DNA of 64,000 bases from Antedon bifida. Its lineage: Eukaryota > Echinodermata > Crinoidea > Comatulida > Antedonidae. Positions 1 through 64,000 of the stretch are shown one piece after another (position 1 is the stretch's first letter; every line of letters starts with the position of its first letter). Made by a program: the position numbers and the translations under genes. The stretch is from positions 8,680,001 to 8,744,000 of the forward strand of contig OY727102.1 of assembly GCA_963402885.1 (NCBI GenBank), read 5' to 3'. Below the pieces are notes generated by a model, which had not been told where the DNA came from, made no database searches, and was given only the letters and a program-made list of their open reading frames with translations.

Positions 1-104
1 ACATAAAAATTCGACACTTTTTTTGCATTTCATAGAATGTATGTATTTTAGTAAGATTATTTATATTGACAGGTAGGTATTTCTGAATACAACATAAAAT
101 ATTG

Positions 105-1567
105 TTAAAAAATGTTAAAATGTAAAAAAATATATATTGTGTTAAAAAACTTTTCATTAAATATTATTTTTCATAAGTATACATTTTTTTATAATTCTAG
201 TATTTAAATTTATAATTATAATCATAAATATTATTTTAATTGATTTTTAAACCGCTAAAAAAAAAAGAATTTCAGACGTAGACTCGGCCCCGCCTACAAG
301 TTAAGTTATATAGGCCTAAGCCTAAGGATACATTCTGCCTAAGAAATATCGGGACGAAAGCAGACAAATTTTAAATTTAACTAAGTACTTCAATAGTAAT
401 GTTAACATTCAATTTTATTTCCCTTTTGATTATTCTAACCGTAAGTTGCACTTTAAATTGAAATACGGAAAAAAGTTTAGGCCAAGAAACAGCGTATCTG
501 CCACTTATATAGAATGGGTTATGGCCGCCGCATAGCAAATTTAAAGCTTCTTGATAAATACTCCACTTATTAAATCATTTAATAAATCGTTTAAATTGAC
601 GTTTCAAAGCAAATATTCCACGAGAAACGACATTTTCTGACATGCCTTGTGTGCTAGGAAGACTAGTTCAAAAAATGGAACAGTCCACTGCAGCGGTGTC
701 CAATCATTAGAGTGCATACCTCCGCCTACTGTAAAATTCTCCTACACAAGATTTCACCGTAAAAAATTATTTTTTTATTTGTGTCTTAATGCTGTGTGTG
801 ATTAGGCTAATTTTACTACAACCATGTGTATGTGAATGGTTATGGTCCAGAATTGGGACCCTGGTCCGGATTGTCTCTATAATTTAATGGAGTGGTCCTT
901 GACCACATATCTATCTGTATTTTCATTTTGGTAAAGATCTTGCAATAACTTTTTGAGTAATCCTGCTAACAAACAAACACACGCGATCGACTACATATAC
1001 CTCCTTGGCGGAGTTAAATTAACGCGCTAATACATGCACATTGCCTGGACGATGGTAATTTAGTAATAAGCGGAGAAATTAATGAATTTTTCAGTGGTTG
1101 GTAAAAAAATATGATGTGGTTTATCAAACATAAATATAAATTAGCTTCAATTCAATACTAAATTAGCCAGATTAAAAAGAGAAAGACTAAAACATTTGAG
1201 GCAAATGTAAATAATATTAATAACCGATTTACATATCAAAATAAAGAGTATTTAAAGCCTGATAACATTTAACAAAAATTACTCCACCACCTATTATGGA
1301 CCTTGTGCGATCGTGTTTTGAAAATAAAATATTGTTTAAATTTTAAAAAATATATATTGTGTGGGTATTGTTTCTGTTTATTAAATATTATTTTTCGTAG
1401 GTATACATTTTTTTATAATTCTAGTATTTAAATTTATAATTATAATCATAAATATTATTTTAATTGATTTTCGAACAGCTAAAAATAAGAATTAAACCCG
1501 TTCGTTTCCATTTTGTGCGTAGACTCGGCCGCGCCTACAAGATAAGTTATATAGGCCTAAGCCTAAT
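105..1567. repeat. Direct repeats (~225 bp) flanking a ~1-kb repeat unit
   Basis: Positions 128-330 and 1335-1567 match closely, sharing aaaatatatattgtgt, a long AT-rich block and then a GTAGACTCGGCC(C/G)CGCCTACAAG stretch with TATAGGCCTAAGCCTAA. They bracket a unit (327-1,330) that recurs in inverted orientation at 16,415-17,278. The direct repeats are reminiscent of terminal repeats, but no primer-binding site or coding region is visible. This stretch is 3'-ward intron of DENND4. Confidence 0.6.
711..1017 (+). mobile_element. RTE-type non-LTR retrotransposon or SINE tail insertion
   Basis: Ends with GCTAACAAACAAACACACGC then CCTCCTTGGCGGAG, a 3' end I associate with RTE-type retroelements. 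It interrupts the ~1-kb repeat: the inverted copy near 16,820-16,870 runs straight through the matching point and lacks these ~300 bases. No open reading frame. Confidence 0.5.
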
Positions 1568-1606
1568 GCTAAATTAGTTTTACTGTATAAGATGATTTTA
1601 ATTTAC

Positions 1607-4600
1607 CTGGGCCATCAAACCTAGAGGCGGCATCCTTGGTCCTCATGTTAGGTTGTTGTGTGATGGGCAGTAGATATTGTTGATACCCCTTCAGCATGGA
1701 TGCCATGAAAACAAGGAATGCCTCTTGGATGCATAATTCCATGCGAGCCTGTAGAATAAATTATGTTGATTAATTATTACATTATAGATGTATATAGAGA
1801 TATCCTAAAGTTGTATTATATTGGTTATTTTAACTACTGGCCTATTGGTACTTTTTTCACGCTGCTGCTCTAGCCCGCTACGTCACAAGAGATGACGTAA
1901 TCCGATATAAAGCAAGCAGCAGTTTTAGTACTGAGAGACTGACATTTTTGCGAAAATGGAAACTCCACTATAATTTATAGGTCCCAGCTGCTAGACCCAA
2001 AAAACGTCTGGGAAAAGAGTCTAACGGTTGAATGAAAAATCACAAAGCATTTCTGGTATTTATGAGTCCCATTATATTATATAATACTGTAAATCAAAAC
2101 AGTCCATGAAAGTTTTTGTTTGTACCATGGAACTATAATTATAGTTCCATGTTTGTACTAAAGTGACAGAAATTGAGTCTGTATTTCATATCTAAGTTAT
2201 TCACTTCTGTAACAAAAAAATATTTATTCACATATAAAAAGAGAAAAGAAACGTTTAATTATAACTCAAAAACCATTGTCTGACAGACAATTTAAGTATT
2301 TTTTGCTTTAAATTACATTTTTTCAGGTAAAATAACTATTATGTGACAATAAAATGACACATTCAAAAACAAATTTGAAATAAAAAATATTTTTCAGAGG
2401 GACAAAATATCTTTAAAACTGTTACGTCTATAAGCGAGCAGCGTTTTTTGTAAGAAATATTTCTTGTTTATCCTATATTTTGAAATATTATTATTATTAT
2501 TTTATTATTATATTATATTTTGAATGTTAAATTTTCAATTGGACCTTAGGATCTTGGGTGAACCTGGTGCTCCACAGGTTTTGCAACATGTTAAAGTTCA
2601 CTGACTGACTCTAAAGCTCTATCAAACTTGTGACAACAAATGTGATGTGCCTATATATGGATGATGTCATATCACTAGCATATTTGGGCACATCACACTG
2701 TTTTGTCAAACTAGTTTGATAGTGTAGACAGAGCTTAAGGTTTTACAGAATTTATCTAGCAACTTACCTGTTTCTTTTTGCGACTAAAATCAAGGTCAAT
2801 GGGTGCTATCTCAACAGCCAGATCATCTGATACGCCATCCCACACGTTGGATTGACACAGCTCCATGTACAAAGTTTCCAACCTTGTGTGTAAACGTCTT
2901 GCCAGCTTCTATTTAACAAATAAAGTATAACAAAATTAAATAAAAATGACTTAGGCAAAATCAATGACATAAAATAAAGTTTAAATTATTCTTACTAAGC
3001 ATGTTTGATAAAATAATAGAAGAATTAAAGGATGCGAGTTACAAAAGTCCAAATTAAATTACAAATAAAAATGTGTTTTCTAACCTTTGGAAGCATTTTC
3101 CAATTTTGTCCTTTTCGGTCATCACTCCTGTGATAAAAATAACTGTGTTTATACAGTATATAAACTTATAAATTAAAAATGAAATGAAAGTATGATGTAT
3201 ATAGTACAATGATAGTTTAGCTACTATGTATTCATTTCTAAAGAAAATAAGAAACAGTGAAAATGACATTATAATATGTGTTAACAGACCTCCCAGCTTG
3301 GAAAAATAAATTTATTATTATTAAAATTGACATCTATAATAGTAAACATAGGTATGCCAGGCCCTAGTATTAGTAGAAATTATCAATGTTATACATTAAG
3401 TGATATTTTTTTTTCAAATCAAAACAAAAAAACAAAACCAGGGGAAGTTTCACCGGGAGAGCTGCAGATAAAAAATATCGGGAGATGAAAAATTAGTACT
3501 GGAGTATGTTTATATCTGATTGGATGTATACAGATTGCAGACAACAGGCTAAGCTGTTAATACATTAGTTTATTGGTGAAGTTATTTTAGCTACATATGA
3601 ATGTATAATGCGATATTAACATTGATATATTGCCATTTAGATAGTAGACGATAGAGAAATTGACTTGCAGAATAGCTTCGTGATCAAACAAAGTGTCCCC
3701 TTTATAGAGATGCGTCCTGAATTGGGGTGTCCTAAAGGGAGGGACCTACTGCAAAGTGATAATTCTTAACAAATGAACAGTCACAGTTTGAATCTTGGGT
3801 GATTTACACCTATAGAATTCTTAAATTGACTGCAAACTTTTTATTCTTTTCCCCTTTTTTGCAGTAAGTTACTTGATTGTATTTAAAGTAACACATTTTT
3901 TATTTTTAATAGCTAGAGTAAGAGTGCTAGAGTAAGAGCATCAGAGTGAGAGTATATCAGAGTGAGAGTATATCAGAGTGAGAGAACGTCTTTAACTAAC
4001 ATTATCATGCATGGCAAAACAAATATTTAAATTTTACTTACTGCAGTAGACTGTTGGTATCGATATCAACACAAGTCACGTCAGAAGGTGCTTCATAATT
4101 GTCAAAATAACGAGAATCAACACCTACGATAAACGGAAGTGGCGCACTGAGGACACCACACAGGGTCAAAGGGCAAAGTGGAATATAAGGACACTGCCAT
4201 AGAAATGGAAATATCATCTGGGGAAAAAATTAAAAAATACAAATAATAATGTAATATAAAATATCAATGGTTAAAAAATAAAATTTAACTAACTTGAGTA
4301 CTTCAAAATGACCTATGTAAGCAATGGTATGTTGCCAGAAAAGTTACATTTTCACAATAAAATGTAGTATATGGGTAAAACTAAATAGAAAGCACCCAAA
4401 CAGGCTAATAGAGCACATAGTTGATTTATATCTGTGGTTATGAAACATAGAATTACTTACTCCATAAGCACTAAATAAGGAAATGTTTAAATTAGATAAA
4501 GGTATTAAAGGAAATTATTTCAATAAGCATCAGGGGGTAAACAATACAATTGCAACAGGATATTAATAATGAAACATAATATTAAACTAAAACACATGAT

Positions 4601-7600
4601 TAGTTAATTAAAACCATAATGTTATTAATTACCATTGATACAGCTTCTGCAACACTAGTGAGCAAGGCTGGTCGCAGAGAATGTAGTAACATCTTATGTT
4701 CTAATAAAACATACACTAATAGATTCATACAATTATCTGGGCCTAGGTTTCGAAGTAATGCACAGAAGGATGCCCCACTCAGAGGTATTGCTGTCATCCT
4801 AGGCTGCGTCAGTATCATTTGATCATGTGCAAGCTGTAATATAGAAAACATATTCATTTTCAAGAAATTCAAATGTTAGACTTTATTGTGGATCAGTGTA
4901 TACATATATGGACATAGCATAGCTCTATTTTATGACAGCAGAAACAGCACAAGTTTTCAATAACTGGTTAAACGGCAACCTGAAAATAACGCAATTTAGG
5001 TTTAGAACACCATTTAACCGGTTATCTCTACACAATTTTTATCTGAAACGCAAAATAACGGTTATTTGAAACAAAAGAAGAAAACTTACTGGAACTAGAA
5101 TCCTAGGTCTCTGTGGTGTTGGAAATGGAACCTCATGAATAAAGTGTGCAATATATCTGTGTAATTAAAGAAATTAAATATAAAAGATATTTGTGTAAAT
5201 CACTTGGACCAAAAAAGGCATTTAAATTAGCTTAATTAGCCGTTTGTATAATTTTTGATTAATTAATGGGAACATCTCTACAAGACGTTGAATCGTTGGA
5301 AAACACAGAATTAGCCTAGATGAGTTCCAGTTGCCTGTCGAAGTTTTGCAATGGTATCGCTAACCTGGCTAGGCCTAGGCCTGTTAGTATTAGGCTAGGC
5401 CTAGGCATGTTAGTAGTAGGCTAGGCCTAGGTGCTTTAGCCTTGCTAGGCATAGGATTATTTAGTCGTTTGTTGACATAATTAACACTACAGTAGGTGTG
5501 TTTATAAAATCCAAATAAATATAATATTTAATATATTATTAAAAACCAAATCAATGTGAATAAAATGTACGCCTAGGCCTACTATTTTCTTCAATCTGAT
5601 TCAAATGATAGGAATCTATTTAGATGTTATATAAAACAAATAATGAATGTTTTATATTCGCCTCGTTGAAATATAACCTTTCATCATTCACCTCATGCCA
5701 TTTTTTGTACCATTACACTCATAAACATTCATTATTTGTATACTGTTTAGTGTATTCTTGCCATTTGATTGATTAAGTATCATGTGCTAAATATATATAT
5801 AATGGTGATAATAACAATGATCATGTTTTTGTAAACACGTAAAGAATTTGCTGCCATGCAAGGTAAATCGTCATCGAAAATCAACCTGTATTGTGTGCCG
5901 TCTATAACTGATCTATTTTGGATCCAAAATTGAAGCAGCGGATTACTTGAATAAAAGTTATAGCAGCTGTGTTATTATACAGATATTGACTGCTTAGAGG
6001 TGTATTATAACATTTGAGATCTTCCAATTATTTTTTTCTTGAGGGAAAATATAGTCCTGGACCTGGTTACAAAATTTGGTGAAAATTAGGAAGATGAATT
6101 AATACATTCTTGTCTCTAAACATTTAAAACTAACCTTTCAATTGGTATTTCATGAGGGCCCGATATTGACAAACGGTATAAAAATGAAAGAAACTTCTTA
6201 AATGGATCAAAGAAAGGCCAACGAGAAAGTAGACAGACAGCCTTATTTGTATTGATACTATAACCATCTTCTTTCTTTTGCTTTATGTTCAAGGCTACTG
6301 CTTGTTGAGGTGTAAGGCTTTCTTCTGGGTAACTTTCATAAAATGTAACAGCAGCACCATATATCTAAAGGAAGAAATGCTAAAATCAATCAATTGCTGA
6401 AATTTCCACTTGGATTGAGAAGAATAGCAAGTGTTTGTTGTGGTTCCACTTAGGGGGCAACTCTATGACGTAGCGACACAAAGTGTCTTAATAAAATAAC
6501 CTTGTATATCACAGGTTGGAACCGAAAAACATAAGCAGATGCAACCGTGTGGAAATGATCTTTTACGCCGCTTAAGTCAGTCTACAGAAAATCAAATCAG
6601 TTTGAATTCAAGTAACAACGTAAGGCAAATTGAAACGTCGCAAACATACGTATTTAATTACTGGTTTAACGTAAACAATTGTATACAAATAAAAGTGTTA
6701 AAATTTGAAGAGCGGATTCAGCTTGTACAGTATGGTATATTTACTAATGTGTGTTCGCATGAATTGTTGTATAAGCGTTAAACCATACCTTTTCACCAGA
6801 GCTATCAGTAAGAATGAATGTTGAGAACACTGGTAATGGATGCATTCTATCCTTAGCCCAGCATTCAATCACAGCACCCATGGGTAGGCAAAACCTTGCC
6901 ACAGAATCTGGCAGGTTGAACGATTCATGGTCTTCTAATGGATATCGACTCAATGTTTCTAGAAAAGAACAAGTTATTGGCAGATTTTTAATCATTGAAT
7001 AATAATTTACAAATAATGAAAGTTTAATAGTTAGATGGTGAAAATATTTCCCGAGTTGAAACATTGACTGTCATGAGTTGAAAAATAGACTATTTTCAAC
7101 TCGGCTGGGGCTAATTCCAAATGACATGTGATGCGTAATTAAACAATCAAATTGCAAGGATACAGTCAGATATGTTATATAATATAAATAGAACTATATA
7201 AAATATATTATTCAAACTTTATGTGTAGTTTGTAGTGTTTCTTATTTCATAATTGTCAACTTAACTAATAACTTGTAAATTGTATTTTAAGACCACTTAT
7301 ATTGATCATTACACAATAAACCAATATTTAATAACGACTAAAAAAAAAGAGGTTGACACAATTTTTACCTGCTTGACACGTAACTGAATCACTTTTTATA
7401 GCCGATTTCTTGTAGCACATGTAAACATCTGATCCAACCACTGCACCTTTGTTTAAATTCTTGTTAATTTTACAAAATGCATGCGGGGGTGATTCTCCCT
7501 ATATAAATGAAAAATAAACTTATTATTTGTACCAAATTCAAATAAAGAATATTAAGTAGCTAATAAAAATTGGAAACATATAAAATTGTTTGATCTTTTT

Positions 7601-10600
7601 ACCGTATTTATTCAAATCCGTCAGGGGCGTTTTTAGTAGGGTTTTTAGGGGACATTTACTCGGAGGAGGTGTTTATTCGGAGAAGGCATTCATTTTTGTT
7701 GGTGTAATAAGATTCAAGATTCAAGAAATTTTATTTGTCCATAAAAATGGAAATTCACTTTGCTTGGTAGATTAAAACAACAATAAAAAACAAACAAACA
7801 TTTTTGCAACAATTTAAAACGTGCTGTATTATAACAGATTAAAATACAAGATAAAGAGTTAAAAATAAAAAAAAAACTGTTAAAAATGTAAAACTATTTA
7901 AAAATTGGATTTATCGTCTTACATTAGAATTAAAAATATGAATTAATAATATCAAGAAGTGATAAAATATAGTAAAAATTGTATCAAAGTGATTGATAAA
8001 TTGTAGATCATGTCAATCAATGAATTTTACTACAAATAGAAATGTGTTCTTATACAGTATTTAGTATATATGCATATGTTTATGTGAATAATAGTTCATA
8101 CAACACAAACAAACCTTATTTGCAAGGATAACACAAATATCATATACTGCTAGAGCATTTTGTGGCGATGTTGTGTGCGCCCTTCTATATGTAATATAAG
8201 CACGCTGGCCTCCTACGCCTATACGACTATTGTTTACATTTGCTGGGTGACCAGTAGGCGTCGTGCTGATTATTTCACATCCATTCATTACACGTTCCTT
8301 TCCTTCATATAAAATTCTAAATGGAAAAAGTGAGATCAAACATTTAAATTATTTATTGGAAGATAATTTTAATACCTCAGTGCATTAAAACAAATTGATT
8401 TCACAACAAAAATATGAACGCAAATATACAAGGGACAAAATAACCAGGTCTAAAACTATAAAACTAGGAAAGACACCTGCATATATAGTTTACATTCTAG
8501 TCATTTTGATGCACTATGTTTATGGATGCGTTCAATACTGTAGCAAAAATTTGTATAAAAAAAAAAAATACGTTCTCTGTATAGATAATCATTCTGTGAG
8601 TGGGAATAGCTGACTAAACCATTAGGGGTTAGGAAAGATAAAACTTGATAGTTGTACCACATAAATAGTATAGTTGCCAGGTGTTAATTTCAAGTCTTTC
8701 AACTGCAATTTGAGCAATTTATAGGTTTGCATAACCTACCCTATATCAGTGAGTGGAGGTTTGTCAAATCCTCTTTTGATGCAGAGATAAATGTTCAGAC
8801 TGCCGATGCAGCCATGACTGAGGTCTGCTGGGAAACCTGTAGGTGTGGTTTCTATACAAGTAAATCCAGCAGGTACCTACAAAACAAAAATTGAGTTGAG
8901 TTGTTAGTACATCAATAACATTTATAGTAAAGTCTTGTACATAACTTGCAATTTATATTTTTATTTTAAATATTATATATATTTCTCAAATTCATAAATA
9001 TTTTTTTCAACATCAATAAACATGGACACGGTGTTCTGTTACGTAGGTAACTATTGCAAATAAAAACAAACTAATACAAATTATAACATCTGTTTGATTG
9101 ACTTATTTGATAAAATAATTTGATACACATCTATGCATGCAATGTATCCAACATTTAATCCATATGTAGTGTCAGAACTGTTTAAAACTCATTCCATAAT
9201 AGTCTTCTCAGTTTATTTTAACAGTAAAAACAGTTTTAAAAAATAAAAACAATAAAAACCTAAACAAATATGGAAAAATGAATTTAAAATAAACTCTGCT
9301 AAGCTTAACATAACATACAATAGTTAACTATCATTCATGCTAAATTACACATTTTTCTGATATTTTTTTTGTTGTACAAGATTACATAAATTGATAAAAC
9401 TAGAGGGTGAGCTCGCTTCGCTTGCTCCCCCTCTAGGCAAGTGTAGACGATGGTTCTCGGAATGATAATGACTTGGGTAAAAAGGTTTAGAAGACATTCT
9501 GGCCTGGACGATTTTGGTCGGTTACCATTATTGAAATGCTTTTGATATTCGTAAAACTAAACCTACTCACTAACCTGTTTCACAGTGTCTTAGATGATTA
9601 ATAGCGTTTTACGTATAGTGTTTATCGTAGATATGAAATATATAATTAGTTTAATTGATGTTTTATTGGGGAGGATTTTAATTTTACTTTGCAGTGCTTA
9701 CATCAGTTTACATGAGGGATACTGTACCTACAAGTCCTATTGTATCATCGTATTCAGGATTGTCAACGTTGGACCACCCGCATCAGGCGATCTACAAACA
9801 CCATGCCGAGCCGCCAAATTAAAACGGTGTTTAGTCTCGGCAGCCGCCCAACCGTATCGAATGATCTCGTCGTTGAAGTTTTAATTAGAAATTAGAAAAC
9901 AAACCAAATCTCACGCAAAAAAAATTGCAAAATATTAAAAACAATTAAAATTTTAAAAATGTAAATGAAAAACAAAAACAAAAAAGCACACACACAAATA
10001 AAATGATTCCAAAGTCGTGTTTCCACAAAATATGTGATATAAGTAATAAGTCCGAGCGCATCATCTAATTTCGGGTAGTGAGTGCATTTTCTGTGTTGAT
10101 TTTAAAGTCTTTTATTATTCCAATACTCACATCTATAACTTATATTATATAATTATATTTTATCATTAAAATGTTTTAATCTGCCGATTTTTTGGAGAAA
10201 TTGTTATAGTTTTATAGAATACAGTAAAGATAAAAGTGTCACATTTTATATCTTATTTGTTTTGTGTATTTGCATTGTATTTCAGTAATAATAAACGGCT
10301 ACTACCTGTAAGGAAACATGTTTCTGTACTGTATGGTAATAATTAATTAAAATAATATTTAATTATTTTCCTATCTACAGACCATTTTCAAATTTCTCTC
10401 AATATATTCTAGCAATACTTTAAAATTCATAAAACAGTGGTTCTTTTTGAACTTCAGATTACGGACGTACGTAACACTTCCAAGTGTATTTAAATATAGT
10501 GTAAAATGTTGTATTTAATTTTGTTACAATGAATTTTACTGACCGCATACATTGCATATTTATAGCATTTAGCCTACCATGACTTTCTTTCAATCCTTTG

Positions 10601-13600
10601 TGTACAAATGGAATTAAAACATAAAACATGAGACTTCAATTGCAATTCTTGCATACTATGTTTTCTTGGCGCGGTTGTAGTAAATTTCTAAATACAGTAG
10701 AACCTCCATTTTACGTACGGTACGGGACCGAAAGGCGTACGTAAAACAAGGGATTCGTAAAATCAAGGTTGACCTTAAATTGACCCCCAAATACGTAGAT
10801 CGTAGCTAAAAAGGCTGCCGTGTATTGCCTACAGCATGCAGGTGGTCACTAGATTAGCTAGGCCCTTCCTAGGCCTAGCCTAGACTAATCTAGGCCAGGC
10901 TAGCAGGCCTAGCAAGATGTGAGGCCTAGAAAAGTACATTATATACAGGCTGTGCGATTTAGTTTAAATAAAGTGTTATAAATAAAATATCAATGTTCTT
11001 GTAATGTATTTTCTATCAATAAAAACATTCACTGCTGTAGGGGAATGCACATGAGCTCCTCACAGCCATGGCTTTGTGCTTTGTTGTTGTTAAATTGCAC
11101 CCTCAATGTAAGAAAATGATGACGTCATCGGTCATTTTAAGCGTACGTAAAATCAAGGGAACGTATAATCAGGGTACGTAAAACGAAGGTTCTACTGTAC
11201 CATATTTTATCCACAAATTTGGTATGTTATGAGCGCTGTTTCCGCTGCAAAAAATATACCGTATATATACGGTATTCAAAAAATACCATATTAAATACAG
11301 TATTTACTTGGCAGCAGAAACAGTGCCTATTACTCGAAGACAAAACATTGATAATTAAAACCAACCATGACTTTACTATATTCAATTTTATATAAATAGA
11401 CAATACTGTCATTGTAATGTTTTAATGTGTTTTTAATAGCTTCATTTTCATCAAAGAATCTTTTTAACAAATCTTTAATGATTGTTGAAATTTTGTTTTG
11501 CAGTAGTTTTCTGAAAATAAAATTGTCTAATCAAATAAACAACAACTGTGTGTAATATGTTGTAGAATGATTGTCAATAATCACATGACAATATACCATC
11601 TGTTGATAACTATTTATTAATCTGAATTTATCACATAGTATATAATAAAGTAATAAGATTGTTCTATCTATATTTACATTTGATATAGCCAATCAAATCA
11701 TAAATTTACATTTTCATAATTATTGCATCATGTTTTGTGGTGTTTAATTTGTTTCATTACTAATAATACAATACACTATTGTGCTACAAGTGCTATTAGA
11801 GATACTATTTGAATGACATTATTGAGTATTGTCTGGTTTATAAATCACATGAATCATGATATTAACAATTACTGGCATGAGTATATAAGCTATAATGTTC
11901 ATACTCCATAGTTTCTATTGAGCAATTTTGAGCGGTTTTGAATACCGTATTTTTCAACGGCTTTTTTCTTGCCAGCAGAAATGGGTCTCCACAAAAAAAC
12001 CACAAAAAAGAACCGATCTTAAAAACGGTTTCAAAAACCCCAATTAATTCCGGTCTCGATCGTGACCCCAAAAACTGAACTCTACTGCACTGGGACGATT
12101 GCAGTCAACTCGCATTCAAAACCGCGCGATAAGACCTAGGCCTAGTCATTTTTATTCTCTAGATAGTGAGTATTTTATTTAACTAAAAATGTGGACCAAT
12201 GCAATTACAATACGAGGTTCGTAATAAATATGTGGGAAGAAGAAAAGATGAGGGGGAGGCGGAAGAAAGACTGACAAGTTTATAAGAATATTGTAAAGCT
12301 TGTGAAAGACGAGTTCGACTTGATAATATCGGAGGGTGCGACGTACGTATACTTTAACCAAGGAACAAAATAGAATGTCAGGTAATAATGGATTTACCTG
12401 CCCCTTCTATGACGAACTGGATGAAATTCTTGGGAATTGCGCTATGCGAAAAAAAAAGTAAACATAAACTCGATCCAATCGCGCTTCCACCTAATGAACT
12501 GCATTGTGGTATATAATAACGTCATTCATAACGAACGAACATGGACGGAACCGGTTTTATTGGAGTAAAAATTGAGCTGCAACGCGATCTTTATTTATCT
12601 TTATTCAACTGCGGAAACCGGTTTCCAAGAAAACCGTTCTTTTTTTATTTTTCAATAAAAACAGGCCCTTATATTATATATTATCACGGATGCTTCTTAT
12701 CTCTCTCTTCTGTATTTTTTGTAACCATGTTAAAGGGCTGAGACAAGTTTACTTCTAGGTTGGTCCTCATTTTATAGTACTGTATTATTTGTATGGCATT
12801 TGATGAAATAAATGTTTGTTGAATTTGAATTTGAAAGGTAGACCTAAATATTATTATTATATATACGATCGACGATAAATTGATAAACATACATTTTTCT
12901 TAGATAAAATTTTAAGTTTTTATTCTAGAACTATTATATAGGATAACCATTTATTCTGCCTTCGATAAAAATATTTTCAAAAATCAATCAAATTATGTCA
13001 TGAACAATAAAATGTGTTCAAAATATTATTTTCATCAAAGGTTCTAAAATAAAAACTGTTATAATTTCTTTTGTTTTATGTAAGAAACTGCATATTTACT
13101 GTTATTGTCTTACTGTAAATGCGTCTTAAAGGACAACTTGACCGAGGACCATATTTTAATAACGTATAGGGATGTACATCCACCTTACAGCCGTCACCGT
13201 AAAAGTGTTTCTTCCAAGTACCAGACTAAACATTTTGGCAAATTTAAGCCTAATACAGGTCAAATTAGCAATTGAAGTGACGGTACCTATCTCTTGTATG
13301 TTAACAGCAATGAAAACTCATAAGGTAGATTTTGCGATGCACTTGTGACGTCACAGCAAATTATGACGGAGGCTGTACAGCGCATGCGCCGATATCCTTA
13401 ATCTCACGATTGTTCTGAAATCATATGTACATTCCTAATAGTAAATTGTTAAAATATGGTCCTTGGTCTAGTTGTCCTTTAACACTACTTTTTACTCTTA
13501 CTCACTACCGCCACCAAGTTGTCCCAGACTTATCTAATGCAATTACAATAATAAAGTATCATTTATTTGAAATATTTTATTAACTTTATGTATGCACAAA

Positions 13601-15630
13601 ACCTGATTCTAAAAAAGGATGAGACAAGAATGTTCATATTAAAACATTATTCTAGTCTCATACTTTTTTAGAATCAGGTTTTGTATTGTCCCTTGGTAAA
13701 AGTATTAAATTATTCTAGACAAACTTTCTAATACATCTCTCTAACAAAGATAGTGGAAATGCCTGTGTATATTTGCATAGGCTTGAATCGTGTCTAAGCA
13801 GATGACTGTGAAGTCAGTAAACATGAACTTTAAAGTTCATAATAAGGTCAAACGAAAGGTTATGTTGGCATAAATGGGCCCAAAAATATAGGGGTAGTAA
13901 GTAGGTGATTTTTTTTTATCAAAAAAGAATAAAAGAACAAACTTTAACTTTACTTTAAATTTTTATTCAGTATTAAGTATGTTATGGTCTGTTTGTTTAT
14001 TCTTGAATTTTGTTTTCTTTAAAATAAATAAAAATGTCCATATTTGTAGGGTCCATTCTGTTGCGCCAATATATTAAAAAATATAGTATAGGGAAAATTT
14101 AGTTCCAAGAAGCCAAGTATTTATTCAGCAAATTGCCCATTTATTACAGAAGATCAACAAAAATAAATTAATAACAGGTACTTTCTAGAGCTGAGCCATG
14201 CATACAGGGCCTAATGCATTGAGACACGTGACCACTATATGACGATGCAAGCCAAGAAACAAAAGGCTGCGTAACAAAGTGTTATAACGACCGTCTACCG
14301 CCGAGAGTTGTAAACATGTGTTTTGTTGCTGCCATGTCTCTCTTTCGATCTCTAGTTTTAATTGGCTGTTGTCTGAATCGTCCATTTAATGAGGTAACTT
14401 GTATATTGTAAATAAAGTTTTTAGTTAAAATATTGATTGATTGTATAATTTTTTCTTGTAAAAATGTTATGTGTATTAAAAAATAAATATCATAATGATA
14501 TTTTCAATAGCACACTGAATTAATTGACTCTCTATGGAACGGTGGAATTTACCCTTTTGTCGGTAACATACGCACATCATCAAAGGCGTGATTGACTTGC
14601 TAGGTGCAATTCATTTGCTAGATGCTTTGATTGTACGCACGCTCTCACCCAGACCATGACCAGACAGTGGGCAGACCCTGTCCACGCCTAAATATAGCGC
14701 AATGTCGTTGGTATACGTAACACAAAAGAAGCGGCGCTAATTTCAGATTTAATTTGAAAAAAAATTATGTACAAATACTGTTTTGTTTTTTTTCCTTTCA
14801 TTAAAAATCATTAAATAAAATAATTACATTGCGATGGACATTACACAAAGTATCTTACAGAAAATGGTAAACACAGGTTTTATTTTCTTGACTGGGCTTT
14901 TGTCAACCCCAAACACCGTTTTGTTTACTGTGTGCAAGCCTACACGAACCGGTAACCAATGATATACGAAACACGGCCCCTAACCACAATCCAGTATTAA
15001 AAGACCAGTATTTAACTGCTCACCTAACTATTATACTACAGTAAGCAGACCCCTGACGTTCCTATTCAATAGGCATATTTCTTTGACTTGAATTCTCCAC
15101 GATATCACTGGCCTAGCCTAGTCTATAATGATAACAGCCAACGAAATTGCAGACGTACGTAAGGAGTATATGAAAGCGAAAGGGGCTAAGCCTAGCATGA
15201 TAGACAAGAACAAGCGATATTTACGTTAATGGAAATTAATTTACTTCCTTCGACGCTGTAGTATACATCTATGCATACGATTGGAAGACTATATGTATGT
15301 TTTTATAAATCAATATCTGCTATAAAATCGCATCTTCGCCAATGCGAAGCAAAACCAAAATGTCGGAAAACTTTGATAGTTTTTACCACATACACACTAT
15401 AGGGATTAGAAGAGTTCCTTTGCATTAATAATAACACTAAAATTACAAACCTTCTCCCCATGTCCTCTCAATATTACAGCTACATCTGTGATAGGCTCAT
15501 TGGGCGTAGATGATGCCTTTAAATGGCAGTCATTTTGCAGCCCCTCTTCTAACGATCTAGAGGTCTCAGATAGCCCAGCCACTATTAGATACTCGGCTAC
15601 CCGAGGACCATCCTGTTCTACCGTCATCAT
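1607..15630 (-). CDS. DENND4: DENND4-family Rab guanine-nucleotide exchange factor, N-terminal 606 residues (3' part outside window)
   Basis: Coding exons in transcript order: 15451-15630, 8740-8876, 8115-8316, 7369-7498, 6789-6958, 6135-6364, 5090-5156, 4633-4833, 4042-4217, 3085-3127, 2768-2908, 1607-1748. All have GT/AG borders and phases join without a break. The protein starts [20 protein letters not shown]. An MABP domain follows (about residues 40-200; [19 protein letters not shown]-like [13 protein letters not shown]). Then comes uDENN ([38 protein letters not shown]), the DENN core ([68 protein letters not shown]) and the start of dDENN. DENND4/Crag proteins activate Rab10 and related Rabs in polarised and exocytic traffic; that role comes from family knowledge. 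Vertebrates have DENND4A, B and C; a single invertebrate orthologue is likely, so no letter is assigned. The last exon ends in phase 1 and continues beyond base 1. The 6.6-kb intron 1 is the largest. Confidence 0.95.
2126..2151. repeat. Perfect 26-bp palindrome flanked by TTTGTAC direct repeats
   Basis: CATGGAACTATAA is followed directly by its exact reverse complement. TTTGTAC stands on both sides, like a seven-base target duplication around a minimal inverted-repeat remnant. Lies in a DENND4 intron. Confidence 0.6.
2200..2475 (-). mobile_element. Truncated TTAA-type MITE with extra flanking homology
   Basis: Ends with AGGGACAAAATATCTTTAA at 2398-2416 and matches the inside of the complete MITE at 50,253-50,603 in reverse orientation. 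Beyond the terminal TTAA it continues to match the flank of the copy at 32,725-33,010 (CTGTTACGTC and AGAAATATTTCTTGTTTA), so both derive from a larger element carrying this MITE. Confidence 0.5.
7600..7800. mobile_element. Retroelement 3' tail and MITE-like fragments
   Basis: Position 7,709-7,760 reads AGATTCAAGATTCAAGAAAT then TTTATTTGTCCATAAAAATG, a reversed non-LTR retrotransposon 3' end of the Rex1/CR1 style. The preceding ACCGTATTTATTCAAAT matches, inverted, GAATAAATATGGTA near 52,175-52,190. No coding content. Confidence 0.35.
10695..11197. mobile_element. Pogo/Tigger-like MITE with TA target duplication
   Basis: Left end CAGTAGAACCTCC then TTTTACGTAC; right end GTACGTAAAAC then GAAGGTTCTACTG. 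These are near-perfect inverted repeats of about 25 bp with TA on both sides (10,693-10,694 and 11,198-11,199). The interior has repeated GTACGTAAAA(T/C)AAGG motifs near both ends and a TAGGCCTAG cluster in the middle. No transposase. Confidence 0.8.
13126..13482. mobile_element. TTAA-flanked MITE, AGGACAACT type
   Basis: TTAAAGGACAACTTGACC at the left and GGTCTAGTTGTCCTTTAA at the right, with further paired sequence (GAGGACCATATTTTAA / TTAAAATATGGTCCTTGG). The TTAA at each end is consistent with a four-base target duplication. Non-coding. Confidence 0.8.
13596..13684. repeat. 89-nt near-perfect hairpin
   Basis: Arms of about 39 nt (ACAAAACCTGATTCTAAAAA on one side, TTTTTAGAATCAGGTTTTGT on the other) enclose a ~10-nt loop near CATATTA. 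Only a few mismatches. It could be the tip of a small MITE or a hairpin RNA precursor; there is no expression evidence. Confidence 0.6.
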
Positions 15631-15649
15631 TCCTTCATTTCTTTATCAT
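15627..15649 (-). promoter_or_regulatory. Two minimal upstream ORFs abutting the DENND4 start codon
   Basis: A splice acceptor (tttacag) ends at 15650, so the exon carrying the start codon begins at 15649 and a non-coding 5' exon must lie upstream; I could not place it. The short leader in this exon holds ATG ATA AAG AAA TGA (15649-15635) and ATG AAG GAA TGA (15638-15627). The second stop overlaps the main ATG at 15630. A second in-frame ATG follows at 15627. Such overlapping stop-start arrangements can reduce or re-route initiation. That effect is inference. Confidence 0.45.
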
Positions 15650-16414
15650 CTGTAAATATATAAAAAATAAAAATTGGTTAAATACTAATTTCAAACTTTT
15701 GAAAGTGTAGGTAAAATAAGTGCCACGTACAAGGATAAACCAACAATAGCCCTTTTCTCTACAATACAAGGAGAACAAGAAATAAAATTTAGTTTCATAT
15801 TCTACAAAACCGTCCTCAAATGGGAAAGTCAGAACATCTTTGGAAAGAAAGAGCTATTTATTGGTTTTCTAAGTAAGCTAGTCATGAAATAAAGTAATAT
15901 ATTATGAAAATGAGATTACATCTTAACAATTATGATTACCGTCTTCAGAAATCAAGAAAATTAAGCAACATAAAGTGTTTTCAAAAGGCGTCCTACTACT
16001 AATAACTTGTATTTTTCAGAATTTATCAAGCTTCTACAGCATTTTAGAGACTTATAGATTGTGTGAACATGCACACCACGGTCACGTCCACATGGGTCAT
16101 AGTCGACTGTTCCTGTCGATAGATATAAATAGGTATCCCAATGAAGCGGATTTTCGTTACGGCGATTTGAACACATTCGTGAAATTTCAAAAAGTGACGT
16201 GTCTTTAAAAGTTAAAAATATACTATTTCTTATGTACCCATGTGAATAAAAATTATATGTTTGGAAAGATCTTGTTTAAGGGTTTATTGATGTATTTTTA
16301 ATCTATGTTTTTTAAATATGTTAACAGAAAACGCGAGTTAAAAATGAGGTACAAAAGCCGGAGAGCTAAAATCAGCGCGCTAAAAATAACTTTGGAAAAA
16401 ACACCTACCCATTT

Positions 16415-17278
16415 TCAAAACACGATCACACGGCAGCCATAATAGGTGGTGGAGTAATTTTGCATGTTATCAGGCTTTAAATAATCTTTATTTTTATATG
16501 CAAATCGGTTAATATTATTATGTACATTCGCCTCAAATGTCATTTTTTTTTTTTTTTGTCTTTCTCATTATAAAAATCTGGCTAATTTAGTATTGAATTG
16601 AAGCTAATTTATATTTCTGTTTGATAAACCACATTGTTTTATTTGACTTTGTATGGCCGTCGTGCGAAGAGGCCTACAAGACCAACCACTTAAAAAAATA
16701 ATCCCTACCGAAAATAAAAGCCATTACCATTTTCCTTGCAGGGGGTTCAGTTCTCAGACTATTACTAAATTACTGTCACCCAGGCAATGTGCATGGTATG
16801 CATGTATTAGCGAGTTAATTAATGATTAAATACCCTCACAGTGGAATGTTCCATTTTCAGAACATGAGGCATGACGAAAAATTTCGCTTCTCATGAAATA
16901 TTTGCTTCGAAATGTCAATTTTACCGATTTGTTCAATTATTTAATAAATGGAGTATTTATCAAGCTCTACTATATAAAGCAAGTACGTTAGGAATAAATG
17001 CACCGAAGGAATTTAAGAAGCTTTAAATTTGCTATGCAGCGGCCGTAACCCATTCTATCTAAGCGCCCGAAACGTGCTTTGGTCAGGGTTGCCGTTGTAT
17101 GTATATGCTGTTTCTTGGCCTAAATTTTATTCCGTATATTTCAATTTAAAGTGCACCTTACGGTTAGAATAATCAAAAGGGAAATAAAACTAAACATGTT
17201 AACATTACACTATTGAGGTAATTACTTAGTTAAATTTAAAATTCGTCTGCTTTCTTCCCGATATTTCTTAGGCAGAAT
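16415..17278 (-). repeat. Inverted copy of the 0.3-1.3 kb repeat
   Basis: The reverse complement matches 327-1,330: shared blocks include TTCAAAACACGATC, TAATAGGTGGTGGAGTAATT, CTGGCTAATTTAGTATTGAA, AAATTTGCTATG(C), GCACCTTACGGTTAGAATAA and GATATTTCTTAGGCAGAAT. It lies upstream of the DENND4 first coding exon, so the two copies face each other across 15 kb of the gene. Confidence 0.7.
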
Positions 17279-20200
17279 CAGTCGACGTACCAGTCGCCTA
17301 GCGCATGCGCATATCATAAAAATGATGTAATAGGGTAGCAGTCGATATAATCGACGTGAAAATCTAAAAGTCCCTATTGTTCAGTACAGTGAATGCTACC
17401 CTTAGTTTATACTGTTGTTGAAATAACTTGCATAAACCATAGGGAATACATCATAGATTTTCAGATATAAAATAAATGAACGTAACTATTATGATGGATG
17501 CGCCAAAAAGGAGAAGGATGATGAATAATATTATATAATAACAATGAAGAATAACAATGGTACCTTCTACCTCCACAATTTCTAGCAAGCTAAAGTTAGG
17601 TTAGATAATAATTATCATGTCACAATTAAACTACCTACCTGCACATTTATTCAATAATAATTTATTTCATAACCAACTTGGATTATTTATATGGAACACA
17701 TTAATTATTTTTCAATGTATTAATGTAAAAAATGATATCCTGTTGTCTGGGCTCGCACTGGCCGATCGCCAAGTCGCCATGGGCGAAAACTTTTCCAGAT
17801 TGGCGAAAAATAAAACGGCTATTTTAGCCATTTTGGCGATGACATATGATAAAATAGATAATCAAATAATCATTTTGGCGAAAGCATAAAGTCCAACTAA
17901 AAGGTCCATTTGTCGATCTTCAAGCATTTATTTTGTTCGTTATAATGTTGTTTACTTCAAGCTTCATTTTCGTCAACTTGTTTCGTTGTACCAGGCGTCT
18001 CTTTGACAGAGAGACAGACATTACACGACACATGGATGATGGAGTCTACCCAAACTATCACGTGTTGCGCTGCACAAACGATCGACGACTCGACAGCCGA
18101 CAGTCGGCTATTTACCGGGATTGTCTATTTTTCGATAGCGGTGTACTTTTCAGATTCAAAAGAAACATATTATCTTCAATCAATGAATGATCTTATCAAA
18201 ATCAATATTTATGCATTATGCATTTTAGGCTCCAATAATGTAGTTTCATATTTGACCCTTAATAAAGTTTCCTCGTGCGTGCAGTGCGTCAGTAGAGTAA
18301 ACAAAACAACATTCGGGAAATGGTAGAGTCTAACGGGGATTTAGCTAAACACACACATGCATTTGTTGCGGACTATATAAACAGCAAGGCCGGCCGCCGG
18401 CTTCTGTGTTGGGTAATAAATAATCGGGCCGGGATGGTATAAATTTCTCCCCCGACAGAAACACTTTTTCCCTGCTGTGCTTTGGCCTATATTATCTGCA
18501 CGTTCAACAACGATACGAGTGTTCGTTTGCTAGAAATATTTTTAGCATATACGACGTACCGTCGTACATAATTTTGTAGGCCTAGGCCTGCGCTACTGCA
18601 CTTTCGCACCTCTTGAGCATACCCAATTTAAAAACATTCACCCGCTGCGCGGCGGTGACCGTGAAAGTCTTAGGACACGATTTTCGCGTCGTACGGAAGC
18701 CACCAGCCAAGCGTAAAAAAACAAAAATAACATAGCGTTCAGGGGATTTCAGAAAATTGTAAAATGTTTCTTATTAAATTGAAAACTGTATGAATGCTGT
18801 ATGATTAAAAACAATTTGAACAATTGTTTTGATCATATAATACAACAACAATTATTTTTTCAAATCATATATACAGTGATTTAGGCATGGCTCTCTCTCC
18901 CCAAATACCTTACAAAAACGTTCAGGGAACAGTGTATAATAGACCTATTGACATAGATAAATTAACTAAAATGTTTTTACCATTATATTTCAACAATTTT
19001 TAATTTTGGCTAATGACCGATTCATTTGGCTAAATAAAAAAATTGGACTTTAGCCATCTTGGCTATAGATAAACTGATTTGACTAAAAAAAATATTTTGA
19101 CTTTCGCCAAATGGCTAAACTTAATGAAATGTTAGGGCTACCCCAGTGTTGTTATGATATTAGCATTGTCCTTTAAGAGGATTTACCAAAGTGTTAGTCA
19201 ACATAGTATTAAGATATCATTTTGGACATTTACGTGTTGTTTTGATTGCAAAAGTATAAAATGTGTGTAAATGTACAACAGAGGAAATGTGGATTAGGTC
19301 CTCTATGGACACACAACAGCCACAGTGCTTCCCTAATACTTTACAAAAGTGCACAGGTTCATATTAATGTACACAACAATGAGATTAAGTAAAAGTCTTG
19401 CTAAAGAATGCAATAGGTCTCAAACCCATGAATGTTACATGTTAATCCCATATCCCTTATTGAACTGCTATGTCTAATAATTTGATACAATAAAAAACAA
19501 TGGTAACTCCTACTGGTTTCTAGCAATCACAGAAAATAGAACTCTGTTTTAAATCATTCTTTTATAGTAGTTCAACCCCTTAACTGCACAGCGTTAGTCC
19601 CCCCTATGTACGCAATATTTTTTTTTTAAAGTGATTTTAATAAATAATTGTTGTTGAAGGCCAAATGAGAGGGCACCGACAACACTGGCCGCGGTAAAAT
19701 TTGAGGTCTGAAAAAGTGAACTCCCTTTTAGACTATGATTATTGTGTTTGGTACATCGCAAAAACCAATAGTAAATACCCGCATTAAAAACGAATTCAAA
19801 ATCCTGAACAATTTCTTTTATTTGGCAATAATTTCTTGTAAGCAACAGCAAGCAAATTTTTGCCTGGTCGACATTTCTTTTAAAGATGCCTAGAAGAAGA
19901 CCTAGTATTTCATATGCACATTAAACCAAATGATGTTAAGATGCCACTAATCAATCTAATTATATTTAAGATTTTGATAAAAACCTAAAATGTATGCTTT
20001 TGTTGAAGAACAACTAAATGCACTAATACAATACACAAAATAAAGGCATAGCATGTTTTCTATACTTAGCTCACAAGATAATCACTTAGCAGTAGCACAT
20101 TAAATAGTAGAAAACAGAGAAGAACTATAATGCATTTGTTCAAAGGATGATGACATAATAAGATTAACCATTTCACCCTAAGGTAGAAACCAGACGAGTT

Positions 20201-20520
20201 TGCCAGGTCTTGAACTTGGCTGATTTCCTACAGTTTCATATAATTTCCGTTTTCGTACTTTGCTTATGTTACATTCATATGCAAAATGCTACAGTACATC
20301 ACCATTGAGGCTATATTGAAATATAAATTACAATACATCCATCATCAGTGTTCTCCCAATATAGAAATCAAGTCTGGCATATTAAGCAAAGTACCAAATT
20401 ATTGATATACTAAGATGTAACTAATCTACTACTAAATACAAAAAAAGTCAAATAACATTGTACAAAAGATAGCCTTTGGTTGCTCTTGGTCTATTTTTTA
20501 AAAGGTTAGGCCTAACTGAG

Positions 20521-20822
20521 TGAGGGCGTGTGGCGCTGTGTGTTGGACGTTCGACTACTGATCGTTAGACCGAGGTTTGAATCCAACTCTCGCCGCATTG
20601 CTTGTATCCTTAGGCAAGATACTTTACTTACGTTTGCCTCTCTCCACCCAGGTGTATAATTGGGAACCCGGTTAGATCAAGACACAACTTTGCGCTGATT
20701 ACTAGCTGCATATATGGGAGTATGTTTCCATAGGTGTTTGATCAGGAAATGACTGGGGTAATAATGTTCAGCGCATTGAGAGCTTGCTTATATGCGCTAT
20801 ATAAGAATGAATTATTATTAAC
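20521..20822 (+). mobile_element. tRNA-derived SINE
   Basis: The head carries RNA polymerase III promoter elements: a box A-like GTGGCGCTGTGTG near 20,529 and box B GGTTTGAATCC at 20,574-20,584. The body includes CCTTAGGCAAGATACTTTAC, CCTCTCTCCACCCAGGTGTA and CGCTATATAAGAATGAATTA, then an ATT-rich tail. This body is of a type I recall from sea urchin and other deuterostome SINE2 families. It is not a functional tRNA: the head cannot form a complete cloverleaf. Confidence 0.75.
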
Positions 20823-21724
20823 TGACACCATCTTTAATACTGGTTGGAGCCAATTTAGTGTGGCAAATCTTGCTAGCAAAACCTTTGGTAGAACACTGAT
20901 CCTATAGAAGAAGAAACTCTAATCTACCCAACACAATTATAAGTGAAATAAAAGTACTAATGAACACTTTACTTTAGTAATTTTACTATTTGAATTGAGC
21001 TTCCCAAAACCCCAGATGCACGCACAGGAAGTCGCATTCAAGATGTTCAGCCGAGAGCTCATGGTGTTAAAAAGCTTAGAGTGGGTACAAAGCAATGAAG
21101 TTTGATGAAAGATGCAGCCCAAGATTTTAATTATTGAGAATTTATACTACATAGTGTGCTATACAATTAAAGGGCTACTCTTATTAGGACTGTTTTCATA
21201 TTCTTTCTATCTATTTATTTATCTATTGAGTATGGATGAATTAAATTAATTCATCTATGGATAGAGCTACTGATATGACAATGCTGCTACAATAGCTACC
21301 ATTATGTTTCAAATCTACCTGTCTTTGAATGTGTACAGTAGAAGAATCTATGTGACTGGAGTTAATATAATCCAAACCTAAAAGGCACTATAACACTCTT
21401 TTCTAGAGAAATACATTATTACTACCACTCTATATTCAGGGATCATCTTAATTCATTCATGAGCAGCAACACCAGCTGCCTATTGTACCCATTCTCAAAC
21501 AACTACCTTTCTTTTTCTGTATGGTACGGGATTATCATTTCTTGAAATCGAAGTGTAGAGTATCTTGCTAAACAGTTATAGAAACAAATGTTTCATGGAT
21601 GTTCTGGTGTGAGATGCTAGAGTTGCCTAAAGTCATCAGATTGCTTGGGTTGAAGACAATGGTCGAGTCGGAAATTCCCAGTTTTTAAAGCTTCACTTCT
21701 ATTATTTAACAACATTGCCAATAG

Positions 21725-22421
21725 AGCCCCTTTCTCACAGAGCTGTGTGCCAGGAATATTGCGAGAATATACCATTACCATGCCGGTATGGTTTTCTGTG
21801 TGAACGGGTCATCTTGGCATCATGCCGGCATTGACATGACCTGCTTTAGACCTAGTAATATTACTAGGGATATTCCCCGCAATGCCAGACAGGCATTCTG
21901 TGAGAACGTAACGCCGTTATATTCCGGGGTTATATTTAATTCCCTGTCGAGGCTTTGACATCTTGCGCGGTCAAGTGTATCACTTTGGCGCCGATTCATT
22001 CAATTCAGAGCTGCTTAAAATAAGGGGACAAGAAGAAATTTCTAGCATAATCTATAGGCCTAGGCTAGGCCTTTGTCGCCTTGTAAATTGTACAGCCTTC
22101 TAAGGTGTTTTACAGATTGCCGATGACGGCTAATTAATTGCTGTACCTGTATAATATATGCACAATATACTGTACATAGCATGTATTGCATAAATATGCT
22201 ATAAAGGAAGATAATAATCTGTAACTTAAAATTCGCCACCATATATCGCTAGACAAAAATAATAACAATAAAGGACGCCCTCAATAATTATTTTGTCTTT
22301 TTATTGGCCGAATATACCCGACTCCTTTCTCACAGAAAGCCGGTATATACCGGTTATATTTCCGGCACGACACCAGCATAATACCGGTATATTGCAGGCA
22401 CATCTGTAAGAAAGGGGCTTA
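21725..22421. mobile_element. Non-autonomous inverted-repeat element, AGCCCCTTTCT type
   Basis: Left end AGCCCCTTTCTCACAGA(GCTGT)GTGCC; right end GGCACATCTGTAAGAAAGGGGCT. Several subterminal motifs such as GCCGGTATG, ATACCGGTATA and TTCCGGCAC add partial symmetry. No open reading frame of substance. Confidence 0.65.
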
Positions 22422-22703
22422 ATTAACAACACATTAGGCCTGTGAACAATTTCAAAGAACAAAAAAGGAATTACTATACTGTACATGAAATTGTCCATCA
22501 TCAGCATGTTTATCTTTTCTTTTCTTTTTATTATCTTATTCTTTAATTGATCTTAATTGAGAAATATACAAAGGATCCTACTGTAGGTCAAATTTACAGG
22601 GAACATAAACCTGACAACGAAAATAAATACTATTAAATCAATCAATAAAACAATTTTTACTAGGTTTACATCAGACAGAAATGCATCTCTGCCAGAACAA
22701 TGA

Positions 22704-23582
22704 AAGTATTCAACCAGTACTGTACATGTACAGTATTCAACCAGTACTGTACATGTACAGTATTCAATCAGTACTGTACATGGACAGTATTCAATCAGTA
22801 CTGTACATGGACAGTATTCAATCAGTACTGTACATGGACAGTATTCAATCAGTACTGTACATGGACAGTATGGACAGTATTCAATCAGTACTGTACATGG
22901 ACAGTATTTAACCAATACTGCACATGGACAGTATTCAATCAGTACTGTACATGGATAGTATTTAATCAATACTGTACATGGACAGTATTCAATCAGTACT
23001 GTACATGGACATTATTTAACCAATACTGCACATGGACATTATTTAATCAGTACTGTACATGGACAGTATTCAATCAATATTGTACATGGACAGTATTCAA
23101 TCAGTACTGTACATGGACAGTATTCAATCAGTACTGTACATGGACAGTATTCAATCAGTACTGTACATGGACAGTATTCAATCAGTACTGTACATGGACA
23201 GTATTCAATCAGTACTGTACATGGACAGTATCAGTACTGTACATGGACAGTATTCAATCAGTACTGTACATGGACCGTATTCAATCAGTACTGTACATGG
23301 ACAGTATTCAATCAGTACTGTACATGGACAGTATCAGTACTGTACATGGACAGTATTCAATCAGTACTGTACATGGACAGTATCAGTACTGTACATGGAC
23401 AGTATTCAATCAGTACTGTACATGGACAGTATCAGTACTGTACATGGACAGTATTCAATCAGTACTGTACATGGACCGTATTCAATCAGTACTGCACATG
23501 GACAGTATTCAATCAGTACTGTACATGGACAGTATCAGTACTGTACATGGACAGTATTTAATCAGTACTGTACATGGACAGT
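22704..23582. repeat. Minisatellite, 27-bp unit with 22-bp variants
   Basis: The unit CAGTATTCAATCAGTACTGT then ACATGGA is repeated a little over thirty times. Some units are shortened to CAGTATCAGTACTGTACATG-GA (22 bp). The first two units carry ACATGTACAG and the rest ACATGGACAG. Because 27 is divisible by three and the unit lacks stops in several frames, long spurious open frames appear on both strands. These have no initiation context or flanking exons and I do not call them genes. Confidence 0.9.
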
Positions 23583-26500
23583 TATAACAACATGTTTTAT
23601 TAGCACATCCTTTAATTATAGGTACATACAGAAGTTACTGCTACTTCTATCTAGTCACCCTGATCCATGAGAAGTGTAAAATGCTCATTTATATACACAG
23701 TAATACTGGGTACACGCAGTTAAACTGTACCAACAACAGTTTTGAGGTGGTGCTATTACAATACAATGAAGTCATCAATTCTGTTGTGTGTAAGTACAAA
23801 TTGTAAAGATGAATAACATAATTATTATAATTGCTATTAAGCATCTCAATGGAATAAACAATATCTAATTAAGATCTTGAAATGTACTGATAATTGTGGG
23901 ATCTAATTCTACTTCAAAGCAATTGCTTTTATAATCAATAATTTGTAAATAGTTACTGCCAACAGTATCTTTAGAGTTTAATCTGTAAGGCATTAATCTA
24001 AAATTAAATTTACAAACTAAAATAATCATGACAGATTTTATATAATGGATTAATTTGTATTACTTTAACAAATTCAATAATTTTCTAGTGTCCTCCCACA
24101 CAAACTGCATTTTCTTTGCTCTGTACTAAAGCAAGGCACTACACATTTCATAAGTTTGAGATAAAACTGAAAATAACAATACTGAAATACAAACAAGCAA
24201 GAGTGCAATGAAAGATGAACAAATATAATTTACCAACATTAAAATGAAATGATTGGCAACATTAACACCTACTAACTGTAGGTTGCAATCTGTATTTTGT
24301 ACAATTGACTTTTTCACAGAAAATCCATCCATCAAAATTATAGGTATCCGTTATTAGACATACATGATTACTCTTGGAACGAACCATTCAGATGACAACA
24401 ATTTACACATGTACTGTACAGTACTGTGATGTTATTCCCGTTATCCAACATGTGGCGGTGAGGCCAGACACCTTTGCCTATGAACTAGTTTTCTTCTTTT
24501 GACCAACCTTACAAGTTGACACCGAATTATGATTAACGATAATAAATCAAGCTAATTTATTTTCTTATTTTGCTTCTTTTTGATACTTCTTCACAATGAA
24601 ACTGTAAAGACAGTCAAAATAAACAAAGCAGCTATTGCACTTGCTCGTAAGTAGTGCCTAGAACACAAGGGCTTAGCTTAGCTAGGCCATGGAGGAAAAA
24701 ATCATCTTTTTATCAACAGAAGGTCAAATTGTTACATATATTCTTGTTATCGTGTTTTAATCGGCTTGCAGTTTAAGGTGCTAGTGAAAAACCTAGCAAC
24801 TTTGGTGAGTTTTATAAATATCTCTTATTGCAAATGTTATACCCAGTGAAACAATTTATTGCAGTATGCGACTACTGTATTTACATGTACGGATCATCAA
24901 CTTAATTTTGATTTGTAGTTAGGTCAATGAACATTTAAAATAAAACTATGAAACGTCATAATGAAGATAATTACATATTTCATTTTACAGTACATTCTAT
25001 GAAAATTTATTGAAATGTATTTGACATGTTGACAGCTCTGTCAATCATATGCATTATGATATGTAGCAGTATGTATACTATTTTATCAGTGTATAGTCTA
25101 CATATAATAGTACGATTGATGTAATGAACCCAGCCTTACTAAAGACCTTGAATTTATAATTACAGTATTGTATTTCCAAGCAAAAGCACAACAGCATATC
25201 ATAATAGAATACACTACAGATACTCTCTGTACTACAAACAATACCAAAGGGTTTTAAAATAAAAGCTCATCTACAGTAACAGTGTACTTTTTTCTTTCTA
25301 ATTCAGTTTATGATATAAAATATTTTAAAATCATATGTGTGTACTCTGACATCATTTAATATCCCAATTGAACAAGAAAAGATAGAAATTCCAGGACAAG
25401 ATGATAACTACAGTATGTCATTTTATGTGATCTAATGTTTTACAGTATGTGACTAATTGAATTACATCTTACTGTATGTGGAAGCACCTACCACCCTAGA
25501 ACATTAACGTTATTTTGGTTATGTACTGCTGTGTAGGTCAATTACATTACACCAAGGGCAAGGAAGGAAATCAGAAGATGTACTTATGACACATATCAAG
25601 TACTGTAGACTTAGAACTCTAAACCTCCAAAAAGTCCCAGGCAAGCACAGTGCTTGGGATAGTGGTAAGTATATGATGATAAGATAACTCTGGTGAGAAT
25701 GATTATAAAAACCATGCCCAATTGAGACAATTTTAGGATTAAACCAAATAGCCTTTTTTTTCACAATTAAATTTTATTACACAGAATCTCTCACATGTTA
25801 CGCAACACACTCTTGTACACTCTTATAAATTCAATTCAACACGTTTTCATTAACAAATTTCATTATCAGCATGATTGTCAAGTAAAGTTATGAGTTATTT
25901 CAATGCTACTGTATCTGCTGCTGGATTAGACTGACCGATTGCACGCCTGAATGATCATCAATAACAACAACAGGCAAAATACCTGCCTTCAATCACTACC
26001 AGATATTTTAATATAGTTTTAAAAATATGAAGCTTAGATATCTTTTTATGTATTGGACAGACAGTTACCAGATAAATAACAATAAAATAAAACCCACAGT
26101 GATCCTAAGTATTTATTTATTTCCTTGTGATTAGAAGGAAAACATCGAATAATAAGGTCGATGCTAAGCCTAACAGTTCACACTGTACTGTAGGCCTCCC
26201 GCAAAAAATACAATCTCACGTAAAAGCAAACAATCTGGTAATTACTGTACACCACCTTTGTCAAGAAAAACACCACAAATTAACATCGTTAATGACGAAG
26301 TAATTGATTTTATTCATGCCTACATTTTATTTTGCTTTGATTGTTTTTTGTAATTTGAAAGAACTAAAAAATGCGACGGGTAGTCTGACGCCGTTGAACC
26401 AATCTGGAGGACAGTTTCTGTTGAAAAAATTTTTTGCAAAGCGTGTGAATGTGTTGAACCTTTTGACCATTCATTGAATACGTTAAACAATTGAATTCTA

Positions 26501-29262
26501 TAGCATTGAAAACGTTGTATGTTTTGAAAAGCATCAAACAATGAATTACCGCCGGGTAAGTGTTTGGAATGTTGGCTGTTCTCTCGCAACTCAAGGAGTA
26601 AATAAATGTATCATAGTAAATCTCCTCCTTCTTACTTGTAAGGCTAGAACTACCATAAAATAGCTAAAATTGCTGTATGAATGTCACACATGTGACGGGA
26701 GAATAGCACAACTGAGAGTCAAGTGTCTTTTTATCGAAAAAACATGCACAAACTAAGCTAAATTTATAGTATGGTGATTGTAGCTAGCCTTTCTGCAGTT
26801 TGCGATCAACCATGTGCTTTTTTTCAATAACAATATCCTTAACAGTAAACAGTACACAGATCTTGTGTACACTATATTGTGGTAAAACTCATTACATGAC
26901 CAAGACATCCTGGTTATACCATCATAATATCGTTTCAAAATCAATTTTGGGTTATTTCATTTTTGTTAACAAATGTCCAATATACAGTAATACTTAATAC
27001 TATAATGGTGAAAAGAACACAAATATGTGGCTTTAAACAAATGTTTTGTTAAATTAAAGACCCATTCCCTACAATTTGTGACGTTTTGTAAAAATAATGC
27101 ATTATATCACTTTTAAAACATTAAACCAGGTCATTCCTTGTCTTAAATGTACGTTTTATGGTAAATTATGATAAAAAGAGAGAAACAATGCACTACCTAA
27201 GTAGCTCGCGGTGAATGTCCTCTCGTTAGCTGTCTTTGGGCCTAGCCTAGCTAGGCTTAGTTTTGTAGGCCTAGCTGGTAAACCTCGGTAACGTACAAAC
27301 ATCGTACGAGAGCTGTAGGCCTACCTTTAGTCTGACGTTGTATAGTTGCTGCATTAATTATCTTTCTGTTTTTGACAGACTTCGTTGATACAAATTGGGG
27401 GAAACCCAGTATTTTCACTGAAAAGTCTTCTATTTGTTTTGGCCTCACGATCGATCGAAAAGTGGGTGAATTACAGAAGAAAAACAACAATATCAATCCG
27501 TGCGCAATGCATGTTGGGATTTATAGCGAGCCACTAAAATTATTAGAATCACCTTATTTTTCACATTTTTAACCATTTAAAGACGAAAAAAGTTATCTCA
27601 ATAGGACCAATAGTATTTATTTTTTTAATTAATGTAGTTTGTGACCTTAAATTAGATCTAAAAAACGTAGGCAATGGGTCTTTAATAATTGCATTTTTGT
27701 AGCTTATTGTATGGGCAATGACCCTAGATGAATAAGATCTACTGTACCCCACACAAGGTCAAATGATAAAAGAACACAACTACAACTAATATATGTTACT
27801 GCTAGTTTGTTTGCTCATTACTTAATAATTGTGAAGAAAGGTGAATGACCAGCACACACCTTGAACAATTTCTCTTAACAGAGTTATGCTTTCGTATTGT
27901 ACATGTAGTCTGAACCAGGAAAAGATTAGTGGAAGCCACCTCTTACCTCTCACTGATCTTTCCTTCGTTACGACAGCGCAAGGTACCAGATTAGTGAACT
28001 CCGTTTACGATACAAAAGTCATGCATCAAGGATTTTCACCTCTAACCAATCAAATTTACTCCTGCTTCAGTTGTAAAGGAAAGCGTTAGTTAAGCAAATC
28101 TGAACACTTTGCTGTTACGAAACACATTGCTTGCGATACGAAAGCATAACTCCATGGATCTGAACATAACCTTAACTACATGTTACTGAATACAAGAATT
28201 CAATTACACCTTGACACAAACTCATTCTTTCTTATACCGAGCTGCAACCAACCAAGAATGTGCGACTCCTAGCCTCTGAATAAAGTCAGACAGACAGGAG
28301 TATTCACAGACAGACACGCAAGCCAGACAGATGGTTGCATAATATACTGTATGTGTATTGTGTATATATTTCAGGCTTAATATTGCCAATGAAAGCGTAA
28401 CATACATTTTACACTGTATCACAGAATTTGCCTGCTACCTGTTGTACCAAAAATCAGCTCTACCTATGGTGAAAAAGGCTCTTCATATAATATTGAAAAA
28501 TAATTAATTTTATTAATCAGTATTATTTTATAAATACAAATTTTTTTTTATATGCACTTACTTGCAATGTTTAAATATCTTTATAATATTTATTTATGAC
28601 TTCAAAAATAATCTACAATTATATTAATTTTAATGTTTAATAGTAAAATGTTAAAGTGATCAATCATTAGGGAACTAAAACAACAGAGAGAATCATCTCC
28701 ATCACTGACAACAACCAGCCAGACTTTAATATCTCGGGAGCTTTTAGTAACAACCTAAATAATTATCCACTGTGCCAGTGTACGAGATAAATAGTATAGT
28801 TAAAATAGTGTGATTTTGTAACTGCAACTTGAATAATAAATGATTTGTTGCGACTAGTAAGTGCACTTCAGATATTAACATCCCCCAAAAATTGTATGCA
28901 GGAAAAGCCCATTGTAAACCGATATTTGAGATTAAAGTCTATTATCATTGGTGAGTCATCGATAAGAAGACAATGTATAGTAAAGTGCGTGCGCTTTTCT
29001 TTGTGATATTTATCCTTGACATTGTAAAGGGTTTTATCATCTACAGGTTCTGTACATCACTCTAATCATCCTCTAATATATTTACAATTTGATATCGATT
29101 ATTAGTCATCTATAAAATTATATAATTATAATATGGTATAAAAGCAATTAGTTAACTTAAAGTTAACTCATATCAAGAAATGATAAGCAATTTTAAATTC
29201 AACCAAATAGATTTTTTTTTATGAATGGTTTATAGATTTCAAAGCAATGGAGCTCTCTGTTA
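23583..29262. other. AT-rich region without recognised genes
   Basis: Apart from the MITE at 27,054-27,685 I see only short open frames. A minus-strand frame at 26,320-26,589 has protein-like composition (GGNSLFDAFQNIQRFQCY) but no convincing splice context or domain. ACTGTAC-type motifs are frequent between 24,380 and 26,260. Confidence 0.4.
27054..27685. mobile_element. TTAA-flanked MITE, AGACCCATT type
   Basis: Left TTAAAGACCCATTCCCTAC, right GTAGGCAATGGGTCTTTAA, with a TTAA at both ends. A third TIR of this type stands alone at about 31,950-31,970 (TTGTAGGGAATGGGTCTT), next to another TAGGCC cluster. The interior holds a TAGGCCTAG cluster at 27,240-27,325 and no intact coding region. Confidence 0.75.
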
Positions 29263-29607
29263 TTAAAGATGTATTGTCCCCCAAAAACATGAAAAATTAA
29301 GATTAATTAAATCAGACTTTGAATAGGTTATTTTGTAGTTTTAATAAAGTTAATCACTTCCATAGAAAAAAAAATGGAAAAAATAATGTTTTCACTTATA
29401 AAATAACATGATAAATGGTTAAATTCAACCAAAAATCCATTGGCTGGCAGCCAATTTGACCATTTTTAGCTTTAAATTCCAGGTAAATACATTTTTTTTC
29501 GATCCAATTTTTGGTCGAAGTCAATAACTATTATGTGACATTAACATGGCATATTCAACAACAAAAATTTAAAAAAATTATTTTTCAGGGGGACAATACA
29601 TCTTTAA
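29263..29607. mobile_element. TTAA-flanked MITE, AGATGTATTGTCCCCC type (complete)
   Basis: TTAAAGATGTATTGTCCCCC at the left and GGGGGACAATACATCTTTAA at the right are exact reverse complements over 20 bases. The same family occurs at 50,253-50,603 (complete), and at 32,785-33,010, 2,200-2,416 and 40,290-40,460 (truncated). No transposase. Confidence 0.85.
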
Positions 29608-31062
29608 TAACACTTTTATTTTAATGATGCTGATCATTGAAATGAGAAAAATTTAGAAAAAATAAAGCCTTTGGAGCAAATCAATGTATGAATACAAGTA
29701 GGAGGAGGTTATGCGTGCCTAGATAGTAGGTATGGCAAAACAAAACCACTACAAAGCACTGTGGTATGCATCGTAGCACTCAACAAATGAACTGTAGACT
29801 GGCCAAATTCTCTGTCTTATCAACCAAAAATTTAAATAATTGACAAGTTTTATTAAAACCTTTGAATCAGACAAAAAAGTGGTAAGCGTGATCCAATAAA
29901 AAATATTAAGTTATTCTTTAAGTCTAGCATAATGTACTACAATGGGTATAGCTTTTAAAAATGACATGCCAAAAAAAGACTAATATTAAATACATTAATA
30001 TTATATTATGTTTAAAATGTAAACTAAAATATTCTATTTGACAAAATATAATTTATTTTTAATAAATGCATTAAAAGTAGAAAAAATCTTGATTTATTAG
30101 CTCTCTATTATAACATCGAGTATGATGTGAATAGTGTGTTTGCGAGAAACATGTTAAATGTAATGCAACCCAATTCTAAGGTGTGCTATCCACGAGAAGG
30201 TTATTTAAAGTGAATTACTATTATAACAATAACATGGATTTAAGGATGTAGCCAATCAGAAAAGCTGAAATGAGTCATGTGTGTGCTCTTTCTTTTTTAA
30301 CTATCATGCATTGGAGTCCAAAAAGCATCAGCACTCTGCGTGCGTGTAAATTGTATTGCAGAATTACAGATCACACTAGTCTCGCTGCACGATTACGAAA
30401 CAGGTCGTCTGCACCACGGCCCCATTTTTAAAAAAAAACACACACACCACTTGTATATCTTGTCAATTCTGCTACACGACTGCATTTTTACCAACCGTCT
30501 CACATCTTGCGGGACGGTCCCGCATTTCAAAGTGACTTTTGAACAAATATATGCGTGACCACATATTTGTCATGCATTTAGCAGAAGTATATGCATGATC
30601 ATTTTTTATCAGAATATGAAAAATGCATTCAAATTTATTGGTATATTTTAAAAGTATAGAACATTATGCCAGTATTCATAATTACAGTATAAAACCACAC
30701 ATATCAACAAAAATATATAATATCACAGAAAAAATACACAATTATCCGCGGTCACTCGTCATGGCGAAGGATGGGCTGATAGCTGGGATCCATGCGTTAG
30801 TCACGATCGTGATTAAAATGTAAAATTCTACGTTGGACTGACACGACACAGTGACATGATGTTGTGTGGGTTTATAAAAGGGGAAACCCTGAGGTGGATG
30901 ATCAGTTCAATTTTTACCCTTCAAAAAAGAAATTTTTAAATAAAATAAATTCCAGAATCATGAAATAACGTTAAATTACAGATTAACAAACAAAAGAGTA
31001 ACTAACAATAAAATACAATCTAATAATATTATTTGCATCGTTTACTGTACCGGAGGTATATT

Positions 31063-31386
31063 ATGCACTTGTCAATTGTATGACCCACTATACGACCTCC
31101 GGGAGAGGTGCGTCATTTGTCCGATGTGTCATACCTTATGAATACCATGACACACCAATGCGTCAATAATGTGACTTACCTTTAGATGACCATGACGCAC
31201 CCATTTTGACGCACTGTGACCATGTTGTTTATGATATTTTGAGTGGTAAAGTGACTAAACATTGACACACCATCATTCATTGATGTGACGTACCTTCTAG
31301 GTTTTTTAAAGCACCCCTGCGTCAGTAATTATTTGTAAATGACGCTCCCGAGGGTCGTATAGTGGGTCATACAATTGACAAGTGCA
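31063..31386. mobile_element. MITE with long perfect inverted repeats and internal GACGCAC motifs
   Basis: ATGCACTTGTCAATTGTATG followed by ACCCACTATACGACC at the left is mirrored exactly at the right (GGTCGTATAGTGGGTCATAC then AATTGACAAGTGCAT), about 35 bp. TATT stands on both sides. The interior repeats TGACGCA/TGACACA-like words in both orientations. Non-coding. Confidence 0.8.
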
Positions 31387-32784
31387 TTATTATCGGGGAC
31401 TTCTCCCTGACGTTCGCATAAAACGACAAACTTATCATCAGTGTGTTTATAGTAGTTTATACCTCAATGATCTAAATAGTAATATCCCTCTGTCTTTCTT
31501 AGTCTGCTGATTTTTAGGGTCGGTTGATATTCTTTGAAAACGGCACATTATCAGCAGTAACACGTTACAAAATATATTGAAATTAAACGACAATATTGAA
31601 CATGGGTTATGGAGTAAGCGAAATTCATGAACCGTGTGCAAGAAACACGTCTGCTGTAAATTCATCAATTTAAAGCCTATTAATTATAAGGACCTTTTTC
31701 TGTGATTCTCCTTCGTAGAATTACTTTTATGTATGAGGCCTAATTCTAAGGTGTTATATTCACGATAAAGTTACTTAACAAATTTGGAGTGAAAATAAGA
31801 CAGGTGCGAAACGAAGCCTAGACTAGGCTAGGGTGCCTAGGCTAGGCTACCTAGGCTAGGCCTCTAAAACTAGCTTACTAGCTAGTTAGGCCTAGCTTAC
31901 CTAGTAGGCCTAGCGTCTAGCCAATATGCATTTTTTTTTTTTATTCAACAATTGTAGGGAATGGGTCTTATTTTTCACAGCAATTTGTCCAGAAGCCTCA
32001 TGTCGCTAGGCATAGGGCCTAATCATATAGGTAGGGGAGACAGCCCATCGCATGCCGCCATAGCTGGATAGATGTTTCAACCAGCCAGGTTCATTCCGAA
32101 CCGTTGCGTTATCGGCCAGCGGCCGTCTAGGCTAGGCTAGTCATTTTTATATTCACCATATTCTCATAAAATTACCGTCTTATAATTAGAAATTACGTCT
32201 TTCAAATTCTACTTACCAATTTTGAAATAATTACAATCAATTTGCAAAGGACTTTTAAAGTACGGTTACTTTATTTTACTCAAATAAAACCGTCCAGAAC
32301 ATCTCACATAATTTATCACCATATTATTTGTGTGCATGCAAATGTTGATCACGCACAGTGTACAGGGCCGGGGAGTGAGACGAGAGCTAGCAGATATCAG
32401 CCTCGTTTTTGCTTCTTGCTCTTGATCCTCTTGATCAATACCACCCTGTCAAAGGTTAAACATAGGGATCGTCTAAACAAATTTGCGCGCGACATTTAAA
32501 CACGGCCTATTATATGCAACGGACTGGAAATTAATTGTACTCTATGCTAAGTCCATGGAGGAATCTGTATATATTTCCTCCATGCTAAGTCCAATTATGG
32601 TTGATGGGTTTAATATCGTAAATGGAACAGGCTGGCAGAATGACGATTTGTTTTTAGTATTGCGAAGTTTTGCGATCAGATGCGATGTCATGTGTGATAA
32701 ATGATAATTGAAATTACAGTCCCACTACTATAAACAAGAAATATTTCTCACAAAAATTGCCGCTCGCGCGTTGACGTAACAGTT

Positions 32785-33010
32785 TTAAAGATATATTGTC
32801 CCCCTGACAATTTTTTTTTTTTCAAATTTGTTTTTGAATGTGTCACATAATAGTTATTCACGTTAACCAAAAAAATATTTACCTGAAAAAATGTAATTTA
32901 AAGCAAAAAATACTGTCTGTCACAGAAAATGGTTTGGTTAAAATTAAACGTTACTTTTCTTTTATTATAAGTGAATAATTATTTTGGTTTTTTTTACAGA
33001 AGTGAATAAA
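32785..33010 (+). mobile_element. Truncated TTAA-type MITE
   Basis: Begins TTAAAGATATATTGTCCCCC and follows the family consensus to about 33,010, where the match stops. The left flank (ACGTAACAGT and AAGAAATATTTCTCACAAAA) matches the flank of the copy at 2,417-2,475 inverted. Confidence 0.55.
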
Positions 33011-33211
33011 TTCTGTATTTGAAGTAAAATACAACAAGAATTATGTCATAATTGTGCAAATTGAAAAATAAAAAATACTGAATCTGTAAAAGATGATGTG
33101 CTTATTAAAATAATTTAAATAAAATGACGACTAAACAGACCCAAATTCTGTCACTTTTTCTGTCACAGTTTATTTTATTGCTATGGTCAAGTCTGGGGTC
33201 ACTTCAACTAG

Positions 33212-33376
33212 CTGTCAACAAGTTATAAATGGTATAAAGGGACATTTAAGTGTGAACAAATTGTATCCTATTAAAAACAAAAACTTTACTATCTAGATGT
33301 CAACAAGTTATAAATGGTATAAAGGGACATTCAAGTGTGAACAAATTGTATCCTATTACAAACAAAAACTTTACTA
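33212..33376 (+). repeat. Two-copy tandem duplication, ~87-bp unit
   Basis: GTCAACAAGTTATAAATGGT starts both units, which run to AACAAAAACTTTACTAT with two or three substitutions. Recent local duplication; no coding role seen. Confidence 0.85.
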
Positions 33377-33601
33377 TGGACTGTTTTGATCATAATTCAA
33401 TTATTATCTGACGGCGAATTACAGCAGTACCTGTATTATAATATCGGCTGAGATTGACAGTCAAATGGGAGTCATTGTAAATACCAGCCTATATAGCAAA
33501 AATAAAGTTTTGATTATTTGAAAGTGAATTATTATAATACCGGTTGACAGCAAAAACAAAGTCATTATTCACTCGAACAAGATTTTACAGATTACCGTCT
33601 A

Positions 33602-34814
33602 CAGTGGCGGATCCAGGGGGCGCGCACCCTCCGCGCGCGCCGCCCCCCCCCCCCCCTATAAATCTGGAGACAAAAACAATTATCCTACCATAAGGAAAAC
33701 AATTTGGAAAAAAAACGTAAAAAAGAGTAGGCCTAAAGTACTTTTACTTTTGATTAAAAGACATTGTTTCAGCGCCGTGCTAATTTTCTTTTTATTAGAG
33801 GTCACCATATTGCCGTTGCTGTCTGTAAATTTCTAAGAGTTGCGAATTCAATTGCCTATTTTCACCTGAAAAATAAACGCATTTTGGTCCTTGGATGTAA
33901 CATATTGACGCGTGTATCGTACCCATACTCGGGGCACGAACGATTCGTACAAAGGACACCGCCATACAACCGCCCGTAGGCCTACCTATTGTTTAGATCG
34001 CTGGCAGTCAGCAAGCATAAATAAAAGTGTAAATACGTCAAAAATGGAACGCCGTGGTTACCTAGTAGGCCTACAGATGATCATCATAGAGGATATGTTA
34101 ATAATAATAATATAGTACTGTGCTGTAGTATACATTATAGCAACCGATTTTTTTTAGGCCACCCACCCAACTGTATCAATACCTATTTATATATTTAATT
34201 TCTTCAACAAATTGATGTAAATAAATATTTAGCTATAATAAGCATTAAATGTTGCGCTTTTTTCGGGGCTTCCCCTAGATGTACGTTCGCATTGAACTGA
34301 ACGCACTCAAAAACACAATCAAAACTAAATACTGAGTGAATGAAATCGGCAACAAAATGTTATATCGTCCTGTAATTAGTCACGTGATTGGAGGGAAAAA
34401 GTATGATCGTTTTGCTCATTGGTATAGCATGCTACATATGAGAGTGTCTTTTCCTGCAAATGAGGTGTCATTTATCATGAATTTTATGTGCGAGAGTACC
34501 ATTTCCGGCCATCTGGGACGTCATTTAACAAAAGTTCGCTTCGCCACAGGTCCTGTCGACGGCCCTGGACAAGCACCCTTTACCGCCATGTGCCAAGGCT
34601 AACGTCTTGCGCGAAGCGCTCTATTGTGACGTTTAGACCTACGTGGAAAATATCACCCTTTAATAGTCTAGTACTTCAGTTTTCATATTTAAAATATCAA
34701 TTGTTGATACATTTATCAAAACGTGAGAGTGCCATTTCCGACCATCTAGAGGTGGTGTGGACTCTCTACAGTTGCGCCCCCGCCCCCTTTCACAAAATCC
34801 TGGATCCGCCCCTG
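33602..34814. mobile_element. hAT-like non-autonomous transposon
   Basis: Inverted termini CAGTGGCGGATCCAGG and CCTGGATCCGCCCCTG, with GTCTA immediately outside both ends (33,597-33,601 and 34,815-34,819). hAT elements normally duplicate eight bases; only five match here. The interior has a C-run at 33,642-33,657 and CCATTTCCGGCCATCT blocks at 34,499 and 34,732 that recur, inverted, at 56,595 and 60,810. Open frames inside show no transposase signature. Confidence 0.7.
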
Positions 34815-35471
34815 GTCTACATGCATGCAAATGTTTTATAGACTCTCTTCTCCCAGACGTGCTTTGAGGTTTGTAATTTCGTAGTTTACAAAATATAAAA
34901 AATGTCAGCCTCTAAAACTATAGCTTCCGCTTGATATAGCTTCTGAATGAATAGTCCTCTGGGGATATAAAAAAATGCAAAAAAACACCACCAAATACCT
35001 GGCCACCAGACCTACCAGGATGGCAACAAATACTACTACCAGAGAGAAGCAACCTGCTTTGAATTGATTTTTTAATATAATGGTATATTACAAATTTCAA
35101 AGCCTAATTCTTTCAGAAACTGATAAAATTGAAGTTAAAAGTTGAATTTCTCGCCGTGCGGCAATTCCAGAATCGAATGCGTTTGATCATCATAATAGTA
35201 ACGAAACGAACGCGTTCATCTGTTTCTCTTGTGTATATCATGGATTAAAGAATGTGTATATTCAGTCAACTGTGAGGCGCGCGCTACGATGCATTTATTT
35301 GGTCAATACGTACATTATTTTCTGTACAATATAACATTTCATAATAAATAACGCTTTTGTTACTCAGTCAACTGCTCTCACAGCATTTATTTTGTCAAAT
35401 AAAATCATAAATTCTTGTCTGTACACTATAGGCCTAACATTTAAAAATAAATAAAACTTAATACAACTATG

Positions 35472-37063
35472 AAGTCCGGCAGCCAAGGGGTTTAACCTTG
35501 TAATGTTTTCTATAGTTTTTTTTTTATTCTCGATACCATCAGAATGAAGAATTTTTTTACTGGACGGCTGTCAGCATTGAGCAATTTGCATAATTAGCAT
35601 AAACAAAATGGCCGCTATTTTCATAAAATATGCTATATCTCTGGAAATACTGGACGTAGTGAGATAAATGTAACACTTTGGTACTGTATGAAGAGCCCAC
35701 ATCGAAAATAATTATGTACAGGAAAGGGTACCTTCTACATATTAAGGAACCTATAAAGTTTTTCCGAATAATCTTACATGCCATATGGGATCCTTATGGG
35801 ATTGGATCTTTTCTGTTCTCTATGGGTCATACTGGCTCTGTAATGGAAATAGGCTGGCCCATACAGGAAAATGTTGCCTGTACACACAGGATTCTAAAAT
35901 AATGGATATCCATATGGATTTACCCGAATGAACCCTCTAAGGACCCTTTTGTGCTACATAGGCCCTGTATTAGAAATTAATATGGGGTAAATTTCATACA
36001 GTAGATGAACTATGGAATAAAACTAAATGTGCACCCTTGATCTTTAAAGAACATTTATGGATTTGCCCAAATGAACCCAAGGGCCAAGCCTTCTATATCT
36101 GGGGCTATCGATCGAACTGTGGGTTCCTTGCATTGGTCCATGTGGGAAAAGTATTCAATAAATATTTAGGTTGGTCAGCAGGCAGCCCACATTTTGGTGA
36201 CATATTAACACTGTATTAAGTTGTCCAATAACTTCTGACCATTCTTCTTCACTATTGCTTATCACATTTTTCTGAAAGTATAATAGTAGTAATAGTATTC
36301 CCCTTCCACACCTCTTTGAATTAAAATCCACCTCGATAGCCTCTTATGTACAGGATTTCAAAGCAATAATCACACTTTTTCAAACAGTATAATCCATTAG
36401 ATTGAATAAAAATATCTAATATATTATAAACAATTTGCGCTTAGAAATCTCTATGACATGTCGTTATTTAGACGAGAAATAGGTCAAAGGTTAAAATTAC
36501 AGAAAAAATTGGTGTTTCAGTCATTTTTTGAAAAAATGCTGCATTATGGCAAGTATAAACATATATATTGTGAACAATTTGAAACCAAAATTGGCTCCCT
36601 ACGACAAATATTTATTAATTTATGTTATTATAATATAGAATAACCTTAAGTTAACGTATGTCAATAATCACACTTTCGGTCATTTTCAAGCAATATCATA
36701 TATATATGAATACTGTATAGTGTATATCTTGGGAACAATTTGCTCCGAGTTTTAATTCTCTCCGACCTGCCGTTACTTAGATATAGCGAAAAGGTCAAAA
36801 TTGCTAAAAATGGGGTTTCCGGTTAATTTTACAAATTCTGTTAGAGCTAATTAAAACATATACATTTTGAACAATTTTACACCAAAATTATCTCACTACG
36901 TCCAGTATTTCCAGAGATATAGTATATTTTATGAAAATAGCGGCTTGTTTATGCTAATTATGCAAATTGCTCAATGCTGACAGCTGTCCAGTAAAAAAAT
37001 TCATCAAAAAAAAAAACTATATAAGAAAACAAGGTTAAAAATAGGCATTTGGCTGCTGGACTT
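35472..37063. mobile_element. Nested 1.6-kb element with ~190-bp inverted repeats
   Basis: Left AAGTCCGGCAGCCAAGGGGT, right GGCATTTGGCTGCTGGACTT. The arms continue through CATTGAGCAATTTGCATAAT, TAGCGGC-type and CTGGACGTAGTGAGATA / TATCTCACTACGTCCAG sequences. ATG flanks both ends. The paralogous element B has the unoccupied site (CTATACAATGTTTACAC near 50,148-50,164), which supports a mobile insertion here. The interior is non-coding. Confidence 0.75.
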
Positions 37064-38756
37064 ATGTTTGTAGTAGAAATTTATTCTTCTGTTGATATTT
37101 TTGGTCCTTTTTTACTGAAACCATACGAAATGTGCTACGGTCATTTCAGTACTCCGACACGCCCTTCTGTCAGTGATGGTATTCTGTTTAATAATGCGTT
37201 TGTATTTTTGATCATCTAAAATTGTACCCAAAGTATTTATTCAGACACAATCCAAAGTTTTAACCTGACAGCACAGCTTACATTCCTGTCATCTTCTCAC
37301 ATTCTCTGTACAGCCTACGCCATCGGGAGAATGTCACTGTACGAAAAAAATCGGGGGGAAAAAGAAGAAAATGACGCAAAAAATGAATGAAAGTATTTTT
37401 GCAAATCAAGGTTTAATTGGATGCCAAGATGAACATGACTTCCAAAAAATGTCGATGTTACTAAAGGAAAGAATCTTTAAAGAAAATCCTGATTTTGTTA
37501 AAATATACGCTATTTTGCAGCAGAAATCAAACACACATGGTTGCCGTTTGATATTGGAAGCAATTCTTATTAACAATATTTATATTAAAATTAGCAACTA
37601 ACTGGAAAACATTAAAAGTACCGGACCTAATTGACAACAAGATAAAGGATATCGTAAAACCAACAAGCCATTCTACCTTGTTGATGAACTTCCACGTTTA
37701 CTTTTATTATGTATGTTATTTGTTATCGTTACCGTTTATGCCATACCAAACATGATAAAAACATGACAAATGAAAGAAATCGCGCAATCGATTGGTGTTT
37801 TTTTTGTACCAATTTTTTGAAGATGTCTTCGTACATTTTTCTCCAGATGGCGTATACAGAGAATGTGAGATGAAACACAATTAACACAATCATTTTTATT
37901 CATTTTGTTATTGCATGTTATGGTGTAATAATTATTATTATTGCCGATTGCTTGCTATATAAAATACACGGTAATATTAAGTTAAAACTTCAGTTTTTAT
38001 TTTCTCTTGCCACATCCCTATTCTATAATGATTCTACTCTTTTGTTAACCTACAGAAACCTAACGGAGTCGAAATATCGACTTTCGGAAGAATATTACAT
38101 GAAAGTCTAAAATAATTTGGATTGTGTCTGAATAAATACTATTATTACTCGGGGTACCCGAGTCTAGGACTCTCTCGTCTTCTCCTCCATCTGGACACCG
38201 TATTGAGCCAACTCTCAACTAGTTCTTTACGCGTCGTCTGACGGCTCTGAAACATGGCATGCATATACTATGGTAATAGGTGAACAAAGCTATAGAGAGA
38301 AAATTGTTGTACTTCAACCGGATCCAGAATTATGACGTCATAAACATGGTACCAATCGAAAAAAGTGCGATTTATAAAGTACTAGGCCTACTCCTCCCTT
38401 ATTCGTTGTAGTATTGAGCTGCGATTTGGCATGGGTATAGGCTTCCTAGGCCTACTATAGAGCCGGATTTTTTAATTTCAAACCGGATGCAGCCATATTT
38501 ATGACGTCTCGACGATGGTACCTTGGTGCCAAACGATTTTCGTCGTAATATAGCCGTGTTTGGTGTCATTTTAAAGATATTGACTTGGAGAATAAGAATA
38601 TATACAGTAAAACTATTTATGATATTGTGATGTCACTTCTGCTCCCGGAAAATCACTCTGAGATTTCATAATTTACCGTAATTATGCCATTTCCGCCGGT
38701 TATGTGACGTAACTTTTTGGAATATAGCCGTATTTGGTAGCGAGGTTAACTTGTCG

Positions 38757-39885
38757 TCAACACGAATACGCTTTACAATATGAAATGGGGATCAGCTCAA
38801 AAGTTTTACAAATGTGTGACGTATCCGTTTTCGTAAGGTTACGAAACCTCCCTACTATATTAGGGAGGTTTCGCAACCTTACGAATACGATAACGAAAAC
38901 GGATACGTCATACATTTGTGAAACTTTTGAGCTGATCCCCATTTCATATTCGTAAAGCGTATTCGTGTTGACGAATATCACCAGTCATATTCGTAACTAC
39001 AAAACGAGTATAGTTTTTTTATCTATTTTGCACATTTTGCATTTGAATTAGGAATGATTCATGATTATAATATAATTATAGATTTATTGAAAGCAATTTA
39101 CTAAAGTAATTTACTAAAATGCCAGGTCAATTTAGATAAATAGCAGTTTTCAAAGTCCTCACTCGCTTTGATGTTACGCTAGGCCTAGGCAGCCAAGCAC
39201 CAAGCAACACGTACCTGCGCTTCGCTCAAATTTACCGCAGTCATATTTTGGACGCGCCTCGATATTTCGTTGCCATGCGAAACAGATACTAGAGAGGTTT
39301 CGCAATCTTACGAATACGATAACGAAAACGGATACGTCACGCACACGTATTCGTTTTCGTAAGCCATAAAAAAATCTGTTTCGCATGGCAACGAAATATT
39401 GAGGCGCGTCCAAAATAGGACTGCGGTAAATTTGAGCGAAGCGCAGGTACGTGTTGCTTGGTGCTTGGCTGCCTAGGCCTAGCGTAACATCAAAGCGAGT
39501 GAGGACTTTAAAAACTGCTATTTATCAAAATTGACCTGGCATTTTAGTAAATTACTTTAGTAAATTACTTTCAATAAATCTATAATTATATTATAATCAT
39601 GAATCATTCCTAATTCAAATGCAAAATGTGCAAAATAGATCAAAAACTATACTCGTTTCGTAGTTACGAATATGACTGGCGATATTCGTCAACACGAATA
39701 CGCTTTACGAATATGAAATGGGGATCAGCTCAAAAGTTTCACAAATGTATGACGTATCCGTTTTCGTTATCGTATTCGTAAGGTTGCGAAACCTCCCTTT
39801 TGTTATGGCTTACGAAAACGAATACGTGTGCGTGACGTATCCGTTTTCGTTATCGTATTCGTAAGATTGCGAAACCTCTCTAATG
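38757..39885. repeat. Giant fold-back block with 420-bp arms
   Basis: The arms 38,865-39,287 and 39,371-39,796 are reverse complements with few differences, separated by an 83-bp loop. The loop itself recurs inverted at 39,798-39,885. A smaller hairpin (38,757-38,860 with 38,868-38,975) shares the left arm, so several exclusive foldings exist. The motifs GAGGTTTCGCAA, TTACGAATACGATAACGAAA and CGGATACGTCA repeat throughout. Open frames here are shadows of the palindrome. Confidence 0.9.
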
Positions 39886-40100
39886 ATGATCAAACGCATT
39901 CGATTCTGAAATTGCGACGGCGAAAAATTCAACTTTATCAGTTTCTGAAAGAATTAAGCTCTGACATTTGTAATATACCATTAATAATCAATTCCAAACA
40001 GGGGGCTGCTCTCTGGTGGTAGAATTTGTTTCTCTGGCAGGTATGGTAGTACTGTAATAACTAATACAGTAGTATTCTGGTGGTGTTTAGTAGAGGACCC

Positions 40101-41805
40101 TGAGATTGTAATAAACTATAGAGGGCAGAAAGCATTTTTTCATCCTTTAATTCTCGTTAGTGTTATTGTAAACTAGGCATTGGTAATGAAATAGTAACAC
40201 TCGTAAAATTGTCGCCTGATTTATATTATACAAAATATTAACTGACCCAAGCTAACTCAAATACTCCATCTTCTTTGAATATGAAATTTTGCAATTTTAA
40301 GTTATTCACTTCCGTTTAAAAAGAACAAACAAATAATTATAATGATTTCACTTATAAGAAAACAAAATAAACAGGGTTTTTCAAGTGAAAAATAACTATT
40401 AAATGACATTAAAATGGCATATTCAACAAAAATAATTTGTTCAGGCAGACAATATATCTAAATACTTAACGTTAAAGTCCATATCGAATAAGCCAAATGA
40501 ATGCATTGACCAACTTCCGTGTAATAATAAAACTACTGATATACACAAAATTTTTTTTTATACTGATTTTATAAATTTAATTTCCAAAAAAATAGTTTAC
40601 AAAAAAATGTAACATAATTTTATACTATTTTACATGATTGAATATTTCAAGATATTGATTTGTTAACACAAGTAAATTAATTTCTTTGATCTGAAACATT
40701 TTCAATAAAGTTTTTCTGTTCAGAATTGTTTCTACCTCTACCTCTCTCAAACCGAAATACTTTGATAAATACCATTAGTAATTATAAAAATATTGAACGA
40801 ACATTTATACTTATTATTGTAAGTTTTTATTGACAATGTTTACAAAACATAAACCAATTAGTCTACCCAAATGTAATGAAGTGAATAAGTTTCACATAAC
40901 TAAACAAAATGCTATTCATGCACTTGGTGGGAAAAATATAAGAGGTAATGAAAATGGAATGACCAAACTCAGTGTACTTTTTTCACACACCTTTTCATTA
41001 TATCCAGCAAGAAAAAAAAGTATGAAAAATGACAGGGATGTACGTAGCTAACGAGATCAGATGCTAAATAAACAGGACTCAGGTGTTGGATAAAAATTAA
41101 GGCACCGCCATACTCTAAACTTGCATGGAAAGGATTGAGACTGATCAGGGGGAGGGGGGGGGGGGAGGGGGTGGGTAGTAGATGAAAATAATTTGCCTGC
41201 TGGCTAGGTAGCATTTGCCAAAACATTGTCATAAGTTAGGCTTATTTACTAGCTCTTGGTCTCTAGTTTGAAAAATGCGGGAAAAGGGAGTTCTCTTAAA
41301 CCATATTGGCTATGGACTTGCAACTATAATGATACAAGAACCATCAGGTTCCAGGGATTAACAATCAGGTGGGATTCAACTGCAAAGGTGCATTGCACTA
41401 CTTTAAAACATGTTGGATTGCTTTGTTTCTTTATTTCTAAATGAAGAAAAAAACACAGCTTAATACAGAGTATAAAAACATGTGTGCCCGGCTAAGATGG
41501 GTTATTTATAGATTTTGGCAGATACTACAATGTCCAAATTATGCTGTGTGTGTTATTTCTTCACTTTTACATTTGATTTCATCTACAAATTACAGTATAT
41601 TATACCACCAAGACTGGTGTCTACTGTGACTGGGTATATCTTTGTGTCCTGAAATAATGTCTAGATGTCCCCTAAATACTTTCAGATGGAGGCCTGATAT
41701 TTTATGTGGTTTAACATTAATTTAATTTACATTAATGTTTTAACTGCAACATTCTCTGCCAATATAAAATCTTCTATTTACAATCACAAACTGTACAGGT
41801 GGGAT
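40101..41805. other. Intergenic and ASB7 3' flank
   Basis: Contains a truncated TTAA-type MITE (40,290-40,460, ending CAGGCAGACAATATATCT) and a G-rich run at 41,149-41,175. The stretch nearest 41,806 is presumably ASB7 3' untranslated region. No gene recognised. Confidence 0.4.
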
Positions 41806-44241
41806 TTAATCATCATACTTATACACTAGATATTCTAGCATGATCTTACAAAGTGGAAGACTATTAATATTTTTTAGCCTTGATTTCCCAATACTGGTCC
41901 TGATTACTATTCGACAGGTATCTTGCAAAGATCGAGGATTTCCTATGGATAGACAACACAAATATTGTTTTAATTGTTTTATTTCAATAATTATAACTGA
42001 GAGAATAAGTAAAAAGAGGTAATACATATACAATACCTTGAGAAGGTACTTGAATGAAAGTATGGTTGAAAGTGGAAATAAGCTACACTAGGTTAAAGGT
42101 TAAGAATTGGTGCTGTTTCTATCCACCCACAAATTTGAATTGTATATAGATTTATTTTAATAGATTTACTTATTGAAAAAGGCAAATTTTACATGAATAA
42201 AATACTTTACTCTATGAGAAAGCCGATGTTAATTCAACTTACGCGCTATATCTGTGAGGTATTGAAGGCACAGCCTATCAACTGACGATCTTTGCCTGGC
42301 AACAGCCACAGGAGTCAATCCATCTTCATTTTTAGTCACACAATCAGCACCATATGCATATAGCAAAACACATGTACTAAGGTCATCTTTCATGGCTGCA
42401 ATATGCAATGGAGCTTGACCATCTTCGTAATGTTTTAAATTTGGATTTGCACCATGTTGCAGCAACAGTTTTGTACAATGAGAACGACCTTTCATGATGG
42501 AATACTGCAGAGGAAGGCCGACATCTGTATCGATATCTGCAGACCAATTAATAAGTAATTTAAGGCAGCTGATTCTCTCCCAGACAATGGCAAGCACCAG
42601 TGGTGTGATCTCTTCTATACTCTTAGCATTCACATCTGCGTTATGCTGCAAAAGGAGCTTAACACAAGCTGTGTGACCATTTCTGACTGCAAGATGTAAT
42701 GCGGTTAGGCCTTCCTTTCCCTTCTGATTAACCACTCCCTTTTTTGTGCGTGTTTCATCATATTCAAGGATCAACTTAGCCATGCGCGTCTTACCATTCA
42801 TTGATGCGTAGTGTAGGCATGTAAAATGAGCTATCTTGTCTGGTATACAGGGGTTACCTAAGAAAAAATATTCAAATATGACTTTTTATGTGCAGTGTTC
42901 ATAAAACAACAAATTTAAAATCTGAATTAAAAATCTTAATTATTATATTAGTGAGGTTTCGCAACACTACGAATACGATATCGAAAACAAATAAGTCACA
43001 CATTTGTGAAACTTTTTTGAGCTGATCCCCACTTTTGTGTTGATGAATATCATCAGTCATATTCGTAACTACAAAACGAGTATAGTTTTTTTTTATCTAT
43101 TTTGCACATTTTGCATTGAATCAGGAATGATTCATGATTACAATATAATATATATAACAGATTTATTGAAAGTAATTTACGAAAAGAAATTTATTAAAAA
43201 CACCAGATCAATTTTGATATAGCAGTTTTTAAAGTCCTCACTCGCTTTGATATTACACTAGGCATAGACAGCCAAGCAACATGTACATGTATAAAATGAG
43301 GAGGACCTTTTGCAATTTGGGGGGGGGGGGGGGGGATGCGCACCCGTCACACCCCCCCTGTGGTTCTTATATCTCGACAACCACATGTCATAGAGATTTG
43401 CTTTTGGGTTCAAATTTTTCAGAAAATACATATTTATATTTGATCTAACACAACTTTTAGCATAAACATGACCGGGTTTACTGACCTTTGTCCCAAAAAA
43501 CACATTTTCAGGGTAAATTATTCTTTAAAATGTCAATGGACAAACTGTATGGTATCAAATGAAAGCCCATACAATATGCTACCCACTGCTACTACCCAAC
43601 TTGTATTAAAAATGTTTAATTATTAAGCAAATTTTTTGGAAAATGTGCATAATTTAATTACTTTTTATACTTTGGTTTCTAATTAATGTGGCTGGTGTGA
43701 TGCAAGCTATGTCGGCTACACTTGTCGGTACCTTTATCAACGCATTAATGAACACAACAAGGGTATCATAGGAGAACATCTAAGAAATCATGACATCAGT
43801 CCTACTGATACAGTCAATTATTTCAAAGTTAACAAACAAAATTAACGAGAGGAGGAGCTTATCTTTTTAGTCTTTGTTATTAATTGTTTATAGTATTTCC
43901 TGTCACCCTTTGGTGCTTTGTAATTTATTCTTGATAATTGGTTCCATGATGGTTCTGAAACGTCAATTTTATTTTAAAGTTATACAGTAAACGTCTCTTA
44001 ATTCGTAATTACCATTAAATTCAAGTAATAGCCTCATCATCCTATCCCTTGAATGGTATGCTGCAACATGGAGCAGAGTCCACCCAAAACTGTCAACATT
44101 ATTTGGTGACAGTCCAATTTCTAAGATTCTTCTTACATCTTGAACTTTCAACAAGGCAACAGCAGTACGTAGCTTTTGTTCTATTTCTTTTCTTAGGCTT
44201 ATACTAAGTTGTTGACTCCTTGTTCTTATTCCATCTGCCAT
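41806..44241 (-). CDS. ASB7: Ankyrin repeat and SOCS box protein 7 (Cullin-5 E3 ligase substrate receptor), complete
   Basis: Three exons: 44013-44241, 42243-42857 and 41806-41942; phases 1 and 1 join cleanly to give 326 aa (about 318 in vertebrates as I recall). The order is an N-terminal helix, then ankyrin repeats (GLSPNNVDSFGWTLLHVAA, TCLHYASMNGKTRMAKLIL, GLTALHLAVRNGHTACVKLL, TPLVLAIVWERISCLKLLI, QAPLHIAAMKDDLSTCVLLY). A C-terminal SOCS box is encoded by the last exon. It has the elongin-BC contact SLQDTC (S/T-L-x-x-x-C), and the Cullin-5 side reads LPLC instead of the usual LPxP; ASB7 relatives are also degenerate there. The order and spacing of repeats match ASB7 rather than ASB8 or other ASBs. 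The family acts as substrate receptor in elongin-BC/Cullin-5/Rbx2 ligases. Donor gcGC|GTAAGT at 42243 is followed by an intronic stop, so the SOCS exon is needed. Intron 1 holds a fold-back copy and a Penelope-like fragment. Confidence 0.95.
42957..43290. repeat. Single-arm copy of the fold-back repeat in ASB7 intron 1
   Basis: Follows the left arm of the 38.8-39.3 kb block: GTGAGGTTTCGCAACACTAC, GAGCTGATCCCCAC, CATATTCGTAACTACAAAAC, GCACATTTTGCATT, AGTCCTCACTCGCTTTGATA and a degraded TAGGC(A)TAG block. The opposite arm is missing. Confidence 0.8.
43317..43362. repeat. Poly-G run followed by C-rich stretch
   Basis: An unbroken run of about 17 G at 43,318-43,335 is followed by GATGCGCACCCGTCACACCC and a further run of seven C. 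It could form a quadruplex or hairpin and is prone to sequencing error. Located in ASB7 intron 1. Confidence 0.6.
43687..43960 (+). pseudogene. Penelope-like element fragment (GIY-YIG endonuclease end)
   Basis: From 43,687 the plus strand reads CGWCDASYVGYTCRYLYQRI then NEHNKGIIGEHLRNHD. This fits the Cys-x-x-Cys plus YVG-YT-R start of the GIY-YIG endonuclease in Penelope-like retroelements. A stop follows at about 43,844. The downstream TGATGGTTCTGAAACGTCAA resembles the 3' end typical of that class. Truncated and inactive; located in ASB7 intron 1 on the strand opposite to the gene. Confidence 0.6.
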
Positions 44242-45565
44242 TTTAAGAATTATTACGTGCTACTGTAGCGACAGTTGGTAATTACTATAATTTGCAAATA
44301 CATCGTTAAAAGATGGATGACCTGAAAAGAAAAACATTGTGATTAAGTGACCAACAAACCACAAAGTCTAGATTGCAAACTTTTGATATTTATTTATTAA
44401 AGGGTTCAATTAAAAAGGAAATGGATTATTGGATCAAGCGAATTAAATATAGTCCAGTTATGTATTTTCGTGTGCAGATCATGGAGAAAGTGTAAACATT
44501 GTGTTTTATGTATATTTGAAGCAATTCATCTTTGACCTCTGACCTCAATTTGAATGATTTTTGCCATTTTTTACCGACATATCATATCAATTATTATGCT
44601 CAATTATCTGATGATTTAACATGCCATTTTGACAGTGCCAACAGTAGGTACGAATGATAAAAGACAACACACAATGCAAATTGTGACTTGATACTAGAGT
44701 GGAAATAGTGGTTCTTGTATTTTATTCTGTAACTACGATTTTTTTCACAAAATTCATACATCACGAGAAGTGACTAGAATTAAAACATTTTATGAGAGGT
44801 GGTCGATTATGAGAAGCGGTCCCTTATGAGAGGAGGTGATCCCTTACGAGAGGTGGGCGATTATGAGAAGCAGTCCCTTAGCAGAGATGGTGGTCATTCA
44901 ATAGAGGTGGTCGCTAACGAGGGTGGTTGCTTCTGATGTATGGTCGCTTACGAGATAGCTAAGTAATGAGATGCATTTGCACATGTTTCAGACAGATAGG
45001 TTTGTAAAATATATAATATTTTCTACATTAGCTGGCGATAGTAACTGTACATTAGCTGGGAGGCAATTTTCGTTACATTAGCTGTTAGACTGTTCTACAT
45101 TAGCTGGTGTTGATTTTTATTTACTACATAAGCTGGAGGTTTTACTACATTAGTGGTGGATTGTTCTACATTACTGGGTAGATGCATAGGCTACGCCTCC
45201 CTAGCGTATCAGCCAATAAAAAAAGTAGAAAAGCTTTCAGCGTGTCATACACGATCTAGGGTGGAAGGTCAGATCCGACATGCAATAACACTAACTGATT
45301 GAATGTCTTTGTTTTCTGATTGATAGGTGTTAATTGAGTCATCAATGTTGTTATTTTGGTAAATTTAAGTTTAATACATTGTTTGTTTTAACTGGGCGTT
45401 CGGTTTACAAAGTAATTCTATTGTTCTTGACTGAATAATTTGGTCGATATTCGGAATTGGGGGAGTCTAGTCTAGTAAGAATAGGCAATTTTTTGGGACT
45501 TTAAAAAACAGCCAGTTAAGCGTGAAAACAGGTTTCTGGGCGGTCGGTGTTGAGAGAGTTTACTG
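43985..45565. mobile_element. Possible pogo-like terminal sequences bracketing ASB7 exon 1
   Basis: TA-CAGTAAACGTCTC at 43,983-43,997 and GAGAGAGTTTACTG-TA at 45,552-45,567 face each other, each with a TA. The inner part near the right end has the degenerate GAGAGGTGGTCGCTTA repeats often seen within such elements. ASB7 exon 1 (44,013-44,241) lies between them. The match is only about 12 bases, so two unrelated element ends or chance remain possible. Confidence 0.35.
44786..45180. repeat. Two degenerate short-unit arrays
   Basis: 44,786-44,960 repeats variants of GAGAGGTGGTCGATTATGAG; 45,030-45,180 repeats TACATTAGCTGG with variable spacers. No coding sense. Confidence 0.6.
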
Positions 45566-46863
45566 TATAAAATATATGTTTAAATCCTATTGTACAGTAA
45601 TATAGTATATTTTCAGATGCTTTAATTAAATTTTGTTTAATGTAGTATTTAATGTGTAAATCTTGATTGTAGTAAAAGCATATTTTAAGATGATTGAATT
45701 ATGTTTAATGTTTAGTACTGTATTTAAATGTTTAAATCCTGATTTAAACTATTTTAAGACTTTTAAATCCTGATTGTACTAATATAGTATAAGATGTTTT
45801 AATTAAATTATGTTAATTTTAATATTTTAGATGTTTAGATGTATTTTAGATAATCACGATTGTATATTTATCATTTTAAGATGTTTAAATCCCGATTATA
45901 GGTATAGTATAAGTTGTTTAAATGCCGATTGTAATATAACAGTATATCTAAGATGTTGTTTAAGATTATTTGTTTTATTATAATAGTAATTACTAATATT
46001 GAAACATTCCATAAGTGACCTAATAATAATGCCTTAATAAAAAGTACTGTAGGTGCTTACTGTTTTTTTTTGTATTGTTCCTTGTACTGTAGATTACCAA
46101 ACAAAACAATTGTATTGTCTTCCTATTCAATAGACACCATTCACTACATAAAACATAATACAACACACAGTCACCCCTATCATAATAATGGTATAGTCCA
46201 TACAGGTTTGAGGTGTTAATGTATTGTAATATTTAATTAATTTAATTGTACGTTTTATAGATTTTTTAATATAAAAATAATGATTATGTTATTTTCCGAA
46301 ACTGAAGACAGCCCTCTGTGATGAGTGATGTTTTGTTGTTAACGCGTTGTGACGAATGAAAAGTTTAACAATATTTTAACTGATTTTCTGGAAAGAAAAA
46401 TATATACAAGTTAAATTTAGCATCTTGATATCATCAATTGAGCATCTTGACATCATTTTATATCATAAAACGGCGCTAATGCAGTTTCGTACCTAGACTT
46501 TAAAATTACTCAAAATCGTTTCTATACTTCATCCAACCTACTCATGAGTTGTCCACCAACCACATACATGAACTTGCTCTATTACTACAGCATCGATGTT
46601 GTCACCCGTTATTAAACTTCTGGATTCAACATTGCTAGGTCTAGCCCCGGGGGCCGAGTCACAGAATCAACACACACATCCATGAAGCATGGCGCCGCCG
46701 ACAGTTCTCTACAGACGCGAACAAATCCAAAGTCATTATACGATGACATAAACACACGTACCACCACCCCATTGGCTGATTATGACGTAATGCAATTTTA
46801 CCGTACCTTTAGCAAACGGAAGTTAGTCCGTTAGGATACGGTACCGTATCTTTAGCCGGTAAC

Positions 46864-47465
46864 GGGACGATTCGGCCCTGAGACGATTCGGCCCGGGACG
46901 ATTCGGCCCTGGGACGATTCGGCCCGGGACTATTCGGCCCGGGACGATTCGGCCCTGAGACGATTCGGCACTCTTAAATTTATCGGCTTTGATATGCATT
47001 TTATAAGCATAAAATAAGCTTTTTCCCCAAACTTTATTTCCAGAGAGACTATGGGGTAGTACTACTAGGGATAAAGATGCAATAAAGCAAACATTTTAAA
47101 ACATTGTCGAAAATGATCAATTTTTAGTCACGCGAACGATGTAAACAAGTTACGCCCTCTGTTGGCCGCTTGGCGAATTCACGAAATAAACAAGGTTTTC
47201 GAAGTAATAAATTGAATATAAAATTACGTTTTTTTAGTAATTTATTATATGTATTATATCAAAATTGTCAATATCAATAAAATACGGATTGTTAAACACC
47301 TTTAAAAACTTGATAAATACCCAAAAAAATGAATATGAATTTGGTCTAAAGTGAGACGTTTCGGCCCACAAAGTGGGATGTTTCGGCCCAAAAGTGGGCC
47401 GAATCGTCCCACCAAAAGTGGGCCGAATAGTCCCGGGCCGAAACGTCTCAGGGCCGAATCGTCCC
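46864..47465. mobile_element. Element bounded by inverted arrays of GGGACGATTCGGCCC
   Basis: The left edge has seven near-identical 15-16-bp units (GGGACGATTCGGCCC, some GAGACGATTCGGCCC). The right edge has about six units in inverted orientation, several separated by AAAAGT or CAAAGT. About 370 bp of AT-rich, non-coding DNA lies between. Array ends facing each other suggest a MITE-like or fold-back element. Confidence 0.7.
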
Positions 47466-48212
47466 TGAACCTCTTTAGCCAATCTAAAGAATTTACAATT
47501 GTGCAAAAAAAATCATAGATCTTTCGCAAGTTTTGCGAAAGCAGTTTGACCTTAGCGTGAGCGTAGCTTAGTCCCTTATTATATAGGGCCTAATTATCGG
47601 CTATACTATTAGTATTACTAGGCCTACTAACGCCTACTCTACTACTGTACTGGCCTAGAGGCCTACTACTATAGGACTCCTTACTATAGCGGATATAGCT
47701 ACCTAGGCCTAGTAGTAGTAGTAGGCCTAGCTCCATCTTCTCATGTCCCTTCTCATCAGACCTTCTTACTTTGTTTTATTGACTTCAAGTTGCCTTTTGA
47801 AGTCTATAAATTATCTAAAAATGCCAATATTCTAACTATTCAATATATAATTATATTATAAAGCATTCGATTATTTCAAAAATGCTATAAATATAAAGAA
47901 ATTAGGCCTACATCATACCTTTCTGTCGTCCTAAATTTGAAATTGTTCATATTGTTTGAGCTTTTTTATGACATTTCAAAATTGCGCCCCCATCGGCAAA
48001 GAAAGAATAGAAGCCTGCCCACTATATTTTATATTGGCTTTATATTTTTTAGAAGGTCGGAAATTTCAAAGAACATAGCCTACATAGCAATTCTAGAATT
48101 TTAGGACGGTAAATTTTTTAGTTTTTCTAATGTTTATCTTCTAAAAATTCCAGTTAAAGAATAATTGTTGAGTTCATTTGTGTCTACACTATATAAATAC
48201 ATATATTTGAAG

Positions 48213-51200
48213 ATGGAGAACAAAATAGTTGTTGTAGAAAAAGAAAATCAACAAACAGAAGCTGAGTCTCCTGCAAAAACTTCCCCGGTCGATTTAAGAA
48301 GATCCACTGACGAATTGAAGGACGAGGTAAAAATAAAAATGTCAACGTTGTTTAGGCCTAGCGTAGGTCCAGGACTAGCTAGGTATAGCCTAGCTAGTAG
48401 AATAACAACAGTTGCGGACAATCAATTAAAACATCTTAAAATATACTAGGCCCTAGGCCTATGTTACAATTGGCAGCCTTCTTGAATTGAGGTTGCTTAT
48501 TTTTAGCTAGGCCTAGCCTAGCTAGGCTACTGAACTGTACTGGGCCTAATATAAATGCTAAGCCTCGGGTCCTACTATTAGTACTAAACACCACCAGATA
48601 CCTACCAGAGCAACAAATCCTACCACCAGAGAGCAGCTACCGGATCAATTGATTATTAATGGTATATTACAAATTTCAAAGGGTAATTCTTTCAGAAACT
48701 GATAAAATTTAAGTTAAAAGTGAATTTCTCGCCGTTGCACTTCCAGAATCAAATGCGTTCGATCTTCATAACAGTAATGAAACGAACACGTTAATCCGTG
48801 TCTATTGTGTACAGGTATTGTATTCAGCGGTGAACTGTGAGGCGCTACCGATGCATTTATTTGGTAAAATAATTTCTTTTGTGTGCACTAATATTTATTA
48901 TTTATTTCATTCCAGACCAACAGCGAATCATCATCACTAACAAAATCTTAATAAAAGCTACTTTAGATAAAGAATTTATATCATAAAACAAGATGACATC
49001 AAAGATAGAAAAATGATATTTCAGGTTAAAAGTGATGTAAAATAATAGAATGGAAAGAAGCGATCAATATTGGTGTTATTACTTAGGGAATTATATTGTA
49101 ATTGTGAATTATATATTTAAAAATAAATAACTTATTTGTTACTCAGTCATATGCTCTCACAGCATTTATAAGATAAGATAAATCTTTATTGTCATGAACA
49201 CAACAAGGCGAACATGAAATTGGTTTTCCTTGATGCTTAAAAACACATACAATATATAAAACATTAAAAATATCAATACAATACATTAAAACTATATACA
49301 GTAGTAAACAAGTAAACAAACTATCTTTGGAATGTTGTGTTGGAAACATGAATAGAGTTGTGGACAAATGATTTCCTACGTCGAGTGGTATTGCACATTA
49401 AAGGACGAATTCTACCTGATTTATTAACAACATATTTATCATTCAATGGGTGTGAGTTATCTTCCATTATTTTCTTAACTTGGCTAATAACATCGCGCCT
49501 GTAAACTGCGTCGATAACATTCCTCCCTATTATTTTACTAGCAGTTTTTATAGTACGGTCAATTTTCTTTTTATCATTAGCACTCAGACTATTGTACCAA
49601 ACAACACAGTTGAAAGTTACAACACTAAGAATAACACTCTGGTGAAACATAAAAAGTACATCATTATTCACTCTGAAAGAGTTCAGCTTTCTGAGAAGGT
49701 ACAGCCGTTGATTAGATTTTTTAACAATATTTACAGTATTTGCATTCCAATTTAATTCACAATCTACCGTTGTTCCTAAATATTTATGTTCTTTTACAGT
49801 TTCTATCTTTTGGTCGTTTAATACAATATTATCAATAACACTTTTCTTCTTTCTGAAATCAAAAATTAATTCTTTGGTCTTATCCGCATTTAATATAAGA
49901 AAATTTTTCTTACACCACGACTCAAACAACTTAAGTGTATTTCTATACTCATCTTCACAGTATGCTGAATTATACCCGTAACAACAGAATCATCTGCATA
50001 CTTAACTATACTAACATTATTACTTTCAATTTTGAAGTCATTTGTGTAAAGAGAGAAAAGAACACATCCCTGAGGGACACCAGTGTTAGTGAAAAATAAA
50101 ATCAGAAATTCTTTTCTGTACACTATAACATTTAATAATAAATAAAACTATACAATGTTTACACACTTTTTTTTTTAATGAAACCATAGAATTGACTAGT
50201 AATGTCATTTCAGTAAATCCGACACGCCCTTCTGTCAGTGATGGTATTCTGTTTAAAGATATATTGTCCCCCTAAAAAAATATTTTTTTAAATTTTTTTG
50301 TTGAATATGTTATTTTAATGTCACATAATAGTTATTCACTCTCACAAAAAATTGGGTCTGAAAAAAATTTATTTACCTGAGAAAAATGTAATTTAAAGCA
50401 AAAAATGGTCAAATTGTCTGGAAGACAATGAGTTTTTGGTTAATTTAACTGTTTATTTTGTCTTTTTATAGGTGAAATAATTTTTCCCCCGTTTTTTTTC
50501 TTATGAAAGTGAACAACTTCATTAAAACTGCAAAATGGCCTATTCAAAGTCCGATTTTAAAAATCTTTATTTTTCATGATTTTGGGGGACAATACATCTT
50601 TAATAATGCGTGTGTCTTTTTTATCATCTCATGTATAATTATTCATACACAATCCCAATGTTATAATTTTCGATTTTCAGGTAATTATTCTTACGAAAGT
50701 CGATTATCATTTAAAATTCGTTTACGCAATCTGGAGAAAATGTACAAAGACATCTTCAAAAAAATGGTACAAAAATACAAAAGAAAATGACGTACAGAAT
50801 TAATGGAGGCTATTTTTTTCAAAACAAGGTTTAATTGGATGCGAAGATGAACTTGACTTCCAAAAAATGTCGATTTACTAAAGGAAAGAATCTTTAAAGA
50901 AAATCCTGATTTTCATAAAATACTCTATTTTGCCGCCGAAATCAAACACATGGTTGCTGTTTGATTGGAAGAAAAATTCTAGCGAGTGCATTAACAATAT
51001 ATTAAATTAGCAACTGACTGGAAAACATTAAAAGTAGCCGACCTGATTGACAAGATAAAGGATTGTGAAACAAGCCATTTTACCCTTTTGTGTGATAAAC
51101 TTCCACGTTTACTTTTATTGTATCTTATTTGTTATGTTATCGTACCGTTTTTTGCCATACGAAACATGATAAAAACATAATAACCGTAATGAAAGAAATC

Positions 51201-53098
51201 GCGCAATCGATTGGTGTATTTTTTTGTACCAATTTTTTTAAGATGTACATTTTCCTCCAGATGGCGTTTTGTTATACTGTTATGAAGATCAAATGCATTC
51301 GATTCTGGAATTGCGATGGCAAGAAATTCACTTTTAACTTTAATTTTATCAGTTTCTGAAAGAATTAAGCTTTGGAATTTGTAATATACCATTAATAATA
51401 CATTCCACACAGGTGGCTGCTCTCTGGTGGTAGGAAAAGATAGATGGCCTTGTCCAGAAAGACATGGTTATGCGTTTGAACCAGAAGAATTTGGTCAGGG
51501 GAAAGCGGCCATTTTGGGTTTCAAAATGGCCGCTTTCCCCTGACCAAATTTTTGACAACTCTTCCATTTTATGTTCTTGTGCCAAGTTTTAGAATGTTAT
51601 CACAAGTTGAAGGATTTGCCTCAAATAAGCACCTTCACATGCCTACTATTACTAAATAACTGGTCAAATAACAGATTGATCAAATACCTGAAATTAAATA
51701 ATGTCCAAATTTGTATAATAGTATAAATAAATTTAATCTTTGTTATTTTGTAAGGATATTTCACCAGAGCAAGAAGCAGAGGCAAAATTAAGAGCAAAGT
51801 ATGGAAATGTGAGAAAGCCAGGCGAACTGTTAAAGAAACGTTTACAAAAAGGAGTAAGTATAACAATTTACTAAGCAACATTGACCAATCACATGATGAA
51901 ATAGCGATGACTAGTGCATTACATGACCATCAATTGTCAACCTTAATTTTTGTTTTAAATCAACTTGGCTAAAACTATATCTTTTTAATACATAGAAAAC
52001 ATTTCTTGTTGGTATTAAAACAATGTATTAATAGATACTTATGCTTATTTGGATTAAGTACAATACCACCAGCAGGAATAACATTGTCAACAGGAAACAA
52101 ATAAAAGGAAAAATAAATAACGATAAGGGGAGGCTTTTATTCCAAATGATGTTCTATGGGGGAGTTTATTTGAATAAATATGGTACTTTTGTGATTAGTT
52201 AACTCTCTTCTACCTCTTAAAGTCATAACTATATAACTTTGATATAACTGTGATAGGTTTGAGATGTACAGTACATCTGATATAACTTCCATTCCGGTTG
52301 TTTTAAAAATGTAACAATGTTCAAGCTGCAGCGATTTTTTTGCGTTTGAAATTAAACCTTGATATAAGTCAATTTGCTCTGACTCTTCATAGTTTGTTTT
52401 TTTTTTTCGAAATTGCCTTGTCTTCATCTAACCTTAAATGGCTGTGATTGATTGCCAAAATAGAACTTGACTGCCCTCTCTAGTGCTTGTACCATTTAAC
52501 CTTAAATGACTGATTGATCACCAAACAAATGAATTCCAACATTGAAATTACAACAATTTATGATCCCTTGAAATTTTGAATTGAATCTAAAAATTTGGGA
52601 AGTGACTCATGTTGAATGGAACTGAGTAAAATTGACAATCAATCTGCATGTCCCAGTTGCTTGACACCTACACACAATGCAGTACTATACTATTAAGTTA
52701 ATTATGCCCAGTTAAACTGAGAGTTGGTTACTAATAATGCAACTGGACTAATATTAATTTTAATCATTACTCAATTTTCAAAATTGCCTTAGTAAAAGTC
52801 CCTTTTGATTGAGCTGCAAAACTTGCCCAGACGTCTAGTACTGCAACTCAAGTTACTTACAGTAAATATATTGTCCTTTGAATAAATATTAAATATGCTT
52901 CATTTTTTTTATCATTTACAGAATAGATTTTTTGATTCTGGAGATTACATGATGGCTAAACAGAACCAACAGAAAGTGAGACCAGGAAGGCGAATGCAAC
53001 CTGAACTAGTAGTAGGAGGAATGATCCCTACACCCGCGTTGCTCCCACAACGTAAACCGTCGGGGGGTAAAAGCAAACTTGCCGCGTTGGACAGTTAG
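48213..53098 (+). CDS. ENSA: Alpha-endosulfine/ARPP19 family PP2A-B55 inhibitor, complete
   Basis: Three exons: 48213-48326, 51755-51853 and 52922-53098, all joined in phase 0, give 129 aa. Landmarks are EAEAKLRAKYGN and KRLQKG in exon 2; exon 3 has the family signature FDSGDYMMAK with the Greatwall target serine at residue 77. A C-terminal IPTPALLPQRKPS places the protein-kinase-A-type serine at residue 118. In known members, phosphorylation of FDSGDY turns the protein into a tight inhibitor of PP2A-B55, allowing mitotic entry. The N-terminal 38 residues are acidic and variable, as usual. The start ATG at 48213 has a favourable GAAGATGG context. An in-frame ATG at 48165 would add a hydrophobic leader not seen in the family, so I chose 48213. 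Vertebrates have two paralogues (ENSA, ARPP19); here one gene probably represents both. Intron 1 (3.4 kb) is mostly transposon. Confidence 0.95.
49168..50092 (-). pseudogene. 5'-truncated non-LTR retrotransposon, reverse transcriptase C-terminal part
   Basis: On the minus strand, GVPQGCVLFSLYTNDF is followed by the catalytic KYADDSV (about 50,000). After a frame change comes ILNADKTKELIFDF, HKYLGTTVDCELNWN, LRKLNSFRV and NRHF-like sequence to about 49,321. The order is that of Jockey/CR1-type elements. The GVPQGCVL-SPL region has a small deletion and the two parts are out of frame, so it is inactive. The 3' end carries an AATAAAGATTTATCTTATCT tail. The matching point in element A (35,385) is unoccupied. 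Confidence 0.8.
50253..50603. mobile_element. TTAA-flanked MITE with a documented empty site
   Basis: TTAAAGATATATTGTCCCCC at the left and GGGGGACAATACATCTTTAA at the right. The paralogous element A reads ATTCTGTTTAATAATGCG at 37,181-37,198, with one TTAA at exactly this place, against TTAA on both sides here. Confidence 0.9.
51488..51550. repeat. Perfect 29-bp-arm hairpin in endosulfine intron 1
   Basis: AATTTGGTCAGGGGAAAGCG then GCCATTTTG, a five-base loop GGTTT, then the exact reverse complement. It sits about 50 bp past element B and 200 bp before exon 2. The GC content of the arms is higher than the surroundings. Confidence 0.85.
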
Positions 53099-56000
53099 AA
53101 TAAAATTCAAACCTGGCCATTTTTAAGTCTGGCCTTAATTACCCTGTTGTAAAAAAAACATGTACATGTACAGGGTGCAACAGTTTGTTTCTTATCAGAT
53201 TGTAAAATAAGAACGGTGCACATTAGAATGATGTTTACATTTTTTCCATCAAGCTTAGCTGTACTTCTGCATGCACTCAATACATAACAATCACTATATT
53301 GCCTAGCCCTATTTAGGCAGTATAATAAGTCTAAAAGAAAACATATAACAATGCATTATTGTACAAGCAGTTTACAACTATATAGTTAATTTGTAAAAAC
53401 TAGTGCTTTGTTTATCAAAATATAACTATTTTATCACAAATTTAAGATATAGAGTAAGATGTCTACTCTAAACCTTCACAATATTGTATGAATGATTTTT
53501 GTTGCCTTACCTGAATACTCAGTATGTGAAAACAAATTGTTTCATGTTTCACATTCCCCCTTCCCCCCACTCACCAAATATATATACTTTACACTATCAT
53601 TCTAGTGTTTGGTACATCACAATAGTTGATTGTAAAACCCTAGGATGTAAAATTAACATTTTATTAGTTGCTAATGCTTGGAAAGAAAATGCTGTTCTTG
53701 GATGTGACTCAAACCCACATCTCCAAATCACTAACGTGAAACCATAGCTCTATTTACGCAAAACAGAATATTTAGTACATGTGCACAAAATTCATTCTTA
53801 CATTATTTCCTCGCGCAAAATTCCGATTCTTTATTTGAAATATAATACAGAAATATGTTTTTGGGTTTCCCTTACTGCATAAAGCACAAAACAGTCTGTA
53901 TTTAAAATAATGATGCATTTGTGGAATATATGCTAATACTGATTTCATAAAATGAATGTAAATACTTTCAAAGAGCTATTAGAATTTTTTACAAGTGTTG
54001 GATGAGAAAAGAATATTAAAATATGATGACAATCAGTAACTGCTTGCAATAAAGTATATTAATCATATTCATGTAGTGTTATAAGTTGAATTGCTTTCTG
54101 GTTATTATGTACAGTATATTCAACACATGTAAAGGAGTATTATATAAAGTAGGAAGATGATTTGAAAAAGGGTAATTATTTTGGGTTTTTAGGTGGTTAT
54201 ATCCCAAAGTGTCTTAAAAATATGAACTCCTTATAAAACATGATATTATTCCAATTTAGACAACAATTCTGAACAATTAAGCAAGATATCGAATCAAAGA
54301 TGTAGCATCTTTCTTTTATTTACCAAAAAAAAAAGTTATAAACATTGTAAACATAATATATCAAGTGAAGGGCTAAAAAATAGTCAAGACAATTAAAGTT
54401 TCTTGTATCTTAAACCTTTCTAAACTTAATATACATAAAACATGTTTTTTTTAACTTTCTCTCAAATTATATAATTCTCTTTTGAAACACAATAATAATT
54501 ATCTTAACCAAACAAATAATATTCTTTCATTTCTTTTTAAAATGTTGGTTAACAACCTTAAATCATCCACAGCTTTGCATTAGAATACCTGATAGAGTGC
54601 TGTCCCATATTTGTTTCTGTAAATAGAAATATTGTAACTAAATTGCTTGATCAATGCAGATAATGTAGCCACTGATTGCTCTTGTTTCATAATGGCTAGA
54701 CATAGCCTAATAGTACTACTAGACAAGTGTTTATTTTATGTCAATATTTTTTTTATTATCAGTTGGAGCCAATTTATTCTGGTAAAATAGTATAGTATTT
54801 GCCATGACTGATTTGCAATAGCTGTTAAACAAATCATTAATAATGTACAACTTCTAATGTTTAAAAAATGATGTTTACACAAAAAACCTCGACCTATTAT
54901 TATAACTGCCCTCACCCATTGAAAAATACTCATATTCTCATCGCTGCCACAAACCTTTGGATTAGAGGAGAAAGGATTTTTTGGTAGTGCGGGCTCAGCG
55001 CTAGCATAATACAATAATATTAATAGTCTGTCAAAAATAACTATAAAGGAATTAGTTCATAATTTCATTTAGCTGTCAAAAAGAGGGACTGCACAACCCC
55101 CTGTTAATGGATTGTAACATTTTATACAGAAAGAAATACGGAGTAGTATCGTAGTCATTTAAGTTCTTCATATTAAGTTAATGTATTCATGAAGCATGTA
55201 TACAAAAACAGATATCAAAACCAGTTTAATCTATAGAAGTGTTTTAAGTAATTGATATTATTGACAGCAAAATTAATTTAATCATAACCAGCTTAGGTGT
55301 GACCATTTATTAATATTTGTATAACATTGGATGATGTTTACTAACACCTACAGTATGTTGCATAATGATAATTTGTGGCTTTGTTCTGTTATGCAATAGC
55401 AGTAAAATAAACACTTAATCATAACAAAAGTCCACATACCTTTTTGTAAAAATTGTATCTTTATATTGACCTATCTGGAACTTTGTGTACCATGTTTAAT
55501 ATTGTTTTTTTCAAGATTTTCTATCAATTTCTCAATGTAATACTATAACATGCACTGTGAGTAGGCCTACTTAGTGAACCAGGAAGGATAGTTTGAGCTG
55601 CTCTGTTAAACAATTTGTGCTGTCAGACGATGAGTAGAATGTGCAAATGCAAATTTTATTCACTTATGTATCAGTCTTTATTCATGTTTATATTAATAAC
55701 TTCCTTAAACCAAAGGAACTCCTTATAGTTGTATATACAAAATAAAATCTGGAATCCATATTATGTATTTTGTGTTTGCTTTCTGTCCAAATGTGTACAT
55801 ACTGCTAAAGATGAAGAACGTTTTCTGACATATTAGCCTATTTACTTAAATAAGTATGGATGACATCCTATGTTGAATGACCATAATGTTACATACCGGT
55901 AATCAATATAGGCTTACAATTTAGTTGATGGCCTGCTTCTTTAAATCATTAATTTGATTTTATTTTTGATGCATGTTACATAACATATTCTTTTAAAAAA

Positions 56001-56494
56001 AAGGCTTCAGTAGTAGCCATGATTGTTTTTTTTTTGTTCATTCAGTAAGAAGTAAAAAGAAATGTATGCCCACATTTTATATTAAATTCATAATGCAAAA
56101 CGTATAATACAGTATAATATTTATTAAAGCTATACACCTTTACAACGGTGGTACACGTTCATATACGGTGCGTTCTTAAAATATTAACAGACACAAAATA
56201 AATACAACAAACAGAACAAATACGATCGTTGTCGTATTCGGTAACTGAGATATACAACACATTACACAAATTAAGTAGTAATAACTACAAATAATAATTG
56301 ACAATAGTAATACTGAAGAACTGAAAATAATAAAAAAAGTAACAACAGTAAATAATAATAACTGAAAATAACAACTGAAAAGATATAGTTCAAATACACT
56401 CTATATACCGCAATAAGACAAAACATTTGCAGGCTATCTGCGAGTTGTATTTGTAAGATCATTTCGTGTTTTCCATGATCTTGTTAGATATAAG
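53099..56494. other. Endosulfine 3' region and spacer, no further gene seen
   Basis: AT-rich sequence after the endosulfine stop. An AATAAA directly follows the stop codon (53,099) and is too close to be the likely poly(A) signal; further AATAAA motifs lie near 54,050 and 55,741. Endosulfine genes often have long 3' untranslated regions, so much of this may be transcribed. Short open frames here show no recognisable domain. A minus-strand AATAAA near 56,127 could end another transcript, but I found no exon attached to it. Confidence 0.4.
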
Positions 56495-57564
56495 ACCAGG
56501 GGTGGTCGCAGAACTATTTTAAGGGTGTTGCCCAAGAGTCCAGGGCCATAATAGAAACCAAATATTTGCGCCACATTTGTTAAATGACACCTTTAGGTGG
56601 CCGGAAATGGTACACTCGCACGTAAAATTCACGCCGGAAATGACACTCTAATATATATCAGCAGTATTTATCCCACCTATTTTTTCCGCCAGTAAAACAC
56701 ACGCGACTAAGGATAACATTTTTTTGCGTTCAGTTCCCGACTAATACAAATTAATTACTAGGCCTATTAATTAATAATTTTAAAAAGTTAGACAAAAATG
56801 CTATAAATATATTGAGCAAAACTTTGAATTGTATTATTTTGAAATAAATGCTGAATAAGTCAGTAAAACTGTGTTGCTTAAAACACACTCTAGAAAAGAA
56901 AATATGATCGAAATTTGCAGAAAGAAGCAATTAAACACCGTTATTTCAAAGTTCGCCACGTCCGTAATTACTACGGAAACTCGGCCAAATTTTACGGACG
57001 TGGAAAACGGAAAAAAAATCCTAATCCGCTGACCGCCGTTAAATTGTGCGCGGTTAATTTTACGCTGCAGTCAATCAATTTGGATCAAGTCAGTATGGCT
57101 TAATTTGATAATTCAAATTTTGCTGAATTTTGTTTTTAATAATGCTAAAACATCCAATGTTAATAAACTTTTTTAAAGAGAAATTAATGTATTTCTTGAG
57201 TTCTTTTAGATTTATTATTATTCATTTTCTGTTTCAACATCATCATCTATTTTTCTAGTGGATATTGAATAAATATAATAGTGTATGTATGTATAATATG
57301 TATAGTGTATCACATCATCACCATGGTCATATTCAACCTCATCAGCATTAACTGGTAAAATTTGTAGTCTCAGATGTGAAAGCAAATAATAAACGCAAAG
57401 GCAATATTTTGAAAATCTTTGAAATCTTATATTTTTAAACATTTGATATAATATGAGACATAATATGTATCATTCTGGTTAAAAAATATAATATATAGTT
57501 ATAAAATCCAATGGTTTTGCAGTAATATTGATAAGTAGTTGATTCTGTATAATATTGCACTTGA

Positions 57565-60500
57565 TTAGTATTTGTAGCATAACAATGCAGAGAGGAACCT
57601 GTGGCGTGAAGTATTGTGAACAAGATCAATTCTGCCTTCATCATTTGCCGCAAGTTCACTGACATTGCTGGCGTCATTGGCACTGACTTCATTGGCACTG
57701 GCGTCATTGGCACTGGCATCATTGGCACTGGCATCTGTGCTGTCGATATCTTCACCGGTAGTATCCTGGATTTCCTCTGTCAGTGTTTTGAGGCAACTGA
57801 TATTACGAATGCCTCGTCTAAGTCTGCGGAAAAGCCGCCTGAAAATTCCTGCTCGTGGTACATCTGTAGAATTCTGGTTAGCAGGGACATCACCAGCCAA
57901 ATTGTCTGTAAGGAATAAATGCAATGTTTGTTTTTAATAATATAGTACTATTTGTATTACTAATTAAAACAACATAATAAAATGCATGTTTATTTTTATG
58001 TAATAAAATAAATCACCTTCGCTTGGCTTGCAGGTTGAAACGTCGTTTTCGAAAGTCTTACTATCCTTTTCATCTACCTTGTCCATGGCGATGACATAAC
58101 TGCTGTAGCGAATAATTTCAGCGACATACTGTCTGACTGCATTGATGTCAATCTCAACATCAGGGATGGGGTCATCAATTTCAACATCAAGGATGGTGTT
58201 GTAAATCTTGCCATCGGTGAGAGTGTCATCAATCTTGGGATCAGAGGCAGTTTCGTCAATCTTGGCGTTTGAGACGGTTAAGGTAATCTTGGCATCAGAG
58301 AGGGTGTCAACAATCTCGACATCAGACACAGTGTCGTCAATATTAATGTCAGAGATGGTGTTGTCAATCAAGGTGTTGGTTACATCGACAGTCTTCATGC
58401 TTGTTGAGATAATGCCGGAGATGTACTCATCCACGGCATTTTTGTCAATTTCTCCAATGTAATCCTTCACTTTTGTAGTGACTGCGACGGCATCTGGGGT
58501 ACTATCGTCAAGGAACATGTTATTGTCGAAGACTTCAATGGCTGCAGCTGCTGCCTTGGTGGTGACATCCAGGTCACTGACCTTTCTTATGCTTTCTACA
58601 TCTTGCACATGATTCTTAATATCTTCAGAACCACTGATGCATTGAGGTTCATTAAAAATGTCATTCAAGTCTGTAAAATGCAAACATTGTGTGACATTTT
58701 GTACATTATTACATCCATGTAAGGTTTTTAAAAAAACTTGTCAAAATAAGAGAAATAATTAGATTGATTGTAATAAGTACCTGAAAGTGCATCATAAAAT
58801 ATCTCATCCTCATCGTCGCTCCAATCCAATCCACTGTTGTCCTGCATAAAGTTCTGGGTCATATTTTTTACATATGCACTTCTTGTTTTGGTGTTGCCAA
58901 GGAGTTTCGCCCAGCCGATTATTTTGGGTGGCTTTTTCAACTTGTCCTCTTTTACAATATTGTCATCACCTTGGATTAAATGCGCCATCTTTTTTACACT
59001 TTTCTTCGCTGGTTTTGGTGCAACTGGTGGCTTAATATGATGAAACTTGTCCTCTTTTACAATATTGTCATCATCTTGGATTGAATGCGCCATCTTTTTT
59101 ACACTAGATTGATTGTAATAAGTACCTGAAAGTGCATCATAAAATATCTCATCCTCATCATCGCTCTCATCACCAGCAAGTGATGGTTTTGACTTATTCG
59201 GCATATCTTCAACCTTTTTATAAACAAAACTATCTGCCATATTTCGAGTTGATTTTCGTGTAACTGGGATGTCTTCAACATGAGAAGCCTGTAAAATTAA
59301 ACGATGAATATGGGTATAATTAAAGCAGCTTACAGTACTAAAAAATGTCCATGTTCTTCTTAGAAAATAATCGTTAATTGTTTACCATACAACAATGTAA
59401 TTACATATACACTATGTAAAATTACTTGTAAAATGTATATACAATTCATAAAACAGTCAAATGAGGCATTAAAAAATAAACTTTAGGATATGGCCACCAG
59501 TTGAGAAAAATCATGATGATTGTGAGAGATGCACTAAATCCTGTGAATAACAGACAAAAAAAGAAATTGCATTATTGTATGTCCGTACAGTACCTGTCTA
59601 TTTACCTGCATTAAGTTCTGTGTCATATTTTTCACAGATGCACCTCTTGTTTTGGTGTTGCCAAGGAGTTTCGCCCAGCCGATTATTTTGGGTGGCTTTT
59701 TTAACTTGTCCTCTTTTACAATATTGCCATCACCTTGGATTGAATGACCCATCTTTTTTACATTTTTCTTTGCTGGTTTTGGTGCAACTGGTGGCTTAAT
59801 CTGATGAAACTTGTCCTCTTTTACAATATTGCCATCACCTTGGATTGAATGCGCCATCTTTTTTGCACTTTTCTTTGATGGTTTTGGTGCAACTGGTGGC
59901 TTAATCTGATGCAACTTGTCCCCTTTTACAATATTGCCATCATGGATTGAATAAGCCATCATTCTTACACTTTTCTTCGCTGGTTTTGGTGCAACTGGTG
60001 GCTTAATCTGATGTAACTTGTCCTCTTTTACAATATTGCCATCATGGATTGAATAAGCCATCATTTTTACACTTTTCTTCGCTGGTTTTGGTGCAACTGG
60101 TGGCTTAATCCTGTGCTGAGGACGTTCAACCTTTGGCTTGACTGCCAAATCATTGATGCTGGTCTTTGTAGCATCGTTTTCTTGTGCCTTTGTCTTCCCA
60201 CTGAAACTCGATATTGGTTTTAGTCCTTGGATGACAGGCCCGAACGTTTCGTTGACAATTATGTCTGCAAACATTTAAAAAGGATAAGTACACTGTAAAG
60301 CTACCTAGGCAATTTATCTTCTGGCCACACACAATGAATATAGGTCTATCCTAATGATGGGTGAATATTTTCACAGTGAAGACATTTATCGTGTCCAAAA
60401 AAAAAAAAAAATGTCATTCATTTCAACTATTATTTCTATTTATATAAAAAGTTTCTAAAAGATTTCTCCACTCACCACGGTTCGTTGGAACCTTTTCCAT
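57565..60500 (-). CDS. Unrecognised repeat protein with PPVAPKP motifs, copy 1 of a tandem pair, complete (728 aa)
   Basis: Five exons in transcript order: 60476-60500 (starts MEKVPTNR), 59606-60264, 58781-59288, 58017-58670, 57565-57905. All have GT/AG borders and continuous phases; the stop is TAA. I do not recognise the family. Exon 2 has four 34-35-residue repeats, each with IKPPVAPKPAKK and GNIVKEDK, ending KKPPKIIGWAKLLGNTKTR. Exon 3 has two EDEIFYDALS acidic motifs, further repeats and a second KIIGWAKLLGNTKTR. Exon 4 is acidic, with eight nine-residue units such as DTVSDVEIV. Exon 5 has a cationic stretch GIFRRLFRRLRRGIRN and DASAN repeats. No signal peptide or membrane segment is evident, so it is probably intracellular. 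PPVAPKP followed by lysines resembles SH3 ligands, suggesting a scaffold or adaptor (inference). A polyadenylation-like AATAAA lies at 57211-57216 on the minus strand. Confidence 0.8.
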
Positions 60501-62102
60501 TGTTTGTACGCAATAACTTAATTAAATTGATAATAATCACAAAGATAATTCGGAATTTATCGCTCAGTATTTCATACACAGTTGATATATCAAGCTGTAG
60601 ATGATTTGTGTTGTTAAGTTGCTATAGCTAGCTGTTGTGATGGATACCTAGCGCGCAATTATGCTACCATGCGACGCGATGAACGCGTTGCGCGGTAAGC
60701 TAACAGGGGCGGTCGCAGGACTATTTTAATTAAGGGTGTTGCCCAAGAGTCCAGGGCCATAATAGAAACCAAATATTTGCGCCACATTTGTTAAATGACA
60801 CCTTTAGGTGGCCGGAAATGGTACACTCGCACGTAAAATTCACGCCGGAAATGACACTCTAATATCTATCAGCAGTATTTATCCCACCTATTTTTTCCGC
60901 CAGTAAAACACACGCGACTAAGGATAACATTTTTTGCGTTCAATGTAAACATCAGAGGAAGTCCCCGACTAATACAAATTAATTACTAGGCCTATTAATT
61001 AATAATTTAAAAAATGTGAAGCTGCTGCTATAAATATATTGAGCAAAACTTTGAATTGTATTATTTTGAAATAAATGCTGAATAAGTCAGTAAAACTGTG
61101 TTGCTTAAAACACACTCCAGAAAAGAAAATATGATCGAAATTTGCAGAAAGAAGCAATTAAACACCGTTATTTCAAAGTTCGCAACGTCCGTAATTACTA
61201 CGGAAACTCGGCCCAATTTTACGGACGTGGAAAACGGAAAAAAAAAATCCACTGACCGCCGTTAAATTGTGCGCGGTTAATTTTACGCTGCAGTCAATCA
61301 ATTTGCATAATAGACTTTTCCAACCCTGGACTTCTATAACGTTAATGGTTAATATATATGATGAAATGGGATCTAAATTTTAATTTAGTGGCAGAAAAAA
61401 ACATTTAGTATGAAATTAAGGGTGTTGCCCGGGCAACTATCTAAAGGAAATATCCTAAAATAAAAAATAAGAAATTCCTATCTAACTGAATATCCCTTAA
61501 GTGAAATCCATATATTTATTGACTTAAGTGAAATATCTTGGTTAAGTGTATTTCAATTATTGCATCATAAATTATGCAAATCATGATTCGTTGGATCAAG
61601 TCAGTATGGCTTAATTTGATAATTCAAATTTTGATGAATTTTGTTTTTAATAATGAATTAATTTGCTAAAACATCCAATGTTAATAAACTTTTTTAAAGA
61701 GAAATTAATGTATTTCTTGAGTTCTTTTAGATTTATTATTATTCATTTTCTGTTTCAACATCATCATCTATTTTTCTAGTGGATATTGAATAAATATAAT
61801 AGTGTATGTATGTATAATATGTATAGTGTATCACATCATCACCATGGTCATATTCAACCTCATCAGCATTAACTGGTAAAATTTGTAGTCTCAGATGTGA
61901 ATGAACATTGAACATGAAGGCAAATAATAAACGCAAAGGCAATATTTTGAAAATCTTTGAAATCTTATATTTGTAAACATTTGATATAATATGAGACATA
62001 ATATGTATCATTCTGGTTAAAAAATATAATATATAGTTATAAAATCCAATGGTTTTGCAGTAATATTGATAAGTAGTTGATTCTGTATAATATTGCACTT
62101 GA
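60501..62102. other. Spacer between the two duplicated genes
   Basis: The first ~200 bases form the 5' flank of copy 1; no TATA box is obvious. From 60,705 this is the downstream flank of copy 2: a hAT-like remnant, then AT-rich sequence with a short inverted pair CACGTCCGTAA / TTACGGACGTG near 61,184-61,231, then the 285-base copy-specific segment. Long open frames on the minus strand here (rich in MPVPMTPV) are an alternative frame of exon 5 and its 3' untranslated region. Confidence 0.5.
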
Positions 62103-63843
62103 TTAGTGTTTGTAGCATAACAATGCAGAGAGGAACCTGTGGCGTGAAGTATTGTGAACAAGATCAATTCTGCCTTCATCATTTGCCGCAAGTTCACTGA
62201 CATTGCTGGCGTCATTGGCACTGACTTCATTGGCACTGGCGTCATTGGCACTGGCATCATTGGCACTGGCGTCATTGGCACTGGCATCATTGGCACTGGC
62301 ATCTGTGCTGTCGATATCTTCACCGGTAGTATCCTGGATTTCCTCTGTCAGTGTTTTGAGGCAACTGATATTACGAATGCCTCGTCTAAGTCTGCGGAAA
62401 AGCCGCCTGAAAATTCCTGCTCGTGGTACATCTGTAGAATTCTGGTTAGCAGGGACATCACCAGCCAAATTGTCTGTAAGGAATAAATGCAATGTTTGTT
62501 TTTAATAATATAGTACTATTTGTATTACTAATTAAAACAACATAATAAAATGCATGTTTATTTTTATGTAATAAAATAAATCACCTTCGCTTGGCTTGCA
62601 GGTTGGAACGGCATTTTCGAAAGTCTTGCTATCCTTTTCATCTGCCTCCTCCATGGCGATGACATAACTGCTGTAGCGAATAATTTCAGCGACATACTGT
62701 CTGACTGCATTGATGTCAATCTCAACATCAGGGATGGGGTCATCAATTTCAACATCAAGGATGGTGTTGTAAATCTTGCCATCGGTGAGAGTGTCATCAA
62801 TCTTGGGATCAGAGGCAGTTTCGTCAATCTTTGAGACGGTTAAGGTAATCTTGGCATCGGAGAGGGTGTCAACAATCTCGACATCAGACACAGTGTCGTC
62901 AATATTAATGTCAGAGATGGTGTTGTCAATCAAGGTGTTGGTTACATCGACAGTCTTCATGCTGGTTGAGATAATGCCGGAGATGTACTCATCCACGGCA
63001 TTTTTGTCAATTTCTCCAATGTAATCCTTCACTTTTGTAGTGACTGCGACGGCATCTGGGGTACTATCGTCAAGGAACATGTTATTGTCGAAGACTTCAA
63101 TGGCTGCAGCTGCTGCCTTGGTGGTGACATCCAGGTCACTGACCTTTCTTATGCTTTCTACATCTTGCACATGATTCTTAATATCTTCAGAACCACTGAT
63201 GCATTGAGGTTCATTAAAAATGTCATTCAAGTCTGTAAAATGCAAACATTGTGTGACATTTTGTACATTATTACATCCATGTAAGGTTTTTAAAAAAACA
63301 AAAATAAGAGAAATAATTAGATTGATTGTAATAAGTACCTGAAAGTGCATCATAAAATATCTCATCCTCATCGTCGCTCCAATCCAATCCACTGTTGTCC
63401 TGCATAAAGTTCTGGGTCATATTTTTCACAGATGCACTTCTTGTTTTGGTGTTGCCAAGGAGTTTCGCCCAGCCGATTATTTTGGGTGGCTTTTTCAACT
63501 CCTCTTTTACAATATTGTCATCACCTTGGATTGAATGCGCCATCTTTTTTACACTTTTCTTCGCTGGTTTTGGTGAAACTGGTGGCTTAATATGATGAAA
63601 CTTGTCCTCTTTTACAATATTGTCATCATCTTGGATTGAATGCGCCATCTTTTTTACACTAGATTGATTGTAATAAGTACCTGAAAGTGCATCATAAAAT
63701 ATCTCATCCTCATCATCGCTCTCATCACCAGCAAGTGATGGTTTTGACTTATTCGGCATACCTTCAACCTTTTTATCAACAAAACTATCTGCCATATTTC
63801 GAGTTGATTTTCGTGTAACTGGGATGTCTTCAACATGAGAAGC
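62103..63843 (-). CDS. Unrecognised repeat protein, copy 2 of the tandem pair, 5' part outside window
   Basis: Exons 63339-63843, 62585-63232 and 62103-62473 correspond one to one with exons 3, 4 and 5 of the gene at 57565-60500, in the same orientation and with identical phases. The first two exons would lie beyond the right edge. Nearly all bases agree by eye. Differences preserve the frame: exon 3 is one codon shorter (KEELKKPP against KEDKLKKPP), exon 4 lacks two codons in the nine-residue repeat (SKIDET against SNAKIDET), and exon 5 has two extra DASAN units and ends YKH instead of YKY. Preservation of frame across all indels argues that both copies encode protein. Function unknown, as for copy 1. 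Confidence 0.75.
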
Positions 63844-64000
63844 CTGTAAAATTAAACGATGAATATGGGTATAATTAAAGCAGCTTACAGTACTAAAAAA
63901 TGTCCATGTTCTTCTTAGAAAAAAATCGTTAATTGTTTACCACACAACAATGTAATTACATATAAACTATGTAAAATTACTTGTAAAATGTATATAAAAT

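Follow-up and report, generated by a model that had tools for sequence, protein, structure and literature searches.

Multicopy gene families with internal repeats and mosaic modules are represented among echinoderms by the Sp185/333 (SpTransformer) genes of sea urchins. Several proteins with an FFAT motif possess another element that binds membranes. The FFAT motif of the protein ORP1, SEDEFYDALS, is described as binding VAPA (PMC10460453; PMC9213790). Position 1 of FFAT motifs is reported to be naturally variable, with isoleucine among the residues found and variants being tolerated, and it is not free, because in one motif that was examined, targeting was lowered by histidine at this position and almost lost with lysine (PMC3261905). 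For VAP-binding motifs of Plasmodium, a hydrophobic residue is reported at position 1 in five of seven cases and an acidic residue at position −1 in all of them (PMC13036008). The NPIP/LCR16a core duplicon of primates is described as a fast-evolving multi-exon family interspersed over several chromosomes and showing exon gain, loss, and fusion (PMC7419210).

The two tandem genes A and B studied here, located in a window of 64,000 nucleotides (the whole stretch of Antedon bifida DNA that was analysed), belong to a previously unassigned gene family which resembles the primate duplicon in these respects. It differs by its occurrence in an echinoderm, by a unit size of about 4 kb instead of 20 kb, and by the lack of any sign of positive selection, with dN/dS values below 1 between clades; the sequences are unrelated as far as known. 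The likeness to Sp185/333, compared by description only, consists of the multicopy state in an echinoderm, the internal repeats, and the mosaic modules, whereas the genes described here have five exons and no signal peptide by inspection. Compared to ORP1 and other VAP ligands, the proteins share the sequence FYDALS, which is identical to ORP1 over six core residues, but they carry I, L, or V at position 1, as if one residue had been added between the acids and the phenylalanine. Moreover, neither a lipid-transfer domain nor another known domain was found in this multicopy family, and the motif is present once or twice by exon duplication. The genes represent an unassigned family that is actively being reshaped in an echinoderm and for which a docking partner of the protein can be predicted.

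Gene structure of copies A and B

The original prediction of two head-to-tail minus-strand genes with a five-exon model was confirmed. Copy A is complete, with five exons and four GT-AG introns (minus strand, CDS of 2187 nt, 728 aa), and copy B, a tandem duplicate of A coding for 736 aa, was completed from the genome, where its exons 1 and 2 are located just past the window end. Positions 57565..63843 contain all of copy A and only exons 3–5 of copy B, as listed here together with the adjoining features.

60501..60700, minus strand: conserved 5' block upstream of copy A, presumably comprising promoter and 5' UTR, with a sharp outer boundary near 60699
60476..60500, minus strand: copy A exon 1 (MEKVPTNR), ATG start and GTGAGT donor
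59606..60264, minus strand: copy A exon 2, four IKPPVAPKP units (period of 34–35 aa) and KIIGWAKLLGNTKTR
58781..59288, minus strand: copy A exon 3, internally duplicated, second copy of the donor site inside the exon
59127..59165, minus strand: copy A FFAT-like motif 1 (SDDEDE-IFYDALS), coordinates derived from the gene model
58782..58820, minus strand: copy A FFAT-like motif 2 (SDDEDE-IFYDALS), coordinates derived from the gene model
58017..58670, minus strand: copy A exon 4, nine-residue repeat array
57565..57905, minus strand: copy A exon 5, containing a basic amphipathic helix, the DASAN array, and the conserved C-terminus RHRFLSALLCYK
57799..57852, minus strand: copy A basic amphipathic helix AGIFRRLFRRLRRGIRNI, coordinates derived from the gene model
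63339..63843, minus strand: copy B exon 3, two FFAT-like motifs at about 63682–63720 and 63340–63378
62585..63232, minus strand: copy B exon 4
62103..62473, minus strand: copy B exon 5
60704..61305, minus strand: element X between copies B and A
56497..57082, minus strand: element X on the downstream side of copy A, with the sharp outer border ...CCCCTG

The modular repeats proposed before were all recovered in copy A, which contains five IKPPVAPKP, two EDEIFYDALS, and two KIIGWAKLLGNTKTR units in addition to the nine-residue and DASAN arrays. Exon 1 was recovered in 25 of the 26 family copies (two of them with ATGAAAAAG), the remaining copy (C13) being masked at this exon.

Frame-keeping indels between A and B had been taken as a sign of selection on the protein. 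All three indels in exons 3–5 are indeed multiples of three (3, 6, and 30 nt), compared to one of eight in the introns and 3' flanks, although the largest consists of two units of a 15-nt repeat and keeps the frame automatically. Because the introns (97.5–100% identity) have not diverged further than the exons (98.6–99.7%), the pair by itself indicates recency rather than selection, and the suggested dN/dS comparison of the two copies, which gave 0.52 from 6 and 12 changes, did not show selection either. The 96% identity of A and B over 2423 columns would also be expected if they were two haplotypes set in tandem by an assembly artefact. We regard this as highly improbable because the junction between element X and the gene that separates B from A recurs in other arrays, and because the 26 copies are spread across seven contigs, those examined being 21–37 Mb long.

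Extent and evolution of the family

At least 26 copies, each with its last exon open, were detected on seven contigs of the window's own genome, in arrays as well as singly. The mitochondrial genetic code used is that of echinoderms. Intact proteins of 444–799 aa, some of them with fused exons, are encoded by 18 of the 26 copies, one copy is broken, and seven could not be judged by the same rule. The splice sites are common to the copies, and a comparison of A with copy C10_1 revealed that all nine gaps in exons 4–5 are multiples of three, as against two of the nine gaps present in introns 1, 3, and 4 together with the 5' block. The sharing of splice sites, the open frames, and the indels that preserve the frame mark the copies as a protein-coding family.

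The profile searches proposed as a check did not lead to a known family in Pfam or among PDB sequences, and the claim of an unrecognised family of modular-repeat proteins was borne out by the number of copies found. A Pfam scan of protein A gave LepB_N as the best match at E 0.11, below the cut-off, the part encoded by exons 4–5 had nothing better than E 1.1 among PDB sequences, and nothing below E 0.06 was obtained with C- and N-terminal alignment profiles against PDB or with family members against Pfam. A match of residues 61–131 only, covering two repeat units, to the N-terminal domain of gamma-tubulin complex component 6 (GCP6; E 0.001–0.005) was taken as chance because it was absent from two other repeat units and from the reversed sequence. 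No relative was found in viral contigs searched with exon 2 and none in Rfam at gathering cut-offs, and the literature on FFAT motifs with echinoderms, crinoid family expansions, and multicopy FFAT families contained nothing similar among the matches listed.

More distant relatives were found via the 5' block. Its first 121 nt occur at 34 sites in the genome, eight of them divergent, and this number led us to reject the block as the terminus of a transposon present in many copies. Its outer edge is common to the 25 copies with readable sequence at this place, and the flanks beyond it are of five or more kinds. Nine sites lie outside the known copies, namely C7z (98%) and the eight divergent ones, and the four that were read (L036–L039) represent two divergent genes (C7a and C11), one 5' fragment (C7z), and one site without a recognised gene (C7b). 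Both divergent genes have the 5' block, the N-terminus, the basic amphipathic helix, and the C-terminus in common with the family, the latter two features persisting in genes of about 33% identity.

The family-wide dN/dS is about 0.55, and values of 0.54–0.67 were obtained in all 21 pairs of C12 or C10 copies with seven others; p values were 0.003 (A vs. C12), 0.008 (A vs. C10_1), and up to 0.115 in other pairs, with 10 of the 26 copies being used and the pairs not being independent. Some recent pairs reached dN/dS values of 1.0–1.35, and the exons of the family diverge at least as fast as the introns, suggesting that constraint is weak over most of the protein. These two observations, together with repeat numbers differing freely between copies and the presence of broken copies, would fit a segmental duplication similar to a core duplicon, by which an ordinary cellular gene was multiplied, with most copies drifting and the modules having no conserved role. 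We consider this explanation unlikely because 18 of the copies are intact, the reading frame is kept, dN/dS is below 1 between deep clades, and the C-terminus and helix persist even in the two divergent genes. Retroposition of a spliced transcript was ruled out because the copies retain their introns. We give about even chances to the reading that the family spread recently when a unit consisting of the gene and its 3' flank was duplicated in tandem as well as in interspersed positions, and that it codes for a VAP-docked disordered adaptor.

Ends of the duplicated unit

The fast spread and change of gene families often reflects a conflict (germline or immune) or a mobile unit, and the sharp ends of the present unit raise the question of how genes with introns can disperse when no transposase is visible. 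Element X has a sharp 3' edge, beyond which the flank differs among four copies (A, C15b, C8a, and C1b2). Together with the sharp 5' edge in 25 copies with their different outer flanks and the distribution over seven contigs, this suggests that the gene may be the cargo of, or may itself be, an unclassified mobile unit moving as DNA with its introns. Such a unit would comprise 4.2–4.6 kb (without nested insertions), reaching from TA[GA]CTTACCGCG to ...CGCCCCTG. The two arrays for which both outer borders were available have GTCT and GCCT in common between their outer flanks, which possibly represent a 4-bp target duplication, although these short duplications were noticed afterwards and one comes with an extra TA. 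Several observations render a mobile unit rather unlikely: comparison of the ends TAGCTTACCGCG and ...GCGACCGCCCCTG by eye revealed no terminal inverted repeats, no transposase was recognised in the unit and protein A had no Pfam match, the 5' end occurs at the 34 sites only, with eight being divergent, element X was not found in the C9, C10, C12, and C13 regions examined, and its copies after C8b and C15c end short of the edge. A transposase belonging to the unit was considered for the C1 array, the spacers of which are 4 kb long, but was rejected because the reading frames in these spacers resemble a nested retroelement by eye. It appears improbable that we are dealing with a new kind of gene-bearing mobile unit, i.e., an intron-containing block of about 4 kb with precise ends and neither a transposase nor inverted repeats, which spreads in the genome of an echinoderm and has a VAP-docking disordered protein as its sole product; if this were true, the ER tether may serve the unit's own spread or a germline conflict.

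The FFAT-like motif and other protein features

EDEIFYDALS consists of an acidic tract followed by FYDALS and looks like a candidate VAP-binding motif, judging from its sequence. A looser core pattern, which accepts Y as well as F, C as well as A, and further residues at positions 1 and 6, yielded 36 matches in 666,872 six-frame residues, all of them [ILV]FYDALS and located in 24 of the 26 copies with one or two per copy, and no match in 20,000 shuffles of protein A; this pattern was written after the motif had been seen and is blind to motifs changed at F2 or D4. All 36 matches contain FYDA at positions 2–5 and S at position 7, consistent with FFAT motifs (aromatic, aromatic, D, A; D/E/S/T at position 7), the pattern required at least four acids in the six upstream residues, with five in the commonest tract, SDDEDE, and residue −1 is always E. 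Because position 1 is I, L, or V instead of the canonical E or D, EDEIFYDALS is not matched by the strict FFAT pattern from the literature and is called FFAT-like; a wide FFAT pattern was also found in 298 of 2000 shuffles. The invariance of FYDALS is notable but not unique, since 31 of 383 six-column windows are equally free of changes. Exon 3 contains a single motif in C10, C12, and C13. The motif is lost from the otherwise open frames of two of the 26 copies (C8b and C9_1), its second occurrence is missing from C8a, and it is absent from the two divergent genes read (C7a and C11), which indicates that it does not belong to the core of the family. The peptide carrying the motif is SDDEDEIFYDALSD.

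The ITIM consensus [ILV]xYxx[ILV] is also matched by all 36 instances (IFYDAL, LFYDAL, or VFYDAL), and the restriction of the first position to I, L, or V is needed by an ITIM and not by an FFAT motif. EDEIFYDALS might therefore represent a phosphotyrosine motif (ITIM-like IxYxxL or a substrate of SH2/Src-family proteins) of a cytosolic signalling adaptor, which would fit the proline/lysine repeats. This appears quite improbable, because F at −1, D/A/S after the tyrosine, and four to five upstream acids are features of FFAT motifs not needed by an ITIM, the FYDALS core is that of ORP1, and inspection by eye revealed neither the context of a membrane receptor nor a long hydrophobic stretch.

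With EDEIFYDALS read as an FFAT-like motif, the proteins would bind VAP via its MSP domain and be located at the ER in this way; matches to MSP domains were found at three places in the genome. Because there are one or two motifs per protein, the avidity for VAP dimers could vary between copies, and the family with zero, one, or two motifs per copy would provide a natural series for avidity at VAP. The basic amphipathic helix near the C-terminus may touch acidic membranes and the lysine/proline repeats may act as a flexible multivalent linker, resulting in a VAP-recruited adaptor of the membrane-contact type whose reach and valency would be set by the repeat number. The multivalent scaffold proposed initially survives in this other form, via a repeated motif that had not been named before.

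Binding of SH3 domains, which had been proposed from PPVAPKP and the neighbouring lysines, is weakly supported. SH3 ligands of the usual types, beside which there are others, have the spacings +xxPxxP or PxxPx+. By inspection, neither is present in IKPPVAPKPAKK, which has the PxxP core only: PVAP corresponds to PxxP, but a proline is located two residues after it and no basic residue three residues before.

The family proteins are probably largely disordered, with a variable number of in-frame repeat modules. AlphaFold2 models of exons 4 and 5 had mean pLDDT values of 31 and 52.5, too poor for a fold search, and the model of exon 5 predicted AGIFRRLFRRLRRGIRNI as a helix at low confidence. The hydrophobic moment of this stretch is 0.757, which is reached by two (4.8e-5) of the 41,321 six-frame 18-mers of the window, because A and B carry identical stretches.

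Copies of the repeat-rich gene family

The two tandem genes near the end of the window, copies A and B, were read as follows:
60500-57565, minus strand, copy A gene, complete with five exons, 728 codons plus stop
63843-62103, minus strand, copy B exons 3-5, the part within the window

Exons 1 and 2 of copy B lie just past the window end, and reading on in the genome gave a protein of 736 aa. The five-exon structure of the original prediction is complete in copy A, open and with GT-AG introns (phase 1 in three of four, phase 0 in intron 2), and the repeats it had named are all present in the sequence. The copies are recent duplicates, their identities (gaps ignored) being 98.6–99.7% in exons and 97.5–100% in introns. 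Selection on the protein had also been proposed from frame-keeping indels between them. All three exon indels do keep the frame, versus one of eight outside the exons, but one of the three consists of whole repeat units. Because the introns are about as alike as the exons and only 12 nonsynonymous and 6 synonymous changes separate exons 3-5 (dN/dS 0.52), this pair alone says nothing firm on selection.

The window is part of an assembly of 315.6 Mb in 27 contigs (C numbers); match counts are lower bounds. A DNA search with exon 2 gave at least 57 matches on seven contigs, resolving into 26 gene copies, and a protein search with exon 5 gave at least 26 matches, every frame being open without stops. 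The copies are arranged as follows:
C1, arrays of six and two copies
C8, array of two copies
C9, array of six copies
C10, array of four copies
C15, four copies in three places
C12 and C13, single copies

Intact proteins of 444–799 aa are encoded by 18 of the 26 copies, with fused exons in seven of these (C8b, C9_1 to C9_6), and C8a has a frameshift in exon 3. The rule for intactness was inapplicable to seven of the 26, where a site is diverged, absent or masked; among them, exon 4 of C10_3 contains a stop, and C10_4 combines a stop in exon 2 with a frame change in its exon 4. In a tree of conserved blocks from 23 copies, which omits C10_4, C9_1 and C1a6, C12 and the C10 copies group with full local support. 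On C1, copies C1a2 to C1a5 form repeats of 8.4 kb that hardly differ from one another (L016-L021, C1:22.873-22.933 Mb), and the spacer of C1a4, the one that was read, contains retroelement-like frames.

A common edge, TA[GA]CTTACC, or AATTACC in C10 and C12, is present in the 25 copies whose 5' side could be read, and beyond it at least five kinds of flank follow. Element X, a sequence found 3' of copy A, also lies beside copies on C15, C8 and C1 and was not found in the C9, C10, C12 and C13 regions examined. It ends in CCCCTG, followed by four different flanks at A, C15b, C8a and C1b2, and X ends short of this edge where it follows C8b and C15c. In the two arrays with both borders, the outer flanks have GTCT and GCCT in common. 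Neither inverted repeats nor a recognisable transposase were seen in the unit.

Coding constraint and the FFAT-like motif

Between copy A and C10_1, all nine gaps in exons 4-5 have lengths divisible by three, several of them keeping the frame because they are repeat units; in the 5' block (60501-60700, minus strand, presumed promoter/5' UTR) and introns 1, 3 and 4, two of nine do. Exon gaps of 4 and 91 between A and C12 are singly out of step, and the whole exon is still open. Among ten representative copies, whose pairs are not independent, dN/dS was 0.54–0.67 in the 21 pairs of C12, C10_1 or C10_3 with the other seven, with p from 0.003 (A vs. C12) up to 0.115; among those seven it ranged from 0.32 to 1.35. 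Intron divergence did not exceed exon divergence in either pair compared, namely A vs. C12 (29/371 in introns, 119/1124 in exons, p 0.13) and C9_3 vs. C10_1 (24/422 and 100/1049, p 0.017). Since gaps keep the frame, dN/dS is below 1 between clades and exons diverge at least as much as introns, these comparisons indicate that most of the sequence drifts or diversifies, with the reading frame and a few motifs conserved.

Copy A contains EDEIFYDALS twice, once in each inner copy of exon 3. We call it FFAT-like, FFAT being the docking motif for VAP, an ER protein that binds via its MSP domain. The FFAT of ORP1L is listed in PMC9213790 as SILSED EFYDALS DS (score 1.5), and the window motif is identical except for an added I between F and the acidic tract. 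According to PMC3261905, position 1 varies in nature with I among the variants, and in one motif M had no effect, H weakened targeting and K almost abolished it; PMC13036008 reports an acid at −1 and a hydrophobic position 1 in five of seven working motifs. The strict pattern of PMC3261905 does not match the window motif; the wide one does, and is also present in 298 of 2000 shuffles. In the window and the genome loci read (L009-L039), together 666,872 residues in six frames, a core pattern devised after the motif was seen (four or more acids, two aromatic residues, D, A/C, D/E/S/T) gave 36 matches, every one [ILV]FYDALS; it gave none in 20,000 shuffles. Counting exact FYDALS only, 12 copies have two motifs, 12 have one and two (C8b and C9_1) have none. 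FYDALS is unchanged throughout the exon 3 alignment of 19 copies, as are 31 of 383 six-column windows.

Exon 3 has a single motif in C10, C12 and C13, and is longer in the C15 and C1 copies and C8a. There, the first motif is followed by GTYYNQS, which is the beginning of the intron in translation, and a stretch resembling the end of exon 2 lies after this motif. As the duplicated donor is retained inside the longer exon, splicing could also yield a shorter in-frame form. In C8b and in C9_2 to C9_6, exon 2 is fused with exon 3.

Most likely, the product would act as a disordered adaptor brought to VAP at the ER, with a second membrane contact. One or two FFAT-like motifs would recruit it, a basic amphipathic helix may contact another membrane, and the gene would presumably be expressed. 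MSP-domain matches occur at three places in the genome. AlphaFold models of exon 4 and exon 5, each built from two sequences, had mean pLDDT values of 31 and 52.5, respectively; such poor models would be compatible with disorder, and are no proof of it.

Divergent relatives and neighbouring features

Sequence matching the first 121 nt of the 5' block is present at 34 genome sites: all of the 26 copies except C13, in which the block is masked, plus C7z and eight divergent sites. The genes at two divergent loci, L036 (C7) and L037 (C11), encode a GFFRRLFRELRQRFRN helix as well as the C-terminus RRRFLSAFLCYKH. Identity across the last exon is about 33% (tblastn with no composition correction, E 8e-11 and 2e-11), and their N-terminus is related (DTFWPVIQELK; E 0.004 and 0.015). 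Neither the FFAT-like motif nor IKPPVAPKP repeats were seen in these two genes. Because they have helix and C-terminus without motif or repeats, the former look like an older core, and the latter like later additions, or like losses in the L036/L037 genes. The 5' block (window 60440-60700) is conserved at both loci despite the gene identity of about 33%, and also at L039, where no gene was recognised; it is perhaps a strong promoter. Locus L038 (C7:22025001-22029900) is a truncated copy, in which the end of element X is followed by the 5' block and exon 1, and later exons were not found.

Other features of the window are:
48165-53095, plus strand, two frames (first and later exon), DSGDYMMAKQ...PQRKPSGGKSKLA, presumably an endosulfine/ARPP-19-type gene
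about 4000-7100, minus strand, translated frames, which we take to resemble a DENND4-type protein
42229-44259, minus strand, ankyrin-repeat gene (Ank_2 E 2.7e-47 for 42229-42885)
49321-49989, minus strand, probable retrotransposon fragment (ALKBH8_N 8.1e-08, weak RVT_1 0.011)
22705-23582, 27-nt tandem array of 33 copies
38862-39798, self-inverted repeat, 93% over 944 columns

In 600 bases of COI read on contig C27 (15,844 bp), AAA stands at expected Asn, ATA at expected Ile, AGR at expected Ser and TGA at Trp sites; the code is the echinoderm mitochondrial one, table 9, which flatworms also use. A coding strand rich in T and G, together with the small number of large contigs, may hint at a crinoid. 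The COI protein itself is presumably that of an echinoderm.
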